A DNA stretch of 64,000 nucleotides from a candidate division WOR-3 bacterium (GTDB taxonomy: Bacteria > SDB-A): NCBI GenBank assembly GCA_016926475.1, contig JAFGON010000057.1, positions 8,411 to 72,410 on the forward strand. The letters run 5' to 3'. This document shows positions 1 to 64,000 of the stretch, one piece after another. Numbering within the stretch: position 1 is the stretch's first letter; each line of letters begins with the position of its first letter. The notes under the pieces are model-generated. The model was not told the origin of the DNA. It made no database searches and saw only the letters and a program-made list of their open reading frames with translations. The translations under genes and the position numbers were made by a program.

Positions 1-194
1 GACTTTTGGCAATATTGAAAAGGGATCCAAACTACAGGGACGCACTCAGAATGCTTGGCTCAATCAACCTGAAAATGGGAAAAAAAGATAAAGCTAAAGC
101 CATCTGGACAAAAATTCTCATGGAGAATCCTGATGACACCGAAGCTCAAGTGCTTTTAAACACCTTAAACGAATACGAAACCAATGCTGATTGA
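1..194 (+). CDS. TPR-repeat protein, C-terminal end (5' truncated by window)
   Basis: Open reading frame that enters from the left edge and stops at 194. The visible ~63 residues look like tetratricopeptide repeats: a helix pair around DPNYRDALRMLGSINLKMG, then DKAKAIWTKILMENPDDTEA, with the usual small residues and the proline closing each repeat. TPRs mediate protein-protein contacts, so the function depends on the missing N-terminal part. The stop overlaps the start of upp by 11 bases, which suggests translational coupling. The TTG at 6 is not needed as a start because the frame is open further upstream. Confidence 0.75.
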   Translation, partial: LLAILKRDPNYRDALRMLGSINLKMGKKDKAKAIWTKILMENPDDTEAQVLLNTLNEYETNAD

Positions 195-801
195 AATTCA
201 AAATCCCCTTGCCAAAAGCGAATTGTCCGCAGCGAGGGATATAAAAACAGGCAAAGGTGGTTTCAGGTCGTCAGTCTGGAGGATGACGACTTGTCTTTTT
301 TTGGAGGCGTCAAAAGATATCCGCACAAAAAGCCGAATGGTAATCACCCCTCTGGAGAAGACCAGAGGCCTATCAATCGACCAATCAGAGATAGTATTGA
401 CACCCATATTGAGAGCGGGTATGGGCATGGTCAATCCGATCCTCGAGTTTTTACCCGAAGTCCGTGTTTATCCAGTCGGCATAAAAAGGAACGAAAAAAC
501 CCTGAAACCATCGACTTATTACAACAGCCTGCCCAATGATTTAGGCGGGAAATACGTCTTCGTCCTCGACCCCATGCTGGCTACAGGAGGATCCGTCATC
601 TCTTTGCTCTCGGAATTGAAAAAAAAAGGAACTGCTTTAATAAGCATAATTACGATAATTTGCGCCCCGGAAGGCGTCGGGAAAATAGAAAGAAAATATC
701 CCTCTGTCAAAATATACACAGTTTCTCTCGACAGAGAACTCGACGACCACGGATACATCCTTCCCGGGCTTGGAGACGCCGGAGATAGGATTTTCGGCTA
801 A
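184..801 (+). CDS. upp: Uracil phosphoribosyltransferase
   Basis: Converts uracil and PRPP to UMP and pyrophosphate in cytosolic pyrimidine salvage. The 205 residues match the usual family length. The PRPP-binding loop is seen as VLDPMLATGGS (about residues 127-137), the mid-protein ILRAGMGM segment is typical, and the C-terminal GDAGDRIFG is the uracil-binding signature of the family. The ATG lies inside the last codons of the upstream TPR gene, so translation is probably coupled; no strong separate ribosome site is visible. The gene ends in the spacer before lspA. Confidence 0.95.
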   Translation: MLIEIQNPLAKSELSAARDIKTGKGGFRSSVWRMTTCLFLEASKDIRTKSRMVITPLEKTRGLSIDQSEIVLTPILRAGMGMVNPILEFLPEVRVYPVGIKRNEKTLKPSTYYNSLPNDLGGKYVFVLDPMLATGGSVISLLSELKKKGTALISIITIICAPEGVGKIERKYPSVKIYTVSLDRELDDHGYILPGLGDAGDRIFG

Positions 802-820
802 ACTATTTCAGGAGGTCAAA

Positions 821-1312
821 ATCAATAAAGAAAACAGAAAAAAAACGTTCATACTGTTGGTTTTCGCGCTTGTCATTCTTGCCGATCAGTTTTCAAAAGA
901 AATAATACAGAGAAGGTTCGCCCAAAATCCAGAACCTATTCATGTCATAGGAACCTACTTCAACATAGTCTACGTAGAAAATCCTTACGGAGCAATGGGG
1001 CTGAGATTCGGCCCTTCATGGCTTCACGCGCTGACCTCTTCCCTCGCGACCCTGCTCGTCGGTTTTTACTGTTTTTTCAACCTTTTCAGAAAATCGTCTT
1101 TTTTTAAAAATTTGGGGCTTTTCATGGTTTTCGCAGGAGCTCTAGGCAACCTTGCAGACAAAATATTGAGAACAGGCGGCGTGATAGATTTTATAGATAT
1201 TGGAATCGGGACAAAAAGATTTTGGGCGTTCAACATTGCCGATGCTTCAATCACGATAGGAGCCGTTCTTTGGATTCTTTTTTCTTCAATGAAATCCAAG
1301 GAAGTGGAATAA
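821..1312 (+). CDS. lspA: Lipoprotein signal peptidase (signal peptidase II), possible ATC start
   Basis: Aspartic protease of the inner membrane that removes signal peptides from prolipoproteins; the window encodes likely substrates (the 33.1 kb coiled-coil protein, ZnuA). Four hydrophobic segments are visible. Conserved motifs are ENPYGAMG, GALGNLADKI with GGVIDFIDI, and FNIADASITIG, carrying the two catalytic aspartates. Start choice is odd. A perfect AGGAGG at 810-815 sits five bases before an in-frame ATC at 821, which gives the normal short N-terminus (about 163 residues). The only canonical upstream start is TTG at 770, inside upp and without a good ribosome site. Confidence 0.9.
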   Translation: MNKENRKKTFILLVFALVILADQFSKEIIQRRFAQNPEPIHVIGTYFNIVYVENPYGAMGLRFGPSWLHALTSSLATLLVGFYCFFNLFRKSSFFKNLGLFMVFAGALGNLADKILRTGGVIDFIDIGIGTKRFWAFNIADASITIGAVLWILFSSMKSKEVE

Positions 1313-1318
1313 AAAAGG

Positions 1319-1885
1319 ATGACAACGGGTATAGATCTAGTAGAAGAATTAGAAGACGACAGGATAATAGAAAAGGTTTTACAAGGAGACAGGGAGTGTT
1401 TCAGGGTTCTCGTCGAAAGATACCAAAAGAAAATATACGCGCAGATAAAGCGGAAGTATTACATCGATGATGACAATATGGATGACATAATGCAAGATAC
1501 GTTTATTAAATGCTACAAAAACCTGCACTCTTTCAAAATAGGTAAGGATTTCTATCCGTGGCTCTTAACCATCGCCTTAAATATCACAAAGGATTTCCTC
1601 AGAAAAATCATCACAAGTAAATCACGATTAAAAGAAACATACGAAGACCTCAAACACAAGCCGGAGAAAAGGGACAAAATATACGAAATAAGCGAACTCG
1701 ACAGTATCAGGGAGACTATCTCGGACCTTTCCCAAGATTACAAGGAAGTGTTGGTCCTCAGAGCAGAAGGTTTAAGCTATCAGGAAATATCGGAAAAAAT
1801 TTCGGTTCCCATAGGGACTGTGATGTCAAGGCTGAACAGAGCGAGGAAAGTCATACTTGAGAAATACTCTAAGAGGGACAGATGA
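1319..1885 (+). CDS. ECF-type RNA polymerase sigma factor
   Basis: 188-residue sigma-70-family factor of the extracytoplasmic-function type. Region 2 lies at about residues 25-95 (core-binding helix and FIKCYKNLHSF promoter-melting segment), and region 4 helix-turn-helix at about 130-180 (LSYQEISEKISVPIGTVMSRLNRARK). Regions 1 and 3 are absent, as expected for ECF. The ATG directly follows AAAAGG. It overlaps the downstream zinc-finger anti-sigma by four bases (ATGA), the standard sigma/anti-sigma operon layout, so it is probably held at the membrane until an envelope signal. A possible target promoter is at 3514-3541. Confidence 0.93.
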   Translation: MTTGIDLVEELEDDRIIEKVLQGDRECFRVLVERYQKKIYAQIKRKYYIDDDNMDDIMQDTFIKCYKNLHSFKIGKDFYPWLLTIALNITKDFLRKIITSKSRLKETYEDLKHKPEKRDKIYEISELDSIRETISDLSQDYKEVLVLRAEGLSYQEISEKISVPIGTVMSRLNRARKVILEKYSKRDR

Positions 1886-2934
1886 ATCACGACGAAATAA
1901 AAGATTTGATCGGCCCTTTCATCGACAAAGAATTGAATATTGAAGATTCATATAGAGTCAGAGAGCACCTCAAAGTATGCACTGAATGCCAGAAATATTA
2001 TGAGGAATTGAAATCTCTCGAAGGTAAAATTAAAAAGGTCGTCGAGAGCGAATCGATACCTTCGGACGCGTATTTTAAATCTCTTTCTTCCGCTGTCATG
2101 GCTCAGCTGCCAAGAAAAACCGAATCGAGATTTGGGGCTGTTCTTTCTTTTTTCTCAAGAAGAGAAATGAAAGCAGTGGGAGTTATGGGTTTTGTACTCG
2201 TCTTCGCGGTCTTGTTTCAACTTCTTTTTGTAGACAACTATCGAAAAATCCAGAGGCTAAACCAAACGATAACAGAAAAACCAGAGGAGATTCCTGCTTC
2301 TCCCTCCTCCTATTCTACCTCCCAGACGTTTGCAGGTGGATCGCCTGAAGAAAGATTTGCCATTTCTTCCCTTTCTACAGGAGATTCGATAAAAGATGTT
2401 CAGCAGGAAGGTTTAATCGAGCATTCTTCTGGCGAGATTCAAGTCGCCGATATTTCAACAACCGACAACCGCGATTACGATGAGTTAAACCTTGAAAAAT
2501 CAACTGTCGGTTTTTTTGGGGGCATACAGGACAGGGGTGAAATTCAGACCATCACCCTTGACGGCACCGAAGAAGAGCTTTCTCTGTCCCTCACTCGTTC
2601 GGTCCACGACAGCCAGGAAACAGGTTCGACTGACGCTACAATTGCCGGTTCTGCATTTTATCCGGCGGAAACTGCGGGTTGTGCCATTGTTTCAGAGGAA
2701 ATCTCTGAAACAGACGATTCTCTGTTGAAGGAATTTAAAACGCCGGTCAAGATCCGTTTTGACATCGACTCAGGAGGACTTATATACAGAATCCAGATGC
2801 CTGAAGACCTCGACACGGCGATCAAAAGTTATGTTCTAAACAAAAACTACCTTCGCCGTTCAAATTTTCACGATACAACAATAATCCTGGAGATTCCATC
2901 CGAAAAAATAATTGAATTTGATTTCAATTTTTAA
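1882..2934 (+). CDS. Membrane-anchored zinc-finger anti-sigma factor
   Basis: Cognate anti-sigma for the ECF factor just upstream. The N-terminal zf-HC2 domain shows H29-x3-C33-x2-C36 (HLKVCTEC), which in this family clamps the sigma factor in the cytoplasm. One transmembrane helix lies at about residues 97-117 (VGVMGFVLVFAVLFQLLFV). The remaining ~230 residues would be periplasmic: a Ser/Thr/Glu-rich low-complexity stretch, then a small folded C-terminal domain from about residue 285. The long disordered linker and C-terminal domain are not recognised; they could be the sensor. A terminator follows the stop. Confidence 0.88.
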   Translation: MNHDEIKDLIGPFIDKELNIEDSYRVREHLKVCTECQKYYEELKSLEGKIKKVVESESIPSDAYFKSLSSAVMAQLPRKTESRFGAVLSFFSRREMKAVGVMGFVLVFAVLFQLLFVDNYRKIQRLNQTITEKPEEIPASPSSYSTSQTFAGGSPEERFAISSLSTGDSIKDVQQEGLIEHSSGEIQVADISTTDNRDYDELNLEKSTVGFFGGIQDRGEIQTITLDGTEEELSLSLTRSVHDSQETGSTDATIAGSAFYPAETAGCAIVSEEISETDDSLLKEFKTPVKIRFDIDSGGLIYRIQMPEDLDTAIKSYVLNKNYLRRSNFHDTTIILEIPSEKIIEFDFNF

Positions 2935-2965
2935 AAAAAAACGGGCTGAAAATCAGCCCGTTTAG
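2933..2965. terminator. Bidirectional rho-independent terminator between convergent genes
   Basis: CGGGCTGA-AAA-TCAGCCCG forms an 8-bp GC-rich stem at about 2942-2960. It is flanked by an A-tract on the left and TTT on the right, so it can end transcription of the anti-sigma gene and, on the minus strand with its longer T-tract, of the Spy-like gene. Confidence 0.85.
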
Positions 2966-2969
2966 CAAC

Positions 2970-3494
2970 TTAACGGTCTTGAAAACGAGGAGGCCGCTGG
3001 TTGTTTCTCTCGTCGCGGTTTCCTGGCGAGGGAAGGAGCATTCTGGCAAAAAAACCTTCCGGCAATTTTTCAAGCTGTTCGTCAGTCAGTTCGGTTCTGA
3101 AAGAATAATACAAATCAACGCGGTCAAAGGCTATTTGCCTTTCGATATCCATGACCTGACCTACAAGAGTTTCTACCGTGTTCCGGCTTCCGTCTTCCTG
3201 GACTGTTTCTTTGATTTGGTCGAAGATTTCGCGCATTTTTTCGCGTGATTCTCTTGTCTTATTTCTGTTTTCTTCGAACAAGGACTTGATCCTATCTACC
3301 TGATCTTCAGACATTTCAAGTTCTTCGAAAATTCTTCCCATGAATCCAGGGCCGTTTTCCTGTTCTCTGAACTCCTGCCTCTCAGGTCTTCTTTCGTTTT
3401 CAAATCCGAATTGTTTTAGAGTTTCAAAAGCCCCGCCGAACGCGCTCTGAGAAATCAAAGCAAGAGCTATAAGAGTTGCTGTCACAAATTTCAT
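2970..3494 (-). CDS. Spy/CpxP-like periplasmic protein
   Basis: 174 residues with a Sec signal peptide (MKFVTATLIALALISQSAFG), so periplasmic. The mature part is charged and helical, with the repeated pattern ELEMSEDQVDRIKSLFEE and ELTDEQLEKL that resembles the paired LTxxQ motifs of the Spy/CpxP/zinc-resistance family, which act as ATP-independent chaperones or envelope-stress sensors. A strong AGGAGG precedes the ATG. It lies convergent to the ECF sigma/anti-sigma pair and has an ECF-like promoter (AAACTT-16-GTCTAA), so regulation by that sigma factor is an attractive inference. Family assignment rests on motif pattern only. Confidence 0.65.
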   Translation of the reverse strand: MKFVTATLIALALISQSAFGGAFETLKQFGFENERRPERQEFREQENGPGFMGRIFEELEMSEDQVDRIKSLFEENRNKTRESREKMREIFDQIKETVQEDGSRNTVETLVGQVMDIERQIAFDRVDLYYSFRTELTDEQLEKLPEGFFARMLLPSPGNRDERNNQRPPRFQDR

Positions 3495-3513
3495 TTTTCC
3501 TCCTTTTTTGCAT

Positions 3514-3541
3514 TTAGACAGAAATTTTCAAAAAAAAGTTT
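3514..3541 (-). promoter_or_regulatory. Candidate ECF-type promoter for the Spy-like gene
   Basis: On the minus strand AAACTT (3541-3536), a 16-base spacer and GTCTAA (3519-3514) resemble ECF promoters (GAACTT-like -35, GTCTA-like -10). They are placed so that transcription starts just before the AGGAGG of the Spy-like gene. No good housekeeping -35/-10 pair was found there. Confidence 0.4.
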
Positions 3542-3552
3542 AATCATAATTG

Positions 3553-3580
3553 TTGACTTACATTTTTGAATTGATATACT
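3553..3580 (+). promoter_or_regulatory. Sigma-70 promoter of tRNA-Lys
   Basis: TTGACT (3553-3558), 16-base spacer, TATACT (3575-3580). The predicted start (about 3587) lies a few bases before the mature tRNA 5' end. It is divergent from the ECF-like promoter of the Spy-like gene. Confidence 0.75.
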
Positions 3581-3591
3581 ATTTGTCTAAT

Positions 3592-3664
3592 GAGTCGCTA
3601 GCTCAGTCGGTAGAGCACCTGCCTTTTAAGCAGGGGGCCGTGGGTTCAAATCCCACGCGACTCA
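3592..3664 (+). tRNA. trnK: tRNA-Lys (anticodon UUU)
   Basis: A complete 73-base cloverleaf can be folded by hand: acceptor GAGTCGC/GCGACTC with discriminator A, D-stem GCTC/GAGC, anticodon stem CCTGC/GCAGG with loop CTTTTAA (anticodon TTT), variable loop GGGCC, and T-stem GTGGG/CCCAC with loop TTCAAAT. CCA is not encoded and must be added. The next coding start is only 24 bases downstream with no terminator between, so the tRNA and the following mRNA are probably one transcript separated by 3' processing. Confidence 0.97.
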
Positions 3665-3688
3665 ATTAATTAGGAGGAGAAAGAAAAA

Positions 3689-4219
3689 ATGAAATATGAT
3701 ATATTGAGAAAAATAACAATTTTTAAATATCTATCCGATTCAGAGATAGATGTTTTGGCAAACCAACTCACCGAAAAGAATTTCGACGAAGCCGAAGTCG
3801 TGGTTCAGGAAAAGAACAACGGTCACGAAATGTACATAATAATAGAGGGCGAAGCTCAAGTTCTCCTTCACAGGGAAGATACGCTTCTCGTTTTAGCCAA
3901 ACTTTCACCCGGAGGTTTTTTCGGAGACATGTCTTTGCTCACCGACCTGCCGAGAAGCGCCACGGTTAAAACTTTGACAAAATCCAAAATGCTCGTGTTT
4001 AAAAAGGAACTCCTTGAAGAAATTATGGAAAAATTCCCTTCTACAGCGGCAAAATTCCTGAAAGCCATATCGGAAGAACTCTGCGAAAGAATTCAAAGCA
4101 CCAACGAAAACGTCGAAACTCTTTTTCTGATAAACAAAGCAATTGTGGACAATGAGCAGTTCAGGAGGCTGTATATAGGCGCTCATAAACAAACGCCTTT
4201 TGGCTCATCTTCCTCTTGA
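3689..4219 (+). CDS. Cyclic-nucleotide-binding domain protein (no DNA-binding domain)
   Basis: 176 residues, almost entirely one cNMP-binding (CAP_ED) beta-roll. The phosphate-binding cassette region is seen as GGFFGDMSLLTDLPRSATVKT (about residues 72-92), where the E/D and R contact cyclic nucleotides in the family. The Crp-type helix-turn-helix is missing; the last ~50 residues are helical (ELCERIQSTNENVETL). It may therefore act through protein contacts rather than DNA. A strong AGGAGG lies ahead of the ATG. It sits directly behind tRNA-Lys and is coupled by TGATG to a beta-barrel gene. The ligand is unknown. Confidence 0.85.
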   Translation: MKYDILRKITIFKYLSDSEIDVLANQLTEKNFDEAEVVVQEKNNGHEMYIIIEGEAQVLLHREDTLLVLAKLSPGGFFGDMSLLTDLPRSATVKTLTKSKMLVFKKELLEEIMEKFPSTAAKFLKAISEELCERIQSTNENVETLFLINKAIVDNEQFRRLYIGAHKQTPFGSSSS

Positions 4220-5628
4220 TGTTTTTAATTCTCCTCGTCTTATCCCAATACACTTCTTTTCACCCTCACGCCGATTTTCTCAGCCCGGATATCGGGAAAA
4301 GATGGCGTATAGGAGTTAACGCGCTTTCTTTTTACAGCCAAAACGAAATCGACGATTCACTGGACTATTTTTTCTCAGGCGGCCTTCTTCTGGAATGGAA
4401 ATTGAGTTCGTTCGTCAAAACTTCTGGTGGAGCTTTCATTGAAAACGCTGATGAAAAGGAAGTTTCCCCTTTGTTTTATTTGACATTGGGAGGACCGGGA
4501 GGGGCTTTTATAGATCTCGGTGGAAACTTTTCTGCGTCAGACCGCCATGTTTCAGCGTCCGTTCTCGCCGACATTCAGAAAAACAGAGTATTAGGAATCA
4601 ATTCCTCGATAGGATACAACTGGAGAGATTCATCGTCTTTTCCGTTTATCTCCTCGAGGTTCTACTTCACAAAAAACTTCAACAAGACCTACTTTGAAAT
4701 TGAAAAACAGTTCCATGGAGGTGCTCCGTTTTTTTCTTACGAAAACACATGGGCAAAACTCGGCGTTCTCGCCGATTTTTTTGGAAATTTCTCCCTGGAA
4801 ATCCTCACTACCGTGCGGCTCGGCGCAAACTCACCTCCTGGAGTCCCGGACTGGACTCTCGGGGCAAAAATATTTTCAGGTTTATTTAGAGACCAGTCTT
4901 CAGTCAGAGGATCTGGTTCACTCGCCGGAAACGTGAGATCTCAAGAAGGACAGCCTGTGGCAAACGCCTCGATCATCATGTTCTCCGACTTCAGGGACCA
5001 GATTTCAAGCGACAGCTCTGGTTATTTTCAATTCTCCGAAATACCCTCGGGTTTCATCACAATAGATGTCGCGACAGAAGGTTTCAAGTCGGTCAGCATG
5101 CCTGTATCAATCAGGAAAAATCAAAATACATACTTAGAGATAATGCTGGAACCATCCTCTAAAAACGTCACTTACGATCTCTCAACTTTCGACTGCCTCA
5201 CGGGACAACCGGTGTTTTCGAGAATCAGAGGTTTTGACAATCTATTCACCGACACACTTCTTACAGTAGATGAAAACGAAACGCTGTTTATTGAAAGCGA
5301 AAATCGTGTTACAGCAGTCGTTGTCCCTCAAAAGAACCTCGTCGTCAAAGTGCCCATGATAAGCGAACAAACTCCTTTTATATTTGAAAAAACCGACTTC
5401 GAAGATTCGTCTCTTTCGTCATCCGGTATGATAAAATTAATGGATCTGAAATACATCCTCGAGTACTACCCTGAAATCATTCTCGCTTTCGAAGGTTCTG
5501 CGGATTTTTCGGAAACCGTGAGAAACTCGCTTTTTGCTTTTTTCTCTCTCAACAACCCCACGAAATTTAACCAAACTCAAGAAGACTCAATCCTAAAAAT
5601 CTACCTCCAGACATCAGGGCAAAGATAA
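4219..5628 (+). CDS. Predicted outer-membrane beta-barrel protein with carboxypeptidase-regulatory-like domain
   Basis: About 469 residues. A signal peptide (MFLILLVLSQYTSFHPHA) is followed by ~220 residues of alternating aromatic/polar strands typical of an outer-membrane barrel. A carboxypeptidase-regulatory-like beta-sandwich follows at about 235-315 (GNVRSQEGQPVANASI to GYFQFSEIPSGFITI), then an unrecognised ~150-residue tail. ATG at 4219 overlaps the stop of the upstream gene (TGATG); the TTG at 4216 is less likely. Such regulatory-like domains are common on surface and TonB-dependent proteins of Bacteroidota-like bacteria. The function is unknown; the neighbours suggest an envelope role. 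Confidence 0.6.
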   Translation: MFLILLVLSQYTSFHPHADFLSPDIGKRWRIGVNALSFYSQNEIDDSLDYFFSGGLLLEWKLSSFVKTSGGAFIENADEKEVSPLFYLTLGGPGGAFIDLGGNFSASDRHVSASVLADIQKNRVLGINSSIGYNWRDSSSFPFISSRFYFTKNFNKTYFEIEKQFHGGAPFFSYENTWAKLGVLADFFGNFSLEILTTVRLGANSPPGVPDWTLGAKIFSGLFRDQSSVRGSGSLAGNVRSQEGQPVANASIIMFSDFRDQISSDSSGYFQFSEIPSGFITIDVATEGFKSVSMPVSIRKNQNTYLEIMLEPSSKNVTYDLSTFDCLTGQPVFSRIRGFDNLFTDTLLTVDENETLFIESENRVTAVVVPQKNLVVKVPMISEQTPFIFEKTDFEDSSLSSSGMIKLMDLKYILEYYPEIILAFEGSADFSETVRNSLFAFFSLNNPTKFNQTQEDSILKIYLQTSGQR

Positions 5629-5691
5629 ACCGGAAAAAAACCGGCGGAACACCCTATATTTAAAAGCGTTTAAACAAAGTCAGAGATATTC

Positions 5692-5720
5692 TTGTATATT
5701 TTTTAACCTTGTGATATATA
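5692..5720 (+). promoter_or_regulatory. Candidate sigma-70 promoter for the receiver-PATAN operon
   Basis: TTGTAT (5692-5697), 17-base spacer, TATATA (5715-5720). It lies about 105 bases before the start at 5828 and so leaves a ~100-base leader. The leader ends in a T-rich stretch with no strong Shine-Dalgarno. Confidence 0.5.
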
Positions 5721-5827
5721 TTTAATTGTTAAAGCTCGTTGGTGTTTTAGAAACCCGCGAACAATCGAAGAGAGGGTCAGGATATTTTGAGTATTTTTTT
5801 TTCTGAGAAAACGGCGGTCTATTAGAA

Positions 5828-6901
5828 ATGAAAGGTTTTCCTTTCTCGGAGAAAAACAAACGGGTCATGGTTGTAGACGATGAACAAGATATCGCCAACA
5901 TCGTCGGAGAAAAATTATCTGAATCAGGTTTCGATATAACAACCGAATGGGACCCTCGGATAGCAATAAAAAAACTGTCCGAAACTTCTTACGACTTGGT
6001 AATAACAGACCTTAAAATGCCTCATTTGGATGGTTTCCAACTCATGGGTTGGATTAGAGACTACTCTCCCCTCACAAAAGTCGCAATGATAACTGCATAC
6101 GGCTCTCCTTACGCCCATAAAACCGCTGTTCAAAAAGGCGCTGTTTTTTACATCGAAAAACCTTTCGACCTCGATGATCTGGCTAAAAAAGTCGAAGAAA
6201 TACTCAAACCTCCACGTGAATTTGAGGCTAAAATTGAATCGATATCGTCGTTTGATTTAATCCAGATCATAGCTCTTACAGGCGGAAAGAGGAGGGTGTC
6301 TGTCTCTTCATCCGACAAGACCGGTGAAATGTACATAAAAAACGGAAAACTGGTATACGCCCACGCAGAAGGCAAATTCATGAAAGAAGCTTTCAACCGG
6401 ATGATCTTCTGGGATAGCGGCGTCTTTAACGTATTGAGCTGGCTTGAACCGCCGGAGGAAGGAGAATACCTCGACGTAAACCTGCTGTTGCTGGAAGCGA
6501 CGAAAATTTTAGATGAGAAAAAAGAAGGTATAAATCCATTAGACGATTTAGAACCTGAACCCATTCAAGAACAGAACAACAGGGACAAAAACTGCTATGA
6601 AAACATCAAAAAATCCCCAGATATCGAAGTTTACGCCAGGCTTGACAAAAACTGGAAAATGATAGAATCCAACAACGAAGCTGTAATCCAAAATACGGTG
6701 AAAGTGGCTTTTTTTCTCAATGAATGGGGAGATAGAGCACAGAAATCTCTATGCCTCGGAAGTCTTGAGGAAATTGTCCTTCACGTCTCTGGAAGAGAGC
6801 TTTGGATCAGAATTTGCTACAGAGAAAACCACATTTTTCTTTTAACTCAAAATAAAAGCCATAAAAATACACCTGGATACAACAATGGAATCGATTGCTG
6901 A
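5828..6901 (+). CDS. Response regulator: receiver-PATAN(DUF4388) with C-terminal extension
   Basis: 357 residues. The receiver domain (about 10-128) has VVDDE, phospho-acceptor D61 (LVITDLKMP), ITAYG and the EKPFD lysine loop, all intact. It is followed by a PATAN/DUF4388 domain at about 135-225 (SSFDLIQIIALTGGKRRV to GEMYIKNGKLVYAHAEG), a protein-interaction module often tied to two-component, GTPase and type IV pilus/gliding signalling. A linker and a C-terminal ~90 residues follow, perhaps roadblock-like. No DNA-binding output is present, so the output is presumably protein-protein. It overlaps the next gene by 17 bases. Confidence 0.88.
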   Translation: MKGFPFSEKNKRVMVVDDEQDIANIVGEKLSESGFDITTEWDPRIAIKKLSETSYDLVITDLKMPHLDGFQLMGWIRDYSPLTKVAMITAYGSPYAHKTAVQKGAVFYIEKPFDLDDLAKKVEEILKPPREFEAKIESISSFDLIQIIALTGGKRRVSVSSSDKTGEMYIKNGKLVYAHAEGKFMKEAFNRMIFWDSGVFNVLSWLEPPEEGEYLDVNLLLLEATKILDEKKEGINPLDDLEPEPIQEQNNRDKNCYENIKKSPDIEVYARLDKNWKMIESNNEAVIQNTVKVAFFLNEWGDRAQKSLCLGSLEEIVLHVSGRELWIRICYRENHIFLLTQNKSHKNTPGYNNGIDC

Positions 6902-7484
6902 TATTGAAAAATCACTTGGCCAGATTAAGAGTATAAAAGGTTTTTCAATATTCGATCTGACCGGAAAGCCCATCCATTCGAATTCCCCGATCAAAAACGG
7001 CTCTGATCTGGGGAGATCGATAGTAATCCTCTGTGACGCTCTTAAAAAACAAGAAGCGAAGAATGATTTGATAACCTGGAAATACTCAGACGGTATGATT
7101 TACCTAAAAGGCTTTCGAAACGGTTTTTTCATGGCAGTCACAAGCGAAAAATTCGAGGAGGATGCCACCATTAGATTAATTCACGATTCAGCAAAAAAAA
7201 TTGAATCATACATCACAAGTACCTCCGAAAAAAAACCCCCCGAATCTTTGTTGACAGAGAGTGAGCTTAATGAGATAGTCAGAAAGTTGAGAAAATGCGC
7301 GGTTGAAATTGAAGGACAATGGATCGGATGGTATTTCGACCAGCTCGTTCTGGATTTGATTGACATCGATCAAGCTGGAAAATACGATCTCAAGAATTTG
7401 ATCAAATATGTATCGGAACATTTAAGCGGCAGCGAAAAGAAAAAAACTTTCATAGAAAAAGCACTTAATATCATAGGAGAGTGA
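6885..7484 (+). CDS. Roadblock/LC7-like protein
   Basis: 199 residues. The first ~115 residues (helix, then GFSIFDLTGKPIHSN, then WKYSDGMIYLKGFRNGFFMAVTSE) follow the alternating pattern of roadblock/LC7 domains, which in bacteria regulate Ras-like MglA GTPases. The C-terminal half is helical and unrecognised. It starts within the end of the receiver-PATAN gene, and a PorV-like gene follows six bases after its stop, so the three are one operon. No MglA-type GTPase is present in the window. The assignment is a fold-level impression. Confidence 0.55.
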   Translation: MESIADIEKSLGQIKSIKGFSIFDLTGKPIHSNSPIKNGSDLGRSIVILCDALKKQEAKNDLITWKYSDGMIYLKGFRNGFFMAVTSEKFEEDATIRLIHDSAKKIESYITSTSEKKPPESLLTESELNEIVRKLRKCAVEIEGQWIGWYFDQLVLDLIDIDQAGKYDLKNLIKYVSEHLSGSEKKKTFIEKALNIIGE

Positions 7485-7490
7485 TAAAAA

Positions 7491-8438
7491 ATGAAGTTCA
7501 AAGGCATCTTGGCTTTTATAATACTGATTTTTATTTTCCAATCTTTACTTTTTGCGGGGATCACCGATTGGTATGAAAAGACTTTCGAGAAGGAAGAATC
7601 CGGTATCGGAATGGCTTTTTTAAAACTGCCCATATCTGCAAAACAAATTGCCATGGGCGGAGTAAGCACTTCTGTTTTTGAGGGAGAAGGAGGAATTTAC
7701 GGCAATCCCGCAACTTTACTGACAAAAGATCCTGAAAAGAAGATAGTATTTACGCATCAAAATCTTTTCCAGGGAATACACAATGAATTCGCCGGCATTC
7801 TCATTCCAGGAAAAAAAATGGCTATGGCATTTTCAACCAGCGGCCTTTTCATAGACGGTATAGAATACAGAACTGGTCCGGGAGAATCCGAGGGCGATTT
7901 CAGCGCGTACGATTTTTCTGCCTCCATGTCAGCGGCTTACAATCTTTACAGAGACATGTCAGTTGGAGTGAGGACCAAGATCATTCATGAAAGAATATTC
8001 GAGAGCACGACGACGGTATACGCTTTCGATTTCGGGGTTTTCTATTTTCCTTTTGAAAGGTTGAAGTTCGGAGCGACGATTGAGAATTTGGGTCCGAAGT
8101 ATTCCCTGAAAAAAGATTCCGAAACCCTTTCAAGACTCCCTACGTCTTGGAGAGTAGGCTTATCGGCGGATATGCCTTCTTTTTGGAATCTGCGTGAGAT
8201 AATAGCTGTTGACGCATGGAAATCTCCAGACGTCAGGATGAGATTTGACGTTGGAGCGCAGATAACTCACCCCAGCAGGTTTTCATTGAGATTAGGAGGA
8301 AAATTCAACTACGACAGTCAATCCTTTACCGCAGGTTTCGGTTACGTATGGAAGAGCATTTCGCTTGACTACGCTTTTGCGCCATACTCATCGGACCTCG
8401 GTCAGGCTCACGTCGTGACATTGACGCTTTCGATATAG
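7491..8438 (+). CDS. PorV/PorQ-family outer-membrane protein
   Basis: 315 residues with a signal peptide ending LLFAG. The start of the mature barrel has the family pattern: FLKLPISAKQIAMGGVSTS followed by GIYGNPATL, as in PorV/PorQ barrels. These are FadL-like outer-membrane proteins that shuttle or hold type IX secretion substrates. The rest is amphipathic beta-strands ending in a strand with a terminal hydrophobic residue. The window carries a protein with a type IX sorting domain (14657-16453), a plausible client. The location inside an operon with PATAN and roadblock regulators is unusual and suggests linked control. Confidence 0.75.
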   Translation: MKFKGILAFIILIFIFQSLLFAGITDWYEKTFEKEESGIGMAFLKLPISAKQIAMGGVSTSVFEGEGGIYGNPATLLTKDPEKKIVFTHQNLFQGIHNEFAGILIPGKKMAMAFSTSGLFIDGIEYRTGPGESEGDFSAYDFSASMSAAYNLYRDMSVGVRTKIIHERIFESTTTVYAFDFGVFYFPFERLKFGATIENLGPKYSLKKDSETLSRLPTSWRVGLSADMPSFWNLREIIAVDAWKSPDVRMRFDVGAQITHPSRFSLRLGGKFNYDSQSFTAGFGYVWKSISLDYAFAPYSSDLGQAHVVTLTLSI

Positions 8439-8451
8439 TAAAGGAGGTCAA

Positions 8452-9159
8452 ATGGCTGCTTTGAGCGGTAAACTCACGGATTTTGAAATACCCACTATTC
8501 TACAATTCATCAAAATGAGCAACAAAAACGGTATTTTAAAAATTTCCTCAGCCAAAACCAACGGAGAAATTCATTTCAAGGATTCTTCCATCGTCTACGC
8601 GATTGACGGAGACGAAAACAGCGGGGAAGTCGCTTTGTTCAACCTATTCCAGCTGAAAGACGGAGCTTTTGAATTTGTCCCTTCCGAAAACATTCTCAAC
8701 AGTCACTTCGACCTTCCAATAGATAACGCATACCAATCGCTCCAGTCGCAGTTAAAAGAATGGGAAGAAATTACCAGAGCGATACCTGACTTAAATCTGT
8801 CTGTTGGATTGATTTCAGATCCAGCGGTTAAAGAAGTAAAAATAACTCCGCCCCAATGGATCATAGCAGCTCAAGTCGACAACTTGAAAAGTCTTAAAGA
8901 CCTTTCCGCATCCACCGGTTTTTCACAGCTCGAAACAGCAAAAATAGTATATTCGCTTATTCAGAACGGGCTTGTAGAAGTTTCGAAAAAAACCGTAAAA
9001 GAAGATAGTTCCTCAGAAATTCCAAGAATGGAAGATCAAGTAGATGAAGATTTCGAAGAAGAAGATGACGAAGAAGCAAAACCCATTGGAAAAGAGACGG
9101 ATGAAGAAAGATCAAGAAGAATATCGAGAAGAAAACATAAAAAAGGATTTTTCAGATAA
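8452..9159 (+). CDS. PATAN/DUF4388 domain protein with charged tail
   Basis: 235 residues. The N-terminal PATAN/DUF4388 domain (about 1-100) shows LSGKLTDFEIPTILQFIKMS and GEIHFKDSSIVYAIDGD. A central region at about 130-180 resembles a small winged helix (LSASTGFSQLETAKIVYSLIQNGLVEV). The tail is first very acidic (EDFEEEDDEEA), then very basic (RRISRRKHKK). AGGAGG precedes the ATG, and it follows the PorV-like gene by 13 bases. It shares its PATAN domain with the response regulator at 5828, so the two may bind the same partner. The biochemical role is unknown. Confidence 0.8.
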   Translation: MAALSGKLTDFEIPTILQFIKMSNKNGILKISSAKTNGEIHFKDSSIVYAIDGDENSGEVALFNLFQLKDGAFEFVPSENILNSHFDLPIDNAYQSLQSQLKEWEEITRAIPDLNLSVGLISDPAVKEVKITPPQWIIAAQVDNLKSLKDLSASTGFSQLETAKIVYSLIQNGLVEVSKKTVKEDSSSEIPRMEDQVDEDFEEEDDEEAKPIGKETDEERSRRISRRKHKKGFFR

Positions 9160-9216
9160 GTTTGCAATTAATTTAACCGATAGTTTTTAAGCTCAATAAT
9201 TCACCAGGAGATAATA

Positions 9217-10473
9217 ATGGCTGAAGTCAGACCTTTTAAAGCCCTTAGACCAATTTTGGATTTGGTAAATAAAATTGCCGCTCCGCCCTACGACGTGGTA
9301 TCCTCCAATGAAGCAAGAATTTTAGCCAAAGACGACAAATATTCCTTTCTTCACGTCACTAAACCCGAAATAGATCTAGACCCTTCGATAGACCTCTACG
9401 ATGAAAAGGTTTATATAAAAGGATCTGAAAACATGAAACTATTCATTGAAAATGGATGGCTTGTACAGGACAATACCCAGAACTATTATATATACAGACA
9501 GATCATGGGAACTCACAGCCAGGTGGGAATAGTCGCTTGCGCCAGCGCGGATGACTACGAATCAGATATTATAAAAAAACACGAATTTACGAGAAAAGAC
9601 AAAGAAGACGACAGGCTCAAACACATTCTTTCATTAAACGCCAACACCGGTCCTGTTTTTTTGACATACCGAGCAAAAAAGAAAATAGACGATTTCGTCG
9701 ACAGTTTCATAAAAAACAATTCTCCGGTTTATGATTTTAAGACCTCAGACGGAATATCTCACACTTTTTGGGTTGTTTCCGGAAAAGACGAAATCGAGTT
9801 TATGAAAAAAAGCTTCAATGAGATTGACGTCCTCTATGTGGCAGACGGGCACCACCGAAGCGCTTCAGCCGTCCGAGCGAGAGAAGTTTACAGTCAGAAA
9901 AATCCTAACCACACAGGCGAAGAAGAATACAACTTTTTTCTTTCGGTTATCTTTCCAGACGAGCAGATGAACATCATAGATTACAACAGGGTGGTCAAAG
10001 ACCTGAACTGCTACAGCAAGGATATGTTTTTGGTAAAAGTCGGTGAAATTTTCGAAGTGAACAAAATACAATGCTCTGACCCGGAAAATTGCAAACCTTC
10101 TGAAAAGCACAGGTTTTTGATGTATATTGACGGAGTGTTTTATTCTTTAAAAGCCAGAGAAAAATTGCTGAATTCCGAAGATACCCTGGAACTTCTCGAT
10201 GTGAATATACTCCAAAAAAATTTACTCGCCCCCATTCTCGGAATCCAGGACCCTCGTACAGACAAAAGAATTGATTTTATAGGCGGAATAAGAGGAATAA
10301 AGGAATTAAAAAATCTAGTCGACAGCGGGAAATTTCAAATCGCCTTTTCTCTCTACCCCGTCGGAATTGACGAATTGATCAAAATAGCCGACAGCGGAAA
10401 AACCATGCCGCCTAAATCAACTTGGTTTGAGCCAAAACTTCGGAGCGGACTCGCGGTACACATGCTGTCTTAA
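9217..10473 (+). CDS. DUF1015 family protein
   Basis: 418 residues matching the DUF1015 family over its whole length: N-terminal PFKALRP and APPYDVVS, and the central VADGHHRSASA motif. The family is widespread and conserved, but its reaction is not established. No signal peptide or membrane segment is seen, so it is cytosolic. It has its own ribosome site (AGGAG) 57 bases after the PATAN gene and may be read from the same transcript. It is convergent with the LpxH-like gene with almost no spacer and no clear terminator. Confidence 0.85.
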   Translation: MAEVRPFKALRPILDLVNKIAAPPYDVVSSNEARILAKDDKYSFLHVTKPEIDLDPSIDLYDEKVYIKGSENMKLFIENGWLVQDNTQNYYIYRQIMGTHSQVGIVACASADDYESDIIKKHEFTRKDKEDDRLKHILSLNANTGPVFLTYRAKKKIDDFVDSFIKNNSPVYDFKTSDGISHTFWVVSGKDEIEFMKKSFNEIDVLYVADGHHRSASAVRAREVYSQKNPNHTGEEEYNFFLSVIFPDEQMNIIDYNRVVKDLNCYSKDMFLVKVGEIFEVNKIQCSDPENCKPSEKHRFLMYIDGVFYSLKAREKLLNSEDTLELLDVNILQKNLLAPILGIQDPRTDKRIDFIGGIRGIKELKNLVDSGKFQIAFSLYPVGIDELIKIADSGKTMPPKSTWFEPKLRSGLAVHMLS

Positions 10474-10481
10474 TAGGGTCT

Positions 10482-11285
10482 CTAAAAGATTATTTCGTGA
10501 AACAGTCTTCCTTTTTTATATTGTAAAACTGTTCCATGTTTCATCCAGTCCCCTATGACGCCGAGTTCTTTCCCTTTTTCTCTGTATATGAACGGACTGT
10601 GAAGGTGCCCTATAATCACATAGTCAAATCCATCTTTCCAGGTATTTTTGGAAAATTTTATGTATCTGTCGTAGGTGAAATTGAGTTTTTTCGATCTGCC
10701 TCTGCTCATTCTCGATACGGCTTTTGCGATGTTAAATCCCATTTTTGGGGGAATTTTCTTGAAAAGACACACGCTGAACCCGTTTCTAAGAATAAAACGT
10801 GATACTCTGTCGAGGATTGAATTTTTGTTTAAATTATCTCCGTGTGAAATCCAAAACCTCTTGCCGTTGAAGTCGAGTTCAAGTTTCTCACAGCATTGAA
10901 CTCCAGCGTATTCTTCAATGAGCCTCTTCCCCCAAAGATCGTGGTTGCCTAAAAGATAAACCACAAACGGGCTTTTTTTCGACAACTGAAAAATTTCAAT
11001 CAATACGTTCAGATTTTTCGGGTCTATCAGCTTTCCGTAGTCAAAAAGAAAATCAAAAATATCACCGTTGAAGATCACGGGTATTTTTTTTTCAGCCAAC
11101 CACTTTAGCAGTTTAGAAAAATTTCTCTTTTTTCGAGCTTCTTTCTCCGGATTCTCAGAGCCAAAATGAGAATCGGATATAAAGCAAATCTCATTTAGAG
11201 GAGAGGTAAATTTCAAGGACAGTTCTAACGAATTTTTTCGCTTCAAAGTAAATTCCCGGTGAATTGGATTCCCTTGGTCCAGCAA
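10482..11285 (-). CDS. LpxH-like UDP-2,3-diacylglucosamine diphosphatase / metallophosphoesterase
   Basis: Calcineurin-like phosphoesterase with all five metal motifs: ISDSHFGS, GDIFDF, GNHD, SHGD and GHLH. The order and spacing fit the LpxH-type enzymes that hydrolyse UDP-2,3-diacylglucosamine to lipid X at the inner membrane, consistent with a lipopolysaccharide-making diderm. Start is uncertain: TTG at 11285 overlaps the upstream gene by 95 bases; TTG at 11216 would give a more typical short N-terminus. Neither has a clear Shine-Dalgarno. It could be a related pyrophosphohydrolase of other specificity. Confidence 0.75.
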   Translation of the reverse strand: MLDQGNPIHREFTLKRKNSLELSLKFTSPLNEICFISDSHFGSENPEKEARKKRNFSKLLKWLAEKKIPVIFNGDIFDFLFDYGKLIDPKNLNVLIEIFQLSKKSPFVVYLLGNHDLWGKRLIEEYAGVQCCEKLELDFNGKRFWISHGDNLNKNSILDRVSRFILRNGFSVCLFKKIPPKMGFNIAKAVSRMSRGRSKKLNFTYDRYIKFSKNTWKDGFDYVIIGHLHSPFIYREKGKELGVIGDWMKHGTVLQYKKGRLFHEIIF

Positions 11286-11670
11286 TATTTAAAATTGAAG
11301 GGTTGGTTCTTTGCAACCATTTGACGGCTTCCTTTATTTGGGCATCGACAGTTTTAAATATTTTACATGGTTTTTTATATTTCTTCGCGTATTTTACTGT
11401 CAGGTCTGTGCCTCTCCCGTTCCTTTCGTTTATGACTATAAGAGTCGCGTCTGATTCTATGACGTTCATGCGGGTTCTCTCCCAGTAATGCGCGCTGGGA
11501 GTTTCAATCATTTTATACTTTTCGGGAATTTTCCCGTCTTCTGATCTCCTGCCGAAAGGGCAGTACCCACCAAAAGGCAAGCCAAGTTCATCGGCGGCGT
11601 CAAGCGCTGCACGATCGACCCCGGTCTGACCTCCCGAACAAATGGAAATTTTATTTTTTCCGATATTCAT
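11191..11670 (-). CDS. Putative molybdenum-carrier / SLOG-fold protein
   Basis: 159 residues. The N-terminal CSGGQTGVDRAALDAADELG and GGYCPFGRRSEDG, followed by TRMNVIESDATLIV and GRGTDLTV, match the putative molybdenum carrier family, a Rossmann-like nucleotide-binding SLOG relative related to lysine decarboxylase-like proteins. Members often occur alone with no molybdoenzyme nearby, as here, and may instead bind nucleotides. A ribosome site (CAGGA) lies upstream. It sits in the minus-strand run with the transglycosylase and LpxH-like genes. Confidence 0.8.
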   Translation of the reverse strand: MNIGKNKISICSGGQTGVDRAALDAADELGLPFGGYCPFGRRSEDGKIPEKYKMIETPSAHYWERTRMNVIESDATLIVINERNGRGTDLTVKYAKKYKKPCKIFKTVDAQIKEAVKWLQRTNPSILNIAGPRESNSPGIYFEAKKFVRTVLEIYLSSK

Positions 11671-11714
11671 AGTTTCTCATTTCCTGAAATTATCGCCATT
11701 ATATCACATACCGG

Positions 11715-12368
11715 TTAATCTATCATACAGCCATTCTTCCTGTAGTTCATCTCGTCAAACAAAATTATATTTCTTAAAGGCATTCCCGCTTCTTCAGCTT
11801 TTTCGATAACTCTAAAAGCGTATCTTTCTCCAGCTCCTTCCCAATTCCCTCCTTGGTTGTATAGCCCAAGCGTTTTTATCCAGTTTCCACCGTATCCTCT
11901 TTTCAACGCGGACAAATACCAACAACCGAATTTCACGTTTGTTCTAATCTCCTTTAGGTCAAAACTTTCTTGAGAGACGGCTCCGGCGATGAGTTTTGCG
12001 GTCGAAGGGATTATCTGCATAAGTCCAGCATCGCCCGATAATCCCACTGCATCGTATTGAAACCTGCTTTCTGAGTAAATAACAGCAGCTACAACATAGG
12101 GGTTTATGTTATATTTCATTGAGTATTCGACAATCGCTTCAACTATCAGTTCAACCGTGTCTTCTACAATCCCCGATCCGCAGTTTAAAACGAAAGAATA
12201 TACCTCTTCCTCCGCAATTTCCCAATAGTCTCCTCTCGAACAATTTTCTTGAGGTACTTGGATTACATTCCTGTCCTGACTTTTGGGAAAAACAGTCCAA
12301 GTCTGAAAAAAGATCGCCGCTACAGAAATTAAAGCAAATGCAAACTGAAGGACAATTTTCAAATTCAT
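11715..12368 (-). CDS. Lytic transglycosylase (SLT domain)
   Basis: 217 residues: an N-terminal signal or anchor helix (LQFAFALISVAAIFF), then an SLT-family domain. Visible motifs are SESRFQYDAVG with catalytic Glu, GDAGLMQIIPSTA and the YNQGG motif of family-1 soluble lytic transglycosylases. It cleaves peptidoglycan glycan strands with formation of 1,6-anhydro ends in the periplasm. It overlaps the DUF89 gene by four bases (ATGA), so the two are translationally coupled. Confidence 0.92.
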   Translation of the reverse strand: MNLKIVLQFAFALISVAAIFFQTWTVFPKSQDRNVIQVPQENCSRGDYWEIAEEEVYSFVLNCGSGIVEDTVELIVEAIVEYSMKYNINPYVVAAVIYSESRFQYDAVGLSGDAGLMQIIPSTAKLIAGAVSQESFDLKEIRTNVKFGCWYLSALKRGYGGNWIKTLGLYNQGGNWEGAGERYAFRVIEKAEEAGMPLRNIILFDEMNYRKNGCMID

Positions 12369-13357
12369 CTAAACTCAATTATGCTTTCAAACTGTCTTTT
12401 ACCCAAAAATGAAGCCACCATTCTGTCCTTCACTCTTGCCAACCTAACCGTTGGTTTGGATATACAAGCAGAATAAGTCGTCTCGATAGCCCTGCCCTGC
12501 CCTGTTAATACTAACAAACCAGCACGGGTGACTGCAGAATCAAATTCATCTTCGACAGACAAAAGATCTATGCCTGGAGTCCTGCAGCCTGTCTTGACAA
12601 ATACAACTTTTCCCGATGAAACATCCTCTTTCCACTCATGATCGAACCGAGAGATTTCATCAGAGATTTCCATACACTCATCGTAAGTGATGTCGTTAAG
12701 AGCGGGTTCCGAATTCGCACCGATAGTAGTAGTTTCAAAACCCATTCTCAAAAGCGCTTTGATAAAGCACACCGCTCCGTTTACGAAGTCCCTGCCGGCG
12801 TTGTCGACGAGAATTACCGCAGATTTTTCTACGATTGAAGATACATTTTCGAAAAGAGATCCTGCTTCCTTTAAATCCAAACACCCCCCGTAATCGAGTT
12901 CGCCCTTCCTCCACATAAGAGCTGTCTCGTAATTTCCCATGTCAAAGAGGTTTCCTCTCAGTAGGCTTTCAACGGCAAAATAAAAGTATTCTCTAATTCT
13001 CTTGTCTCTTTCACCAAGTTCTCTCATGTTTCTCAAGGCTTCATCATTTTCCTTTTTTTTAATCTCTCTGAAAGGATCTGCGATTTTCAAATCTTTTAAA
13101 ACATCCTGCCTTTTTACGGTCACTTCGTGGACGGTTGAATAAAAACCGGCGGAGATTTTCTCGATTTCCCTAAACATCACCTCTCTGTATAAAACAGCGG
13201 TCTTATCATGGCCGAGTCCATGGATAAGTTCGGATATCAAACCCGTGTTGAACCTGAAAACATCCGCCCAGTATTTCGCCTGTTGATTATCCTTTCTCAA
13301 GTCCCAAAGTCCCGGTCTGTAATCAGCGGGGTTTTCCAAACATGTCAGCGCTTTCAA
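12365..13357 (-). CDS. DUF89 / ARMT1-like damage-control phosphatase
   Basis: 330 residues. Family motifs are present: GNLFDMGNYE, VDNAGRDFVNGA and TGQGRAIET, with the metal-binding Asp/Asn typical of DUF89. Members are metal-dependent phosphatases thought to remove damaged or overflow sugar phosphates. TTG start at 13357 is supported by AGAGGA just upstream and lies 35 bases inside hflX. Coupled to the transglycosylase gene by a 4-base overlap. Substrate not predictable. Confidence 0.85.
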   Translation of the reverse strand: MKALTCLENPADYRPGLWDLRKDNQQAKYWADVFRFNTGLISELIHGLGHDKTAVLYREVMFREIEKISAGFYSTVHEVTVKRQDVLKDLKIADPFREIKKKENDEALRNMRELGERDKRIREYFYFAVESLLRGNLFDMGNYETALMWRKGELDYGGCLDLKEAGSLFENVSSIVEKSAVILVDNAGRDFVNGAVCFIKALLRMGFETTTIGANSEPALNDITYDECMEISDEISRFDHEWKEDVSSGKVVFVKTGCRTPGIDLLSVEDEFDSAVTRAGLLVLTGQGRAIETTYSACISKPTVRLARVKDRMVASFLGKRQFESIIEFR

Positions 13358-14414
13358 TTTTCCTCTTCGCTCTTTTTAAAATCTCTCTTTTGAGGTCTTC
13401 TATTCCTTCTCCTGTCTTTCCTGACACGATCAAAAGGTTTTCGTCCTGGGGATAGACTTCTGTGGGAGCTGCGTCTTTTTTGTTTAGAAGGATTATCTTT
13501 TCTCCTTCGACACAACCGAGATTTTCCAGAACTTTTTCAACCGATTTAATCTTTGATGAGTAATTCTCTTCGGAAAAATCTGCGACGAGAAGTCTAAGGT
13601 CTGCTTCTGAAACTTCTTCAAGGGTGCTCTTGAAAGATTCGATAAGTTCAAAAGGCAGTTCTTCGACAAAACCTACTGTGTCTGAAACCAGAATTTTTTC
13701 TGTCCAATCCGAATGCTTCATCTGCCTTGTAGTGGTGTCTATAGTTGAGAACATCTGGCTGGAAGTCTTCGAAGAAGAGCCTGTCAAGGCGTTTAAAAGG
13801 GTCGTCTTCCCCGAGTTTGTGTAACCGACAAGAGAAACGCGAAATTTATCTCTTCTCCTCTCTTTCTGCATTTTGAGAGATATTGAGTTCTTTTCGATGA
13901 AATTTTCTATCATAGAAATTTTTCTCTTGATAGCCCTTTTCTCGGTTTCAAGTTTGGTCTCACCCGGCCCTTTGGTTCCGATACCTCCGGCCTGCCTGGA
14001 CATGTAGTCGAAACCGCCTACAATTCTGCTCAGCCTGTGTTTCAATTGAGCCATCTCTACTTCGGCCATTGCTATCTTGCTTCTCGCGTGACGGCTGAAT
14101 ATTTCGAGTATTATGTCCTTTCTCGTGTAAACTGACAGGCCTGTAGCTTTCTCGACGCTTTTTATCTGGGATCCTGAAAGTTCATTGACAAAAACGACAT
14201 AAGCCGCTTCGGTCTTTTCCGCGCAATCCTTTATTTCATCAATTTTCCCTTTTCCGGCGTAAAACTTGCTGTCGGGTTTTTCCCTGGTCTGGAAAAAATT
14301 TTCCGTAGACTCGTATCCCAGGGTTCTCAAAAGCCCGTCCATTTCGTGGAGTAAAACCAGATTTCTCTCTTTGTCCCTTTTGCCGCTTACTGCAACTGAT
14401 ATGAAAAATTTCAT
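13323..14414 (-). CDS. hflX: GTPase HflX
   Basis: Ribosome-associated GTPase that splits stalled or heat-damaged ribosomes. The N-terminal HflX subdomain is at about 1-150 (the SRHARSKIAMAEVEMAQLKHR segment and GGIGTKGPGETKLE are signatures). The G domain follows with GYTNSGKTTLLNAL, a switch II DTVGFVEELP and NKKD. Start chosen at ATG 14414 (MKFFISVAV), with GGG-containing ribosome site just upstream; ATG at 14444 would add ten residues without one. It heads a five-gene minus-strand run. Confidence 0.93.
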   Translation of the reverse strand: MKFFISVAVSGKRDKERNLVLLHEMDGLLRTLGYESTENFFQTREKPDSKFYAGKGKIDEIKDCAEKTEAAYVVFVNELSGSQIKSVEKATGLSVYTRKDIILEIFSRHARSKIAMAEVEMAQLKHRLSRIVGGFDYMSRQAGGIGTKGPGETKLETEKRAIKRKISMIENFIEKNSISLKMQKERRRDKFRVSLVGYTNSGKTTLLNALTGSSSKTSSQMFSTIDTTTRQMKHSDWTEKILVSDTVGFVEELPFELIESFKSTLEEVSEADLRLLVADFSEENYSSKIKSVEKVLENLGCVEGEKIILLNKKDAAPTEVYPQDENLLIVSGKTGEGIEDLKREILKRAKRKIESADMFGKPR

Positions 14415-14501
14415 TTTCTGCCCTTTTTTGCCAAAATATGTCATGAAAGTTTAAACAATCGCCTCTCAGAAAACAACGGGATCAACATCGAAAACTGTGA
14501 A

Positions 14502-14529
14502 TTTACAATGGACGAGCTTTTTTTGTCAA
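14502..14529 (-). promoter_or_regulatory. Candidate promoter for hflX operon
   Basis: On the minus strand, a perfect TTGACA (14529-14524), a 16-base spacer and TGTAAA (14507-14502). It lies about 90 bases before hflX. Confidence 0.45.
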
Positions 14530-14604
14530 CTCTAATTGTCGCCCCATGATTTATTGTTAGAAAATAAAGGTGGATTTTAACTTTAAATCAGTCCATAATT
14601 GATC

Positions 14605-14625
14605 CGCCAAAAACAAGTTTTGGCG
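14605..14625 (+). other. Hairpin in 5' leader of the secreted propeller gene
   Basis: CGCCAAAA-ACAAG-TTTTGGCG forms a perfect 8-bp stem with a 5-base loop, about 20 bases ahead of the AAGGAGG ribosome site. No T-tract follows it. It could stabilise the 5' end of an abundant mRNA. Confidence 0.5.
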
Positions 14626-14656
14626 AAAGCACCGAACAACAGAAAAGGAGGTAAGA

Positions 14657-16453
14657 ATGAAAATGCTGTGTGTTTTATTTTCTTTGGTATTGGCAGCATC
14701 CATGCTATTGGCAGTTCCAGCCGGACTCTCTGATGGAGTTGGATACACTCAGACAATCTATGAGTCTCCCTCTATCTCTCTTCCTCCCGACTTAAACGTA
14801 GAAAACGCGACATCTGAACTTGTGCAGGCAAAAGAATGCGGAGACTTAGAGAGAGCCAACGAACTTTCGCTTTTGATCAACGCTTGGTGGAAACAAAACA
14901 GGGTTCAGGAATTCGACCCTTCTGAGACAGGTTCTGCAGCGGAGAACACAAGGCTTACAACTGAAGAATTGGATGATCATATCAGCCCGACTTATTACGC
15001 GCCTTTATGGGGAACAGACGTCAGAATAGACCCTCGCGATGATTGCTACGGCGGCAACATAGTCTCTCTGAGCAACGGCGACCTCTACTCCATTTTTGTC
15101 TATTACTCATCCCCGAATTACTACAGAGTGACAAGAAGGTCAACAAACGGAGGGCAGACCTGGTCAACCTGCAACGAGATTAGCTTTACTAATGATATTA
15201 CTTACCCTCGGCTGAGCGTAGCCGACGACACCTTGGTAATGTCCTACGCAATGGAAAACTCCTCAAGCGAGTGGCAGCTCTGGGTCAAAACGACTTTACC
15301 TGGAGCTAGTTTGAATGACCTCACCTGGGGATCTCCCTCGAACGGATATACCAGCGACTACATCAGATATGCTGTCGTCACAAACGACGGACCAAACTAC
15401 AACTCCAAATGGATATACGCAACTTGGACACAGGGACACACGACCGGAACAGACCATACTTACATTAGATTCGCCCGTTCCAGCGATATGGACGTCTCTA
15501 CCTGGGAAATCAATGACACCCTCGGAAGCAGTTCGGGAGATAATATTTTCTACTACGGGACAGACATTGAAAACGGCGATGGGACAAGATTGGTCCTCGT
15601 AGTTGCCCTGCACCCGAGCGGCTGGCCTCAGTCTTTCGACGAGTATGTAAGGTCGTTAGCTTCTTCAAACGGAGGCTCCAGTTGGTCTTCGTTCGTCAAC
15701 ATTACCGACGGTCACAACAACCTCGACGAGAACCAGCCCTCCATTGCCGGTTCGCACGTCGACAGCACATGGTTCTGCATACTGAGGGTCGCAGACACTA
15801 CATATTCAACACAGCACCTCTACAACTATTACTCGATAAACCATGGCGCGGCCTGGACCGAAGACGCATGGGTCACGGCGTTTGATGACTGTTTCCTGCC
15901 TCACGTCTATATCGACTACAACACCTCCGATGTCTTTGCGGTTTTCAGGGTTGATAACGGATCATCAGAAGAAGTAAGGTACAAAGAAGGTAGAATATCA
16001 GCCCCGACTTTATGGTCGACTTCAGTCGTCATAAACGACAACACTAACGACCTCAGTTCTGTTTACGGGCCGAAAGTCTGTTTTGACTACGCAAGGACAA
16101 ACGCCTGTGTCATGTGGACGGACTACAGCTCGAACTACAGCGTTTGGTTCGACAGGACTGACGTGACAGGAGTCGAAGAAGAACCAGTGACCGGCGACAT
16201 CGAAGGGGAGGCTTTTGCAGTTTCCCAGACCGGAAAGAATTTCAGGATAACATACTCCGTTGCGTCAGCTCAAAACGTCTCCATAGACGTCTTCGACGTC
16301 ACCGGAAGAAATGTAGCCCAAGTATTCAACGGAACGAGACAGCCTGGGACATACACGGTTGACTTCACACCCGATTTCGCTCAGGGCTCGTATTTCTTCA
16401 CTTTGAGCACCCCGCAAGGAATTCAGACCCGCAGAGTTTTCCTGGCTGAATAG
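14657..16453 (+). CDS. Secreted beta-propeller (BNR/sialidase-like) protein with type IX sorting domain
   Basis: 598 residues: signal peptide (MKMLCVLFSLVLAASMLLAVPA), a ~90-residue helical pro-region, and a ~400-residue region with BNR/Asp-box motifs (STNGGQTW, SSNGGSSW) typical of sialidase-fold propellers. The C-terminal ~80-residue type IX (Por) sorting domain has IDVFDVTGRNV, PGTYTVDF and GSYFFTL. It is therefore exported and cleaved or anchored by a Por system. The propeller lacks an obvious set of sialidase catalytic residues, so binding rather than hydrolysis is possible. Strong AAGGAGG, a leader hairpin and a strong terminator suggest high expression. Confidence 0.82.
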   Translation: MKMLCVLFSLVLAASMLLAVPAGLSDGVGYTQTIYESPSISLPPDLNVENATSELVQAKECGDLERANELSLLINAWWKQNRVQEFDPSETGSAAENTRLTTEELDDHISPTYYAPLWGTDVRIDPRDDCYGGNIVSLSNGDLYSIFVYYSSPNYYRVTRRSTNGGQTWSTCNEISFTNDITYPRLSVADDTLVMSYAMENSSSEWQLWVKTTLPGASLNDLTWGSPSNGYTSDYIRYAVVTNDGPNYNSKWIYATWTQGHTTGTDHTYIRFARSSDMDVSTWEINDTLGSSSGDNIFYYGTDIENGDGTRLVLVVALHPSGWPQSFDEYVRSLASSNGGSSWSSFVNITDGHNNLDENQPSIAGSHVDSTWFCILRVADTTYSTQHLYNYYSINHGAAWTEDAWVTAFDDCFLPHVYIDYNTSDVFAVFRVDNGSSEEVRYKEGRISAPTLWSTSVVINDNTNDLSSVYGPKVCFDYARTNACVMWTDYSSNYSVWFDRTDVTGVEEEPVTGDIEGEAFAVSQTGKNFRITYSVASAQNVSIDVFDVTGRNVAQVFNGTRQPGTYTVDFTPDFAQGSYFFTLSTPQGIQTRRVFLAE

Positions 16454-16482
16454 ATTCTTTTACATCGATTTAGCGAAAAAGG

Positions 16483-16511
16483 AGAGGTTATAAACCTCTC
16501 CTTTTTTTATT
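16483..16511 (+). terminator. Rho-independent terminator of propeller gene
   Basis: AGGAGAGGTTATAAACCTCTCCT, read in two arms (GGAGAGGTT and AACCTCTCC around a short AT loop), followed by a run of seven T. Confidence 0.92.
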
Positions 16512-16538
16512 GACCCGCCGGTATAAAATCCATAAAAT
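16510..16538 (+). promoter_or_regulatory. Sigma-70 promoter ahead of the micro-ORF and rsgA
   Basis: TTGACC (16510-16515), 17-base spacer, TAAAAT (16533-16538), starting on the last bases of the preceding terminator. The predicted start is about 16545, giving a leader that contains the micro-ORF at 16581. Confidence 0.6.
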
Positions 16539-16580
16539 CTCTTTGTATAAATAAACCCGTGCCTAAGGAGGTGTTGAAGT

Positions 16581-16631
16581 ATGAAAATATCAGGAATACT
16601 CGGCTCCGAATGGCATTTCGGCCTTAACTGA
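16581..16631 (+). CDS. 16-codon micro-ORF with perfect Shine-Dalgarno (possible leader peptide)
   Basis: ATG at 16581 is preceded by AAGGAGGTG, a nine-base perfect complement of the usual 16S 3' end, at a suitable distance. The frame encodes MKISGILGSEWHFGLN and stops at 16631. It lies between a strong promoter and rsgA, 98 bases before the rsgA start. No known leader peptide is recognised. It may be a translated regulatory uORF, a tiny protein, or the truncated start of a lost gene. Confidence 0.4.
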   Translation: MKISGILGSEWHFGLN

Positions 16632-16729
16632 AATCCTGTTCGGCCGTTCATCACTAAAAAAACGTAATTAAGATCAAATTTCGTTAAGCAATTCACATTG
16701 TTGAATTCGATTTAACACAGGAGAATGCA

Positions 16730-17818
16730 ATGCATTTTTGGGACTACGTTTTAGAAACTAAATTCAAGGACGCAGAGTCGTACTGCAGAGAAAAAAACAC
16801 AGAAATTGGACTCGTGGTTTCGCAGGAAAGAGACAGGTACAAAGTTTTTACAAAAAAAAATAAAATTCTCGCCGAAGTTTCCGGCAAAATGGAATATTTT
16901 GCCGTGTCCCCTCTTGATTTTCCGGCCGTCGGCGATATCGTCGTGGTTAAAACCTGCAACGGAGAAAGCAAGGGCATAATTGAAGAAATCCTGCCGAGGA
17001 AAAATTACATCTCCCGAAAAGAAGTGACAGGCAGGAAAAAAGATGAAAATATATTAAATTTCCAGGTCATTGCCTCGAATGTAGATTCAGTTTTCATCGT
17101 TCAGAGCCTGGACAGCAACTTCAGCCCGAGAAGGGTTGAGAGGTATCTCGTCGTAATAAAGGAAAGCAAAGCCAGACCAATAATCCTTTTAAGCAAAAGG
17201 GATCTTTTAAGCGAAAAAGAGGCGGAGGAGAAAATTGGTTTAATAATCAAGGAGTCTCCTGAAGTCAAAGTTTTAGCATACAGCGCTGTCGAAAACACAG
17301 GCATCAATGAAATTAAAAGCGAGATTTCGGCAGGAGATGTATTTTGCATGCTCGGCTCTTCGGGTGCGGGTAAGTCGACACTCATAAACACGCTTCTTGG
17401 ACAAGACCTCCTCGAAGTGTCCGAAGTCAGATCCTACGATTCTAAGGGCAGGCACACCACTTCGAGAAGGCAGATGATGTTTATTGATGGTGGAAGCGCT
17501 CTCATCGACACCCCGGGTATGAGAGAAATTGGAATATGCGACGGCGAGTCCAGCCCTGACGAAATATTTCAGGAAATACAAAAAATTGCGGGGCAGTGTA
17601 GATTTGCCGACTGCACTCACAGGTCTGAACCAGGCTGTATGGTCAGGGCGGCTCTTGAAAACGGTTTAATAGAAAAGAAACGGTACGACAGCTATTTAAA
17701 GCTGAACAGAGAAAAGAATTTCCTCGCTAAAACGAAACCATCTGCAAGAGGGTACAAAAATGAACGGGAAAAGAAAATAGCAAAGATTTCCCGCCAGAGG
17801 AAAGATTTCTTTGGATGA
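16730..17818 (+). CDS. rsgA: Ribosome small-subunit-dependent GTPase A
   Basis: Circularly permuted GTPase that checks late 30S maturation. The N-terminal OB-fold is at about 20-85. The permuted G domain carries SKRDL (G4) before GSSGAGKSTLINTLLG (G1), then DTPGMRE (G3). The C-terminal zinc-binding region shows GQCRFADCTHRSEPGC. 362 residues is slightly longer than the usual ~300, because of a basic C-terminal tail. The ATG has an AGGAG ribosome site. It lies downstream of the micro-ORF and its promoter. Confidence 0.96.
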   Translation: MHFWDYVLETKFKDAESYCREKNTEIGLVVSQERDRYKVFTKKNKILAEVSGKMEYFAVSPLDFPAVGDIVVVKTCNGESKGIIEEILPRKNYISRKEVTGRKKDENILNFQVIASNVDSVFIVQSLDSNFSPRRVERYLVVIKESKARPIILLSKRDLLSEKEAEEKIGLIIKESPEVKVLAYSAVENTGINEIKSEISAGDVFCMLGSSGAGKSTLINTLLGQDLLEVSEVRSYDSKGRHTTSRRQMMFIDGGSALIDTPGMREIGICDGESSPDEIFQEIQKIAGQCRFADCTHRSEPGCMVRAALENGLIEKKRYDSYLKLNREKNFLAKTKPSARGYKNEREKKIAKISRQRKDFFG

Positions 17819-17829
17819 AGATTAGTTTT

Positions 17830-17858
17830 TTTACATTTGAGCATATTTATTATAGAAT
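17830..17858 (+). promoter_or_regulatory. Sigma-70 promoter of the aminotransferase gene
   Basis: TTTACA (17830-17835), 17-base spacer, TAGAAT (17853-17858), each one mismatch from consensus. The predicted start at about 17865 leaves no room for a ribosome site before ATG 17869, and so supports the GTG start at 17899. Confidence 0.7.
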
Positions 17859-17898
17859 TTAGTGATATATGTCACCAATTCTAACCAAAGGAGGTCCT

Positions 17899-19158
17899 GT
17901 GTCTCTCCAATATGATCTTTTATATTCTGAAAACGCCAAAGCTTTCAAGAAATCCGCCATCAGAGAACTTCTGAAGCTGACAGCAAAACCGAATATAATT
18001 TCTTTCGCGGGTGGGCTTCCCCACCACGACACTTTTCCGATACCTCATATTAAGGAAATCGTGACAGGCATATTGGAAAAAGAGGGAAAAAAAATCCTTC
18101 AGTATTCTACGACAGAGGGAGACCAGGGCTTGAAAGAAGAGCTTTGCAAGTGGCTGGCAAAAGACGGTGTCCAAACAACCCCTGACAAGATGTTGATAGT
18201 CAGCGCTTCACAGCAGGCTCTTGACCTTATCGCGAGAATTTTCCTCAACCCTGGAGACACTTGTATAGTGGGACTTCCAACATACCTGGGCTTCATCCAG
18301 TCCGCGGCGGCAGTCAGAGGCACCATGATAGGAATCCCTCTCGACGACGACGGAATGAAAACCGACTTTGTAGAGGAAACAATAAAAAAACTGATAAACG
18401 AAGGAAAAAAACCTAAGTTTATATACGTAATACCGGATTTTCAAAATCCTGCCGGCGTCACAATGTCACTGGAAAGGAGAAAAAAACTTCTCGAAATAGC
18501 CGAAGAATTCGAAATGATAATAATCGAAGATTCACCCTACAGAAAACTGAGATACAGTGGAAAAGCCTTGCCGTCAATTTTCGAACTGGACAACGGTAGG
18601 GGCTACGTCGTAACGCTCTACACCTTTTCCAAAATATTTCTTCCGGGGTTCAGACTCGGATGGATCATCGGTCCCAAACACGTCATAGAGAAGATGGTTT
18701 TGGCAAAGCAGGGAATGGACCTTTGCACTTCACTTTTCACACAGGCGATATCCAGAGAATACATCCGGGCTGACCTCCTTGATGAGAGAATTGAAAAGAA
18801 CATAGTCCTTTACAGTAAAAAAAGAAAAAAAATGCTCGAAGCCCTTGAAAAATACATGCCGAAAATGGAAGGACTGAAATGGACAAAACCAGAGGGGGGG
18901 CTTTTCCTCTGGTTGTCACTGCCGCAGAATATCAACACCGACAGGATGTTCTACAAAGCAGTAGAAGAAAACGTAGCCTACGTGATTGGAAGCGCTTTTT
19001 ACTGCGACGGAGGCGGACAAAACACCATGAGGCTGAACTTTTCATATCCTTCGGAAGAAGAAATCGATATAGGAATTCAAAGGCTGGCAAAGGTTATTGA
19101 AAAAGAAAAAGAGACGATAGACAAGGGGCTCAACAATATCTTCCCCCAGTCTCCATAA
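17899..19158 (+). CDS. PLP-dependent aminotransferase (class I/II, LysN/KAT-like)
   Basis: Fold-type I aminotransferase of about 419 residues. It shows FAGGLPHHDTFP near the N-terminus, SASQQALDLI, PDFQNPAGVTMS, the PLP lysine in TFSKIFLPGFRLGW, and a C-terminal MRLNFSYPSEEEI with the carboxylate-binding Arg. Best resemblance is to the 2-aminoadipate/aromatic aminotransferase group; the exact substrate cannot be read. GTG at 17899 is chosen because AAAGGAGG sits four bases upstream; the ATG at 17869 would place this ribosome site inside the gene. No MocR-type DNA-binding domain is fused. Confidence 0.88.
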   Translation: MSLQYDLLYSENAKAFKKSAIRELLKLTAKPNIISFAGGLPHHDTFPIPHIKEIVTGILEKEGKKILQYSTTEGDQGLKEELCKWLAKDGVQTTPDKMLIVSASQQALDLIARIFLNPGDTCIVGLPTYLGFIQSAAAVRGTMIGIPLDDDGMKTDFVEETIKKLINEGKKPKFIYVIPDFQNPAGVTMSLERRKKLLEIAEEFEMIIIEDSPYRKLRYSGKALPSIFELDNGRGYVVTLYTFSKIFLPGFRLGWIIGPKHVIEKMVLAKQGMDLCTSLFTQAISREYIRADLLDERIEKNIVLYSKKRKKMLEALEKYMPKMEGLKWTKPEGGLFLWLSLPQNINTDRMFYKAVEENVAYVIGSAFYCDGGGQNTMRLNFSYPSEEEIDIGIQRLAKVIEKEKETIDKGLNNIFPQSP

Positions 19159-19160
19159 AA

Positions 19161-19541
19161 TTATTCCAAGGGAATGACCATTCGGGAGCTCGGAATAAGT
19201 TCCCTTTTTTCTACTTGTTCGCCTTTAATGGAAATTATTATTGTTATTTTTTTTTCGTCTCTCAGAAAATTTTCATAATTCACCACGAGGGTTCCGGGGA
19301 CGAAATTTCTCAAGTCTACCGACAAACTCGGCGGTGGAACCGAAGACCTTAAGACGGCGGCGTCGAAATAATTGGATTTTATGTTTATGGAAATTCTGTC
19401 GGAAGAATCAACGTTTTCAAAACGGCATGTTAAAAAACCCGGATCACTGTGGGAATTTCTGTATTTAATAGCGAAAACAAACAAAACGAGAGGCAGAATC
19501 AAGACTAAAACGCTTATAAAAATTTCTTTTTTTTTGCTCAT
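19161..19541 (-). CDS. Membrane-anchored protein of unknown function
   Basis: 126 residues: positively charged start, one transmembrane helix (EIFISVLVLILPLVLFVFAI, about residues 6-26), then ~100 residues of beta-rich sequence outside the membrane. No family is recognised. It is a single minus-strand gene wedged between the aminotransferase (three bases away) and the archease/rtcB pair. The amino acid composition and lack of a better frame support a real gene, but there is no homologous motif to lean on. Confidence 0.5.
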   Translation of the reverse strand: MSKKKEIFISVLVLILPLVLFVFAIKYRNSHSDPGFLTCRFENVDSSDRISINIKSNYFDAAVLRSSVPPPSLSVDLRNFVPGTLVVNYENFLRDEKKITIIISIKGEQVEKRELIPSSRMVIPLE

Positions 19542-19586
19542 GGTTGTTTTATATTTAACAACCTGAAAGGCAATAAATCAACTCTT

Positions 19587-19995
19587 ATGAGTCATAAATT
19601 TTTCGACCACACCTCCGATATCGGGGTGGAATTGTTTTCAGACACTGATGAAGGATTATTTAAAGAATTAGCTCTCGTTTTGAAAGAAGTGGTTATCGGT
19701 AAAAAGAGAAATAAAACGAAGCTCGTACGCTTAGTTCACCTCGAATCATTTTCTATTGAAAACCTTTTTTTTGATTTTGCTTCAGACCTAGTATACACTG
19801 CCGACACCGAATTTTTGTTACCAGACAGATTGGGGTCTATTTCAGTCACAAAAAAATTACAAGTGTTTTGCGCTTCATGCGGAAATTGAGTTTTTTGAAA
19901 TCGGACTTGATGATAAAATAAGACACTATGTCAAAGGATCAACCCCGGAAAGTCTTACTTTTAAAAAAAAACTATCACGCGAGGATAATACTTGA
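19587..19995 (+). pseudogene. Archease, interrupted by a one-base frameshift
   Basis: Archease activates the RNA ligase RtcB, which follows. The first frame (19587 to TGA at 19889) begins FFDHTSDIGVELFSDTDEGLFKELA, the archease signature. After about residue 88 the family-like sequence continues in the +1 frame (HAEIEFFEIGLDD, HYVKGSTPESLTF) to a TGA at 19993-19995 that overlaps the rtcB TTG start (TTGA). Removing one A from the A7 run at 19850-19856 would join both parts into about 135 residues, the normal length. Either a sequencing error, true mutation, or transcript slippage on the A-run. Confidence 0.8.
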
Positions 19996-21404
19996 CGTCT
20001 GACCTGGGTTTAAAACCTGTTTCTGAAAATTTGTGGGAGCTTAAAAAATCCCACGACATGAAAGTTCCTGGAAGAATTTACGCTAACAAGCGAATCATCG
20101 AAAACCTCGACGCCAATGTTCTCTTGCAGTTGGAAAACGTGTCCTGTCTTCCCGAGATTCTATTGTATTCTGTAGCTATGCCTGACGCCCACTTGGGATA
20201 CGGATTCCCGATAGGAGGTGTCGCGGCTTTCCCTATGAGCGACGGCATAATATCCCCGGGAGGCATCGGATTTGACATAAACTGCGGCGTCCGGCTTTTA
20301 AAGACAGGAATATCTTCAAAAGGAATGTCTGCGAAAGTCAAAAAATTGACAGATACAATTTTTCAGAACATCCCACTCGGTCTGGGTCATGGGGCGATAT
20401 ACAAGCCTGATAAATCAGAGATAAAGCAAGTGCTCTCAAAAGGCGCTCGGTTCATAGTCGATTCAGGCATGGGAGAAGAACACGATCTCGCCAGATGCGA
20501 GTCAGAAGGTTTTTTTCATGAAGCCGATACTGAAGGAGTTTCTAAGAGAGCTGTCGAAAGAGGATCCTCACAGCTTGGTAGCCTCGGAGCGGGAAACCAC
20601 TTTATCGAAATTGACTCCATAGAAGAAATTCAAGATCAACCCTTCGCAGATTCAGCGGGTCTTTTCCCCGGTGAAATTGTCATTCTAATCCATTCCGGCT
20701 CAAGAGGGTTGGGGCATCAGATAACGACGGAGTGGATTCAAGTTCTGGAGAAAGAAAGGCAAAAAAAGAACATCCTTCTCAAAGACAGGCAATTGTCCTA
20801 CACGGAGATAAACTCAGAAAAAGGGATAAGATACATGGGAGCGATGAAGGCGGCGGGTAATTTCGCTTTCGCTAACAGGCAGTTGATGACCCACAGAATA
20901 AGGGGGATAATAAAAAAAATCTTTTCACCTTCCTGTGAAGTTGAACTTGTATACGACTGCAGCCACAACATAGCCATGGAGGAAGTATGGCGCGGCAGAA
21001 ATGTTTTGGTGCACAGAAAAGGCGCCACAAGAGCCAACCCTATGCACAAAATAAAATATGGAGAAAAATATTTTCCTGCGCCTGTAATAGTGCCAGGGTC
21101 AATGGGAACTGGTTTCACCCTTTTTTCGCCGAAAGATAAATGCGAAGAAACTTTTTTTTCTCTTCCTCACGGGTCGGGAAGGCTGATGAGCCGAAAACAA
21201 GCTTGCAAAAAATTCAGGGAAAAAGAAGTCAAAAAAGAGTTGATGAAAAAGGGAATTTATGTTAAAAATAACACTTATGAAGGCGTTTCTGAAGAAGCGC
21301 CCGATGTGTATAAAGGACTTGAAGACATCGAGGAAACAGTGACAAAAGCTGGGCTAGCATCAAAAATGTTAAATGCGAACCCAATGGGAAACATCAAAGG
21401 ATAA
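19992..21404 (+). CDS. rtcB: RNA-splicing ligase RtcB
   Basis: Joins 2',3'-cyclic phosphate or 3'-phosphate RNA ends to 5'-OH ends, using GTP and Mn2+, in RNA repair. 470 residues, normal length. Motifs: SVAMPDAHLGYGFPIGGVAA, GGIGFDINCGVR (metal-binding Asp and Cys), GAGNHFIEI, HSGSRGLGH, CSHNIAMEE and the HRKGATRA segment. TTG start at 19992 overlaps the archease stop when the frameshift is corrected, so the two were built as a coupled pair. No RtcR-type sigma-54 activator is present nearby. Confidence 0.97.
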   Translation: MTSDLGLKPVSENLWELKKSHDMKVPGRIYANKRIIENLDANVLLQLENVSCLPEILLYSVAMPDAHLGYGFPIGGVAAFPMSDGIISPGGIGFDINCGVRLLKTGISSKGMSAKVKKLTDTIFQNIPLGLGHGAIYKPDKSEIKQVLSKGARFIVDSGMGEEHDLARCESEGFFHEADTEGVSKRAVERGSSQLGSLGAGNHFIEIDSIEEIQDQPFADSAGLFPGEIVILIHSGSRGLGHQITTEWIQVLEKERQKKNILLKDRQLSYTEINSEKGIRYMGAMKAAGNFAFANRQLMTHRIRGIIKKIFSPSCEVELVYDCSHNIAMEEVWRGRNVLVHRKGATRANPMHKIKYGEKYFPAPVIVPGSMGTGFTLFSPKDKCEETFFSLPHGSGRLMSRKQACKKFREKEVKKELMKKGIYVKNNTYEGVSEEAPDVYKGLEDIEETVTKAGLASKMLNANPMGNIKG

Positions 21405-21419
21405 AATGGGAGGTAACAA

Positions 21420-21716
21420 ATGAAAGAACGTAATCCAATTATGGTTCTGATTCTCGGATGCGTGACTCTCGGAATATATAACCTGATATGGTTCTGGCAG
21501 ACCACTTCAGAATTAAACAGCAAAGGTGCAACAGTTCCTAATCCGATACTCATGATAATACCCATCGTCGGAATATTCTATCTTTGGAAATACTCTGAAG
21601 GTGTCGAGAAGGTGACATCGGGTGGAATGACCGGCATTGTGTCTTTTCTTCTTTTCTGGTTCGTCAACCCTGTAGGCATGTTCCTCGCCCAGCAGAAATT
21701 CAATGAGATAAAGTAA
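21420..21716 (+). CDS. DUF4234 small membrane protein
   Basis: 98 residues with three hydrophobic segments (IMVLILGCVTLGIYNLIWFW, ILMIIPIVGIFYLW, GIVSFLLFWFVNPVGMFLA), and the YNLIWFWQTTSELN pattern typical of DUF4234. The function of the family is unknown. AGGAGG-like site (GGGAGG) upstream of the ATG; 15 bases after rtcB and 13 before another small membrane protein gene. Likely part of the same transcript, ended by the terminator at 22157. Confidence 0.75.
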   Translation: MKERNPIMVLILGCVTLGIYNLIWFWQTTSELNSKGATVPNPILMIIPIVGIFYLWKYSEGVEKVTSGGMTGIVSFLLFWFVNPVGMFLAQQKFNEIK

Positions 21717-21729
21717 ACTGGAAACAAAA

Positions 21730-22149
21730 ATGTTTCAATATCTTTACATACTGGCCCAATCTTCAAGAAGCGATGCTCCTGAAGCGGCTGGAGCTTTTGG
21801 CGCTATGGGCATGGTATGCTGCTTTTGGATTTTCTACTTTCTGCTGATAGTCGGCTCTTACGTCTACATGTCTATGGCTCTTATGACAATAGCCAAAAAA
21901 TTAGGATACACAGACAAAGCCTGGTGGGCTTGGGTCCCGATTTTGAACGTCCTTCTAATGCTCGAAATGGCTCAACAGCCGACATGGTGGATAGTCCTCA
22001 TGTTTATACCATTTGTCAATATTGTGATATCGATAATGGTGTGGATGGCTATCGCTGAAGCCCGCGGAAAGCCCAGTTGGTGGGGTATTATGCTAATAGT
22101 CCCGGTCATGAATATCATTGCTCCGGGTTACATTGCTTGGTCTGAATAA
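21730..22149 (+). CDS. DUF5684-like small membrane protein
   Basis: 139 residues with about four membrane segments and the motif KAWWAWVPILNVLLMLEMAQ followed by WWIVLMFIPFVNIVI and ARGKPSWWGIMLIVPVMNI. This repeated W-W-hydrophobic-P-hydrophobic-N pattern is seen in DUF5684/signal-peptidase-associated membrane proteins. The two similar halves suggest an internal duplication. No biochemical role is known. It shares a transcript with the DUF4234 gene. Confidence 0.7.
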   Translation: MFQYLYILAQSSRSDAPEAAGAFGAMGMVCCFWIFYFLLIVGSYVYMSMALMTIAKKLGYTDKAWWAWVPILNVLLMLEMAQQPTWWIVLMFIPFVNIVISIMVWMAIAEARGKPSWWGIMLIVPVMNIIAPGYIAWSE

Positions 22150-22156
22150 AAAATCT

Positions 22157-22190
22157 GGAAGAGGGCGTTCTCCGCCCTCTTCTTTTTCTC
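22157..22190 (+). terminator. Rho-independent terminator
   Basis: GAAGAGGGCG, a short loop (TTCTC), CGCCCTCTTC, then CTTTTTCT. It is an 9-10 bp GC-rich stem with T-tract, ending the rtcB-DUF4234-DUF5684 transcript. Confidence 0.9.
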
Positions 22191-22212
22191 AAATACAAGG
22201 AATTAAAAAGGT

Positions 22213-23127
22213 TTGAATGAGTTTTCGATAACAGAGAAAATTGAAAATCTTAAAAAAGAAAAGAATTTCCTCGTTCTCGCCCACAACTACCAGACCTTGG
22301 AAGTTCAAAAAGCCGCCGACTTCGTCGGAGACTCTTTTGAGCTGTGCAAAAAAGCCCAATCATCAAAAAAAGAAAATATCGCATTCTGCGGAGTCAACTT
22401 CATGGCTGAAACCGCCTCCCTGCTCAACCCCGACAAAAATGTTTTTATAAGCGAGAAGAACGCCTACTGCACAATGGCACAAATGCTAAGTGAAGAAGAA
22501 CTGGTATCTATAAAAGAAAAACACCCCCGAGTTCCTGTAGTCTGCTACATAAACTCAACAGTCGGTGTAAAAGCATTAAGTGATGTGGTCTGCACAAGTT
22601 CAAACGCGGTAAAAATAGTCAGAAAATTAGGGGCAAAACAGATAATATTTGTTCCGGATAAGAATCTTGGCAGCTATGTCGCGGGCATTTTAAAAGATAT
22701 CCATGTTTTTACCCTCAACGCTTTCTGTTATGTCCATCATGAAATCTATCCAGAAGACATACAAAAAGAAAAAAAACGGCACCCCGCAGCCCTATCCCTT
22801 TGTCATCCGGAATGCCAGAAAGAATTGCTCTCAAACTGCGATTTTGTGGGATCAACCTCTCAAATAATCGATTATGTATCCAAAAGCGAAAAAAAAGAAT
22901 TTATTGTTTCTACAGAAGAAGGCCTTTTGGACAGGCTGAGAAATGATTATCCGGAAAAGCTGATTTTCTCAGCTTCATTGCCCAGGGTTTGCTACGGAAT
23001 GAAAAAAACAGATCTACAATCGCTTTTAGCCCTGCTTGAAAATCCTGCCGAACCTCTGAAAATTCCTCTGCAAATCGCGGAGAAAGCAAGAAAATCTGTT
23101 CAGAGAATGATGGAATTGTCTCAATAA
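22213..23127 (+). CDS. nadA: Quinolinate synthase A
   Basis: [4Fe-4S] enzyme condensing iminoaspartate with dihydroxyacetone phosphate in de novo NAD synthesis. 304 residues, normal length. Motifs: LAHNYQ near the N-terminus, GDSFELC, and the three cluster cysteines in AYCTMAQ, VVCTSSNA-type and CHPEC/SNCDFVGST contexts. TTG start at 22213 is used (the nearby ATG is out of frame), with AAGGAATTAAAAAGG upstream. nadB and nadC are not in the window. The gene is followed immediately, with no gap, by the RseC-like gene. Confidence 0.95.
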   Translation: MNEFSITEKIENLKKEKNFLVLAHNYQTLEVQKAADFVGDSFELCKKAQSSKKENIAFCGVNFMAETASLLNPDKNVFISEKNAYCTMAQMLSEEELVSIKEKHPRVPVVCYINSTVGVKALSDVVCTSSNAVKIVRKLGAKQIIFVPDKNLGSYVAGILKDIHVFTLNAFCYVHHEIYPEDIQKEKKRHPAALSLCHPECQKELLSNCDFVGSTSQIIDYVSKSEKKEFIVSTEEGLLDRLRNDYPEKLIFSASLPRVCYGMKKTDLQSLLALLENPAEPLKIPLQIAEKARKSVQRMMELSQ

Positions 23128-23535
23128 ATGGAAGAAAAAGGAGTTATAAGACAGGTGCTCGGAGACAGGTTGTATTATGTCACCCTTTACATAAACCCTG
23201 AAAATTGCAGGCACTGTTCAGCTCATTCATCTTGCATGATAAGCAAAACTCAGGATTTAAAGCTCCCGGGACCTCCCGGCCTTAAAGAAGGGCAGCAAGT
23301 GACGGTTTATTTTCCTTCTCTGTCCAAAGCCCTAAAATATTTCATACTGTTCGGTTCTCCACTCACGATTTTCTTTATCGCTTTTTTCTTTTTAAGCAAT
23401 TTTCATTTCACCGAATTAACGGCTTTAGCATTTTCATCTTCTTTCGCGGCGGTTGATTTCATCTCAATGCTTTTCCTGTTAAAGAAAATTGAAAAAAACT
23501 ATACTGATAGAATTGAAATTAAACCCGAGAAATGA
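23128..23535 (+). CDS. RseC/MucC-like (SoxR-reducing) membrane protein
   Basis: 135 residues. The N-terminal domain has clustered cysteines (CRHCSAHSSC), then two membrane helices (FILFGSPLTIFFIAFFFL and LAFSSSFAAVDFISMLFLL). This is the RseC layout, associated with redox or sigma-E control and often found near Rnf complexes; none is present here. Directly abuts nadA, whose Fe-S cluster might share redox needs. The assignment rests on architecture. Confidence 0.75.
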   Translation: MEEKGVIRQVLGDRLYYVTLYINPENCRHCSAHSSCMISKTQDLKLPGPPGLKEGQQVTVYFPSLSKALKYFILFGSPLTIFFIAFFFLSNFHFTELTALAFSSSFAAVDFISMLFLLKKIEKNYTDRIEIKPEK

Positions 23536-23550
23536 AAGGACAACGCTGGA

Positions 23551-23931
23551 ATGTCGATGACAATAGAGGTTCCTTCAGCCGGTGAATTGACCCTGCTTGA
23601 AAACCCTGTCCGGAAAAGAGATTATCTCGTAGAAATTGAAGCTTTAGAATTTACGTCTCTTTGCCCGATGACAGGTCAACCAGATTACGCAGCTATCATC
23701 ATATCCTATATACCCGATAAGCTGATTTTTGAACTAAAATCCCTAAAACTCTATCTTCAAACTTTTCGAAACAAACTTTTAACCCACGAAGAAGCCATCA
23801 ACGAAATTTTCGATAAAATCGAAGAATCCGTTAAACCTAAAAAGATTTCTGTCAAAGGACAATTTTCTGTCAGAGGCGGAATCAAAACAACAGTGATTGC
23901 TGAATCTCCAGATTCAAGGAGGAACTTGTGA
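23551..23931 (+). CDS. queF: NADPH-dependent preQ0 reductase
   Basis: Reduces 7-cyano-7-deazaguanine to preQ1 in queuosine synthesis. Short unimodular QueF (126 residues): EFTSLCPMTGQPD carries the thioimide-forming Cys and the Asp; ELKSLKLYLQTFRN is the NADPH/substrate segment; SVRGGI is at the C-terminus. ATG start. Its GTGA overlap couples it to a membrane protein gene. queG for the last step lies 2 kb away on the other strand; queA, tgt and queCDE are not in the window. Confidence 0.95.
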   Translation: MSMTIEVPSAGELTLLENPVRKRDYLVEIEALEFTSLCPMTGQPDYAAIIISYIPDKLIFELKSLKLYLQTFRNKLLTHEEAINEIFDKIEESVKPKKISVKGQFSVRGGIKTTVIAESPDSRRNL

Positions 23932-24356
23932 CAGAGCGAATATATCCTAAACATAGAATGTTCAAAACCACGCCATGGCAGATATGGGCTTTGGGATGGC
24001 GTTTTGTGTTTTTTTGTTATTTTTTCGCCACTGCATCTTTGTTTCTGGGGTTAGGGGTTTCTTCGATATGGCTTGCCATACTTTTGCCGGCTGCTGCCTT
24101 TTACCACGTCCTGGGTTCAAGCCTTTGGAATGGAAAAAAATGGACGAGGAAAACAGCCTTAGCCGAACATGTAATTGTCGGATCATCGGAAATTGCCCTG
24201 GTGGTAATTCTCTTCCTAAAAACACCCCACACACCTGGTTGGAAAAATTTTTCATTTCTTGCGTTGAAAATAGCCGCTGTAGATATTTTGATTAGAGTCG
24301 TTTCTTTCAGCTATCTAATCAAAAACAAAAATTTTCCGAATTTAAAAACTACCTGA
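23928..24356 (+). CDS. Integral membrane protein of unknown function
   Basis: 142 residues with about four hydrophobic segments (FFCYFFATASLFLGLGVSS, WLAILLPAAAFYHVLG, IVGSSEIALVVILFL, and a last one near the C-terminus). GTG start at 23928 overlaps the queF stop (GTGA). No family is recognised. Position right after queF raises the idea of a queuosine-precursor or lipid-related membrane function, but nothing in the sequence shows this. Its end overlaps the convergent gene by eight bases. Confidence 0.6.
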   Translation: MTERIYPKHRMFKTTPWQIWALGWRFVFFCYFFATASLFLGLGVSSIWLAILLPAAAFYHVLGSSLWNGKKWTRKTALAEHVIVGSSEIALVVILFLKTPHTPGWKNFSFLALKIAAVDILIRVVSFSYLIKNKNFPNLKTT

Positions 24357-25044
24357 TCCTCAGACATGTATGAAGGATATCCGCCTCATCCTTAAAAGTC
24401 AGAGTGTCTGAGAATATTCTGATATCGTGTATCCTGATAATTTCATCGTCTGTCTTAATCGTCATCGTATTGCCATAATTTAGCGTGAATACCCCCTGTA
24501 TTGTGTCATGCTCGTTTCGTGATATAAGCTTAACCGAATCGTCATCTGAAAACTGGAGGTATATCTGATCCTCCGCCCAAAGACCGTACAATGCGTCGTT
24601 GGAAAGCGTGCTGTCAGGTTCAATTTTTTCCGTGCCCACTACAACCAGAGTTCTCAGATTGCTGTCGCAGAGATGAACTTCAACCGGACTGCCGAAAAAT
24701 ACGTAGGATGATATTTCTTCAGCCATAAGCCTGCATGTTTCAATGTATTCTGAGTCTTCGTCGTATCCTTGCTTGACTGGAAACCTGACCTGGTATATTC
24801 CCGCTATTTTCAATACCTGAACTGTTTTTTCGTTTGTATTCTTGTCGAACCAACCCGCTTCTTGAAAATACTTGCCTATGGAGTGCGCTTCCTCTTCAGT
24901 TACAGGAGATTTGTAGTATAGCGCACTGCCGTTTTCATATGTGATTTTTGTGCCCCATGAGTTTTCAAAACTGCCGAGAGCCAGTAGAAAGAAAACAACA
25001 ATTCCTACAACAGAAAATATTATTTTACGGAAATTTCTTTTCAT
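24349..25044 (-). CDS. Membrane-anchored or exported protein of unknown function
   Basis: 231 residues: N-terminal helix (KIIFSVVGIVVFFLLALGSF) that could be a signal anchor or signal peptide, then ~200 residues of mixed alpha/beta sequence without recognised domains. The C-terminal ~75 residues (DALYGLWAEDQIYLQFSDD to LTFKDEADILHTCLR) look like a lipocalin-like or DUF4488-type strand-rich repeat. ATGA overlap with the upstream membrane gene indicates coupling. Function not predictable. Confidence 0.6.
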   Translation of the reverse strand: MKRNFRKIIFSVVGIVVFFLLALGSFENSWGTKITYENGSALYYKSPVTEEEAHSIGKYFQEAGWFDKNTNEKTVQVLKIAGIYQVRFPVKQGYDEDSEYIETCRLMAEEISSYVFFGSPVEVHLCDSNLRTLVVVGTEKIEPDSTLSNDALYGLWAEDQIYLQFSDDDSVKLISRNEHDTIQGVFTLNYGNTMTIKTDDEIIRIHDIRIFSDTLTFKDEADILHTCLRIR

Positions 25045-25490
25045 TGTCGTTTTTCCTTTCTGAAAGGGTAAATTGTTATAAGAGGAAAGGCGGAAAAGAC
25101 CGCTGTGAAAGCGAGATCAGCACCGTCGAATGTCCCGGGAAAAGCTCCGGTCAACTGAAGCAGTTCTGAAGATAAACCTATGGCAGGTCCTAAAAGAAAC
25201 CAGAAAATCGCTCCTCTTGAATTCTTCCATACGAGCAAGAGATAAGCTGTAAGAGAATAAATCCAAAGTGCGTTAGGAAGGCAAAACACGACCCAGTAAG
25301 GGCATTCATAACTTTGTAAAGGAGAAAACGTTCTCATGTTTTTGACGAATAATCCCAGATTCATGCTCTCAAACCATTGAAACATCTTCAAATTCTCAGT
25401 TCTGAATAAGATGTATATTGCGCCGCCTATAAACAGGGGGATAATGATATGCCCGGAGAATAGAATCAATTTATGTAGTGTATTTTTCAT
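25041..25490 (-). CDS. Integral membrane protein of unknown function (VanZ-like impression)
   Basis: About 149 residues with four hydrophobic segments and loop motifs such as CLPNALWIYSLTAYLLLVW and GLSSELLQLTGAFPGTFDGADL. The last is reminiscent of VanZ-type proteins (E-x-x-Q near a D), but the match is weak. Start chosen at ATG 25490, which has GAAAGGTG upstream, rather than ATG 25523. Coupled by ATGA to the next gene. Confidence 0.6.
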   Translation of the reverse strand: MKNTLHKLILFSGHIIIPLFIGGAIYILFRTENLKMFQWFESMNLGLFVKNMRTFSPLQSYECPYWVVFCLPNALWIYSLTAYLLLVWKNSRGAIFWFLLGPAIGLSSELLQLTGAFPGTFDGADLAFTAVFSAFPLITIYPFRKEKRQ

Positions 25491-25538
25491 AGCGCACCTT
25501 TCAAACAATATAATTCTAAACATTTCCAGTCAATCAAA

Positions 25539-26564
25539 TCAAACAAAACTTAAAAAATATTTTACGGCGTCCCTCACTCCTTCGCTGGAAGAATTTTCGT
25601 ATTTTTTTGCCAGAGGAACGCCTCTTTTTTCCTTCTGATAGGCCAGGACCAAAAATGCGTTTCTGACAAGAGCGTTTTCTCTCAACCAACGAGCGTTTAG
25701 CTGGGAACCAGAGAAGCAAAGCTTTCTATATTCAACTGGATTTTCAAGAAAATCGAGTACTTTTACCTTTCCACCAATCCAGCCCTTTGAAGGTCTGTGG
25801 ATGGAAGGCGGAGCTTTAATGTTTAAAACACAACTATCCTGACAGTCATCGCATCCGTAAAACCTGTCCTTCCACACTTTCTTTATATTTTCCGGAATTA
25901 CCGTGTCTCTCTGTGAAAGTTCTTGAATGCATTTTGTTCTGTCCAGGTTCACAGCGCCCTCCGTTCCTTGGCTTTTAATACATTTTGTGGGGCATTTTTG
26001 CAGGCAATTATCGCAGTCCAGGCAGAGGTTTTCGGGTATTACCGATAGCGGCAGTTCGGATTCAGTTAAAAACAATCCGATTACGACTCGCGTTCCATAA
26101 ACCCCGTTGACCAGAAGGCCATTTTTCCCCTTAAATCCGAGTCCCGCTCTGTAGGCGTAAAGCTTTTCATCGAGAGGTCCGTTGCTGAAAGATTTTGAAA
26201 CTCTATCTCCTGTCACTCGCGAATAAATCTCCGATATCATCCTCAATTTTTGTTTTAAAAGGTCGTAATAATTTCCCCAGGCGTATTTGGCGATTCTGCC
26301 TTCTCCGCCTATTAATTCAATTTTCTCTTTTGTGTCGTAGGACAGGATTCCCACCACCAAGCTTTTTGCCCATTCCTTGACTAGAAGAGGATTGTGAAAC
26401 TTATCACTTGGCAGATATTGGCCGTCGTACAAAATTTTTGCACAGAAACCCTCCTCTACAGGGTCAGCGCCGGTAAAACCAATCCCGTCGAGATTTACGT
26501 CTTGGGCGAGTTTTTTTAGAAAATCGGCTTTGCTGTCTTTTGTTAGACATTTATTTTGGGTCAT
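25539..26564 (-). CDS. queG: Epoxyqueuosine reductase
   Basis: Cobalamin- and [4Fe-4S]-dependent enzyme reducing epoxyqueuosine to queuosine in tRNA. 341 residues. The N-terminal reductase domain has YRAGLGFKGKNGLL; two ferredoxin-like clusters are formed by CLDCDNCLQKCPTKCI and YGCDDCQDSCVLN; a HEAT-like C-terminal stretch has WLRENALVRNAFLVLA. ATGA overlap with the CNNM gene upstream places it at the end of the phoH-pgpH-ybeY-CNNM run. Together with queF it shows that the cell makes queuosine. Confidence 0.95.
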   Translation of the reverse strand: MTQNKCLTKDSKADFLKKLAQDVNLDGIGFTGADPVEEGFCAKILYDGQYLPSDKFHNPLLVKEWAKSLVVGILSYDTKEKIELIGGEGRIAKYAWGNYYDLLKQKLRMISEIYSRVTGDRVSKSFSNGPLDEKLYAYRAGLGFKGKNGLLVNGVYGTRVVIGLFLTESELPLSVIPENLCLDCDNCLQKCPTKCIKSQGTEGAVNLDRTKCIQELSQRDTVIPENIKKVWKDRFYGCDDCQDSCVLNIKAPPSIHRPSKGWIGGKVKVLDFLENPVEYRKLCFSGSQLNARWLRENALVRNAFLVLAYQKEKRGVPLAKKYENSSSEGVRDAVKYFLSFV

Positions 26565-27766
26565 AGGCTTGTCTTTACCGATACCGTCTTTATTCCCTTT
26601 ATCGAGCTCTCTTCGACCGTCATGGTCAAATCACCTAACTTGAAGACTTCTCCGGGGGAAGGGATATTCCTGTTGACATCGAGAATAAAACTCGCGATCG
26701 TATAATCACCAATGTAGTAATTTGACGGTATTTCCACACCGTACAGGTCCGAAATAAGCCTAAGCCTTGTATCCGCTTTGAATATGAAGTTGCCCCATTC
26801 GTCTCGGTCCGTCACGAAAGGATTTTTTTCGTTGAGGTAAAAAATATTCGCAAACCTGACTATTATGTCAATTCTTGTCAGTATTCCAGTAACCTGTCCG
26901 TACTCGTCAACACAAACAGTTAAATCATCCGCCATTTCTGAGAAAATCTCCAGGGCTTTGATAAAAGAAGCTCTGTCGTAAATGAAAACAGGTTCTCTCG
27001 GTTTTCGGGACTTCTTTTTTATCGTATCTCTTATGTAATAAACTCCTTTGACATCGTCGACACTCTCGCCAATGGCAACTATTTTTGAATGTCCCGTTTT
27101 CCTGAAAGCCTCAAGAGCTCCTTCAAAGCCGTTTTCCACTTTGCAGAAAACTGTTTCTTTTCTCGGCCGCATCACCGAAAAGACTTTCAGTCTTTCCAAA
27201 GACCCGACTCCCTCTTCGAGAATTCTCGCATGGGGCGTAAGCATGCCTCCTTTTGAAAAATCTTTCAGGGCGTCGTCCAAATCCGAAATCCTGGTGTCTT
27301 GAGCTTCCTTTATTCCGATGGTGTTTAAAATCGCTGAAGAGACTCTCTGAAAAGACATCGACAACGGTTTAAATAAAAAAGACGATAATCCTATGAAGGG
27401 AGACAAAAACAAAAATGAGGAATTCGCGTTCAATTTACTTATTGCTTTGGGGATTATCTCGCCAATGAGCAAAATCAAGACAAAATCTGTTATCACTGAA
27501 TAAAAAGCGTTGTGATTTTCAAAAAACGAGTCGAATAGATTTTCAGTCAAAGTGCTCATCGCAACAACGCAGATGTTTGTTCCGACCAAAATTACGGAGA
27601 GATTTTCTTCTATTCTCGACATCAGTTTCATGGCAATTTTTTTGTTTCTTGATTTGCATCCCGCTATTTTCTCCGGTCTCGCTCCAACAAGCGCCAGCTC
27701 TGAGGAGGTGTAAGACGCCAAGAGAAGCAGAAAAAACGAAATGATAAGGATATACACGGCAAACAT
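26561..27766 (-). CDS. CNNM/CorC-family membrane protein with CBS pair (second copy)
   Basis: 401 residues: DUF21 membrane domain (about 1-170, four helices; start SSELALVGARPEKI, middle LIGEIIPKAIS), a CBS pair (about 190-310), and a CorC_HlyC domain at the C-terminus (GDYTIASFILDVNRNIPSPGEVF). The family is linked to Mg2+/Co2+ efflux or homeostasis and annotated as hemolysin-like in older records. Two bases after a paralogue, so a tandem duplication that has diverged strongly. Coupled to queG by ATGA. Confidence 0.9.
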   Translation of the reverse strand: MFAVYILIISFFLLLLASYTSSELALVGARPEKIAGCKSRNKKIAMKLMSRIEENLSVILVGTNICVVAMSTLTENLFDSFFENHNAFYSVITDFVLILLIGEIIPKAISKLNANSSFLFLSPFIGLSSFLFKPLSMSFQRVSSAILNTIGIKEAQDTRISDLDDALKDFSKGGMLTPHARILEEGVGSLERLKVFSVMRPRKETVFCKVENGFEGALEAFRKTGHSKIVAIGESVDDVKGVYYIRDTIKKKSRKPREPVFIYDRASFIKALEIFSEMADDLTVCVDEYGQVTGILTRIDIIVRFANIFYLNEKNPFVTDRDEWGNFIFKADTRLRLISDLYGVEIPSNYYIGDYTIASFILDVNRNIPSPGEVFKLGDLTMTVEESSIKGIKTVSVKTSL

Positions 27767-27768
27767 TA

Positions 27769-28980
27769 TTATTTGTCCTTGAAAACCGAAACTTTTAATA
27801 CTTTGTTTTTTTTCACCTCTTCAACCCTGATAATCCAATCTCCTAGCCTGACCCTATCTTTTTTGCTTGGCATTGTCTTTATGTTCTCGAGGATGTATTT
27901 TCCAACAGTCATATCGGAAATTTCCGGGTCCAGGTAAAAACCAAGAGACTCCGACAGTTCTCTCAGAGTGCATTCTGCGTCGATTCCAGATCCTCTTTGG
28001 TGAGGTTTACTATTTTTCCTCTTGTGGCTCTTATCACCCAAAAGGTATCCGAGTATGTCATCTTCTGTCACTATGCCCGCAGTCTGTCCGTATTCATCTT
28101 TGACAACCAAAAAAACATCGCCAACATTTTTCAAATCGTCAATTATCTTGGTAAGTTTTGCGGATTTCGGCACGAAAACAACTGAATCGAGATATTTATC
28201 CATTCGATCAGAGTCTTTCAACCCTTGAGCTATGCATTTGGACAAACTGAGGGTTCCGGCAATATCGTCGAAATTTTTATCGAATACCAGAGCTGTTTTC
28301 ACTGTCGTTTCTTCAAAAAGCGCTTTCGCTTCCTTCCAGGTTGAAAATTTCTCGAGAAAAGGGATCTGATGCCTGGTCCGCATTATGTCTTTTGCTTCTG
28401 TCTGACCGAGAGCTATCAGCGAATAAGTCAGTTTCCATTTAACCGAATTCCTTTCAGAATTCCTTACTTTATGGAGTAAATACATTACTTCTGACGGCGC
28501 GAGAATTTCATTTTGCCGGTTTTTCAAAACCATCAACAGGAAAAGTTCCAGGGGCTTGATGAAAGGATAAAGAGTGAAGCTGAGAAAATATATGTAAGGA
28601 CTAATGGCTAGTGCAATGGGCAGTGTCCTTCTGATGGCTAAAAGCTTAGGCCCAAATTCACCGAAAATCAGAAGAAGGGAGGTCACCACGGTAATGTTTA
28701 TCAGCACCGCGATAGCGTCTCCAGCAGTTTTACCCATAAGAGAGAGAAGTATTTTAAAAGCCAGTACTGATAAAATTACATTGACGACAGTGTTGCTGAA
28801 AAGCAGGAGCGGGAGCGTGAAGTTGGGTTTGTTGTAGAGCTTTTGGAGAGCTTTTCCTCTGAAACCCGAATTCCGGCAGGAATTAACTGCATAAGAGGGA
28901 AGTGAAAATATTGCGGTTTCAGACGCGGAAAACGAAGCGGATAAAAATAAAAGTATCGCGCAAAATATCAAATAGAGCAA
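27769..28980 (-). CDS. CNNM/CorC-family membrane protein with CBS pair (first copy)
   Basis: 403 residues with the same DUF21 (SASETAIFSLPSYAV, LIFGEFGPKLLAIR) - CBS - CorC_HlyC (DMTVGKYILENIKTMPSKKD) order as the next gene. The membrane-domain signature is GEFGPK rather than the more common GEIxPK seen in the second copy. It overlaps the end of ybeY by 13 bases. A CNNM/CorC gene after ybeY is a widely conserved arrangement; this copy occupies that place. Confidence 0.9.
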   Translation of the reverse strand: MLYLIFCAILLFLSASFSASETAIFSLPSYAVNSCRNSGFRGKALQKLYNKPNFTLPLLLFSNTVVNVILSVLAFKILLSLMGKTAGDAIAVLINITVVTSLLLIFGEFGPKLLAIRRTLPIALAISPYIYFLSFTLYPFIKPLELFLLMVLKNRQNEILAPSEVMYLLHKVRNSERNSVKWKLTYSLIALGQTEAKDIMRTRHQIPFLEKFSTWKEAKALFEETTVKTALVFDKNFDDIAGTLSLSKCIAQGLKDSDRMDKYLDSVVFVPKSAKLTKIIDDLKNVGDVFLVVKDEYGQTAGIVTEDDILGYLLGDKSHKRKNSKPHQRGSGIDAECTLRELSESLGFYLDPEISDMTVGKYILENIKTMPSKKDRVRLGDWIIRVEEVKKNKVLKVSVFKDK

Positions 28981-29399
28981 AGTCGGTTTTCCGTTTTAAG
29001 CTTTCTCAGAATTTCTTCCTGAACTGTCCACATTTTGACCTTTTTTTGGCTTGTGTGATCTTCAAAACCCAAAAGGTGCAGAAAACCATGGATTATCACC
29101 CTCGTCAATTCTTCTTCAAAACGGATCCTGAGCAGATTAGCGTTTTCCATGACTTTTTCAGGGCATATTATCATGTCGCCGAGATAATCCCGGTCGGAAC
29201 CCGGGAATGAAATCACATCCGTGACGTATCTTTTCTTCCTGTACTTCGAATTGTAGTCTCTTATCTCATTTTTGCCGACGAAAACTATGCTCAGGGCAGG
29301 ATTTTTTATGGACAATAATGAAGATATATCAAGTATTGTCTTCTTGACAGGATTCGTTTTCTTTTGGTTCTTCGTGATTATTTTTATTGAGTTCTTCAT
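28968..29399 (-). CDS. ybeY: Endoribonuclease YbeY (rRNA maturation factor)
   Basis: Zinc-dependent RNase in 16S 3'-end maturation and ribosome quality control. 143 residues with the metal motif HGFLHLLGFEDH (three His) and the upstream TDVISFPG segment. ATG at 29399 gives the normal N-terminus, which means a 71-base overlap with the end of the HD-phosphohydrolase gene, longer than most overlaps here; a later start would cut the first conserved strand. Confidence 0.95.
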   Translation of the reverse strand: MKNSIKIITKNQKKTNPVKKTILDISSLLSIKNPALSIVFVGKNEIRDYNSKYRKKRYVTDVISFPGSDRDYLGDMIICPEKVMENANLLRIRFEEELTRVIIHGFLHLLGFEDHTSQKKVKMWTVQEEILRKLKTENRLCSI

Positions 29400-31665
29400 C
29401 GTTTTTTTGATCAGATGGGTATTGAACCCTCCTGTGATATATGCTTGTCATGTGTTTCAAAAAAACTTCTTCAATCTGATATATCTCACGCAACGACATT
29501 TCAGACTCTTTCAGTTGACCATCTGTTATTCTGCGTTCGAATATGGATCTTATTTTATCCCTCAGTTCTTCTTCCGATGGATTTTTAAGGCTTCTGCAAG
29601 AAGCTTCGATGCTGTCTGCGAGCATGACAATTGAAGCTTCTTTGCTTTTCGGCAGAGGACCTCTGTACCTGAATTCATTTTCATCTATTTCAGGTCCCCC
29701 CATTGTTTTTGCCATTTCAGCCTTGTGCAAAAAAACCTCCATAATATTTGTTCCGTGGTGAGTCTGAATGAACTCGATTATTTCCATGGGCAATTTGTGT
29801 TTTTTTGCGAGAACTATTCCATCGTCGACATGGTTTCTCAGCAACCTCGCGCTTTCCTTGGGCGAAATGCTGTCGTGAATGTTTTTGCCCTCCATGGGCT
29901 GATTTTCTATGAAATTTTCCGGATGCTCTATTTTACCAATATCATGATAAAGAGAGCCCACTTTGGCCAGAACAGGATTTGCGCCTATAGCTTTTGCCGC
30001 TGCTTCAGCTATGTCGCCGACGATAATTGAATGATACTTTGTACCCTGTGCTTCTCTTGCCATCTTATACAGTAGAGGTTGACTGTCGAGAGCGAGTTCC
30101 AGAAGTTTCATGTCCGTGACGACATTGAATATCCTCTCAAAAAGTGAAATAAGCCCCAGGGCGAAAAACACCGATATAATGGAGTTGATGAAAGAGACCA
30201 ACAGCAAATTCATCAAAACCCTGGCAGGAAAGTTTCCTGACATGTAAAGGGAAATTGAGATAATTGACAAACTGGTGAACATCGCCATCAAAACAGTATA
30301 GAAATTCGCCCTTCTGTGGATTTTTCTCGATACCGCTATAGCAGCAGCGCTGCCGGTGAAAAGGAACAAAAACAGGTTTAGGGAATAATTCCAGTAAACC
30401 GCTGCGACTGAAGATAAAATCAATACTGCGATGACTCCTTCGGTTGGACCCACCAAAAGCACGAGTAACAATCCGCCTAAAGCGACTGGAGAAAGGGCGA
30501 TTAGGTTTTCCACAAAACTTTCTGAAGGAAAATTTAACGGAGATCCAGCCCCGGAAGAGCTCAAATACCTTATGAGAACACACGTCGCAATTGAAGTTAA
30601 CAATACAATCAGCAAAAACAAAAGCATTTTCGATTTGGTCTTCCATGTTCTTAGGCACAAGAAAGAAAGGAAAATAAACGAAAGAAAAAATATCATCCCG
30701 ACAGCGGTCATTCTTCCCAAAAATTCTTTAATGCTGTGTTTGGTTTTACCCAAAAGGTTTATTATTTGCGGGTCTTCCTCGCCGACAAATTTTATCAACG
30801 AAACTATTTTTATGGAATCTTCTATTGTAATCTGCTGGTTCTGTCTCAATATTTCAGCACCTTTGCTCACTTTTTCATCAGTGTATGGGTCTATAGACCT
30901 TAGGGCAGAATCTGTTTTGGCGTTTGTCCAATTTCTGTCGAAGAATAAATTCACTTCTGCGATCTTTCTGAGCGCGTTCCTCAGCAAAAGAGTGTCTTCT
31001 TTTCTGTAAGCGGAATAGGTCAATATCGCGTCACTTAATTGGTCTACACTGTAAAGAATCGAAGACTGAGGTCGTTGAATCTGGTTTAAACCGTCGAGGT
31101 CTATAATTATGGCTGTCTTTTGACGGTTTTGGGTGAAAGGTTCTGAAATTCCGATAGACACTATCGTGTCTATCAATTCGTTCAAGGATTTTGAAATGTC
31201 GAGAATATTTTTTGAGTCAAGCGTCCAGAGAATGCTGTCCAACTGGTTTTTCGTGATTTCTCGGGGTTGAAGCCATTCATAAAGAGACGACAACACCCTT
31301 TCACGGAAATAAGGCGGCTGGAAGTTTCCAAACGAATCCAACTCAAAGTACTTATTGCTGCAAGAGTCGAGAAAAGTCATGAAAGAGTCTTTTCTCGACA
31401 GGCAGTTCCTGTATATGTCGGTTTTTTTCAAAACCGGCGTGATCGAATCCCTGACAAAAATCGATTCAGCAGAAAGGCTTTCCGAAGATTTGAGTATTTT
31501 AAAATCCACCGGAGACAATATAGTCCTGTCGGACACCTCTCCGGGAATGAAAGTCAGGGATTTACGGGAAGGCGGGTGCGAAACAAGTTCCGCAACGATG
31601 ATGACGAAAACAATCGACAGAAACCTCCATGCCAAGCCAACTATGTCGCCTTTATTGATTTTCAT
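29329..31665 (-). CDS. 7TM-HD family phosphohydrolase (PgpH-like)
   Basis: 778 residues: signal/anchor helix, a large extracytoplasmic 7TMR-HDED domain (about 40-310), a seven-helix membrane block (about 325-510) and a cytoplasmic HD domain with LYHDIGKIEHPENF and NHVDDG. PgpH of Listeria is a c-di-AMP phosphodiesterase of this build, so second-messenger breakdown is the likely role. The C-terminal tail is highly acidic. It overlaps phoH by 14 bases and ybeY by 71, within the conserved phoH-pgpH-ybeY cluster. Confidence 0.93.
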   Translation of the reverse strand: MKINKGDIVGLAWRFLSIVFVIIVAELVSHPPSRKSLTFIPGEVSDRTILSPVDFKILKSSESLSAESIFVRDSITPVLKKTDIYRNCLSRKDSFMTFLDSCSNKYFELDSFGNFQPPYFRERVLSSLYEWLQPREITKNQLDSILWTLDSKNILDISKSLNELIDTIVSIGISEPFTQNRQKTAIIIDLDGLNQIQRPQSSILYSVDQLSDAILTYSAYRKEDTLLLRNALRKIAEVNLFFDRNWTNAKTDSALRSIDPYTDEKVSKGAEILRQNQQITIEDSIKIVSLIKFVGEEDPQIINLLGKTKHSIKEFLGRMTAVGMIFFLSFIFLSFLCLRTWKTKSKMLLFLLIVLLTSIATCVLIRYLSSSGAGSPLNFPSESFVENLIALSPVALGGLLLVLLVGPTEGVIAVLILSSVAAVYWNYSLNLFLFLFTGSAAAIAVSRKIHRRANFYTVLMAMFTSLSIISISLYMSGNFPARVLMNLLLVSFINSIISVFFALGLISLFERIFNVVTDMKLLELALDSQPLLYKMAREAQGTKYHSIIVGDIAEAAAKAIGANPVLAKVGSLYHDIGKIEHPENFIENQPMEGKNIHDSISPKESARLLRNHVDDGIVLAKKHKLPMEIIEFIQTHHGTNIMEVFLHKAEMAKTMGGPEIDENEFRYRGPLPKSKEASIVMLADSIEASCRSLKNPSEEELRDKIRSIFERRITDGQLKESEMSLREIYQIEEVFLKHMTSIYHRRVQYPSDQKNDEELNKNNHEEPKENESCQEDNT

Positions 31666-32581
31666 TGAATCCTTCGTATGCTTTGATGATCTCCTTGACC
31701 AACCTGTGTCTCACGACGTCCTTACTCGTCAATTGGATAATCCCGATTCCGTCAATGTTGCCCAAAAGCTTCCTGATTTCTACAAGGCCAGGTTTTCCGG
31801 TTATCAAATCGCTCTGAGTTATATCTCCACAGACGACCGTTTTAGAGCTTCTTCCCAGCCTGGTCAAAAACATCTTCAGCTGGGGGTGCGTGGTGTTTTG
31901 AGCTTCGTCGAGAATTATAAAGGCTTCGTTCAAAGTCCTGCCCCTCATGAAAGCGAGCGGAGCGACTTCAATTATTCCGAAATCAATGTATTTTTTCATT
32001 TTTTCTTTAGAAAGAGTCATCTCAAGAGAATCGTACAACGGTCTTAAATAGGGTTGAACCTTTTCAATTAAATCACCCGGGAGGTACCCTAAATTTTCTC
32101 CCGCTTCAACTGCCGGTCGAGTGAGAATTATTTTTTTTATCTTGTTTTCAACCATCATCTCAACCGCTTTTGCGACAGCGAGAAATGTTTTCCCTGTCCC
32201 TGCAGGTCCAATGCAAATCGTCAATTCATTTTTTTCTATCTCGCCAATATACAGTTTTTGCCCGTTGCTTCGGGGGAAAATTTTCATACAGGGAGTGTTT
32301 ATGACGGTTTTTTGCTGACCGTCGGAGAAACCTCCGTTCTCAACAAAATCCAAAAAATCTTTTTCGTCCTTCAAAAAACCTTCTTCAATTAAATTTATCA
32401 ACTCTTTGACAGCTTTGGATGCGTGCTCAAGAGTCTTTTCTTCCCCTCTGATGATTACCTTTTCACCTTTCAAGAAAAATTTACAGTCGAACTTCGACCT
32501 TAAAATTCTAAGATGGTCGTCTCTTGGTCCGACAAAATTCAAGACCCATTCATTTGGGAGATATATTGAAGTCTCTGCCAT
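31652..32581 (-). CDS. phoH: PhoH-family ATPase
   Basis: 309 residues: N-terminal KH-like segment (VGPRDDHLRILRSKF), then the P-loop domain with GPAGTGKTFLAVAKAVE, TRPAVEAGENLGYLPGD and FIILDEAQN. PhoH/YbeZ proteins act with YbeY in rRNA processing. Unusually, the ATG begins only three bases after the T-tract of a strong terminator hairpin and has no separate Shine-Dalgarno. No promoter fits between, so expression may depend on read-through of that hairpin or on a promoter inside the LysM gene. Confidence 0.95.
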   Translation of the reverse strand: MAETSIYLPNEWVLNFVGPRDDHLRILRSKFDCKFFLKGEKVIIRGEEKTLEHASKAVKELINLIEEGFLKDEKDFLDFVENGGFSDGQQKTVINTPCMKIFPRSNGQKLYIGEIEKNELTICIGPAGTGKTFLAVAKAVEMMVENKIKKIILTRPAVEAGENLGYLPGDLIEKVQPYLRPLYDSLEMTLSKEKMKKYIDFGIIEVAPLAFMRGRTLNEAFIILDEAQNTTHPQLKMFLTRLGRSSKTVVCGDITQSDLITGKPGLVEIRKLLGNIDGIGIIQLTSKDVVRHRLVKEIIKAYEGFNENQ

Positions 32582-32584
32582 ATC

Positions 32585-32611
32585 AAAAAAGGGGAGATCG
32601 CTCTCCCCTTT
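32585..32611 (-). terminator. Terminator/attenuator between the LysM gene and phoH
   Basis: On the minus strand AAAGGGGAGA-GCGA-TCTCCCCTTT, followed by more T (six in total), then GAT and the phoH ATG. It ends the LysM/lipoprotein transcript and lies directly against the phoH start codon. Confidence 0.85.
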
Positions 32612-32635
32612 ATAGTATCCAACTCAGAAAAACGA

Positions 32636-33109
32636 TTACTGACCGACCTGAGTCCTGTACCTTTCCCAAACTGTGGGATCTTGGTTGAGTTTGAACTGCT
32701 GCTTGGGAAGGATGAGATCAGGATTAGGACCTATGACGGTTTTGTTGTCGTCATAGATCATTTTCCAGAGATACCATCTCTGACCCCTGGGCTCATACTG
32801 CCTTTTAGCAATCCACCACAGACAGTCGCCTTCTTTTACTATGTATGTGACGTAATCAGGCGTTCTCGTGAGTTCCGCGATCTGCCTGTTAAGTTCACTT
32901 TTTCTCGCCAGAAGTTGATCGACCTCAGCCTGAAGCTGATCGACTTCCGCTTTAAGATTGTCGACTATCGGACGGTTGTCGGTTACACACTGTTCGTACT
33001 CTTTGATCTTTGCCAGAGCCTGTTCTTCTGTCAGCGTCTCTTCCGCGAACATTGCTGAAACAGCGAAAAGGCCGATAAAGAGAGCGAGGATTAGTTTCGT
33101 ATATTTCAT
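32636..33109 (-). CDS. Secreted coiled-coil LysM-domain protein
   Basis: 157 residues: signal peptide ending SAMFAEE, a coiled coil with a repeated heptad-like unit (LKAEVDQLQAEVDQLL, about 48-85), and a LysM peptidoglycan-binding domain (YIVKEGDCLWWIAKRQYEP to PDLILPKQQF, about 88-145). A periplasmic peptidoglycan-binding protein. Ribosome site GGGAGG precedes the ATG. It follows a coiled-coil lipoprotein gene by 13 bases, driven by the same strong promoter and closed by a terminator. The pair looks like a murein-tethering module. Confidence 0.88.
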   Translation of the reverse strand: MKYTKLILALFIGLFAVSAMFAEETLTEEQALAKIKEYEQCVTDNRPIVDNLKAEVDQLQAEVDQLLARKSELNRQIAELTRTPDYVTYIVKEGDCLWWIAKRQYEPRGQRWYLWKMIYDDNKTVIGPNPDLILPKQQFKLNQDPTVWERYRTQVGQ

Positions 33110-33122
33110 CTCTTACCTCCCC

Positions 33123-33383
33123 TTACATTCCGCGTTCAGCTTTGAGTTCCTGCAGCCTCTGCTCAAGCCTTTGAATCTCAGCCTGCAAATCGGCTTTTTG
33201 CTGCATCAAACTCTGTTTGCGATTCTCAAGTCTCGTGCGTTCCGCTCTGAGGCTTTCGCATTCAGATTGAACCTGCCTAAGCCTTGCGAGTGTTTCCTGG
33301 GACGCACCCTTTGGTCCGCAGCCAACTGCCAGCAAAGACAGAAGAGCAGTTCCCGCAAAGACAGCCATTAAACGCTTCTTCAT
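33123..33383 (-). CDS. Small coiled-coil lipoprotein (Lpp-like)
   Basis: 86 residues: lipoprotein signal peptide with lipobox LLAVGC (Cys about 22), then one continuous coiled coil (ETLARLRQVQSECESLRAE to QRLEQRLQELKAERGM). Size and shape resemble murein lipoprotein Lpp, but there is no C-terminal lysine, so covalent attachment to murein is not indicated; the adjacent LysM protein may supply the murein contact through coiled-coil pairing. AGGAGG ribosome site and a TTGACA promoter suggest high expression. Needs LspA (821-1312). Confidence 0.85.
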   Translation of the reverse strand: MKKRLMAVFAGTALLSLLAVGCGPKGASQETLARLRQVQSECESLRAERTRLENRKQSLMQQKADLQAEIQRLEQRLQELKAERGM

Positions 33384-33414
33384 TTAACAAACCTCCTTTC
33401 TATCATTAGACAAT

Positions 33415-33430
33415 GTTATCACAAGATAAC
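33415..33430 (-). other. Leader hairpin of the lipoprotein/LysM operon
   Basis: GTTATC-ACAA-GATAAC, a perfect 6-bp stem in the 5' leader, about 30 bases ahead of the ATG and just before the AGGAGG region. Possibly an mRNA-stabilising element. Confidence 0.45.
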
Positions 33431-33440
33431 AGCTCTATTT

Positions 33441-33468
33441 TTTTAACAGAATTTGTGTCTTGTGTCAA
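33441..33468 (-). promoter_or_regulatory. Strong sigma-70 promoter of the lipoprotein/LysM operon
   Basis: Perfect TTGACA (33468-33463 on the minus strand), 16-base spacer and TTAAAA (33446-33441), or 17 bases and TAAAAA. Confidence 0.65.
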
Positions 33469-33507
33469 CAGATTTCAAAATGACGAATTGCCACTGCCTC
33501 TAAATTT

Positions 33508-35235
33508 TCATTGAATTGTCAACGCGATATTCTTGTTCAAAAGAAACACTAATCTGGAAGTCGAATCGCTCCAGACATAAAAATCATCTCTCAACCCCAT
33601 GGCGTGAGCCAATGATTTCGCAAGTCTCAGATTTTGGGGATTGGATAGTATTCTGCTCTGGTCCTTGTCTGAAGTGTCGGGAGGTTCGATTACAGCGACA
33701 ACCCTTACAGGTATTGAGTTTATTTCTGATTTGTTCAGGGAATTGAATATCCTCGAAGCGATAGAATCGTCTGAAAATCTCGAAATCACACAGACATTCA
33801 GCGTATCTACATCAAAATTTTCTAGCGGCGCGCTGTCAGGAAGAAAATTTCCTGTGTTCAAAAGATCGTCTCCAACTTCAATGATGATGTGAAGAGGTCT
33901 GACGACAGGTGCAAATGAATCAGGGAAAATTGAGCTAAAAAGGTCAATTATTTTTTTTGAATTTTCCGAATTTTCTCCAACAGAAAACAGGTTTAGAGAA
34001 CTTTGGAAATTTTCGGAAGCGTAGCCGTTGAGAATTGAATAGCTGAAACCTGGACCCAGGCTGTCAAAAATAGAATCAACTCCCTGAGCTATTATTATTT
34101 GCGCTTTTGTCGCAACTCCAGGTATATTTGAAACGTTTACTATTTCAATTTTGAAAAGGGAATCATCGGAGTATCCGCTGTTCGTATCCACTTGAGGCTC
34201 ATTTGCTCCGACAGCTGAAATCGTGTCGCTTGAGATAATTCTGTTTTCCCTTTGCAGAAAATTAAACGGGTTTATGATAAAAGCCAACAAAAGAATTACG
34301 AATGGAATCAACGCTAAAAGAATTTTCCAGTTAAAAGTCTTTTGTCTTTTTTCATTCTTGGTTTCTGAATTCGCAAGGTCTTCGGCGTTTTGATTTCCAA
34401 CATTTTCGGTCTGACCCAAGGGTTCGCTTTGTATCTCCTCAAAGTAACTTTTCTGCGTTGAAATCGACAGCCTCTTTTCGGGTATATCTTTGTATTCGAC
34501 CGGGACTTTGTGTATTTTTATCAAAGCGACCGTAGCGTCGTCATCGGAACCGGATTTGACTGCACTTGAAAGTATGATTCCCGGAAGTTCATCGGAAAAC
34601 CTGTAAAGGCAAGTCTCCCTTATCTCTCCGTCATCGATAAAATCCGTAACACCGTCTGTCGTCATGAGAAAAATATCATCTTGTTTTATGTTGAGGGAAA
34701 CCACTTCGGGTTCCAGCACGGGTCTCGACCCAAGCGAGCTCATGAGAATATTTCTCATCGATCTGTCCCTTGGAGTCTTTTCTCCTTCCGCGGCTTGCCA
34801 GCTATAATCTTTAGAAACTGTTTTCAGAGCTCTGTTCCTGAGAAGGTATACTTTTGAATCCCCTATGTTTGCGACAAAAACCGAGTGACTTTTCACCACA
34901 AGGACAGAAACTGAAGCTCCCACGCCCCTTTTATCGTTTCTTTCTTTCCAATCCCTGTAAAACTTTCCGTTTGACTCTTTTAATGCCTGGGTCAACCTCT
35001 CTTTGGTGGTTCTACTCGTCTCGTCGGTGTAATATCTCTCGGAAATTTCTCTCGCGATGTATTCGGAGGAGACAGCCGCTTCGCTTCTTCCTCCAAATCC
35101 ATCTACAATAACAAATAGCGCGCCTTTCTTTTCGAGTTCTTCCTGATTTTCAATAGAGACCCAAGTGAAAAAATCTTCATTCCTCGAAGTCTTGGAACCT
35201 TTTGAGGTCTTGTGGATTAATGTAATATAACTCAT
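33508..35235 (-). CDS. Membrane-anchored PP2C Ser/Thr phosphatase with LytR_C-like outer domain
   Basis: About 575 residues. The N-terminal PP2C domain (about 1-235) has all metal motifs: RNEDFF, VDGFGG, GDSKVYL, TTDGVTD and SDDDATV. A single transmembrane helix lies at about 298-320 (ILLALIPFVILLLAFII). The outer ~250 residues begin with IEIVNVSNIPGVATKAQ, the pattern of the LytR/CpsA/Psr C-terminal domain, in two or more strand-helix units. This resembles an inside-out sensor: wall-associated domain outside, phosphatase inside. Start at ATG 35235 directly follows the rpoD stop. No partner Ser/Thr kinase is in the window. Confidence 0.82.
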   Translation of the reverse strand: MSYITLIHKTSKGSKTSRNEDFFTWVSIENQEELEKKGALFVIVDGFGGRSEAAVSSEYIAREISERYYTDETSRTTKERLTQALKESNGKFYRDWKERNDKRGVGASVSVLVVKSHSVFVANIGDSKVYLLRNRALKTVSKDYSWQAAEGEKTPRDRSMRNILMSSLGSRPVLEPEVVSLNIKQDDIFLMTTDGVTDFIDDGEIRETCLYRFSDELPGIILSSAVKSGSDDDATVALIKIHKVPVEYKDIPEKRLSISTQKSYFEEIQSEPLGQTENVGNQNAEDLANSETKNEKRQKTFNWKILLALIPFVILLLAFIINPFNFLQRENRIISSDTISAVGANEPQVDTNSGYSDDSLFKIEIVNVSNIPGVATKAQIIIAQGVDSIFDSLGPGFSYSILNGYASENFQSSLNLFSVGENSENSKKIIDLFSSIFPDSFAPVVRPLHIIIEVGDDLLNTGNFLPDSAPLENFDVDTLNVCVISRFSDDSIASRIFNSLNKSEINSIPVRVVAVIEPPDTSDKDQSRILSNPQNLRLAKSLAHAMGLRDDFYVWSDSTSRLVFLLNKNIALTIQ

Positions 35236-35236
35236 T

Positions 35237-37150
35237 CTATTCCGACATTTCTCTGAATTGTTCAAGTTGTCTGGACCTTGCTTTCAATCTCAATTTTTTA
35301 AGAGCCTTTGTCTCAATCTGCCTTATCCTCTCTCTTGTCACGCCAAATATCATTCCAACTTCTTCAAGGGTCTTAGGACAACCGTCTTCTATTCCAAACC
35401 TGTATATAAGAACTTTTTTCTCCCTTTCGGTGAGGGTATTTAAGACTCCTCTTAGCCTCTCGTCAAGCATTGCGTTGGCAGCGACTTGCAAGGGAGACGC
35501 TTCTTTAATATCTTCAATAAAGTCCCCGAAGAAAGCGTCGTCGCTGTCTCCGATAGGCCTGTCAAGCGAAACAGTGTCCTGTCCAACATTGAAAACAGCA
35601 TAAATTTTTTCGATGGGCACGTCAAGTTTTTCAGCTATCTCTTCAGGTGTAGGTTCCTGTCCTGTTTTTTGTTTATAAATCGATATTTCCTTTAGAACCT
35701 TGTGCATAACTTCAATCATGTGAACGGGCACTCTGACTGTTCTACCCTGGTCCGCCAGAGCCCTGCTTATCGCCTGTCTTATCCACCACGTAGCGTATGT
35801 GCTGAATTTATAACCTTTTCTCCAGTCGAATTTGTCGACAGCTCTCATCAACCCCATGTTGCCCTCTTGTATCAAATCCAAAAAATCGAGACCTTGATGG
35901 CTCGATTTTCTGGCGATTGAAATCACAAGCCTTACATTCGCTTCGATCATTTTCTTTTTCGCATGGTTGACTCTGGTGTTGGCATCCGATATCCTTCTTA
36001 GGATTTCTTTGATTTTATACAGAGGCAGCAAAGCTTCTTCCTCGAGATGTTTCTGTTGGTTTACGAGGTCCCTGAGTTCATTGATCTCGTGTTTTATGTT
36101 TTCATTTTTCCTTTTTGCAGAAGCTATCGAAGAAGAGCTTATCGAATTTATCGTTCTGCTCATTCTGTCGGTCTCTTCTGGAAGATCGTCTGCCGCCGTT
36201 TTAAAACAACCCCTGATATTTCTCCACAATTTTTCCTGCTTTACGCGAAGGTCGCTGAACACGGCAAAATGATTTTTAAGAGAATCGACGCATTTGTCGA
36301 CGATTTTAATATGCAATCTGTCGTAAAAATCCCATGAATCCGCGTTTTGTTTCGTAGGAGGGTTGACGAGATTCATTATCGATTTGGACATATCCGCGAT
36401 TATTTTTTCTTTAGCAGTTCTGTTGTTTTTTTTCTTCAGAAGCCTGTATTTTCTCTCAATTGTTTCAATTTTACCCAAAAGAAACTGTTTTTTCTTCCAC
36501 GTCACGTATCTCATCGGAAAAATAACGTCTTTTTCGTCTTCAGGATAAAAAAAGAGTTTTAAAAATTCCCCGATATTCTGGCTTTTAGACCTTTCAACTT
36601 CCTCTTTGATCACAAGAAAATTCTCAACTCCGAGAAGGCACGAAAAGGCTAAATCTGCTATCTCGATTTCTGCCTGTTCCTTTTCTTTTGCTACAATTAT
36701 CTCGTCTTCCCTCTCCATGAGTTTTGTGTTTTTCAACTCCTGCATATAAAGTTTTGTAGGATCATCAAAAGCTTTTATATTATGAATTTTCAAAGCTTTT
36801 TGCTTCTTTAGAGTTTCAAGGTGTTCGTTTTTTATCGAGATATTATGTTTTTTAAGATGAGAGCAAATTTCTTCGAAGACATCCTCGGCTGTCAGGTGCT
36901 TGGGTATCAAATTGTTAATATCTTCATAAGTTACGGTATTGCGTTGATTTTTTGCCTTTTTTTCAATTTTGTTTAAAACTGAGACAAGGTCTATCTTTTT
37001 ATCCTTGATTGTCTGTTCCTTTTTTACCGGTTTTTCAGTTTTTTTCTTTTGAGGTTTTAACTCCTTTATTGTTTTCACTTTGGCTCTTGAATTATTTTTT
37101 TTGACACTCAAGATTTTTTTGGCCTTCCTCGAAGTTTTAGACACGCTCAT
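35237..37150 (-). CDS. rpoD: Primary RNA polymerase sigma factor (RpoD)
   Basis: 637 residues. A very lysine-rich N-terminal ~60 residues precede region 1.1 ([22 protein letters not shown]). Region 1.2 ([11 protein letters not shown]), a long non-conserved insert, region 2 ([45 protein letters not shown]), region 3 and region 4 ([19 protein letters not shown]) are intact. Housekeeping sigma. ATGA overlap with dnaG in the classic rpsU-dnaG-rpoD operon. The basic tail before region 1.1 is longer than usual. Confidence 0.97.
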
Positions 37151-38787
37151 CTTTTCCTGCCCTCCCTTACCAATTGCTCCAGCTCAAACGCCAAATCCCT
37201 TGTATCTTCCCCTTTTTGCTGTGCTGTTTTTATATTATTTATCAATTCGTCTCTTTTTTCTCTTAACACCAGATTATCCAGCATGCTTTTCAAGTTCTCC
37301 AATATTTGCAGCGCTTCTTCCTGCTTGTTGAAACGAATTTTGAAATATTCCTTTTTGAGGCTTGAATTCTCAATTTTGTTTTCGATCTGTTTTGCCAAAT
37401 CTACTAAAATGTCCTGTTTCTCTTTATTAAGATAATGACTTAACATGTTTTTCGCAAGCTTTGCTGTCGAATCTTCTCTAAGGGAAGTGGAATAAATCAT
37501 AAGCAAAATATGTTCCTTTTTGGAAATTTCTCTATCTTCATTGCTTTTCAACTTGTCTGTCGTCTTAGAAAAATAACCGTCTATTTCCGGTATGCCCAGT
37601 GATGTTGATGCTTTTCTTTTCCATTCTTCCCTTAGTATGGGATCTGGAATTTTTTGAATTATTTCAATCACCCTTTTTGAAAGCTTGGATTTTTCCGCCG
37701 GGGTATTATAATTTTTCACGTCGATCATGTAATCCAGCCAATTCTTTTTTGATTCTTCGATCTCTTTTCTCGGATCATTGGATTTTTGAACAAGTTCGTC
37801 CGGGTCTTTAAAAGTTTTCAAGTCTATTACATCGACATCGAGTCCAGCCGCAATTAAGATTTCAATACCTCTTGACGTCGCTCTCTTCCCGGATTCGTCA
37901 GAATCATAAAAAATTGAGACTCTATCTGAATATTTTTTTATGGTTTTAGCCTGTTCAAAGGTCAGAGATGTCCCGCAGGAAGCGATTGCATTCTCAAAAC
38001 CAGCTCTAAACATTGAAATTGCATCCATGTATCCTTCGACGAGTATGAAGCCCGAAGCCTTTTGGGCGGCTTTTTTCGCGTTGTGCAATGAGTAGAGCAC
38101 GGAACTTTTGTCGTATATATCTATTTGCCGGGAGTTCAGGTATTTCGGTTCTCTGGAGTCCAAACTCCTCCCTCCAAAGGCAATAATTCTTCCTGAGGCA
38201 TCTGATATTGGAAACATCAGTCTGTTGAAAAATACTTCGCTGACCACGTTTTTTTTTATGTTTATAAGCCCTGCTTTTTCGAGGGTCTTCACTGAAAACC
38301 CTGCCTTTTTTGCCTCAGGATAAAGACCTCTTTCAGAATACCCGATCCTGAACTTCGACGTTATCTCGGCGTCGAGCCCTCTGAACGACAAATATTTTTT
38401 CAAGTTTTCACCGGCACTTTTTTTCAGGCATTTCTGATAATACGAACAGGCAAATTCCATGACTTTGTAAAGTTCGTTTTCCGCACCGCTTGAATCCGAA
38501 AGAGAAACTCCGGCTCTTTTGGCGAGCCTTCTCAAGGCCTCTGGGAAATCTATGTTTTCTATCCTCATCAGAAAGTTATAAGCATTTCCGCCTGCTCCGC
38601 ATCCGAAACAGTAAAAAAGATTTTTCTGAGGAGAAACCGTGAAAGAAGGTGTTTTTTCCGTATGAAACGGACAGAGGCCTTTCAGGTCTTTTCCTGAAGG
38701 GGTGAGTTTGACGTATTCAGCAATAACATCTGCAATTTGGATTTTCTCAAGAATTTCTTCGGCTTTTGAGCGGTCTTTCAATTTCAC
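37147..38787 (-). CDS. dnaG: DNA primase
   Basis: Makes RNA primers at the replication fork. CHC2 zinc finger ([11 protein letters not shown] and FYCFGCG), the RNAP-like core, TOPRIM motifs EGYMDAIS and DSDESGKRA, and a helicase-binding helical C-terminus. Start placed at GTG 38787, whose GTGA overlaps the mutS2 stop; this yields about 546 residues beginning [13 protein letters not shown], just before the conserved first helix. The longer frame to 38931 would add 48 basic residues overlapping mutS2 and is rejected. Confidence 0.95.
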
Positions 38788-41081
38788 CTCAACAACAAGA
38801 CAGTGACTCCGTCTCCACCTTCTCCCGGCTGACCGGGTCTGGAGCAAATCTTGTTTTTTTGCAGATAACCAGTTATTTTCTTTTTTAGTTTGCCTGTCCC
38901 TATTCCGTGAATCACGGTCACGAAAGGGCATTCGTTCAGAAGAGAATCGTCGATGAAAACTTCAAGCTGTTCAAGGGCAGTGTCTGAATCAAGCCCTCTG
39001 AGGTCGATGCTGGTTTTGAATTCCCTGTCCCTTGAAAGTATAACTCTTGTTTTTTTGTCTGTTTCCGGTTTGTCGTTCGGTGGTGCCAGGTCATCAGGAG
39101 ATAAAAAAATCTTCACTTTACCGGTTTTGACGAGATACTTGTTCTTATCTTTAAGGACGATTTCACCATGACAATTCAATTTTTTTATGAAGACTTTTTC
39201 GCCTTCGCCGTATTTTAATTCCCGATCCCTTTTATTCCTTTCCGAAGTCGTCTTCTCCACAAATTCTTTTCGATAATTTTCAATACTTTTTTTGGAAGCT
39301 TTGGATTCTTTGATTTCCTTTATGATTTCTTCGGCTTTTTTTCTGGTCTGAGAGATTATAGCAGATTCTTCTTTTATCAAATTGTCCCTGAAATGTTTTT
39401 TTTCATTCTCAAGGTCGCTTTCGAGTTTCCTTAAATTACTGAGCTTTGTCTCTATCTCTTCCATTTTTTTTTCACTCATCTCTTCGAGATACTTTCTGTT
39501 TTGCAAAGTTTTTTTCAACTCTTCAACCGTACTTTCGTATGATATTTGATCCTGCGGCATCATATCTATCGCCCTTTGAGTGACGCGACGGGGAAAACCG
39601 AATTTATCGGCAATTTCGAAAGTGTAAGAAGAACCGGGAACTCCCATGGTCAACTTGTATTTAGGCTCAAAACTCACCGTATCGATATCCATCGAGGCGT
39701 TTATAATGTCCGGAAGACTCTCAGCTACTACTTTTAACTGGACTATGTTTGTTGTCGCAAGGGCTTTGCACCCTTTCTTCACGAGTGATTCGACGAATGC
39801 AGCAGCTAAAGCCGCTCCTTTCGCAGGATCCGTCGAAGCGCCAATTTCGTCTATCAGGACAAGGGTTTTTTGCCCTGACCTGCTCCAGATCATATTCCAT
39901 CTTTTAAGCCTGGCGGTGAAAGTCGAGATATCTTCCTCAATGGATTGTCTATCCCCTCCATCGCAGAAAACATGAAGATCATAAGGGATTGTCGTCAGAC
40001 CTGAAACAGGTGGATGGACACCGATATACGAAAGCAGAAGTGTTATTCCAACTGTTTTCATGGCAATTGTCTTCCCCCCGGCATTTGGTCCGCTGATTAT
40101 GATAGCTTTCTTATTTTTGGGAAATTCTATATCGAGAGGGACTGTCTTTTCCGCTCCTTTTATTATGCACAACAGAGGGTGTTTTGCTTTTACCAGACTT
40201 AATTCGCCTTCTTCTGGATACTCTCCTCCAAGTTTTTCGGAGAACCTCGCCTTCGCAAGAGCAAAATCCAAATAGCATGATACGTCAAATATTTCCGTCA
40301 AAACATCTCTGGCTTCCAAAATTTCCTCGGTGAGAGCTCTGATAATCCTTTTTATCTCCCAAACTTCATCTCTTTGAAGCTTTTGCAGGCTGTTGTTTTC
40401 CTGGACAAGCTCAAAAGGTTCCATGAAAACAGTGGAGCCGCTTTCGGAAGTGTCGTGGACCAATCCTCCGATATATTTTTGTTTTTCAGTTTTTACAGCT
40501 ATGACATACCTTTCGGACCTTTGAGTTATGAAATTCTCTTGGAGTGAGTCCTTGTATTTTTCGCACATGTCCTTTGTTTTCTGAGACAAATGCCTTCTTT
40601 GAGACGTAATTGCTTTTCTTATTCTCGCAAGTTCCGAACTTGCGGAGTCTTTTATAGACCCGTCTCTTTCCACTGTTTTTTTGATTTTTTTCCCGAGGTC
40701 TTCACGGCATTCAACACCCGAAACAATACTCCATGTCACCGGATAATCAGATTCATGACGAGATAATTGGGTTTTTGTCTCGTGAAACATTTCTATCATT
40801 TGTCCGATGAACAGGAGGTCTAAAGGGGTTATGCCCTGTGCTTTCTCAAAAGCTGTGTCGAAAATGCTCTCTATGTCTGCGATTCTGTCAAAAGTTAATT
40901 TCAAATTTCCGGAGATAGATCTCCATTCTGAAGTCAAATTCAGCAGATCGCGGACAAGTTTTCTCTCCGCGATTGGTTTTGAAATTTTCAGTTTTTTCGC
41001 GCTGTGAGGGCTCGAACATTCATCGGATACTTTTTCAAGGATAGAAAAATAATCGAGAATCCTTAAAGATTCTGTATCCAT
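38784..41081 (-). CDS. mutS2: MutS2 family ATPase/endonuclease
   Basis: 765 residues. MutS core without mismatch domain I, Walker A GPNAGGKTIAMKT, LVLIDEIGASTDPAKGAA, a long coiled coil (about 510-640), and a C-terminal Smr nuclease domain (IDLRGLDSDTALEQL and VIHGIGTGKL). Known roles are suppression of recombination and ribosome-collision rescue. It lies between rpsU and dnaG in the macromolecular-synthesis operon, 34 bases after rpsU, an insertion relative to the classic order. Confidence 0.95.
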   Translation of the reverse strand: MDTESLRILDYFSILEKVSDECSSPHSAKKLKISKPIAERKLVRDLLNLTSEWRSISGNLKLTFDRIADIESIFDTAFEKAQGITPLDLLFIGQMIEMFHETKTQLSRHESDYPVTWSIVSGVECREDLGKKIKKTVERDGSIKDSASSELARIRKAITSQRRHLSQKTKDMCEKYKDSLQENFITQRSERYVIAVKTEKQKYIGGLVHDTSESGSTVFMEPFELVQENNSLQKLQRDEVWEIKRIIRALTEEILEARDVLTEIFDVSCYLDFALAKARFSEKLGGEYPEEGELSLVKAKHPLLCIIKGAEKTVPLDIEFPKNKKAIIISGPNAGGKTIAMKTVGITLLLSYIGVHPPVSGLTTIPYDLHVFCDGGDRQSIEEDISTFTARLKRWNMIWSRSGQKTLVLIDEIGASTDPAKGAALAAAFVESLVKKGCKALATTNIVQLKVVAESLPDIINASMDIDTVSFEPKYKLTMGVPGSSYTFEIADKFGFPRRVTQRAIDMMPQDQISYESTVEELKKTLQNRKYLEEMSEKKMEEIETKLSNLRKLESDLENEKKHFRDNLIKEESAIISQTRKKAEEIIKEIKESKASKKSIENYRKEFVEKTTSERNKRDRELKYGEGEKVFIKKLNCHGEIVLKDKNKYLVKTGKVKIFLSPDDLAPPNDKPETDKKTRVILSRDREFKTSIDLRGLDSDTALEQLEVFIDDSLLNECPFVTVIHGIGTGKLKKKITGYLQKNKICSRPGQPGEGGDGVTVLLLR

Positions 41082-41115
41082 CCGTTATTTTTTATCGTTT
41101 TAAGAAACGATGAGC

Positions 41116-41298
41116 TTATCTGTGGATCACCCTGCGTCTGTTCGACAAACTCTTTTTTTTCCTCTCCTCGCTCGGTTTTTCGTATCTCTCATTTTTCTTG
41201 AAATCGCTCAAAATCCTCTCCTGTTCGCAGACTCTTTTGAACCTTTTGAGCGCCGATTCAAAGGATTCATTATCTCTGACCTTAACACCTACTGACAT
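41116..41298 (-). CDS. rpsU: 30S ribosomal protein bS21
   Basis: 60 residues: MSVGVKVRDNESFESALKRFKR is the bS21 start, followed by a very basic helical tail (RKKKSLSNRRRVIHR). AGGAGG before the ATG. First gene of the rpsU-mutS2-dnaG-rpoD-PP2C operon, preceded by a near-consensus promoter. Confidence 0.96.
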   Translation of the reverse strand: MSVGVKVRDNESFESALKRFKRVCEQERILSDFKKNERYEKPSEERKKKSLSNRRRVIHR

Positions 41299-41388
41299 AC
41301 TCTATCCCAACCTCCTTTACGAAATGCTCTGAAAGGGAGAAAACACGGAATCCCTTCTGAACAAAGGTTTGAAAATTTGACGTTTTGG

Positions 41389-41417
41389 ACTATAACAGCA
41401 TTTTATTTTTTTGTCAA
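41389..41417 (-). promoter_or_regulatory. Near-consensus promoter of the macromolecular-synthesis operon
   Basis: Minus strand TTGACA (41417-41412), 17-base spacer, TATAGT (41394-41389). The start is expected at about 41382, giving a ~80-base leader before rpsU. Confidence 0.85.
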
Positions 41418-41469
41418 TCGCAAACTGGCATAAAAAAGCCCGATCTGATGCAAATTGTGAATTTTGCTA

Positions 41470-41498
41470 TTGTAAACTTCAGCTATCTCTTATATAAT
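41470..41498 (+). promoter_or_regulatory. Sigma-70 promoter of the parvulin gene
   Basis: TTGTAA (41470-41475), 17-base spacer, perfect TATAAT (41493-41498). The start at about 41505 leaves a ~50-base leader with a CGGAGG ribosome site. Confidence 0.8.
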
Positions 41499-41556
41499 TT
41501 GCCATTAAAATTCCAAATTATCCGATAGAAAAGACTGACATACGGAGGTTTAAACA

Positions 41557-43185
41557 ATGAAAGTAAAATTTTTTGCTCTTATTCTGATTATGTCCATTGG
41601 AAATTTGGCTTCGATTTCCGCTCCGGATTATTTTCTTTCAGGTTCCGATGACACGGTTTTGACGTATTGGGATATAATGGCATACAGAAAATTTTCCCCT
41701 GGGTCGGGGCTTGAGAATCTGCTCATGCAGAAATTATTCTCTCTTGAAGCTTATGAAAAGAGTTTGGCCATGGAAGACTCGCTGATTCTCAAGGCTATAG
41801 CTCTGGAAAATCTTTATATACACGCGTACGCAAAATTCGGAAAATACGATTTTTCACCTTCTCCCGAATATTTAGACAGTATCAGGGACATGAGTTCCAT
41901 TCTGGTTAATGCCGCTTTTATCTGCACTAAAGATTCTCTCGCCGCTACGAAGGTTTGGACTGAGTTAAAGGGATACGAAGAGGTCCCAGAAAGCATTTTT
42001 ACATCGAAAACAGAATCTCTGTTTTACGAATACTCTGATCCGAATATTTCAGGCATCGCACAGGTTTCCTGGGAAAATGTCATATATCCTCTGCGTGACA
42101 GGTTGTTTTCTCTCGACGATTTCTCCGTCAGCGAAGTAATCCGTTTTCCCACTTTCTATGTCGTCATAGTCAGACTTAAAAGCTCTGAAAAAGAACCGCT
42201 CCTTCCGGACACCATGAACGCAGACTGGTACAATTATATCACTTCGATATCCGTGACTAACTTCAAAATCAAAAGTATTTTAGACGCTATTGAATTTGCC
42301 CGACCCGCATACGACAGTTCAACAATGGATTTTTTTGTTTCAGCAGACAGTGCGAAGTTCGATTCCATTCCTTTTCCAATTTTTCCTGAATTGTCTGAAA
42401 ACGATTCCAAGAGAATCGTCTGCCGATACCTCGACAATGAAATGACGGTAGGAGAAATGATCTTGAGGTTTAAGAGAAAAGGCCAGTTCCCGAGGTTGGG
42501 CGACACAGCAAATCTCAGGTTTGAGATTGAGAGACACTTGATACTTGAAGACGCATTCACAATGCCCCACATGGAAAAACTTCTCACCGATAATTCCGTA
42601 ATTTCTGAAATTGAGTTCCTTCAAAACGAGCACCTTTACACAACTTTGAAAAAGAGACTCGAAGACACGATTTACGTGGACATAGACGAAATGAGGGCTT
42701 TTTACGAAAGGAACATTGCGGATTATCTTTACCCTGAAAGACTGAAGTATTCGATGTTTCTTGTAAAAGACAGCGTTCTTGCCGACTCAATGCGGATTTT
42801 GGTTCAAACAGGCTCTTCTTTCGACTCTCTCTCCCGCCTTCACTCGATATACGTGACAGCTGATAAAGGAGGCGACGCCGGGTACAGAACCAGGGAGCAA
42901 TACGGGACTCTGCAGCCGATCATGCAGGAAATGGATTCAGGAGAGACATCGGAGCTGTTCAAAACAATCGACGGATGGGCTTTCGTTGAAGTCACACAGG
43001 TTCTCCCTCCGGAGCCAGTGCCGTTTGACAGCATCCAAATTCGACTCAAAAATGACACAAGAAACGAAAAAATCGCGAAATTCTATGAAGCGTACATCAG
43101 CTACATCAAAGAAAAATTCCACATTACTCTTGACGTAGATGAAATTGTGACGGCTTTTATGGAGCACATCTTCTTTAATTTTTAA
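41557..43185 (+). CDS. Periplasmic parvulin-type peptidyl-prolyl isomerase (SurA/PrsA-like)
   Basis: 542 residues with a signal peptide (MKVKFFALILIMSIGNLASISA). The helical chaperone-like N-terminal part is followed by a parvulin/PpiC domain at about 375-485 (ERLKYSMFLVKDS, FDSLSRLHSIYVTADKGGDAGY, LFKTIDGWAFVEV). It likely helps fold outer-membrane or secreted proteins, consistent with the several barrels in the window. The spacing of an extra N-terminal repeat (about 110-260) hints at a degenerate second parvulin domain. It has its own strong promoter. Confidence 0.82.
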   Translation: MKVKFFALILIMSIGNLASISAPDYFLSGSDDTVLTYWDIMAYRKFSPGSGLENLLMQKLFSLEAYEKSLAMEDSLILKAIALENLYIHAYAKFGKYDFSPSPEYLDSIRDMSSILVNAAFICTKDSLAATKVWTELKGYEEVPESIFTSKTESLFYEYSDPNISGIAQVSWENVIYPLRDRLFSLDDFSVSEVIRFPTFYVVIVRLKSSEKEPLLPDTMNADWYNYITSISVTNFKIKSILDAIEFARPAYDSSTMDFFVSADSAKFDSIPFPIFPELSENDSKRIVCRYLDNEMTVGEMILRFKRKGQFPRLGDTANLRFEIERHLILEDAFTMPHMEKLLTDNSVISEIEFLQNEHLYTTLKKRLEDTIYVDIDEMRAFYERNIADYLYPERLKYSMFLVKDSVLADSMRILVQTGSSFDSLSRLHSIYVTADKGGDAGYRTREQYGTLQPIMQEMDSGETSELFKTIDGWAFVEVTQVLPPEPVPFDSIQIRLKNDTRNEKIAKFYEAYISYIKEKFHITLDVDEIVTAFMEHIFFNF

Positions 43186-43192
43186 CCCAAAT

Positions 43193-44155
43193 ATGTTTTT
43201 TTTTGTTTTGTTACACGTGTCGATCGCTGTTATGCCTAAAGCGCAAATCGCTGAAATCTCGATGTCGCCTGAATTCTCCGCCTACGGAGTAGAAAGGCTT
43301 TCCGTCACTGCAATCTACCCCGAGTTACGCCCTGAGAAAATGCCGGTTGTGGTAATCCTTCCCGGTTTTGACGGAAACGCACAATGGTATCTCCAATACT
43401 TAAACATCGAAAAAATACTCGTTCAAAGCTGGCTTGTAGAACCATTTATTACGGTCATAGTGGATCCGATTTCCGAACCCTATTCGTGCTGCTACGTAAA
43501 TTCAGAACTATCCGGAAAATGGGAAGACATAATATCGGAATACCTTCCGGCAAGAATCGATGAATGGGCCCGAGACAGTCTATCCATCGAAACCGGTCAA
43601 TACTGCCTTGTCGGACATTCCCTCGGAGGATTCGGCGCCCTGTACATTGGATCGAGGCACCCTGATATCTTTAAGTGCGTCGGCTCCATATCAGGCATTC
43701 TCACTTTAGAATCAATTCATGCCTGGACTGAATACATCAAAAGGGAAGGTGTTTGGAGGAATATCGATCTATGGACCCAAGAGCATTTTTTCACAAGGTT
43801 GTCCTACCAGCTTTGCGCGAATTTTCTGTCTATGCCGAATCCTCAACTTTTCGTCAACGACGGAGGAAATCTACAGATTGACGGGAGTCTCATCGCCCTT
43901 ATGAAAGATAGGGGTTTTGACGTTCTTTCTTGGTTCAAAGAAGGTTCTGCTGCGTTTTCAGATCAGAAAGTTTTTATAGCATCAGCAAAAGGAGATATTG
44001 TCTGCCCGGTCAGATACCATCAGGATCTGAAAAACAATTTACCATCTGCTGACAGCTTTATTTTGAAAATCGAAACTTATGAAGGGGATCATATCAGCAT
44101 CCTCGGCGAGTCAATTCTGGACTGCTTTATTTTTTTCTTTGAAGGAGAAGACTGA
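43193..44155 (+). CDS. Exported alpha/beta-hydrolase, esterase-D-like
   Basis: 320 residues with a short hydrophobic N-terminus (FFFVLLHVSIAVM). Nucleophile elbow GHSLGGFGALYIGSRHPDIF, probable acid Asp in SAKGDIVCP, and catalytic His in YEGDHISI are all seen. Resembles the esterase D / S-formylglutathione hydrolase / feruloyl-esterase group. TGATG coupling to the MBOAT gene suggests that it works on the same acylated substrate, perhaps removing acyl groups from a cell-surface glycan. Cysteine pairs (SCCYVN) fit an oxidised compartment. Confidence 0.75.
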   Translation: MFFFVLLHVSIAVMPKAQIAEISMSPEFSAYGVERLSVTAIYPELRPEKMPVVVILPGFDGNAQWYLQYLNIEKILVQSWLVEPFITVIVDPISEPYSCCYVNSELSGKWEDIISEYLPARIDEWARDSLSIETGQYCLVGHSLGGFGALYIGSRHPDIFKCVGSISGILTLESIHAWTEYIKREGVWRNIDLWTQEHFFTRLSYQLCANFLSMPNPQLFVNDGGNLQIDGSLIALMKDRGFDVLSWFKEGSAAFSDQKVFIASAKGDIVCPVRYHQDLKNNLPSADSFILKIETYEGDHISILGESILDCFIFFFEGED

Positions 44156-45567
44156 TGCTTTTTCCGACAGTTGAGTTTGGAATATTTTTCTTCATTGTCT
44201 TCGCGCTGAGCTGGCTGCTAAAAGACAAGTTCAAGTCGAGAAAAGTAATTCTTTTAATCGCGAGCTACATTTTTTACGGCTGGTGGGACTGGCGTTTCAC
44301 CTTCCTCCTCTTTTTGTGTTCTTTCGGGAACTACCTTTTCGGCTTGGCGATGTCGGATTCGAAAGAGTCTTATCACAGAAAAGTCATAGTGGCTATATCG
44401 GTGGTCTGGAACCTGACAATTCTCGGCTTCTTCAAGTACTACGGATTCTTCGTCTCTTCTTTCAACAATTTGATGTCCTTTATAAATTTGGGTTCAAGCC
44501 TTCCAGTTTTGAACATAATCCTGCCGGTTGGAATATCTTTTTTCACTTTTCAAGCCATGAGCTACGTCATAGACGTCTATAGAAAAGAAATCCCACCGTC
44601 TAAATCACTTGTCGACGTAATGCTGTTTGTATCATTTTTCCCCCAGCTTGTAGCAGGTCCTATAGTCAGGGCTAAAGATTTCATACCCCAGTTGTCCAAA
44701 AAACCGGATCCAAAAAATATTCCCGCGGCGAGAGCTTTTGTTTTGATTTCAGCCGGTCTTTTCAAGAAAGTTATAATCGCCAACTACCTGGCGACCGAAA
44801 TCGTCGACCCTGTTTTTGAAACACCTTCTTCCTACTCCGCTCTCGACGCTCTTTTTGCGGTCTATGGATACGCCGTTCAAATATACTGCGATTTCAGCGC
44901 ATACAGTGAAATTGCGATCGGCATAGCTGCTCTTCTCGGGTATTATTTTCAAGACAATTTCAACTATCCCTACAGAGCTCAGTCGATAAAAGATTTTTGG
45001 AGAAGATGGCATATTTCTCTTTCCACTTGGCTCAGAGACTACCTCTATATACCTCTGGGCGGTTCAAAAAAGGGCAGGTTCAGAACATACGTCAACCTCG
45101 CCATCACAATGCTTTTAGGCGGTCTTTGGCACGGTGCCGCGTGGAATTTCGTCTTCTGGGGAGCTCTTCACGGTTTCGGACTGGGAATTGAAAGATTTTT
45201 CATCGACAAATTTGGCGAGAGAAAACACAACGTCTTATGGCAAATATTATCCACTGCCTTTGTGTTCCACTTTGTCTGCCTGAGCTGGATATTTTTCAGG
45301 TCGAGATCTTTTTCCCTGTCCATGGAATATTTTCGGGCGTTCGGAAATATTTCTCGCGAAGTTTCATTTGTCACTCCATTCGTTTTTCTGCTCGTGCTTG
45401 TTGGAATCGCCATGCATTTCACGCCATCGGCTCCCGGAAGATGGGTCCGTCTCAATTTCAATAGACTGCCGACAGTCGTGCAGGGTATAATTCTCGGTAT
45501 TTTGCTTCTTATGATAAGCGCTTTCGGACCTGAAGGCGTAGCGCCATTTATATATTTCAGGTTTTAG
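44155..45567 (+). CDS. MBOAT-family O-acyltransferase (AlgI-like)
   Basis: 470-residue polytopic membrane enzyme. Signature segments: SYIFYGWWDWRF near the N-terminus, QLVAGPIVRAKDFIPQL, DFSAYSEIAIGIAALLG, DFWRRWHISLSTWLRDYLYIPLGG, and the catalytic His in LGGLWHGAAWNF. AlgI-type proteins pass acetyl groups across the membrane to SGNH partners for polysaccharide O-acetylation. Two SGNH-hydrolase genes follow directly, and an esterase precedes it, so the set matches such a system. Confidence 0.93.
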   Translation: MLFPTVEFGIFFFIVFALSWLLKDKFKSRKVILLIASYIFYGWWDWRFTFLLFLCSFGNYLFGLAMSDSKESYHRKVIVAISVVWNLTILGFFKYYGFFVSSFNNLMSFINLGSSLPVLNIILPVGISFFTFQAMSYVIDVYRKEIPPSKSLVDVMLFVSFFPQLVAGPIVRAKDFIPQLSKKPDPKNIPAARAFVLISAGLFKKVIIANYLATEIVDPVFETPSSYSALDALFAVYGYAVQIYCDFSAYSEIAIGIAALLGYYFQDNFNYPYRAQSIKDFWRRWHISLSTWLRDYLYIPLGGSKKGRFRTYVNLAITMLLGGLWHGAAWNFVFWGALHGFGLGIERFFIDKFGERKHNVLWQILSTAFVFHFVCLSWIFFRSRSFSLSMEYFRAFGNISREVSFVTPFVFLLVLVGIAMHFTPSAPGRWVRLNFNRLPTVVQGIILGILLLMISAFGPEGVAPFIYFRF

Positions 45568-45577
45568 GGAGGAATTC

Positions 45578-46585
45578 ATGGATTTCATGGAAAAGTTTAG
45601 ATATGAAAAATCATACACCCTCGCAACTGTGACCAAAATCCTTTTGGTTTGCCTTCTCTTTGTCGTAATCTTTGATTCCACAGGCCTCAACAATTGGGCG
45701 AAAAAACTCAGAGTCGGCCCTGTCAGAAGTTTTTTTCTGACTTTCACCGAGCCTCTCGCTTTCGGGACTTCAAGTCTGAACCTCGACTTTCCGAGAAAAT
45801 CACTGAAAAACATTTTCTTGTTCTCCATGGGGAAACAGAGGGAAGCCGGTTTCATCGGGGCGGAAGACCCCGCGCTGACAGTTGTAGAAATTCCGATTGA
45901 AAATACCGCGCCGCAAGACAACACCAACGTCGTCGTATATTCTTCTTCTTCTCCTGTTTCGATACTTCTTTTAGGGGATTCGATGATGGGAGACGGGCTC
46001 GGGACAATGCTGATAAGAGACATAAACGAAAGTCCAGACATGACACAGAAAAGATATTTCAAAGTTTCATCAGGCATGACCAGACCGGACTTTTACAACT
46101 GGCCCGCACAGGTCGGGCAGATATTTTCAACCGAAAATTACGACATCGTCATCATTATGATGGGGACAAACGACGCTCAAAATTTCGAGATGGACGGAAA
46201 GATATATACTTATGGGACAGAAGAATGGTTTGAAGTCTACAGACAGAGGGTCACGTCTTTCGTGGCTTATCTGACCCAGCATACTTCAAGGGTCTACTGG
46301 ATAGGAATGCCTCCCATGAGAAGTTCCGGTTACAATTCGAGGATGAAGTCTCTCAACGTGATATTCGAAGAAGTCTGCGGGCAAAACACAAAAGCCACTT
46401 ACTTTTCCACAGTTCCAATTCTCGGCGACGCTTCAGGGAATTACTCTACATATATCACGTCCGGTAGCAGACAGATTCAAGCAAGGGATGAGAAAGATGG
46501 AATACACATGACAAGAGCCGGAGGACAGCTTGTCAGCGACAGCTTGCTGACGAAAATCAGACAGGATTTCACTTTTGAAGATTAG
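45578..46585 (+). CDS. Membrane-anchored SGNH-type (DUF459-like) acyltransferase/hydrolase
   Basis: 335 residues: N-terminal transmembrane helix (ILLVCLLFVVIFDSTGL), then an SGNH domain with LLLGDSMMGDGLG (block I), MMGTNDAQN (block III) and DGIHMTRAGG (block V, Asp and His). The closest layout is the DUF459/PatB-type periplasmic enzymes that receive acetyl from MBOAT proteins. Good AGGAGG-like site (GGGAGG). Overlaps the next gene by 11 bases. Confidence 0.85.
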   Translation: MDFMEKFRYEKSYTLATVTKILLVCLLFVVIFDSTGLNNWAKKLRVGPVRSFFLTFTEPLAFGTSSLNLDFPRKSLKNIFLFSMGKQREAGFIGAEDPALTVVEIPIENTAPQDNTNVVVYSSSSPVSILLLGDSMMGDGLGTMLIRDINESPDMTQKRYFKVSSGMTRPDFYNWPAQVGQIFSTENYDIVIIMMGTNDAQNFEMDGKIYTYGTEEWFEVYRQRVTSFVAYLTQHTSRVYWIGMPPMRSSGYNSRMKSLNVIFEEVCGQNTKATYFSTVPILGDASGNYSTYITSGSRQIQARDEKDGIHMTRAGGQLVSDSLLTKIRQDFTFED

Positions 46586-47351
46586 CCTTTTTCTGTTTCT
46601 TTTACTCCGAATAGCAGCAACTGAAATATTCGACGACTCAGGCAACGTGTTTGTCAACCAGAATCAGAAAGAACTCTATTGGCAGAGGATGAACAGGTTC
46701 AGAAATGAAAATGAATCCATCTCGGAAGGTAGCGTCGTTTTTTTGGGAAATTCGATTATCGAGGCTTACAGGCTTGACAAGTATTTCCCCGGAATCAAAA
46801 TCTACAACCGCGGAATCACGGGAGACAGAATAGGTGTTGGAAGGGAGGGAGGGGTTCTAAAACGCCTGAGGGAATCCTGTTTCAGGCTCAAGCCTTCAAA
46901 AATATTCCTTATGATAGGTATAAACGACATAGGCGACAGGTACAAACCCGTCCAGGAAATAGCCCAGGGGTACGACCTTCTTGTCAAATCGATATTCGAT
47001 TCGCTTCCCGAGGTCTCGCTTTTCGTCCACAGCGTCTTGCCCACCGGCGGAATTTATTCTGGGTTAAACCCATCCATAGATTCCCTCAATTATTTTCTCA
47101 GGGAGATAGTCGACAGCCGCGACAGGGAGAAGAGCATTTACTACATAGACCTGCACAGCTTGTTTTCAGATTCGGCTGGAAATTTGAGAAGAGAGCTGAC
47201 AATCGAGGGTCTTCATCTCAAAGAATGCGCCTACCATATCTGGACGAGCGCTATTTGGGACCTCGTCTATTCAAGACAATCCATTTCGATTCAGATAACT
47301 ATTGATGAACTGGACTCTATTTTCTCCGACACTTGCCGGTCTTCAGACTGA
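46575..47351 (+). CDS. Exported SGNH/GDSL hydrolase
   Basis: 258 residues, signal peptide (ISLFLFLLLRIAATE), GDSL-like block I as VFLGNSIIEAY, block II/III GITGDRIG and MIGINDIGDRY, and block V as IEGLHLKECAY, where the usual Asp before xxH is a Glu. TTG start at 46575, inside the end of the preceding gene. Similar to acetylhydrolase/sialate-esterase types. It may deacylate or transfer acyl groups within the same glycan-modification cluster. A short hairpin follows the stop. Confidence 0.85.
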   Translation: MKISLFLFLLLRIAATEIFDDSGNVFVNQNQKELYWQRMNRFRNENESISEGSVVFLGNSIIEAYRLDKYFPGIKIYNRGITGDRIGVGREGGVLKRLRESCFRLKPSKIFLMIGINDIGDRYKPVQEIAQGYDLLVKSIFDSLPEVSLFVHSVLPTGGIYSGLNPSIDSLNYFLREIVDSRDREKSIYYIDLHSLFSDSAGNLRRELTIEGLHLKECAYHIWTSAIWDLVYSRQSISIQITIDELDSIFSDTCRSSD

Positions 47352-47355
47352 AAAT

Positions 47356-47385
47356 GCTTGTCTGAAACAAGCAAGCGTTTATTTT
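47356..47385 (+). terminator. Weak hairpin terminator candidate
   Basis: GCTTGT-CTGAA-ACAAGC, a 6-bp stem, followed by a T-rich stretch (GTTTATTTTG). It lies right after the second SGNH gene and before a convergent gene. Confidence 0.4.
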
Positions 47386-47400
47386 GTCAAAAAAATACTT

Positions 47401-47814
47401 TCATTGAAAAACTAAAATTGGTATTCCCAAACAGGAAAAGAGTCTTAATGTTTTCTTAATCTCCGTCTCCTCCGGTTCACATAAAACCAAAAGATCCGCC
47501 TTTGTTTTGCTTATTAGTGCGATTAAATCTTCATCGGTATCAATTTCCGCAACGCTCAAGTTTATAAACAATCCCTGTGATTTAAACTTCTCTTCAATTT
47601 CATAAGCTTCAAACCACCTTTTCCTTACCTGCTCCTCTTGAATTACCTCTCTTTTCCTGCCGTTTTGCTGAATTATATTTTCTATTAAATTTTTTTCGAT
47701 TACCGAAAAAACATAAGTTTCGGCTGAATTTAATTTCGAAAACCCAATCAGCCATTTTATTGTTTTTTGAGATAGTTTTTTTTCAAAGATTGTCACGATA
47801 ATTTTTGAAAACAT
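47401..47814 (-). CDS. UspA-like nucleotide-binding-fold protein
   Basis: About 137 residues starting at ATG 47814, one base overlapping the transporter stop (TGATG). The pattern FSKIIVTIFEKKLSQKTIKWLIGFSKLNSAETYVFSV at the N-terminus and ADLLVLCEPEE near the end follows the universal-stress-protein alpha/beta fold, although the G-x2-G-x9-G(S/T) ATP loop is not clear. The longer frame to 47901 overlaps the transporter and is not needed. A soluble regulator of the coupled transporter is the most natural guess. Confidence 0.6.
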   Translation of the reverse strand: MFSKIIVTIFEKKLSQKTIKWLIGFSKLNSAETYVFSVIEKNLIENIIQQNGRKREVIQEEQVRKRWFEAYEIEEKFKSQGLFINLSVAEIDTDEDLIALISKTKADLLVLCEPEETEIKKTLRLFSCLGIPILVFQ

Positions 47815-49784
47815 CAGGGCGACATCCCTATTTGCAAAATCATCAGAAATAACACTAAAATTATGGATATCAAAACAACGGGTAAACCAAATTTCAACCA
47901 AGAGCTGAAACTTATTATCTTGCCCTCGGATTTTTCATAAACTGATAAAGCGACCATGTTTGCGCTCGAGCCTATCATTGTCAGGTTTCCGCCTAAACAA
48001 CCACCAAAAAGCAAGCCCCACCACAATATTCCTGTATGTGACAATCCGATTATTTTCAAGCCTTTTACGACAGGAACAAGAGCCGCGATGATGGGAAGAT
48101 TATCCACAAAACCCGATGCCAGAGCCGTCGATGTAGTTATAATGACAAGTGCGGTCGCTGTGACAGTGTGTTCTGGATTTAACATACCTCCAATTTGAAT
48201 ATTTTGGGAAAAATTTGCGATTTGATACGCAAGTTTTGTCGTAACTCCTGTGTATTCTAAGCACGCGGCTTTTGCAAAAAGAAACATAAAAAACAATATT
48301 GTCCACCAGTCTACACCTTCGGTTATTAAATTTTTTCCTCGCCTTCCTTCCATGAACACAATAACTCCGGCAAATGCCAAAGGCATTGCGACGAGGGAGG
48401 TGTTAGGAAAAAGATTTAAAATTGCATCAACGCGTTTGGAAAAACCTATCAAGATAACTAATAAAATAAAAAGAAATCCACCAATTTTCATTTTCTTTAT
48501 ATTTTCTACACTTTCCCATGGATTGATGCTTTTGTTTTCATTCGAATTCGTATCCGTCTGAAAGGCTTTTATCTTAGCCGGTATGGATTTTCTGAACAAG
48601 AATAGTAAAAACAGGGACAAAACAACTGTTGTAATAATTGATAGAGGAGAGGCCCATCTTAAAAAGTCTTCAAATGACAGATTGCCTAAAAAAGCTATAT
48701 ATATACCTATGGGATTCCCGATTAAAGTCAGCGCTGAACCAATATTTGTGCCGAAGATAAGGCTGATAATGAAAGGGAATGCCGGTAAATTCATTTCGCT
48801 TGTCAACGATAAGGCAATTGAAGCTACAACCAATATACCTGTTACCTCGCCCGTCAACCCCCCCAAAATCACGGATAGAAACATGAGAATAAAAAAAATT
48901 TTTCTTGGATAAAACCCGACTTTTTTTATTATGAATGAAACTAAAAATTTAAAAACGCCTATATAATCAAGCCAGGCAACCACTATCATCATTGAAATAA
49001 TAAAAAGGATCGTCGGAATACTCATAAACTCCACTGTCATCTTCAAATCCATGGTGCCGCTCAACAAAAGAAAGCTCAATCCGAAGGCGGCAATTGCGAC
49101 CCTGTATTGCCAAAAAAGAAGAGTCCCGATGACCGTAGAAAAAAATATGCTTGAAGCCCAAATCTGCTTTGTAACCCATATAGACTCATTGAACTTTAAA
49201 TCGCCCCTTGCGAGTGCTTCGTCATTGAAAGGAATTTTAACCAGCGGAAGCATTACGACAAATAATATAAAAATAGCGGCGACTGCTCCGAAGAAATAGA
49301 AAAGACGCATGTTTTTTGTGAAAAAATTCTCTTTTGGCCTGGAGGAAATTATCGAAATCACCGACGCAGGGTCTTTAGCTTTCATCAGCTTTTTAAATGT
49401 CTCTTCACGATGTAAGACACTCGCAATCCCTGAAAGAATTTTCAGATACTCTTCCGGTTTTTTTTCAGGAGAAATAATCAACACAGCAAGCTTCACGAGT
49501 TGATCTTCTATTCCGTTAAACGGGATTCCCTGTTTTAATCTGGCTATGACAATATAACTTTTTTTAAGGTCGTGCAATCTGGCATGCGGCAGGGCAATGC
49601 CTTTGCCGATTGCAGTGGATCCTTTGTTTTCCCTGCTCGTCAGTTCTTCGATGAACTTATTTTTATCCTTGAGAATATTTTTCGAGTATAGAAATCCGGA
49701 GAAATAACGGAATAATTCCTCGCGAGTTTCTACTTCCAAATCGAGTATTACAAAATTTTTATTCAATACATCTTTAAATTTCAT
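47814..49784 (-). CDS. PTS EIIA-domain / NhaD-ArsB-type ion transporter fusion
   Basis: About 656 residues. Residues 1-145 form a PTS EIIA (PtsN/fructose-type) domain with the phospho-His in GKGIALPHARL. A ~500-residue polytopic domain of the IT superfamily (SLC13/ArsB/NhaD) follows, with two repeats: GLTGEVTGILVVASI and GTNIGSALTLIGNPIGIYI in the first, TALASGFVDNLPIIAALVP and GGNLTMIGSSANMVAL in the second. The latter pair matches Na+/H+ antiporter NhaD. Control by PTS-type phosphorylation is inferred. ATG 49784 is preferred; 17 residues upstream are not EIIA-like. A UspA-like gene is coupled downstream. Confidence 0.88.
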   Translation of the reverse strand: MKFKDVLNKNFVILDLEVETREELFRYFSGFLYSKNILKDKNKFIEELTSRENKGSTAIGKGIALPHARLHDLKKSYIVIARLKQGIPFNGIEDQLVKLAVLIISPEKKPEEYLKILSGIASVLHREETFKKLMKAKDPASVISIISSRPKENFFTKNMRLFYFFGAVAAIFILFVVMLPLVKIPFNDEALARGDLKFNESIWVTKQIWASSIFFSTVIGTLLFWQYRVAIAAFGLSFLLLSGTMDLKMTVEFMSIPTILFIISMMIVVAWLDYIGVFKFLVSFIIKKVGFYPRKIFFILMFLSVILGGLTGEVTGILVVASIALSLTSEMNLPAFPFIISLIFGTNIGSALTLIGNPIGIYIAFLGNLSFEDFLRWASPLSIITTVVLSLFLLFLFRKSIPAKIKAFQTDTNSNENKSINPWESVENIKKMKIGGFLFILLVILIGFSKRVDAILNLFPNTSLVAMPLAFAGVIVFMEGRRGKNLITEGVDWWTILFFMFLFAKAACLEYTGVTTKLAYQIANFSQNIQIGGMLNPEHTVTATALVIITTSTALASGFVDNLPIIAALVPVVKGLKIIGLSHTGILWWGLLFGGCLGGNLTMIGSSANMVALSVYEKSEGKIISFSSWLKFGLPVVLISIILVLFLMILQIGMSP

Positions 49785-50504
49785 CTTGATACAGTATATT
49801 ATTATTTTTTTAAAAGCAAGATCGTCGTCAATCAATTAGCTATGAACTCTCTCTATGTATTTTGTATCCTTCTCCGAAAGAAAATTCAGGAAACAATCAG
49901 ACATTTAACTTCCGCTAAATAATTTAAAGCAAAACTCGCATAATAGGATAAGAGACAAGATGTGTCAAAGTACCAGATTTTTCGAACGAAAAAACTGGCC
50001 AGATGTTTTTTTACAAAAAAGTATCATTATTATTATCGAGCAAAACGCCAATAAAATCAGGAAAGAGTATCTCTGATAGAGAAAATATGAACAATTTTAT
50101 AATAAAAATTATATCAGTAGAGAATTGGCTCAACATACTATTTTTGACACTTTGACCAGAGAAGTTGTTTACTTCTCTCATCCAGCCAGTCCACTGAATC
50201 GAGGGACCAATTAAAATACGAACGGTTTGATAAGACATTATTTTTCGAAAGGAACTGATTTTAACAATGTGACAAAAAAGAAATCAAAAACGCCCAACTG
50301 CGATGAATTATACTTCATTGGTTCTTAATGGCAGTCCTATAAAAGCGCTGGATTGGGATTGTCTTTGCAAGGCTTTTTAAAAATCGCGGGTTTTTCTTTA
50401 AAAACTTGAGACCACTAAAACAATATTTTTTGCAAATTGACAAATAAACTGGTTTAACGTCAATAATGGTTTATTTTATCAGACGCAGGAAGTTATAATA
50501 AACT
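49785..50504. other. Long noncoding stretch with hairpins and possible gene relics
   Basis: The only gene-free stretch of this length in the window. It holds: a hairpin at 49973-49998 (CCAG-A-TTTTTCG, AA, CGAAAAA-A-CTGG) followed by T7; a perfect 8-bp hairpin at 50158-50178 (AGAGAAGT/ACTTCTCT); a minus-strand fragment without start, about 50120-50250, reading SLDSVDWLDERSKQLLW in one frame; and a 25-codon plus-strand frame at 50303-50380 (LVLNGSPIKALDWD) resembling the N-terminus of HNH-type proteins. No ribosome sites. Probably decayed accessory DNA. Confidence 0.5.
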
Positions 50505-51251
50505 GTGAAGGAAAATGATAACATCAGGTCTGCCGCAGATATTTTGAGAACCTCAAAACGGACGACGGTCTTTACAGGCGCGGGAATATCCGTCGAAAGC
50601 GGCATCCCGCCTTTCAGGGGAAAGGGAGGACTGTGGGAAACTTACGATCCTTTTTTTTTGGACATTTCCTATTTTAAAAACAATCCGGAAAAAGCATGGA
50701 AGATGATAATCGAGGTCTTCTACGATAAAATCAACGGCAAAAAACCCAATTTCGCCCACAAAGGATTGACTCTTTTACAGCGCAAGGGTTTCATCAGGAC
50801 CATAATCACACAGAACATTGACTCGCTGCATCAGGAAGCCGGCTCTGTAAACGTCTATGAGTTCCATGGAAATTCAAAAAAACTCCTGTGCCTGGATTGC
50901 TCCAAAACTTACGACATTTCCGAAGTATGTTTTGAAAAACTCCCCCCTCGTTGCAAAGAATGCGGAGGTGTACTAAAACCTGATTTTGTTTTTTTCGGAG
51001 AACCCATACCGGACATCGCCCTCAAGCAGAGTTATTTTGAGGCTCAAGAATCCGAAGTCTTCTTCGTTATCGGCACTTCAGGAGAAATTATGCCTGCGTC
51101 GTATTTTCCTTATACCGCAAAAAACCAAGGCGCCAAGATCGTGGAACTAAACGTTGAACCCTCTAATTACACGAATTCTATATCAGATGTTTTCATCCCC
51201 TTAAAAGCCACCCAAGGGATAAAATCTCTTATCGAAGAGATCGGGATTTAG
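50505..51251 (+). CDS. cobB: NAD-dependent protein deacylase (sirtuin)
   Basis: Removes acetyl or other acyl groups from lysines using NAD+. 248 residues: TGAGISVESGIPPFRG and TQNIDSLHQEAG bind NAD; FHGNSKK contains the catalytic His; the zinc site is CLDCSKTY plus PPRCKECGG (four Cys); then FGEPIP and GTSGEIMPA. GTG start at 50505 with AGGAAG somewhat far upstream. It follows the long noncoding stretch, so its promoter should lie there. Confidence 0.95.
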   Translation: MKENDNIRSAADILRTSKRTTVFTGAGISVESGIPPFRGKGGLWETYDPFFLDISYFKNNPEKAWKMIIEVFYDKINGKKPNFAHKGLTLLQRKGFIRTIITQNIDSLHQEAGSVNVYEFHGNSKKLLCLDCSKTYDISEVCFEKLPPRCKECGGVLKPDFVFFGEPIPDIALKQSYFEAQESEVFFVIGTSGEIMPASYFPYTAKNQGAKIVELNVEPSNYTNSISDVFIPLKATQGIKSLIEEIGI

Positions 51252-51316
51252 TGATGGGATGAACTCCTTTCTTTGACGGTAAAAAAGGTTTATCATCTTA
51301 TAAAACTGGTGCAATT

Positions 51317-53995
51317 ATGAATTCATATTTTGAAGAGCAACCTGCTTACCAATATTTATCCGAAGATGATATAAAAAGAAAAATTGACGAACTCAACGAA
51401 GCTTCTTCAAAAACAGTCAGAGAAACCCCAAATGAATCCCTGGTCTTAGCGAACGACGCCCTTACGCTCTCGAAAGCCCATAACTATGAAAAAGGCTATA
51501 TAAAAGCTTTGGTCAACGCCGCTGTCTGTTATAAGGTCTTAGGCAGGCTGGAAGAAGCAGATCCTCTGTTCTCTCAAGCTCTTGAAAGGGCTCAGATTAC
51601 CGGAGACTTGAAATCTACAACTTATGTTTTAAACCAAATCGGTTTGTTGCAAAAATCAATGGGCAACTATACGGCTTCAGCCGACAGCTATTTCAAAGCT
51701 CTCGTCACGGCTGACAACATTCAAGACCACGAACTTTCAGATAAAATAATGAACAATCTTGCGAATTTATACATCGCATGGGGTGAATTCGAAAGAGCAG
51801 AAAGATACCACTTAAAACTTTTAAAAATCCGCGAAAACGATTATTCTCAGGACAAACTTTCCCACACTTTGAACAACCTCGGAAACTTATATTTCAAAAT
51901 GAAGGACTACGACAAAGCTCTTGACTTCACCCAAAGGTCGCTTGAAATCAAAAGAAAAATGGGAGACAAGCCGGGTATAGCCGTTTCTCTTTCCACTCTT
52001 GCGAACATCAACCTTGAGCTTTTTTCGATTACCGGCAAACAGAACTTCATCGAGCTGGCAAAAAATTATCTGACCGAAACCCTCAAAATTAGGAAAGAAT
52101 CGCAAAACATTTCCGGTCTCGCATTAACCCATTTAGACATGGCGAAACTTCATTTGGCCATGAAGCAGGAAAAAGGCGCTCTTTTGAATCTCGAAATATG
52201 CGAAAAAATCGCGTCTGAAGGCAACCTTCAAGGCATTTTGCTTATGGCGTATCAGGAATTTTCAATAATATACGAATCTATCGGAGATTTACCAAGAGCA
52301 CTTAAATTTTTCAAACTCTACCAAAAACTGAACAATAAAATATTTTCAGAAGAGAGCAGAGCGAAATTGCTGGATCTTCAGGCGAAATACGAACAGACTC
52401 GAATCGAAAAAGAAAATGAAATTTTACGTTTGAAAATCGAAGCAAAGGAAAATTTGGAAACACTGGTAAAACAGAGAACCGAAGAACTAAGGCAGGAGAT
52501 TGAGAGAAGGAAAATCTCAGAATCCGAAACGCTTAAGTTCAAAACGCTCACTGATAGAGCTCCTTACGGTGCGGTTATCACCGACAGTGAAGGCGTAATT
52601 TTGTATGTCAACGAAAGCCTGCTCCAAATGACCGGATTTTCTGAAGAAGAACTTGTCGGAAAAAACCTTTCCTGTTTTCAATCTCCAGAAACACCTTTAA
52701 AGCCTTTTGATATCATTTCAATTATTTCAAAAGAATCATCGATAAAAACCGCCGAGGTATCAGCCATAAGGAAGGACAAAACCACCTTCCCTGCTCTCAT
52801 CAATTCAGGGATCATCCGAGACGACAAGGGAGAAATCATCTATCTTCAGTCTTCCGTAATTGATATCACAGAGCGGAAGAAAGCCGAAATACAACTCAGG
52901 CAAAACATGAAAATGCTCGCTATCGGTAATATGGCAAGCGGTATAGCTCATGATTTCAACAACATTCTGGCTTCAATATGCAATTTCGCGGAGATCGCCA
53001 AAAGTGATCTCCCCCAAGAATCACACGCATTTCAGGAAATAAACAATATTCTCTCAACTGTTATGAAAGCCCGTGAATTTGTCAAAGAAATATTGTTCAT
53101 GGGTAAAGACGAAGAAAAAAAACTCAAACCCATAAAAATTGCCGAAGCTGTCAGGGAATCCGCAGAACTTCTAAAAAAGACCATTCCCAAAAGCATACAA
53201 ATCAAAATTGAAATTGAAAACACAAAAGACTTTATTTTAGGAGACCCCTCCCACGTGCACCAAATTCTTATGAACCTCATAACAAACTCATGCCACGCTA
53301 TGGCAGAAAGCGGAGGCGTCATCGAACTAACGCTGAAAAATCAAGATAACAAGATCAAACTTTCGGTTCGTGACACAGGCGAAGGAATAGAAAAAGCCGA
53401 TTTAGACAGAATTTTTGAACCTTATTTCACAACGAAAGGAGAAGGTTCCGGTATCGGCTTGGCAATAGTTCATGGTCTTGTAGAAAAATCAAACGGAGAA
53501 ATAAATGTTTTCAGCGAAAAAAACCAGGGGACTGCCTTCGAGATTTTATTTCCGAAAATTGAAATGGATTATACTGAAAACAGTAAGACGAATTCTTTAT
53601 CGCCAGCCCATAATGAAAGCATACTCTACGTTGACGACGAACCTATTTTTATCGAGACTATGGAAGAAATATTGAAAAGAATGGGATACAAAATCAAAAC
53701 AGCTTTGAATTCAAGCGAAGCTCTTGAAATATTTTACAAAAATCCGAATTCTTTTGACCTAGTGATAACCGATTTCAACTTACCTGAAATATCTGGACCT
53801 GACATGATTCAAAAAATGAGAGAGGTCAAACCGGACCTCCCTGTTATTTTTTGTTCAGGCTTTCTGACTTCGGACATCAAAAAACAGACAATCGACATTG
53901 ACAACGCGAAAGTGCTCACGAAACCAGTGCCCGTGGAAGAACTAACGGCGACTATCAGAGATTCATTTGCTAACAGAGGGCTTTCACAGTTTTAG
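51317..53995 (+). CDS. TPR-PAS hybrid histidine kinase with receiver
   Basis: 892 residues, no membrane helices. TPR array at about 25-350 (repeats of the type ALVNAAVCYKVLGRLEEADPL), coiled coil 355-405, PAS domain about 412-525, HisKA with the phospho-His in SGIAHDFNN (about residue 544), HATPase with NLITNSCHAMAE, DTGEGI and GEGSGIGLAIVHG, and a C-terminal receiver (YVDDE, phospho-Asp about 818 in VITDFNLPE, FCSGF, LTKPV). A cytosolic sensor whose input is a protein or ligand bound by TPR or PAS. No output domain; the partner may be elsewhere. Confidence 0.93.
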   Translation: MNSYFEEQPAYQYLSEDDIKRKIDELNEASSKTVRETPNESLVLANDALTLSKAHNYEKGYIKALVNAAVCYKVLGRLEEADPLFSQALERAQITGDLKSTTYVLNQIGLLQKSMGNYTASADSYFKALVTADNIQDHELSDKIMNNLANLYIAWGEFERAERYHLKLLKIRENDYSQDKLSHTLNNLGNLYFKMKDYDKALDFTQRSLEIKRKMGDKPGIAVSLSTLANINLELFSITGKQNFIELAKNYLTETLKIRKESQNISGLALTHLDMAKLHLAMKQEKGALLNLEICEKIASEGNLQGILLMAYQEFSIIYESIGDLPRALKFFKLYQKLNNKIFSEESRAKLLDLQAKYEQTRIEKENEILRLKIEAKENLETLVKQRTEELRQEIERRKISESETLKFKTLTDRAPYGAVITDSEGVILYVNESLLQMTGFSEEELVGKNLSCFQSPETPLKPFDIISIISKESSIKTAEVSAIRKDKTTFPALINSGIIRDDKGEIIYLQSSVIDITERKKAEIQLRQNMKMLAIGNMASGIAHDFNNILASICNFAEIAKSDLPQESHAFQEINNILSTVMKAREFVKEILFMGKDEEKKLKPIKIAEAVRESAELLKKTIPKSIQIKIEIENTKDFILGDPSHVHQILMNLITNSCHAMAESGGVIELTLKNQDNKIKLSVRDTGEGIEKADLDRIFEPYFTTKGEGSGIGLAIVHGLVEKSNGEINVFSEKNQGTAFEILFPKIEMDYTENSKTNSLSPAHNESILYVDDEPIFIETMEEILKRMGYKIKTALNSSEALEIFYKNPNSFDLVITDFNLPEISGPDMIQKMREVKPDLPVIFCSGFLTSDIKKQTIDIDNAKVLTKPVPVEELTATIRDSFANRGLSQF

Positions 53996-54001
53996 CTGAT
54001 T

Positions 54002-54451
54002 TCATAAATCTCTTTCGATGTAGTCGGTGAAATCGTATATCTTTGGGTTGTAGTCTTCTGTGAAAAGAGGTGATGAAATGAGGTAGTCCGCTGTTGATCT
54101 GTTGCAGGCTGTAGGGATGTTGTAGAGGACGGAAATTCTCAGAAGAGCTTTAACGTCTACATCATGGGGTTGAGGCTGCATCGGATCCCAGAAGAAAATC
54201 AAGACATCTATTTCCCCCTGAGTTATCAAGGACCCCAACTGCTGATCGCCTCCCAACGGACCTGATTTCAATTTGATTATTTCATAAGAGCCCTTTTCCT
54301 CTTCAAGTTCCATTTCAAGCATTTTGCCTGTTGTCCCGGTGCAGACGATCGTCTGTCCCATCAACGAAGACTTGTTCCACTTGAACCATTCTATCAAATC
54401 TTTTTTCCTGTTGTCGTGAGCGACAATTGCTATTTTTTTGGTTTTCATCAT
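54002..54451 (-). CDS. mgsA: Methylglyoxal synthase
   Basis: Converts dihydroxyacetone phosphate to methylglyoxal and phosphate, a bypass of lower glycolysis under phosphate shortage. 149 residues, normal length. AIVAHDNRKKDLI at the N-terminus, CTGTTG (phosphate loop), SGPLGGDQQLG with catalytic Asp, and DPMQPQPHDVDVKALLR. Convergent with the preceding kinase gene with a six-base spacer. Confidence 0.96.
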   Translation of the reverse strand: MMKTKKIAIVAHDNRKKDLIEWFKWNKSSLMGQTIVCTGTTGKMLEMELEEEKGSYEIIKLKSGPLGGDQQLGSLITQGEIDVLIFFWDPMQPQPHDVDVKALLRISVLYNIPTACNRSTADYLISSPLFTEDYNPKIYDFTDYIERDL

Positions 54452-54493
54452 GTTTCTATTTTCCTCGATGAATGTTATTCGTGTATTAAAAAA

Positions 54494-55303
54494 TTAATAT
54501 TTTTCTCTTAATTTCGATATGATTATCGAAAGAAAATACAAGGATGAGGCTAAAATTGTAATAGTCGCTCCGGAAGGGGTATCGGTGTAATAAGACAAAA
54601 AGAGACCTCCGGTCATTGTGATGACAGAAAACAACACGGAAATGAATATAACCGGCTTGTAATTTCTCGAAACGAGGACAGCAAAACTACCCGGAAGTAT
54701 TACCAGAGCTGAGACAAGGATTATTCCAATTATCTTGATTGAAAGAACAATGACAAAAGCGAGCGCCACTAAAAGGGAGTAATTCAGCAACTCGGTTTTA
54801 ACACCGCTTATTCGAGCGGATTCTTCGTCGAAAGAGAGGTATATTATTTTTTTCAGGAATAATATTGAAAAAGGGACTATGATAAGGTCAGCCAGGGCGA
54901 ACGAAAAGGCGTCTTTCCAGGAAACCGACAAAATGTTTCCAAAAAGATAACCCGATAAATCGAAAGAATACCCTTTTTTCAGAGATACGAAAACAGCTCC
55001 GATCGCCATAGACAAAGAAAAAAATATACCGACACTTGTGTTGACGCTTATTTTAGCGCTTTTGGATATTTTCCCAATTATCACAGCGGTCAATAGACAA
55101 AAGACCAAAGCGGAAATAAAAGGGTCGATACCGAAAAATATACCGACAGCAACCCCTCCAAAGGCTGCGTGCGAAATTCCCACGCCGAGAAAAGAAAGTT
55201 TTTTTGAATATATAAAAAACGAAATAACGCCGAAGAGAATTCCGGACAACACTGCAGTCAAAAGAGAAATTTTAAAAAACGGGTAATTAAGAATTTCTGG
55301 CAT
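54494..55303 (-). CDS. znuB: Zinc ABC transporter permease (ZnuB-like)
   Basis: 269 residues, about eight membrane segments, ABC-3 family. Signature features: the AAFGGVAVGIFFG helix near the N-terminus, and SALVILPGSFAVL followed by SYYTDTPSGATITIL at the C-terminus. Imports a divalent metal, zinc by context (Zur-type regulator at the operon head). Overlaps znuC by 17 bases. Last gene of the operon. Confidence 0.92.
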   Translation of the reverse strand: MPEILNYPFFKISLLTAVLSGILFGVISFFIYSKKLSFLGVGISHAAFGGVAVGIFFGIDPFISALVFCLLTAVIIGKISKSAKISVNTSVGIFFSLSMAIGAVFVSLKKGYSFDLSGYLFGNILSVSWKDAFSFALADLIIVPFSILFLKKIIYLSFDEESARISGVKTELLNYSLLVALAFVIVLSIKIIGIILVSALVILPGSFAVLVSRNYKPVIFISVLFSVITMTGGLFLSYYTDTPSGATITILASSLYFLSIIISKLREKY

Positions 55304-56072
55304 TGTTCTTCCTGCATGTCAGGCACTGTTCGTCGTGTATGAGTATGCTGACCTTCGCCCCTAAAAATTTCTTTAGATTTTCATCTGCCAGACAACCTTC
55401 AAGTTTGCCGTGAAAATGCATTTTTTTGCTCAGACAAGCTATTTTATCTATGTAAAATGAAACCGCGCCAATGTCATGGCTTACTATAAAAATAGTCAAT
55501 TGCCTGCTCTCTCTCAATTCTACGAGAAGCTTGTAAAAAGATTCCTGCGACACAGTGTCCAATCCAGTTGAAGGTTCATCCAGCACTAAAATTTTTGGTT
55601 CAAAAGCGAGAGCTCTAGCTATCAAAACCCTCTGCTTCTGACCTCCGGAAAGTTCGCCAAAGCGCGCCGACATTTGATCTTTCATTCCGACAATTTGAAG
55701 ACTCTCTTCTATTAAACTCTTGTCCCTCTTTGTTAGTTTTTCAAAAACATTTTTTTTCGCGTATCTTGAAAGCGATACCACATCCTTAGCGCTCAATGGG
55801 AAACCAGGTTCATAGCGTGAAAGCTGCGGAACATAACCGAAAAAACCTTCTTTTCTGCTCTCATCCGGCGTTTTCCCGAAAACTTTTACAAAACCCTCGC
55901 AAGGTTTGATTATGCCCATCATGGTCCGGAGCAGGGTCGTCTTTCCAGCACCGTTAGGTCCGACAACGGCTATTATTTCACCTTCGGCTACATCCATGTA
56001 GATGTTTTCGAGTACGATGTTATCCCTGAATTTCACTGTCACTCTGTCAAACAAGACCGATTTTTCGTTCAT
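55287..56072 (-). CDS. znuC: Zinc ABC transporter ATP-binding protein (ZnuC-like)
   Basis: 261 residues. Walker A GPNGAGKTTLLRTMMG, Q-loop YVPQLSRYEPGFP, signature LSGGQKQRVLIARAL, Walker B ILVLDEPSTGLD and the switch His in VSHD. The C-terminal ~50 residues carry two Cys (HDEQCLTCRKNNA) and a His, a small possible metal-binding tail that is not usual for ZnuC. Couples to znuA by a 4-base overlap. Confidence 0.93.
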   Translation of the reverse strand: MNEKSVLFDRVTVKFRDNIVLENIYMDVAEGEIIAVVGPNGAGKTTLLRTMMGIIKPCEGFVKVFGKTPDESRKEGFFGYVPQLSRYEPGFPLSAKDVVSLSRYAKKNVFEKLTKRDKSLIEESLQIVGMKDQMSARFGELSGGQKQRVLIARALAFEPKILVLDEPSTGLDTVSQESFYKLLVELRESRQLTIFIVSHDIGAVSFYIDKIACLSKKMHFHGKLEGCLADENLKKFLGAKVSILIHDEQCLTCRKNNARNS

Positions 56073-56953
56073 CTTCTGAGCTCTTGGGTTAAATCGAAAA
56101 TGTTTTTTTTCATGTTTGAAAGGTATGTCGACCTTTCGGGATCTTCTGGGTTCCCGAGAGGATCCAAAACAACCAGAACCGCACCTGCGTTACGGGCAAG
56201 GTTTTCTGCTTTTGTCCTGTCGGTGTTCGCATCAACCACTATTACCCTGACATCGTTCTCATTAGCAAAGTCAATTATTCTTTTAATTTCACCAGCGGAT
56301 AGTTCGTCTCCATGCCCGCTTTCGACCGGCAAAGGTTTTTTTAAGCCTTGTTCCATAGCAATATAATCCCAGGCTGGATGCCATTGAATAAAACACGAAC
56401 TGTCTAGTTCGTAAAACCTCTCGAAAGACCACTTTTCAAGAGAATCGAGGTCTAAATTAAACTTCTTATAATTCAATTCATAGTAATCTTCTGATTCCGG
56501 CCTGATTTCAGAGACGGCACATTTCACAGCTTCGGCTATCAACCTCGCATTTTTCAAAGATAACCACAAGTGTGGGTTGTCTTTTGTCAGACCTCCGTTG
56601 GCGTATAAAAAAGAATCCAAAAAAATAATTTTAGTATTTTCCCCCGCGTATTCAACCATCCAGCCGTCGAATTCTTCTGAAACGCAAAACAGAATGTCTG
56701 CCTCAAATATCTTTATGGCGTCCGACGGTTTTGGTTCGAAAACATGAGGATTGGAACCCGGTTTGACAAGAAATTCCGCTTGGCCTGAATCTCCCAATAT
56801 CGTCTGTGATATTTGAGAAATCGGAAAAATCGAAGACACGAGGATAAAATCGCTTTCAATGCTGTTTTCCCCGGTTCGGCAACCTACAAACAAAACGCTA
56901 ACGAGAAAAATTGCGCTTAATTTTCGAAAGATTTCGTGTTTTGCATTCATCAC
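56069..56953 (-). CDS. znuA: Zinc ABC transporter substrate-binding lipoprotein (ZnuA-like)
   Basis: 294 residues. Lipoprotein signal with LFVGC; cluster A-I fold with metal ligands in NPHVFEPKPSD, NPHLWLSLKNA, QWHPAWDYIA and the late Asp in VVDANTDRTKAENLA. Lacks the His-rich loop of some ZnuA. GTG 56953 (with AAGGAG) or ATG 56950 starts it; it lies 56 bases inside the Zur gene end. Confidence 0.92.
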   Translation of the reverse strand: MMNAKHEIFRKLSAIFLVSVLFVGCRTGENSIESDFILVSSIFPISQISQTILGDSGQAEFLVKPGSNPHVFEPKPSDAIKIFEADILFCVSEEFDGWMVEYAGENTKIIFLDSFLYANGGLTKDNPHLWLSLKNARLIAEAVKCAVSEIRPESEDYYELNYKKFNLDLDSLEKWSFERFYELDSSCFIQWHPAWDYIAMEQGLKKPLPVESGHGDELSAGEIKRIIDFANENDVRVIVVDANTDRTKAENLARNAGAVLVVLDPLGNPEDPERSTYLSNMKKNIFDLTQELRR

Positions 56954-57293
56954 AAACTCCTTTTAAAACCAGCAGAACATACTCCGTGGAAAAATGCGCG
57001 TCTTTCTTAACCTTCTTTATTAAACCTTGGAGAGACGGTTTTTCATATTTCCGCATTTTATTGCATATTTCGCAGGATATATAACACATATTTTTTTGCT
57101 CGATGAAATAATACCTTTTTGCTCTGTCTTCACTCGGATATACTCCTATCGTGCCTTTTTTTTCAAGTTTTTTGAGGTTTCTGTATATCGTTGCGAGATC
57201 TGGTTTTTTATGACATTTACATCTTATTTCAGAAGCCATTAGAGGTATTTTTGATCTCCTCAGTATTTTTTCAATTGATAAAATATTATCCAT
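56898..57293 (-). CDS. zur: Fur-family metal regulator, probably Zur
   Basis: About 131 residues. Winged helix (IPLMASEIRCKCHKKPDLATIYRNLKKLEKKG), then a dimerisation domain with a structural zinc CysXXCys pair (CYISCEICNKM and CDEC near the end). First gene of the metal ABC operon, and the perfect palindrome at 57351-57367 is a probable operator, so zinc-responsive repressor is the best reading; a manganese- or iron-type Fur cannot be excluded. ATG 57293 chosen, with GGAGAG upstream; a TTG at 57326 is the alternative. Confidence 0.88.
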   Translation of the reverse strand: MDNILSIEKILRRSKIPLMASEIRCKCHKKPDLATIYRNLKKLEKKGTIGVYPSEDRAKRYYFIEQKNMCYISCEICNKMRKYEKPSLQGLIKKVKKDAHFSTEYVLLVLKGVCDECKTRNLSKIKRNFSR

Positions 57294-57350
57294 GCGATCT
57301 AATTCTCTCCGGTTTATTAGAACCAATACAAGTTATATACGCCATAGTAA

Positions 57351-57367
57351 ATGCAAATTATTTGCAT
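57351..57367. promoter_or_regulatory. Probable Zur/Fur operator
   Basis: ATGCAAAT-T-ATTTGCAT, a perfect 8-1-8 palindrome in the spacer between zur and the divergent tldD gene. It is 58 bases from the zur start, where it would overlap or abut the minus-strand promoter (GTATATAAC at about 57340-57332 is a likely -10). Confidence 0.75.
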
Positions 57368-57437
57368 GTATTTTAAACTAAACGTTGTTTTTTGTCAACA
57401 TGTTAAGTAAAATCATGAAAAATGAACAGGAGGAAGA

Positions 57438-58787
57438 ATGTTTCGATACCCTGAAAAATTTTATTCAGATGTACGCTTGGAAGAAGTCTCGGAGACAAAA
57501 ATATTAATCAAAAACGGAACCACCGAAGACTTTAAAAAGCGCTCGTACAAAGCTGCTTTTATCCGATTATACAACGGAGCCAATTGGTTTTACAGCTCCA
57601 CCGACGACGTGAACTTGGTGCAGAACGAGCTTGCTTCACTCGCTCAAATAGCACATGGAATATCGGAAAGGCCTGACACAGCAAAAATTGAAAAATACAA
57701 CTGCAAATCGGAAAAAAATATTGGAGAATTTTTTCTTTTCAAAGAAAAAGACGTCTCGCAGGTAGAACCACGTCACAAGGAGAACCTGCTGAAAACTTAC
57801 TGCGACATAATCTCAGGAAACAGCTACGTCAAAAATTCAAGCGGTCTTTATCAAGACAAAAGGACAACAAAAACCTTTCTTTCAAGCTCCGGAAGCGAAA
57901 TAGTCTTCGACCTTCAGAACTGCGGAGTAAAACTTGCATTTACTTTGACCAAAGACGACAGAATACTGACCGAGACTTTTACAAAAAACGCACCTTTTTG
58001 GGAATCCATATCCGCCACGGATTTTGAACTCCAAAATTTTCTCATAAAGTGCGAAAACTACGTCGAAAATGTCAAGCCTGTCAAATCAGGAACTTATAAG
58101 ATAATTTTATCCCCATTTGCCGCTGGAATTTTTGCACACGAAAGTTTCGGCCATAAGAGCGAGTCTGATTTCATGCTCGGAGACAAGGAAATGGCAAAAG
58201 AATGGCAGATGGGGAAAAAAGTAGGCTCGGATATACTGTCCATCGTAGATGACGGAAACATACATGAAGCGGGTTTTACGCCTTTTGACGATGAAGGAAC
58301 AAAGGCCAAAAAAACTTTTTTGATAAGAGACGGCGTATTGTCGGGGCGGTTACACAACGTCGAGACCGCTTTGGAGTTGGACGAGAATCCGACCGGAAAC
58401 GCTCGATCGATTTCATATATGTTCGAACCGATTGTCAGGATGACCAACACGTTTATTTTGCCCGGAAAAACGCCAAAATCAGATCTTTTTAAAAACTCCG
58501 GCGAAGCCATTTTAATTGATACGGTCAAACACGGTTCAGGGCTGTCTACATTCACTTTAGCCCCAAACAGAAGCTATTTGGTCAAAAACGGCGAAATAAC
58601 CGAACCGGTGAATATTTCTGTGATTACAGGAAATGTCTTTGAAACTCTTTCGCTCGTGGAAGACCTCTCTGAAGAATTTTCGATTTACTCTCCTACAGGA
58701 GGGGGCTGCGGAAAAGGAGACCAATACCCTCTTGAAGTTTCTTTCGGAGGCCCTTACACGACCATAAGCAAGATGAACGTGCAATAA
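57438..58787 (+). CDS. tldD: TldD-family metalloprotease
   Basis: 449 residues. Zinc motif HESFGHKSESDFML (HExxxH) in AAGIFAHESFGHK, and the GGGCGKGDQYPLEVSFGGP segment near the C-terminus. Works with TldE (next gene) as a heterodimer that degrades unfolded peptides or matures RiPPs such as microcin B17 in the cytosol. AGGAGG before ATG. Pair with tldE is intact. No RiPP precursor or modifying enzyme is seen nearby. Confidence 0.93.
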   Translation: MFRYPEKFYSDVRLEEVSETKILIKNGTTEDFKKRSYKAAFIRLYNGANWFYSSTDDVNLVQNELASLAQIAHGISERPDTAKIEKYNCKSEKNIGEFFLFKEKDVSQVEPRHKENLLKTYCDIISGNSYVKNSSGLYQDKRTTKTFLSSSGSEIVFDLQNCGVKLAFTLTKDDRILTETFTKNAPFWESISATDFELQNFLIKCENYVENVKPVKSGTYKIILSPFAAGIFAHESFGHKSESDFMLGDKEMAKEWQMGKKVGSDILSIVDDGNIHEAGFTPFDDEGTKAKKTFLIRDGVLSGRLHNVETALELDENPTGNARSISYMFEPIVRMTNTFILPGKTPKSDLFKNSGEAILIDTVKHGSGLSTFTLAPNRSYLVKNGEITEPVNISVITGNVFETLSLVEDLSEEFSIYSPTGGGCGKGDQYPLEVSFGGPYTTISKMNVQ

Positions 58788-58798
58788 ACGGAGGAAAA

Positions 58799-60034
58799 AT
58801 GATCTTTGAAAAAATAACAGAAAAGCAAAATGCTTTCAGCGTTAAAATCCAGCAGTCAGAGATTTCCGGCGTAAAAAAAACAAACGACACCAAAACCGGA
58901 ATGAGGGTATACGATGCGGGTAGGCTTGGAATATACGGGGAAATTGGCGCTAACAGAGACGAAGAGAAGTTGAAAAAGCGTGCGGTTGAAGCGCTGGATA
59001 TCGCCATAGACTATCCTTTCGAACCCGCTTCCGAAATTGAAGAAACATGGCAATTTACTGGGGAAAACCTCTCGGACATGGATTTTATTGAAGGTATAAA
59101 AAGTCTGCTTGAAAAGCTGAAAAACAAACACCCGAAATTCACATTTTCAAATTCGATCTCCACCTACACATTTTCGAATGAAATGTCAAACGAACGAGGT
59201 CTCAAACTTCATTACAAAGACGAACTTTACGCCAGCATTTTGTTTTTCAAGGAAAAATGCTCGTCCAACATACTCGACGGCTATTCAGGATACATAGGAA
59301 GGACTTTTAACCCAACGGAAATGTTGAGAATAACCGACATTCTATGCTCGAATTATCTCGTAAACGCAGACATCAAACTACCCGATAAATATCCTGTTGT
59401 GTTCCTGTCTTCGGACATTTCCGAATTTTCTTTTTTTTCTCATCATTTGAACGGACTCAATATCGGAACGAAGACTTCATCAATTTCTTCAAAGATAAAA
59501 GAGAAGCTATTCAATGAAAAGTTCACTTTACTTCAGACAAAAGACCCCAACTTCACCTATTCGGTTTTTTTTGACTCGGAAGGAACGGTCAACCCAAATT
59601 ATGAAACACCTCTCGTAGAAAAAGGAGTGTTTCTGAAACCTTACACAGACAAGAGAACTTCGGCGAGGTTCGGATTTGAAAACACCGGTTCGGCGAATTT
59701 TCAATACGACGGAGCCCCTCTCCTCGCTACACCACCATTCAGAGCTCTTCCAACCGATAAAAATTTAAAAGATATCATCGGAGATGAAAAAGCCATTTTC
59801 GTGTACATCAAATCCGGAGGAGATTTCACCCCAGACGGTTTTTACGCTTCTCCAGTGCAGTTAGCTTACCTTTTTGAAAACGGACAAATCAAGGGAAAAC
59901 TCCCTCAAATTCAGATAAAATCAAACGCTTTTGATATGTTTGGAAATTCTTTTCTCGGAGTCTCTGAAGAAAAATTTTCCGCTTTAGGTTCAGAAAATTT
60001 TTTTGTCGCAGAGATGGACGTCTTCGAGTTATAA
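58799..60034 (+). CDS. tldE: TldE/PmbA-family protein
   Basis: 411 residues. Partner of TldD, and without the HExxxH zinc motif, as expected. N-terminal region FSVKIQQSEISGVKKTND and central GRLGIYGEIGANRDEEKL follow the family pattern; C-terminal IKSNAFDMFGNSFLGVSE is typical. 11 bases after tldD, with CGGAGG before the ATG, so one operon. Confidence 0.9.
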   Translation: MIFEKITEKQNAFSVKIQQSEISGVKKTNDTKTGMRVYDAGRLGIYGEIGANRDEEKLKKRAVEALDIAIDYPFEPASEIEETWQFTGENLSDMDFIEGIKSLLEKLKNKHPKFTFSNSISTYTFSNEMSNERGLKLHYKDELYASILFFKEKCSSNILDGYSGYIGRTFNPTEMLRITDILCSNYLVNADIKLPDKYPVVFLSSDISEFSFFSHHLNGLNIGTKTSSISSKIKEKLFNEKFTLLQTKDPNFTYSVFFDSEGTVNPNYETPLVEKGVFLKPYTDKRTSARFGFENTGSANFQYDGAPLLATPPFRALPTDKNLKDIIGDEKAIFVYIKSGGDFTPDGFYASPVQLAYLFENGQIKGKLPQIQIKSNAFDMFGNSFLGVSEEKFSALGSENFFVAEMDVFEL

Positions 60035-60183
60035 CAAGGTGATTTAACCGCCTGAAAAAACATATATGACAGCATTTACGGCTTTTACAATGAATTGTTA
60101 TTGTCTAGCATAAGCACAATTTTTGAAACTTTACGAATCAGGAGAAAAACAATAAAATAATTTGTGACTTTCAAGGGGGTGTT

Positions 60184-61350
60184 GTGAAAGCTTTGTCTTG
60201 CTTTTCAATAAATCCAGACCCTTACAAAGCAGGAATTGAAATAGCGGAAAGTGTCGCTTCTATATCACCTGAAATTCTATTCCTGTTCCCTACAATTCAC
60301 TACGACGGATCCACTGAAATGGCAGAAGCGATATACGACGTGATACAAAACGAAGATATGGTTTTAATAGGAAACACCGGCGAAGGCTTTTATGAAAAGA
60401 ATAAAGTTTCGAACTCCGGCGTATCGGCGCTTGCGTTAAATTCATCGGGTAAAATCAAGTATTATTTTTCAAAGTGCAAAGGAGTGGGTTCTGATCCTCT
60501 AAATGCATCCATGGAATGCACAAAAAAAGTCAACGAAAAATGTGATTTTTCAAAACCGGTCCTGTATTTCATGGCTTCAGACTTCAGAACTGACGCCGAA
60601 TTGATCATAAAAGGAATCGCGCAGAACATAAAAGAGCCTCTTATCGGAGGTCTTGCCGGGGATGATAATTCATTTTTAAAATCCTGGATTTATTTGCAAA
60701 GAGAAGTTTTGGAGGACACTTTGGTTGTTTTGGCTTTAAATGGAGATTTCAATTTCGAAATACGGACAGCTCATGAACTACAACCTATAGGCTCTATAGG
60801 AGTTGTAACACATGTGGAAGGCACGAAAATTCTCGGTATTTCAGATATACCTGCGATGGATTTTCTCGAAAGAGAAATGGGGAAAAAGATCAACTACGCG
60901 GATCAGGGGATCATCACTTTCAAGGTCATGGAAAACCCTCAGTCTCACGGTCACAAGATTAGATCGGTTCTGCTCCCTGAAGACGCCACACAGGACTCAA
61001 GCTTGAAGTTATTCAGCGCTGTCGAAACAGGCACATACGTCCAAGTCTGTTTAGCTCCTCCTGAGATGATGCTCAGGGATATTGAAGACATAGGCGAATC
61101 AATAAAAAATTTGACGTTCAAACCTAAAGCCGCGTTGTTGGTGAGTTGCGCCGGCAGAAAAAAAGTTTTAGCCAACGAAATTGAGCACGAGGTGAAAACA
61201 ATCGCATCAAAATACCCATCCATAAATGCAATAGCCGGATACCCCTCCTTCGGTGAATTTGGAAGTGTTAAAAATCAAATGGGCTACACCAAGCCTCTTT
61301 TCCACAACATGACTTTTATTCTTCTTCTGCTGGGAGACAAAGAAAGTTGA
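60184..61350 (+). CDS. FIST-domain sensor protein
   Basis: 388 residues made of a FIST_N domain (about 15-215; ILFLFPTIHYDGS, GNTGEGFY, PLIGGLAGDD) and a FIST_C domain (about 225-375; YVQVCLAPPEMM, ALLVSCAGRKKV, AIAGYPSFGEFG). FIST domains are thought to bind small ligands such as amino acids. GTG start with AAGGGGGTGTT upstream. Stop overlaps the kinase TTG by four bases, so it is probably the input subunit for the following kinase. Confidence 0.9.
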   Translation: MKALSCFSINPDPYKAGIEIAESVASISPEILFLFPTIHYDGSTEMAEAIYDVIQNEDMVLIGNTGEGFYEKNKVSNSGVSALALNSSGKIKYYFSKCKGVGSDPLNASMECTKKVNEKCDFSKPVLYFMASDFRTDAELIIKGIAQNIKEPLIGGLAGDDNSFLKSWIYLQREVLEDTLVVLALNGDFNFEIRTAHELQPIGSIGVVTHVEGTKILGISDIPAMDFLEREMGKKINYADQGIITFKVMENPQSHGHKIRSVLLPEDATQDSSLKLFSAVETGTYVQVCLAPPEMMLRDIEDIGESIKNLTFKPKAALLVSCAGRKKVLANEIEHEVKTIASKYPSINAIAGYPSFGEFGSVKNQMGYTKPLFHNMTFILLLLGDKES

Positions 61351-63833
61351 AAAAAATTTTTACCAGCCTTTCACCGACCCCCCCAAAAGGGTTTAAGATT
61401 AAAGAACTCACAAAAAAAGAGCTTTTGGGCTATCAAGTCGCGGTTTTCGCCGATTCTTTGAAATCTTTTCTTGAAAATTACGAAATTTTCAAAAACAGGA
61501 TCTGCGGAACAGTGTTGACATACGGAGAAAATTTCGGCTTTCACCAGATTACTCCTACACTCTGGAACCTAACGTTTCCAAAAAGCAGAAAAGATTTGAT
61601 ATACGACATAGCAAACAATGCCCTCGACATCATAGATGTAATAGAAAACTTATCCAAAGAAAACACCGTGTTGAAAATAGAAATACAGAGGGAAAACTTA
61701 AATCTCAAAAACTCCTGGAACAACTACAGCGAGACAATCGACAAACTCGGACTCAGAATAGAAGATTTAAGGCGCGAGATTGTCCAAAGGGAGAAAGCTG
61801 AAAGCGACCTCAAGCACAGAGTTGATTTTGAAAGCCTTACCTCGGAAACTACAGCCAAGCTTTTAAACTCAACCTCTTTTGATTCCCAAAACACTGTTAA
61901 AGACGTTTTGGAACAAATTGCCTTTTTCACAAAATCAATCAGTATATCAATTTTCGAAATTGAAAACAGAGAAATTACATTGTCTTTCTTATGGAAAAAA
62001 AATCAAGAAGATGATAACGAGCCAATCCCTGCAGCTTATCACAGTGATGAGGAAAACCTGTTTTTTTCAGCGATGAAAAATCTACAGATTGTGTTCGTGA
62101 GCGATAATTCAAAAAATGCTTTCTCCGTTTCAAACTCCGGTTTTTTCAAACTATTTGGAGAAAAAAATTCCATCCTTTCGATTCCGGTTGAAATTTCCGA
62201 AGAAGCGAAAGGGTTCATATGCTACGAAAGAGACAGTGAAAAAGGGCCACTAAAAGACGAGGACATTAAAATTTTAAAATTCTTGGGAGAGACAATTTTT
62301 GAATTCAAAGAGAAATGTAAATTCGAAGAGATGCTTAAAGACAGCGAAACTAGGTTCAGGAAAATAACCGAGATGCTCCCAGAGTCAATTATTGAAACCG
62401 ACCAAACAGGCCTGATCAAATACGCAAACAAAAAATTTTTTGACCTTTTCGGATACGACGAAGAAGACCTGAAAAAGGGTATATATATTTTCGACCTCAT
62501 AGACGATGATCAGAAAGAAGGCGCTATAAAGGAATTTTCAGAGAGGCTTATCACAAAAGACGTAACCCCATTTGAATACAAGGGAAAGAAAAAAGATTCA
62601 ACTTATTTTCCAGGGGTTTTCAGCGGTTTTTTCGACAAGGACAAAAAATCCGGAATAGTTGTCAGGGGAATTATTTTAGACCTAACCCAAATAAAAAACG
62701 CCGAAGAAGAACGCCTAAAACTGAAAAAGATGGAATCCATCGGTCTTCTCGCGGGTGGAATTGCTCATGATTTCAACAATCTTCTGATGGGAATATTCGG
62801 CAACATCGAAATCGCGAAAATGATGATATCACCCGAAGACAAACCATTCGCTTTTCTAGAAACCGCAGAACAAGCGCTTCAAAACGCCAAAAGTTTGACA
62901 AAACAACTTCTGACCTTCTCCAAAGGGGGAGAACCTGTAAAAGAGACCCTTTCACTCGGTAAAATCGTTCTGGAAACGGCAGAATTTTCGATAAGAGGCA
63001 GCAACGTGAAGCTCGTTTCGCAAATCGAAGAAGACCTCTGGCAAGTGGAAGCCGATAAAAGCCAGATATGCCAAGTGATAAGCAATTTAACTATAAACGC
63101 TCAGCAATCAATGCCCGAAGGCGGAGAAATCCAGCTCTTAGTGAAAAATCAGGAAGAATCTGAAGGTAAAAAAGTCAAAATAGTAATAAAAGATTCCGGG
63201 ATTGGTATAGCCAAAAACCATCTCGACAAAGTTTTCGATCCCTATTTCACGACCAAACAGCACGGCAGCGGACTCGGGCTGAGCATTTCACATTCAATCA
63301 TAAGCAAACACGGCGGTTCTATACACATAATCTCAGATATCGGAAAAGGCACGACAGTGACTGTTTTGTTACCCGCTAAAGAAAACACAGAGACTAATTC
63401 AGAAATTTGGGAAAGACCCAGCGATGACAATTCAAACGAAAATCTCAGAATATTGATTTTGGAAGACGATGTATTTATAAAGAGCATAATAGAGTCGATG
63501 CTCAGATCCATGGGGCACCAAGCAGTGACAAAAAACGACGGTTTTGCTCTCATAGAAGAATATAAAAAATCAATAAACCAAAACACAGAGTTTGACATTT
63601 TGATCTGCGATTTGACAATACCTGGAAGTCTTGGTGGAAAAGAAGTTGCCCAGAGGATTTTGCAGACAGACCCCTTGGCAAAAATGATCGTCATGAGCGG
63701 TTACGCTACCGATCCAATAATGTCGAATTTCAGGTCCTACGGATTCAAAGCAAGACTTCCAAAACCTTTCAATTTTGAGGAATTGAAAAGATCAATTTTC
63801 CAAGCGATGCAAAATCCCGATCCAGAAACATAA
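61347..63833 (+). CDS. PAS hybrid histidine kinase with receiver, coupled to FIST protein
   Basis: 828 residues, cytosolic. An unrecognised N-terminal ~90 residues (FTSLSPTPPKGFKIKELTK), coiled coil about 95-160, GAF-like region about 170-325, PAS about 335-455, HisKA with phospho-His in GGIAHDFNN (about 473), HATPase with NLTINAQQSMPEG, DSGIGI and GSGLGLSISHS, and a receiver with phospho-Asp about 755 (ILICDLTIPG), MSGYA and LPKPF. TTG start overlaps the FIST stop (TTGA). Its kinase half resembles that of the 51.3 kb gene, suggesting a common origin. Confidence 0.92.
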   Translation: MKKIFTSLSPTPPKGFKIKELTKKELLGYQVAVFADSLKSFLENYEIFKNRICGTVLTYGENFGFHQITPTLWNLTFPKSRKDLIYDIANNALDIIDVIENLSKENTVLKIEIQRENLNLKNSWNNYSETIDKLGLRIEDLRREIVQREKAESDLKHRVDFESLTSETTAKLLNSTSFDSQNTVKDVLEQIAFFTKSISISIFEIENREITLSFLWKKNQEDDNEPIPAAYHSDEENLFFSAMKNLQIVFVSDNSKNAFSVSNSGFFKLFGEKNSILSIPVEISEEAKGFICYERDSEKGPLKDEDIKILKFLGETIFEFKEKCKFEEMLKDSETRFRKITEMLPESIIETDQTGLIKYANKKFFDLFGYDEEDLKKGIYIFDLIDDDQKEGAIKEFSERLITKDVTPFEYKGKKKDSTYFPGVFSGFFDKDKKSGIVVRGIILDLTQIKNAEEERLKLKKMESIGLLAGGIAHDFNNLLMGIFGNIEIAKMMISPEDKPFAFLETAEQALQNAKSLTKQLLTFSKGGEPVKETLSLGKIVLETAEFSIRGSNVKLVSQIEEDLWQVEADKSQICQVISNLTINAQQSMPEGGEIQLLVKNQEESEGKKVKIVIKDSGIGIAKNHLDKVFDPYFTTKQHGSGLGLSISHSIISKHGGSIHIISDIGKGTTVTVLLPAKENTETNSEIWERPSDDNSNENLRILILEDDVFIKSIIESMLRSMGHQAVTKNDGFALIEEYKKSINQNTEFDILICDLTIPGSLGGKEVAQRILQTDPLAKMIVMSGYATDPIMSNFRSYGFKARLPKPFNFEELKRSIFQAMQNPDPET

Positions 63834-64000
63834 CTTTTTAAAACATATTTCCGGTTCAACACCAAAAAACAAGAAGCATTTTCAAAAACCATTGCCTATC
63901 CCATGGCTAATTTGGCGGTAAAAATTTTTCAAAAGTTTTTTTAATTATCATAGACCCGAACAAACCACCCATATTAATTGTATTTATATAATAAATTTAA
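63834..64000. other. Right-edge noncoding sequence
   Basis: No gene, tRNA or terminator seen. The last bases contain TATAATAAAT, a possible promoter -10 for a gene beyond the window. Confidence 0.4.

Follow-up and report, generated by a model that had tools for sequence, protein, structure and literature searches.

A conserved operon of signalling adaptors and predicted barrels in a WOR-3-labelled lineage suggests control of protein export or surface movement

This study describes a block of signalling and barrel genes in a candidate division WOR-3 bacterium from a poorly known, uncultured lineage; their order is kept in all of its relatives among the genomes searched, and in this species the block has apparently lost a histidine kinase gene that the relatives retain. 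Its parts are of known types but newly combined, and the operon suggests control of protein export or surface movement. The window, which is the whole 64,000-nucleotide stretch of DNA analysed, belongs to a genome of 2.15 Mb with an estimated completeness of 100%. Its ORF listing places the module, as the first-pass annotation had done, between 3689 and 9159, all on the + strand. These are six real genes, encoding in order a cNMP-binding protein (3689-4219, 176 aa), a first barrel predicted to be an outer-membrane protein (4219-5628), a receiver-PATAN protein with a probable roadblock domain (5828-6901, 357 aa), a roadblock protein (6885-7484, 199 aa), a barrel of the PorV/PorQ family (7491-8438, 315 aa) and a second PATAN/DUF4388 protein, PATAN2 (8452-9159, 235 aa). 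The listing starts the first-barrel gene at TTG 4216, and its start is likely the ATG at 4219, within a TGATG overlap at 4217-4221. The annotation had counted five tightly packed products; the number is six, but the tight packing stands at four junctions (the TGATG overlap, a 17-bp overlap, a 6-bp gap and a 13-bp gap), while the fifth is loose: an AT-rich gap of 199 bp (5629-5827, unstranded, 34% GC) separates the first-barrel gene from the receiver-PATAN gene. A DUF1015 gene follows (9217-10473, + strand), the last gene of the block that is conserved in the other genus, and its product has a metabolic look. Just 5' of the module lies a tRNA-Lys(TTT) gene (3591-3665, + strand), with a sigma-70-like promoter match ahead of it (3553-3580). 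Further upstream is an ECF sigma factor with a zinc-finger anti-sigma factor (1319-2934), and a Spy/CpxP/LTXXQ-like gene adjoins the block in the window, as it does in the other genus.

The kin of the window genome comprised two species of the same genus (G001 and G002) and one of another genus (G003). The order cNMP, barrel, receiver-PATAN, roadblock, PorV/Q, PATAN, DUF1015 is kept in all three at 28-87% protein identity, a count that covers four species only and thus a short tree. Such a gene order is not due to chance. The tRNA-Lys gene precedes the block in G001 and G003, and the G002 contig starts just 5' of the cNMP gene. Neither outcome that the first-pass annotation had named as counting against its possible new envelope-signalling module came about, for the order is conserved and structure prediction backs the roadblock call (see below). 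The observation is thus borne out, and its interpretation partly so. A profile of the roadblock protein run against 386 genomes matched this family and, outside it, gave a single weak hit (E 2e-4 over 64 residues).

The most informative difference between the window species and its relatives lies at the loose junction. In all three relatives an extra seventh gene, encoding a protein of 346-369 aa with HisKA (26-33 bits) and HATPase_c (78-81 bits) domains and in one of them a DUF4388-like N-terminus (E 6e-4), occupies this junction. In the window, the 199-bp gap carries stop codons in all three + frames and no relic of the kinase, and no orthologue was found in the rest of the genome. Relocation of the gene was considered and rejected, the best matches elsewhere in the genome reaching at most 31% over the kinase core only. 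The absence of the kinase may be an assembly error, but the altered evolution of the receiver and the roadblock protein fits a real loss. In Tajima relative-rate tests with G003 as outgroup and about twelve regions tested, the roadblock protein was faster in the window lineage (38 vs 8, p 9e-6; 40 vs 11, p 6e-5), and so was the receiver domain (19 vs 5, p 0.007; 21 vs 6, p 0.006), although the receiver result alone would fail a strict multiple-test correction. The same tests gave no significant window-lineage excess for the cNMP protein, the first barrel, the PATAN part of the receiver protein, the PorV/Q barrel, PATAN2 or the DUF1015 protein. A second count, based on unique changes with the other genes as baseline, again singled out the receiver (p 7e-6) and the roadblock protein (p 3e-4). 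Since these two alone sped up after the kinase was lost, they are its likely partners. Read most simply, the three (kinase, receiver and roadblock protein) would belong to a single unit that the window species has rewired or relaxed. The phosphorylation control suggested by the first-pass annotation hinges on this kinase, the receiver's likely cognate one, which the window species itself lacks. A natural loss of a kinase followed by faster change in two products thus offers a route to mapping which products touch.

The domain content of the soluble products largely agrees with what had been read from the sequence alone. A cNMP roll without a DNA-binding domain had been proposed for the first gene; the cNMP_binding profile matches at 65 bits and no HTH was found with Pfam or NCBIfam. 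Its phosphate-binding cassette, GGFFGDMSLLTDLPRSA, is intact, and its C-terminal tail, ENVETLFLINKAIVDNEQFRRLYIGAHKQ, is invariant across both genera. Both PATAN calls also hold, the DUF4388/PATAN domains of the module scoring 43 and 58 bits against a Pfam gathering score of 25. PATAN2 has a helical middle, possibly winged-helix-like, and an invariant basic C-terminal tail (KKGFFR). The 357-aa protein was correctly recognised as a receiver-PATAN protein, with a Response_reg match of 86 bits (residues 13-122) and a PATAN/DUF4388 domain at 135-232; D17/D18, the phospho-acceptor D61, T89 and K111 are invariant, so that the residue set of a response regulator is complete. Its structure model is poor overall (mean pLDDT 49). 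The C-terminal ~90 residues, however, show a roadblock topology, and their PDB matches are nearly all roadblocks (E 0.002-0.02). This suggests that the protein probably holds a second roadblock domain at ~250-340.

For the 199-aa protein the roadblock call comes from structure prediction, because a profile-profile comparison among this protein, the C-terminus of the receiver protein and the genome's MglB gave no signal, the alignments being too shallow. Pfam and NCBIfam profiles assign no family to the protein, and the Pfam Robl_LC7 profile does not match it or its three orthologues. The same profile does recover MglB at its own locus, and one paper remarks that the Robl_LC7 model overlooks some family members (PMC4316618). 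An AlphaFold2 model built from three sequences (pLDDT 77, pTM 0.52) shows a roadblock fold at ~1-114 followed by a four-helix C-terminal domain at 125-196. Its DSSP order, alpha-beta-beta-alpha-beta-beta-beta-alpha, is that of the roadblock fold. The 50 best PDB matches of the model in Foldseek are nearly all roadblock/LC7/MglB/Ragulator folds, with E down to 1e-5, and the top ones are Asgard roadblocks, MglB, dynein LC7 and Ragulator chains. Model and structure search therefore agree with the roadblock-like product proposed earlier, to whose fold the sequence profiles are blind.

The two barrels differ in how closely they can be placed. Across residues 20-225 of the first barrel, hydrophobic positions alternate as in a beta-barrel, with z at 2.5-5.0 for three homologues, whereas cytosolic controls lie near 0, and a CarboxypepD_reg domain follows at residues 235-311. 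From these sequence features the product is predicted to be an outer-membrane protein with its barrel in the N-terminal half. Its C-terminal region is degenerate and OmpA-like, and aligns weakly but in order (E 3e-4) with a barrel-CRD-OmpA protein of the same genome. A firm OmpA domain was rejected, as there is no PF00691 match and the resemblance is degenerate at most. The 315-aa barrel had been called PorV-like and of type IX type. This holds at the level of the PorV/PorQ family, where it scores 120 bits with NF033709 against a curated cut-off of 90 and its profile finds a sole PDB match, chain F of 6h3i, the PorV of Flavobacterium johnsoniae (E 6.6e-6). It does not hold at equivalog level, since the protein falls below the cut-offs for PorV (NF033710, 29.7 bits vs 250), PorQ (NF033711, 79.8 bits vs 220) and PorV2. 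It is one of 6-7 PorV/Q paralogues per genome and forms an orthologue group of its own.

Components of the machinery that such a module might address are present in the genome. The Sov/SprA gene is genuine, with matches to equivalog TIGR04189 at 427 and 462 bits against a cut-off of 200, and type IX sorting-tail matches number 44 in the window genome and 53, 36 and 87 in the others. Both the Sov/SprA translocon and C-terminal sorting domains, which together mark type IX membership at genome level, are thus found here. A search for an MglA-like GTPase, proposed along with the module, was also positive: by recR, away from the module, all four genomes have a gene for an MglB-like roadblock protein and, after it, one for an MglA-like GTPase, while no Ras-like GTPase gene occurs in the ORFs and Pfam matches between 3689 and 10473 or in the relatives' blocks. 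PilB/PilT-type ATPases of the type IV pilus type occur in four of four genomes. Cyclase matches number 27, 22, 23 and 31, with several per protein in places.

It is plausible that a second messenger and phosphorylation act through this module on secretion or surface motility. We tentatively propose, at somewhat less than even confidence, that the products of the block make up a cytoplasmic two-component/roadblock adaptor complex, which would tune surface machinery by phosphorylation and cyclic nucleotide, with type IX export and/or pili as output. Ancestrally, the receiver of the receiver-PATAN-roadblock protein would be phosphorylated by a soluble histidine kinase with a PATAN-like part, and this receiver protein would use its roadblock domain to pair with the 199-aa roadblock protein, with which it is co-translated. 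The roadblock pair, like MglB or MglB/MglC, would bind a Ras-like GTPase, for which MglA of the same genome is the likeliest candidate, while the small cNMP protein would bring second-messenger input and PATAN2 would supply a partner-binding site. As outputs we envisage type IX-dependent export, with the PorV/Q-family barrel and the barrel-CRD-OmpA-like protein as part of it, and/or type IV pili. With the kinase gone, the receiver of the window species would probably be driven by another kinase or work without phosphorylation. Every protein-protein contact in this scheme is inferred, as are GTPase binding, cyclic nucleotide binding and output. The scheme draws on published precedents: response regulators of the PATAN type target the pilus motor PilB1 (PMC7690835), PATAN genes occur near mglA/mglB (PMC4316618), and PorX contacts the type IX motor protein PorL/GldL through its phosphorylated receiver (PMC10951265). 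In its favour also stand the conserved order, the roadblock fold, the kinase shared by the relatives, the faster change of the receiver and roadblock protein, and the presence of MglB-MglA, of Sov with its cyclase neighbour and of sorting tails. Several observations speak against the adaptor complex: the operon has no GTPase gene; the PorV/Q barrel has several paralogues and falls below every equivalog cut-off; the receiver-PATAN-roadblock structure is of low confidence (mean pLDDT 49); the roadblock proteins are not joined to MglB by profile-profile comparison; a metabolic-looking DUF1015 protein sits in the block; and conservation comes from four species only.

The module resembles several known systems without coinciding with any of them. 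Like the MglA/MglB/RomR-RomX polarity module of Myxococcus, it combines roadblock and receiver proteins in a genome with MglA and MglB; however, here the GTPase and MglB are at another locus, a single protein carries receiver, PATAN and probably roadblock, and barrels are linked. The Streptomyces conservon cvnA-D encodes a kinase, an MglB homologue, an unknown protein and a GTPase (PMC4316618). The relatives' operon likewise pairs a histidine kinase with a roadblock protein, but it lacks the GTPase and has PATAN, receiver, cNMP and barrel genes in addition. The cyanobacterial phototaxis regulators PixG, PixE and LsiR also unite CheY-type receiver and PATAN in one protein, and theirs act on a surface machine (PMC7690835), whereas here there are a probable roadblock domain and barrel neighbours, and the block lacks chemotaxis-like and photoreceptor genes. 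PorX of the PorX/PorY-SigP system, too, is a receiver without DNA-binding domain, and two-component control of type IX secretion is what we hypothesise as output; PorX differs in having a PglZ effector instead of PATAN/roadblock, and its system has no cNMP gene (PMC10951265). The module's barrel matches the PorV/PorQ family, but it scores below the PorV, PorQ and PorV2 cut-offs and is encoded among signalling genes.

A rather unlikely alternative to this adaptor complex is that the module governs type IV pili and twitching polarity, a role filled elsewhere by PATAN response regulators and MglA, with the barrels as passengers or envelope aids for pili. The pilus-type ATPases in all four genomes, the presence of MglA/MglB, the binding of PixE to PilB1 and the placing of PATAN genes near mglA elsewhere are in line with it. 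However, the block contains no pilus gene, and a dedicated PorV/Q orthologue is retained within it in all four species. It is also unlikely, in our estimate, that the adaptor complex takes its most specific form, in which, outside the Bacteroidota, a phospho- and cyclic-nucleotide-gated roadblock scaffold would switch type IX surface export via a GTPase of the MglA type. If true, this would be a previously undescribed link of Ras-like GTPase polarity with type IX secretion. Quite improbable is a role in outer-membrane or envelope homeostasis, with the barrels as regulated structures and the adaptors sensing envelope state: the adjoining Spy/CpxP/LTXXQ-like gene, the ECF pair upstream and the OmpA-like tail of the first barrel would suit it, but the G003 locus has no matched ECF pair, the block has no evident membrane-spanning sensor, and roadblock domains indicate a GTPase. 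We judge it similarly improbable that the order is kept for convenience of expression in a co-transcribed block between tRNA-Lys and DUF1015, for although hflX, SLT and other flanking genes are syntenic too within the genus and DUF1015 has no evident link to the module, synteny with the other genus ends right after DUF1015 while the module is whole, genes overlap, and only the receiver and the adjoining roadblock protein sped up after kinase loss.

Type IX secretion has been regarded in the literature as Bacteroidetes-specific, and its PorXY-SigP control is described in PMC10951265. This WOR-3-labelled lineage, with its genuine Sov gene by a class III cyclase and a separate adaptor/barrel operon, is therefore a place to ask whether GTPase polarity and type IX secretion are coupled. 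With regard to phage genes, the PorV-like protein had no match in viral contigs, and the PHROGs matches of the module products are confined to receiver-like families without known function. Finally, 6 bp 3' of sov the window genome has a gene for a class III cyclase-AAA-TPR protein. The neighbours are the same in G001 and G003, while in G002 the two genes sit on separate contigs. This arrangement ties cyclic nucleotides to type IX secretion independently of the module.

At one locus outside the window (L104:4282-13095), the type IX translocon gene sov/sprA is followed after 6 bp by a gene for a class III cyclase-AAA-TPR protein, with a NapH-like ferredoxin gene lying upstream of sov/sprA. The arrangement is also found at loci L105 and L106 and partly at L107; it is kept within the family of the window species, which lies outside the Bacteroidota. 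About twenty class III cyclase-type proteins are encoded in the 2.1-Mb genome from which the window comes, many of them 1,100-1,400 aa long and several with two cyclase matches each.

Directly upstream of the signalling block in the window are genes for an ECF sigma factor and a zinc-finger anti-sigma factor, together with a divergent Spy/CpxP-like gene (1319-3494); in one family relative (G003), a Spy-like gene is the only one of this set beside the block. Two hybrid histidine kinases of the window, of TPR-PAS type (51317-53995) and PAS type (61347-63833), are candidates for driving the orphaned receiver. The C-terminus of a BNR-like-repeat protein (14657-16453) resembles a type IX sorting tail; its score of 18.8 bits does not reach the threshold of 27 bits. 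A PTS EIIA domain and a CitMHS-type transporter are fused in a single ORF on the minus strand (47814-49835).

The genome of the window species has another PATAN locus (L017:4218-10186). It encodes, in order, a PATAN protein, two proteins without a Pfam match (the first of them looks like a roadblock protein), one small membrane protein and a TonB-dependent receptor carrying a CarboxypepD_reg domain. Within the family, a further small roadblock-like protein of about 130 aa (L054:1456-1857; L053:1402-1794), with only a weak Robl_LC7 match, is encoded next to a large secreted-protein-like gene.

The record LKUE01000308.1 (L020), named Desulfuromonas sp. SDB, bears the same block as a WOR-3-labelled genome and groups with it in one family in our analysis; its public name appears to be mistaken.
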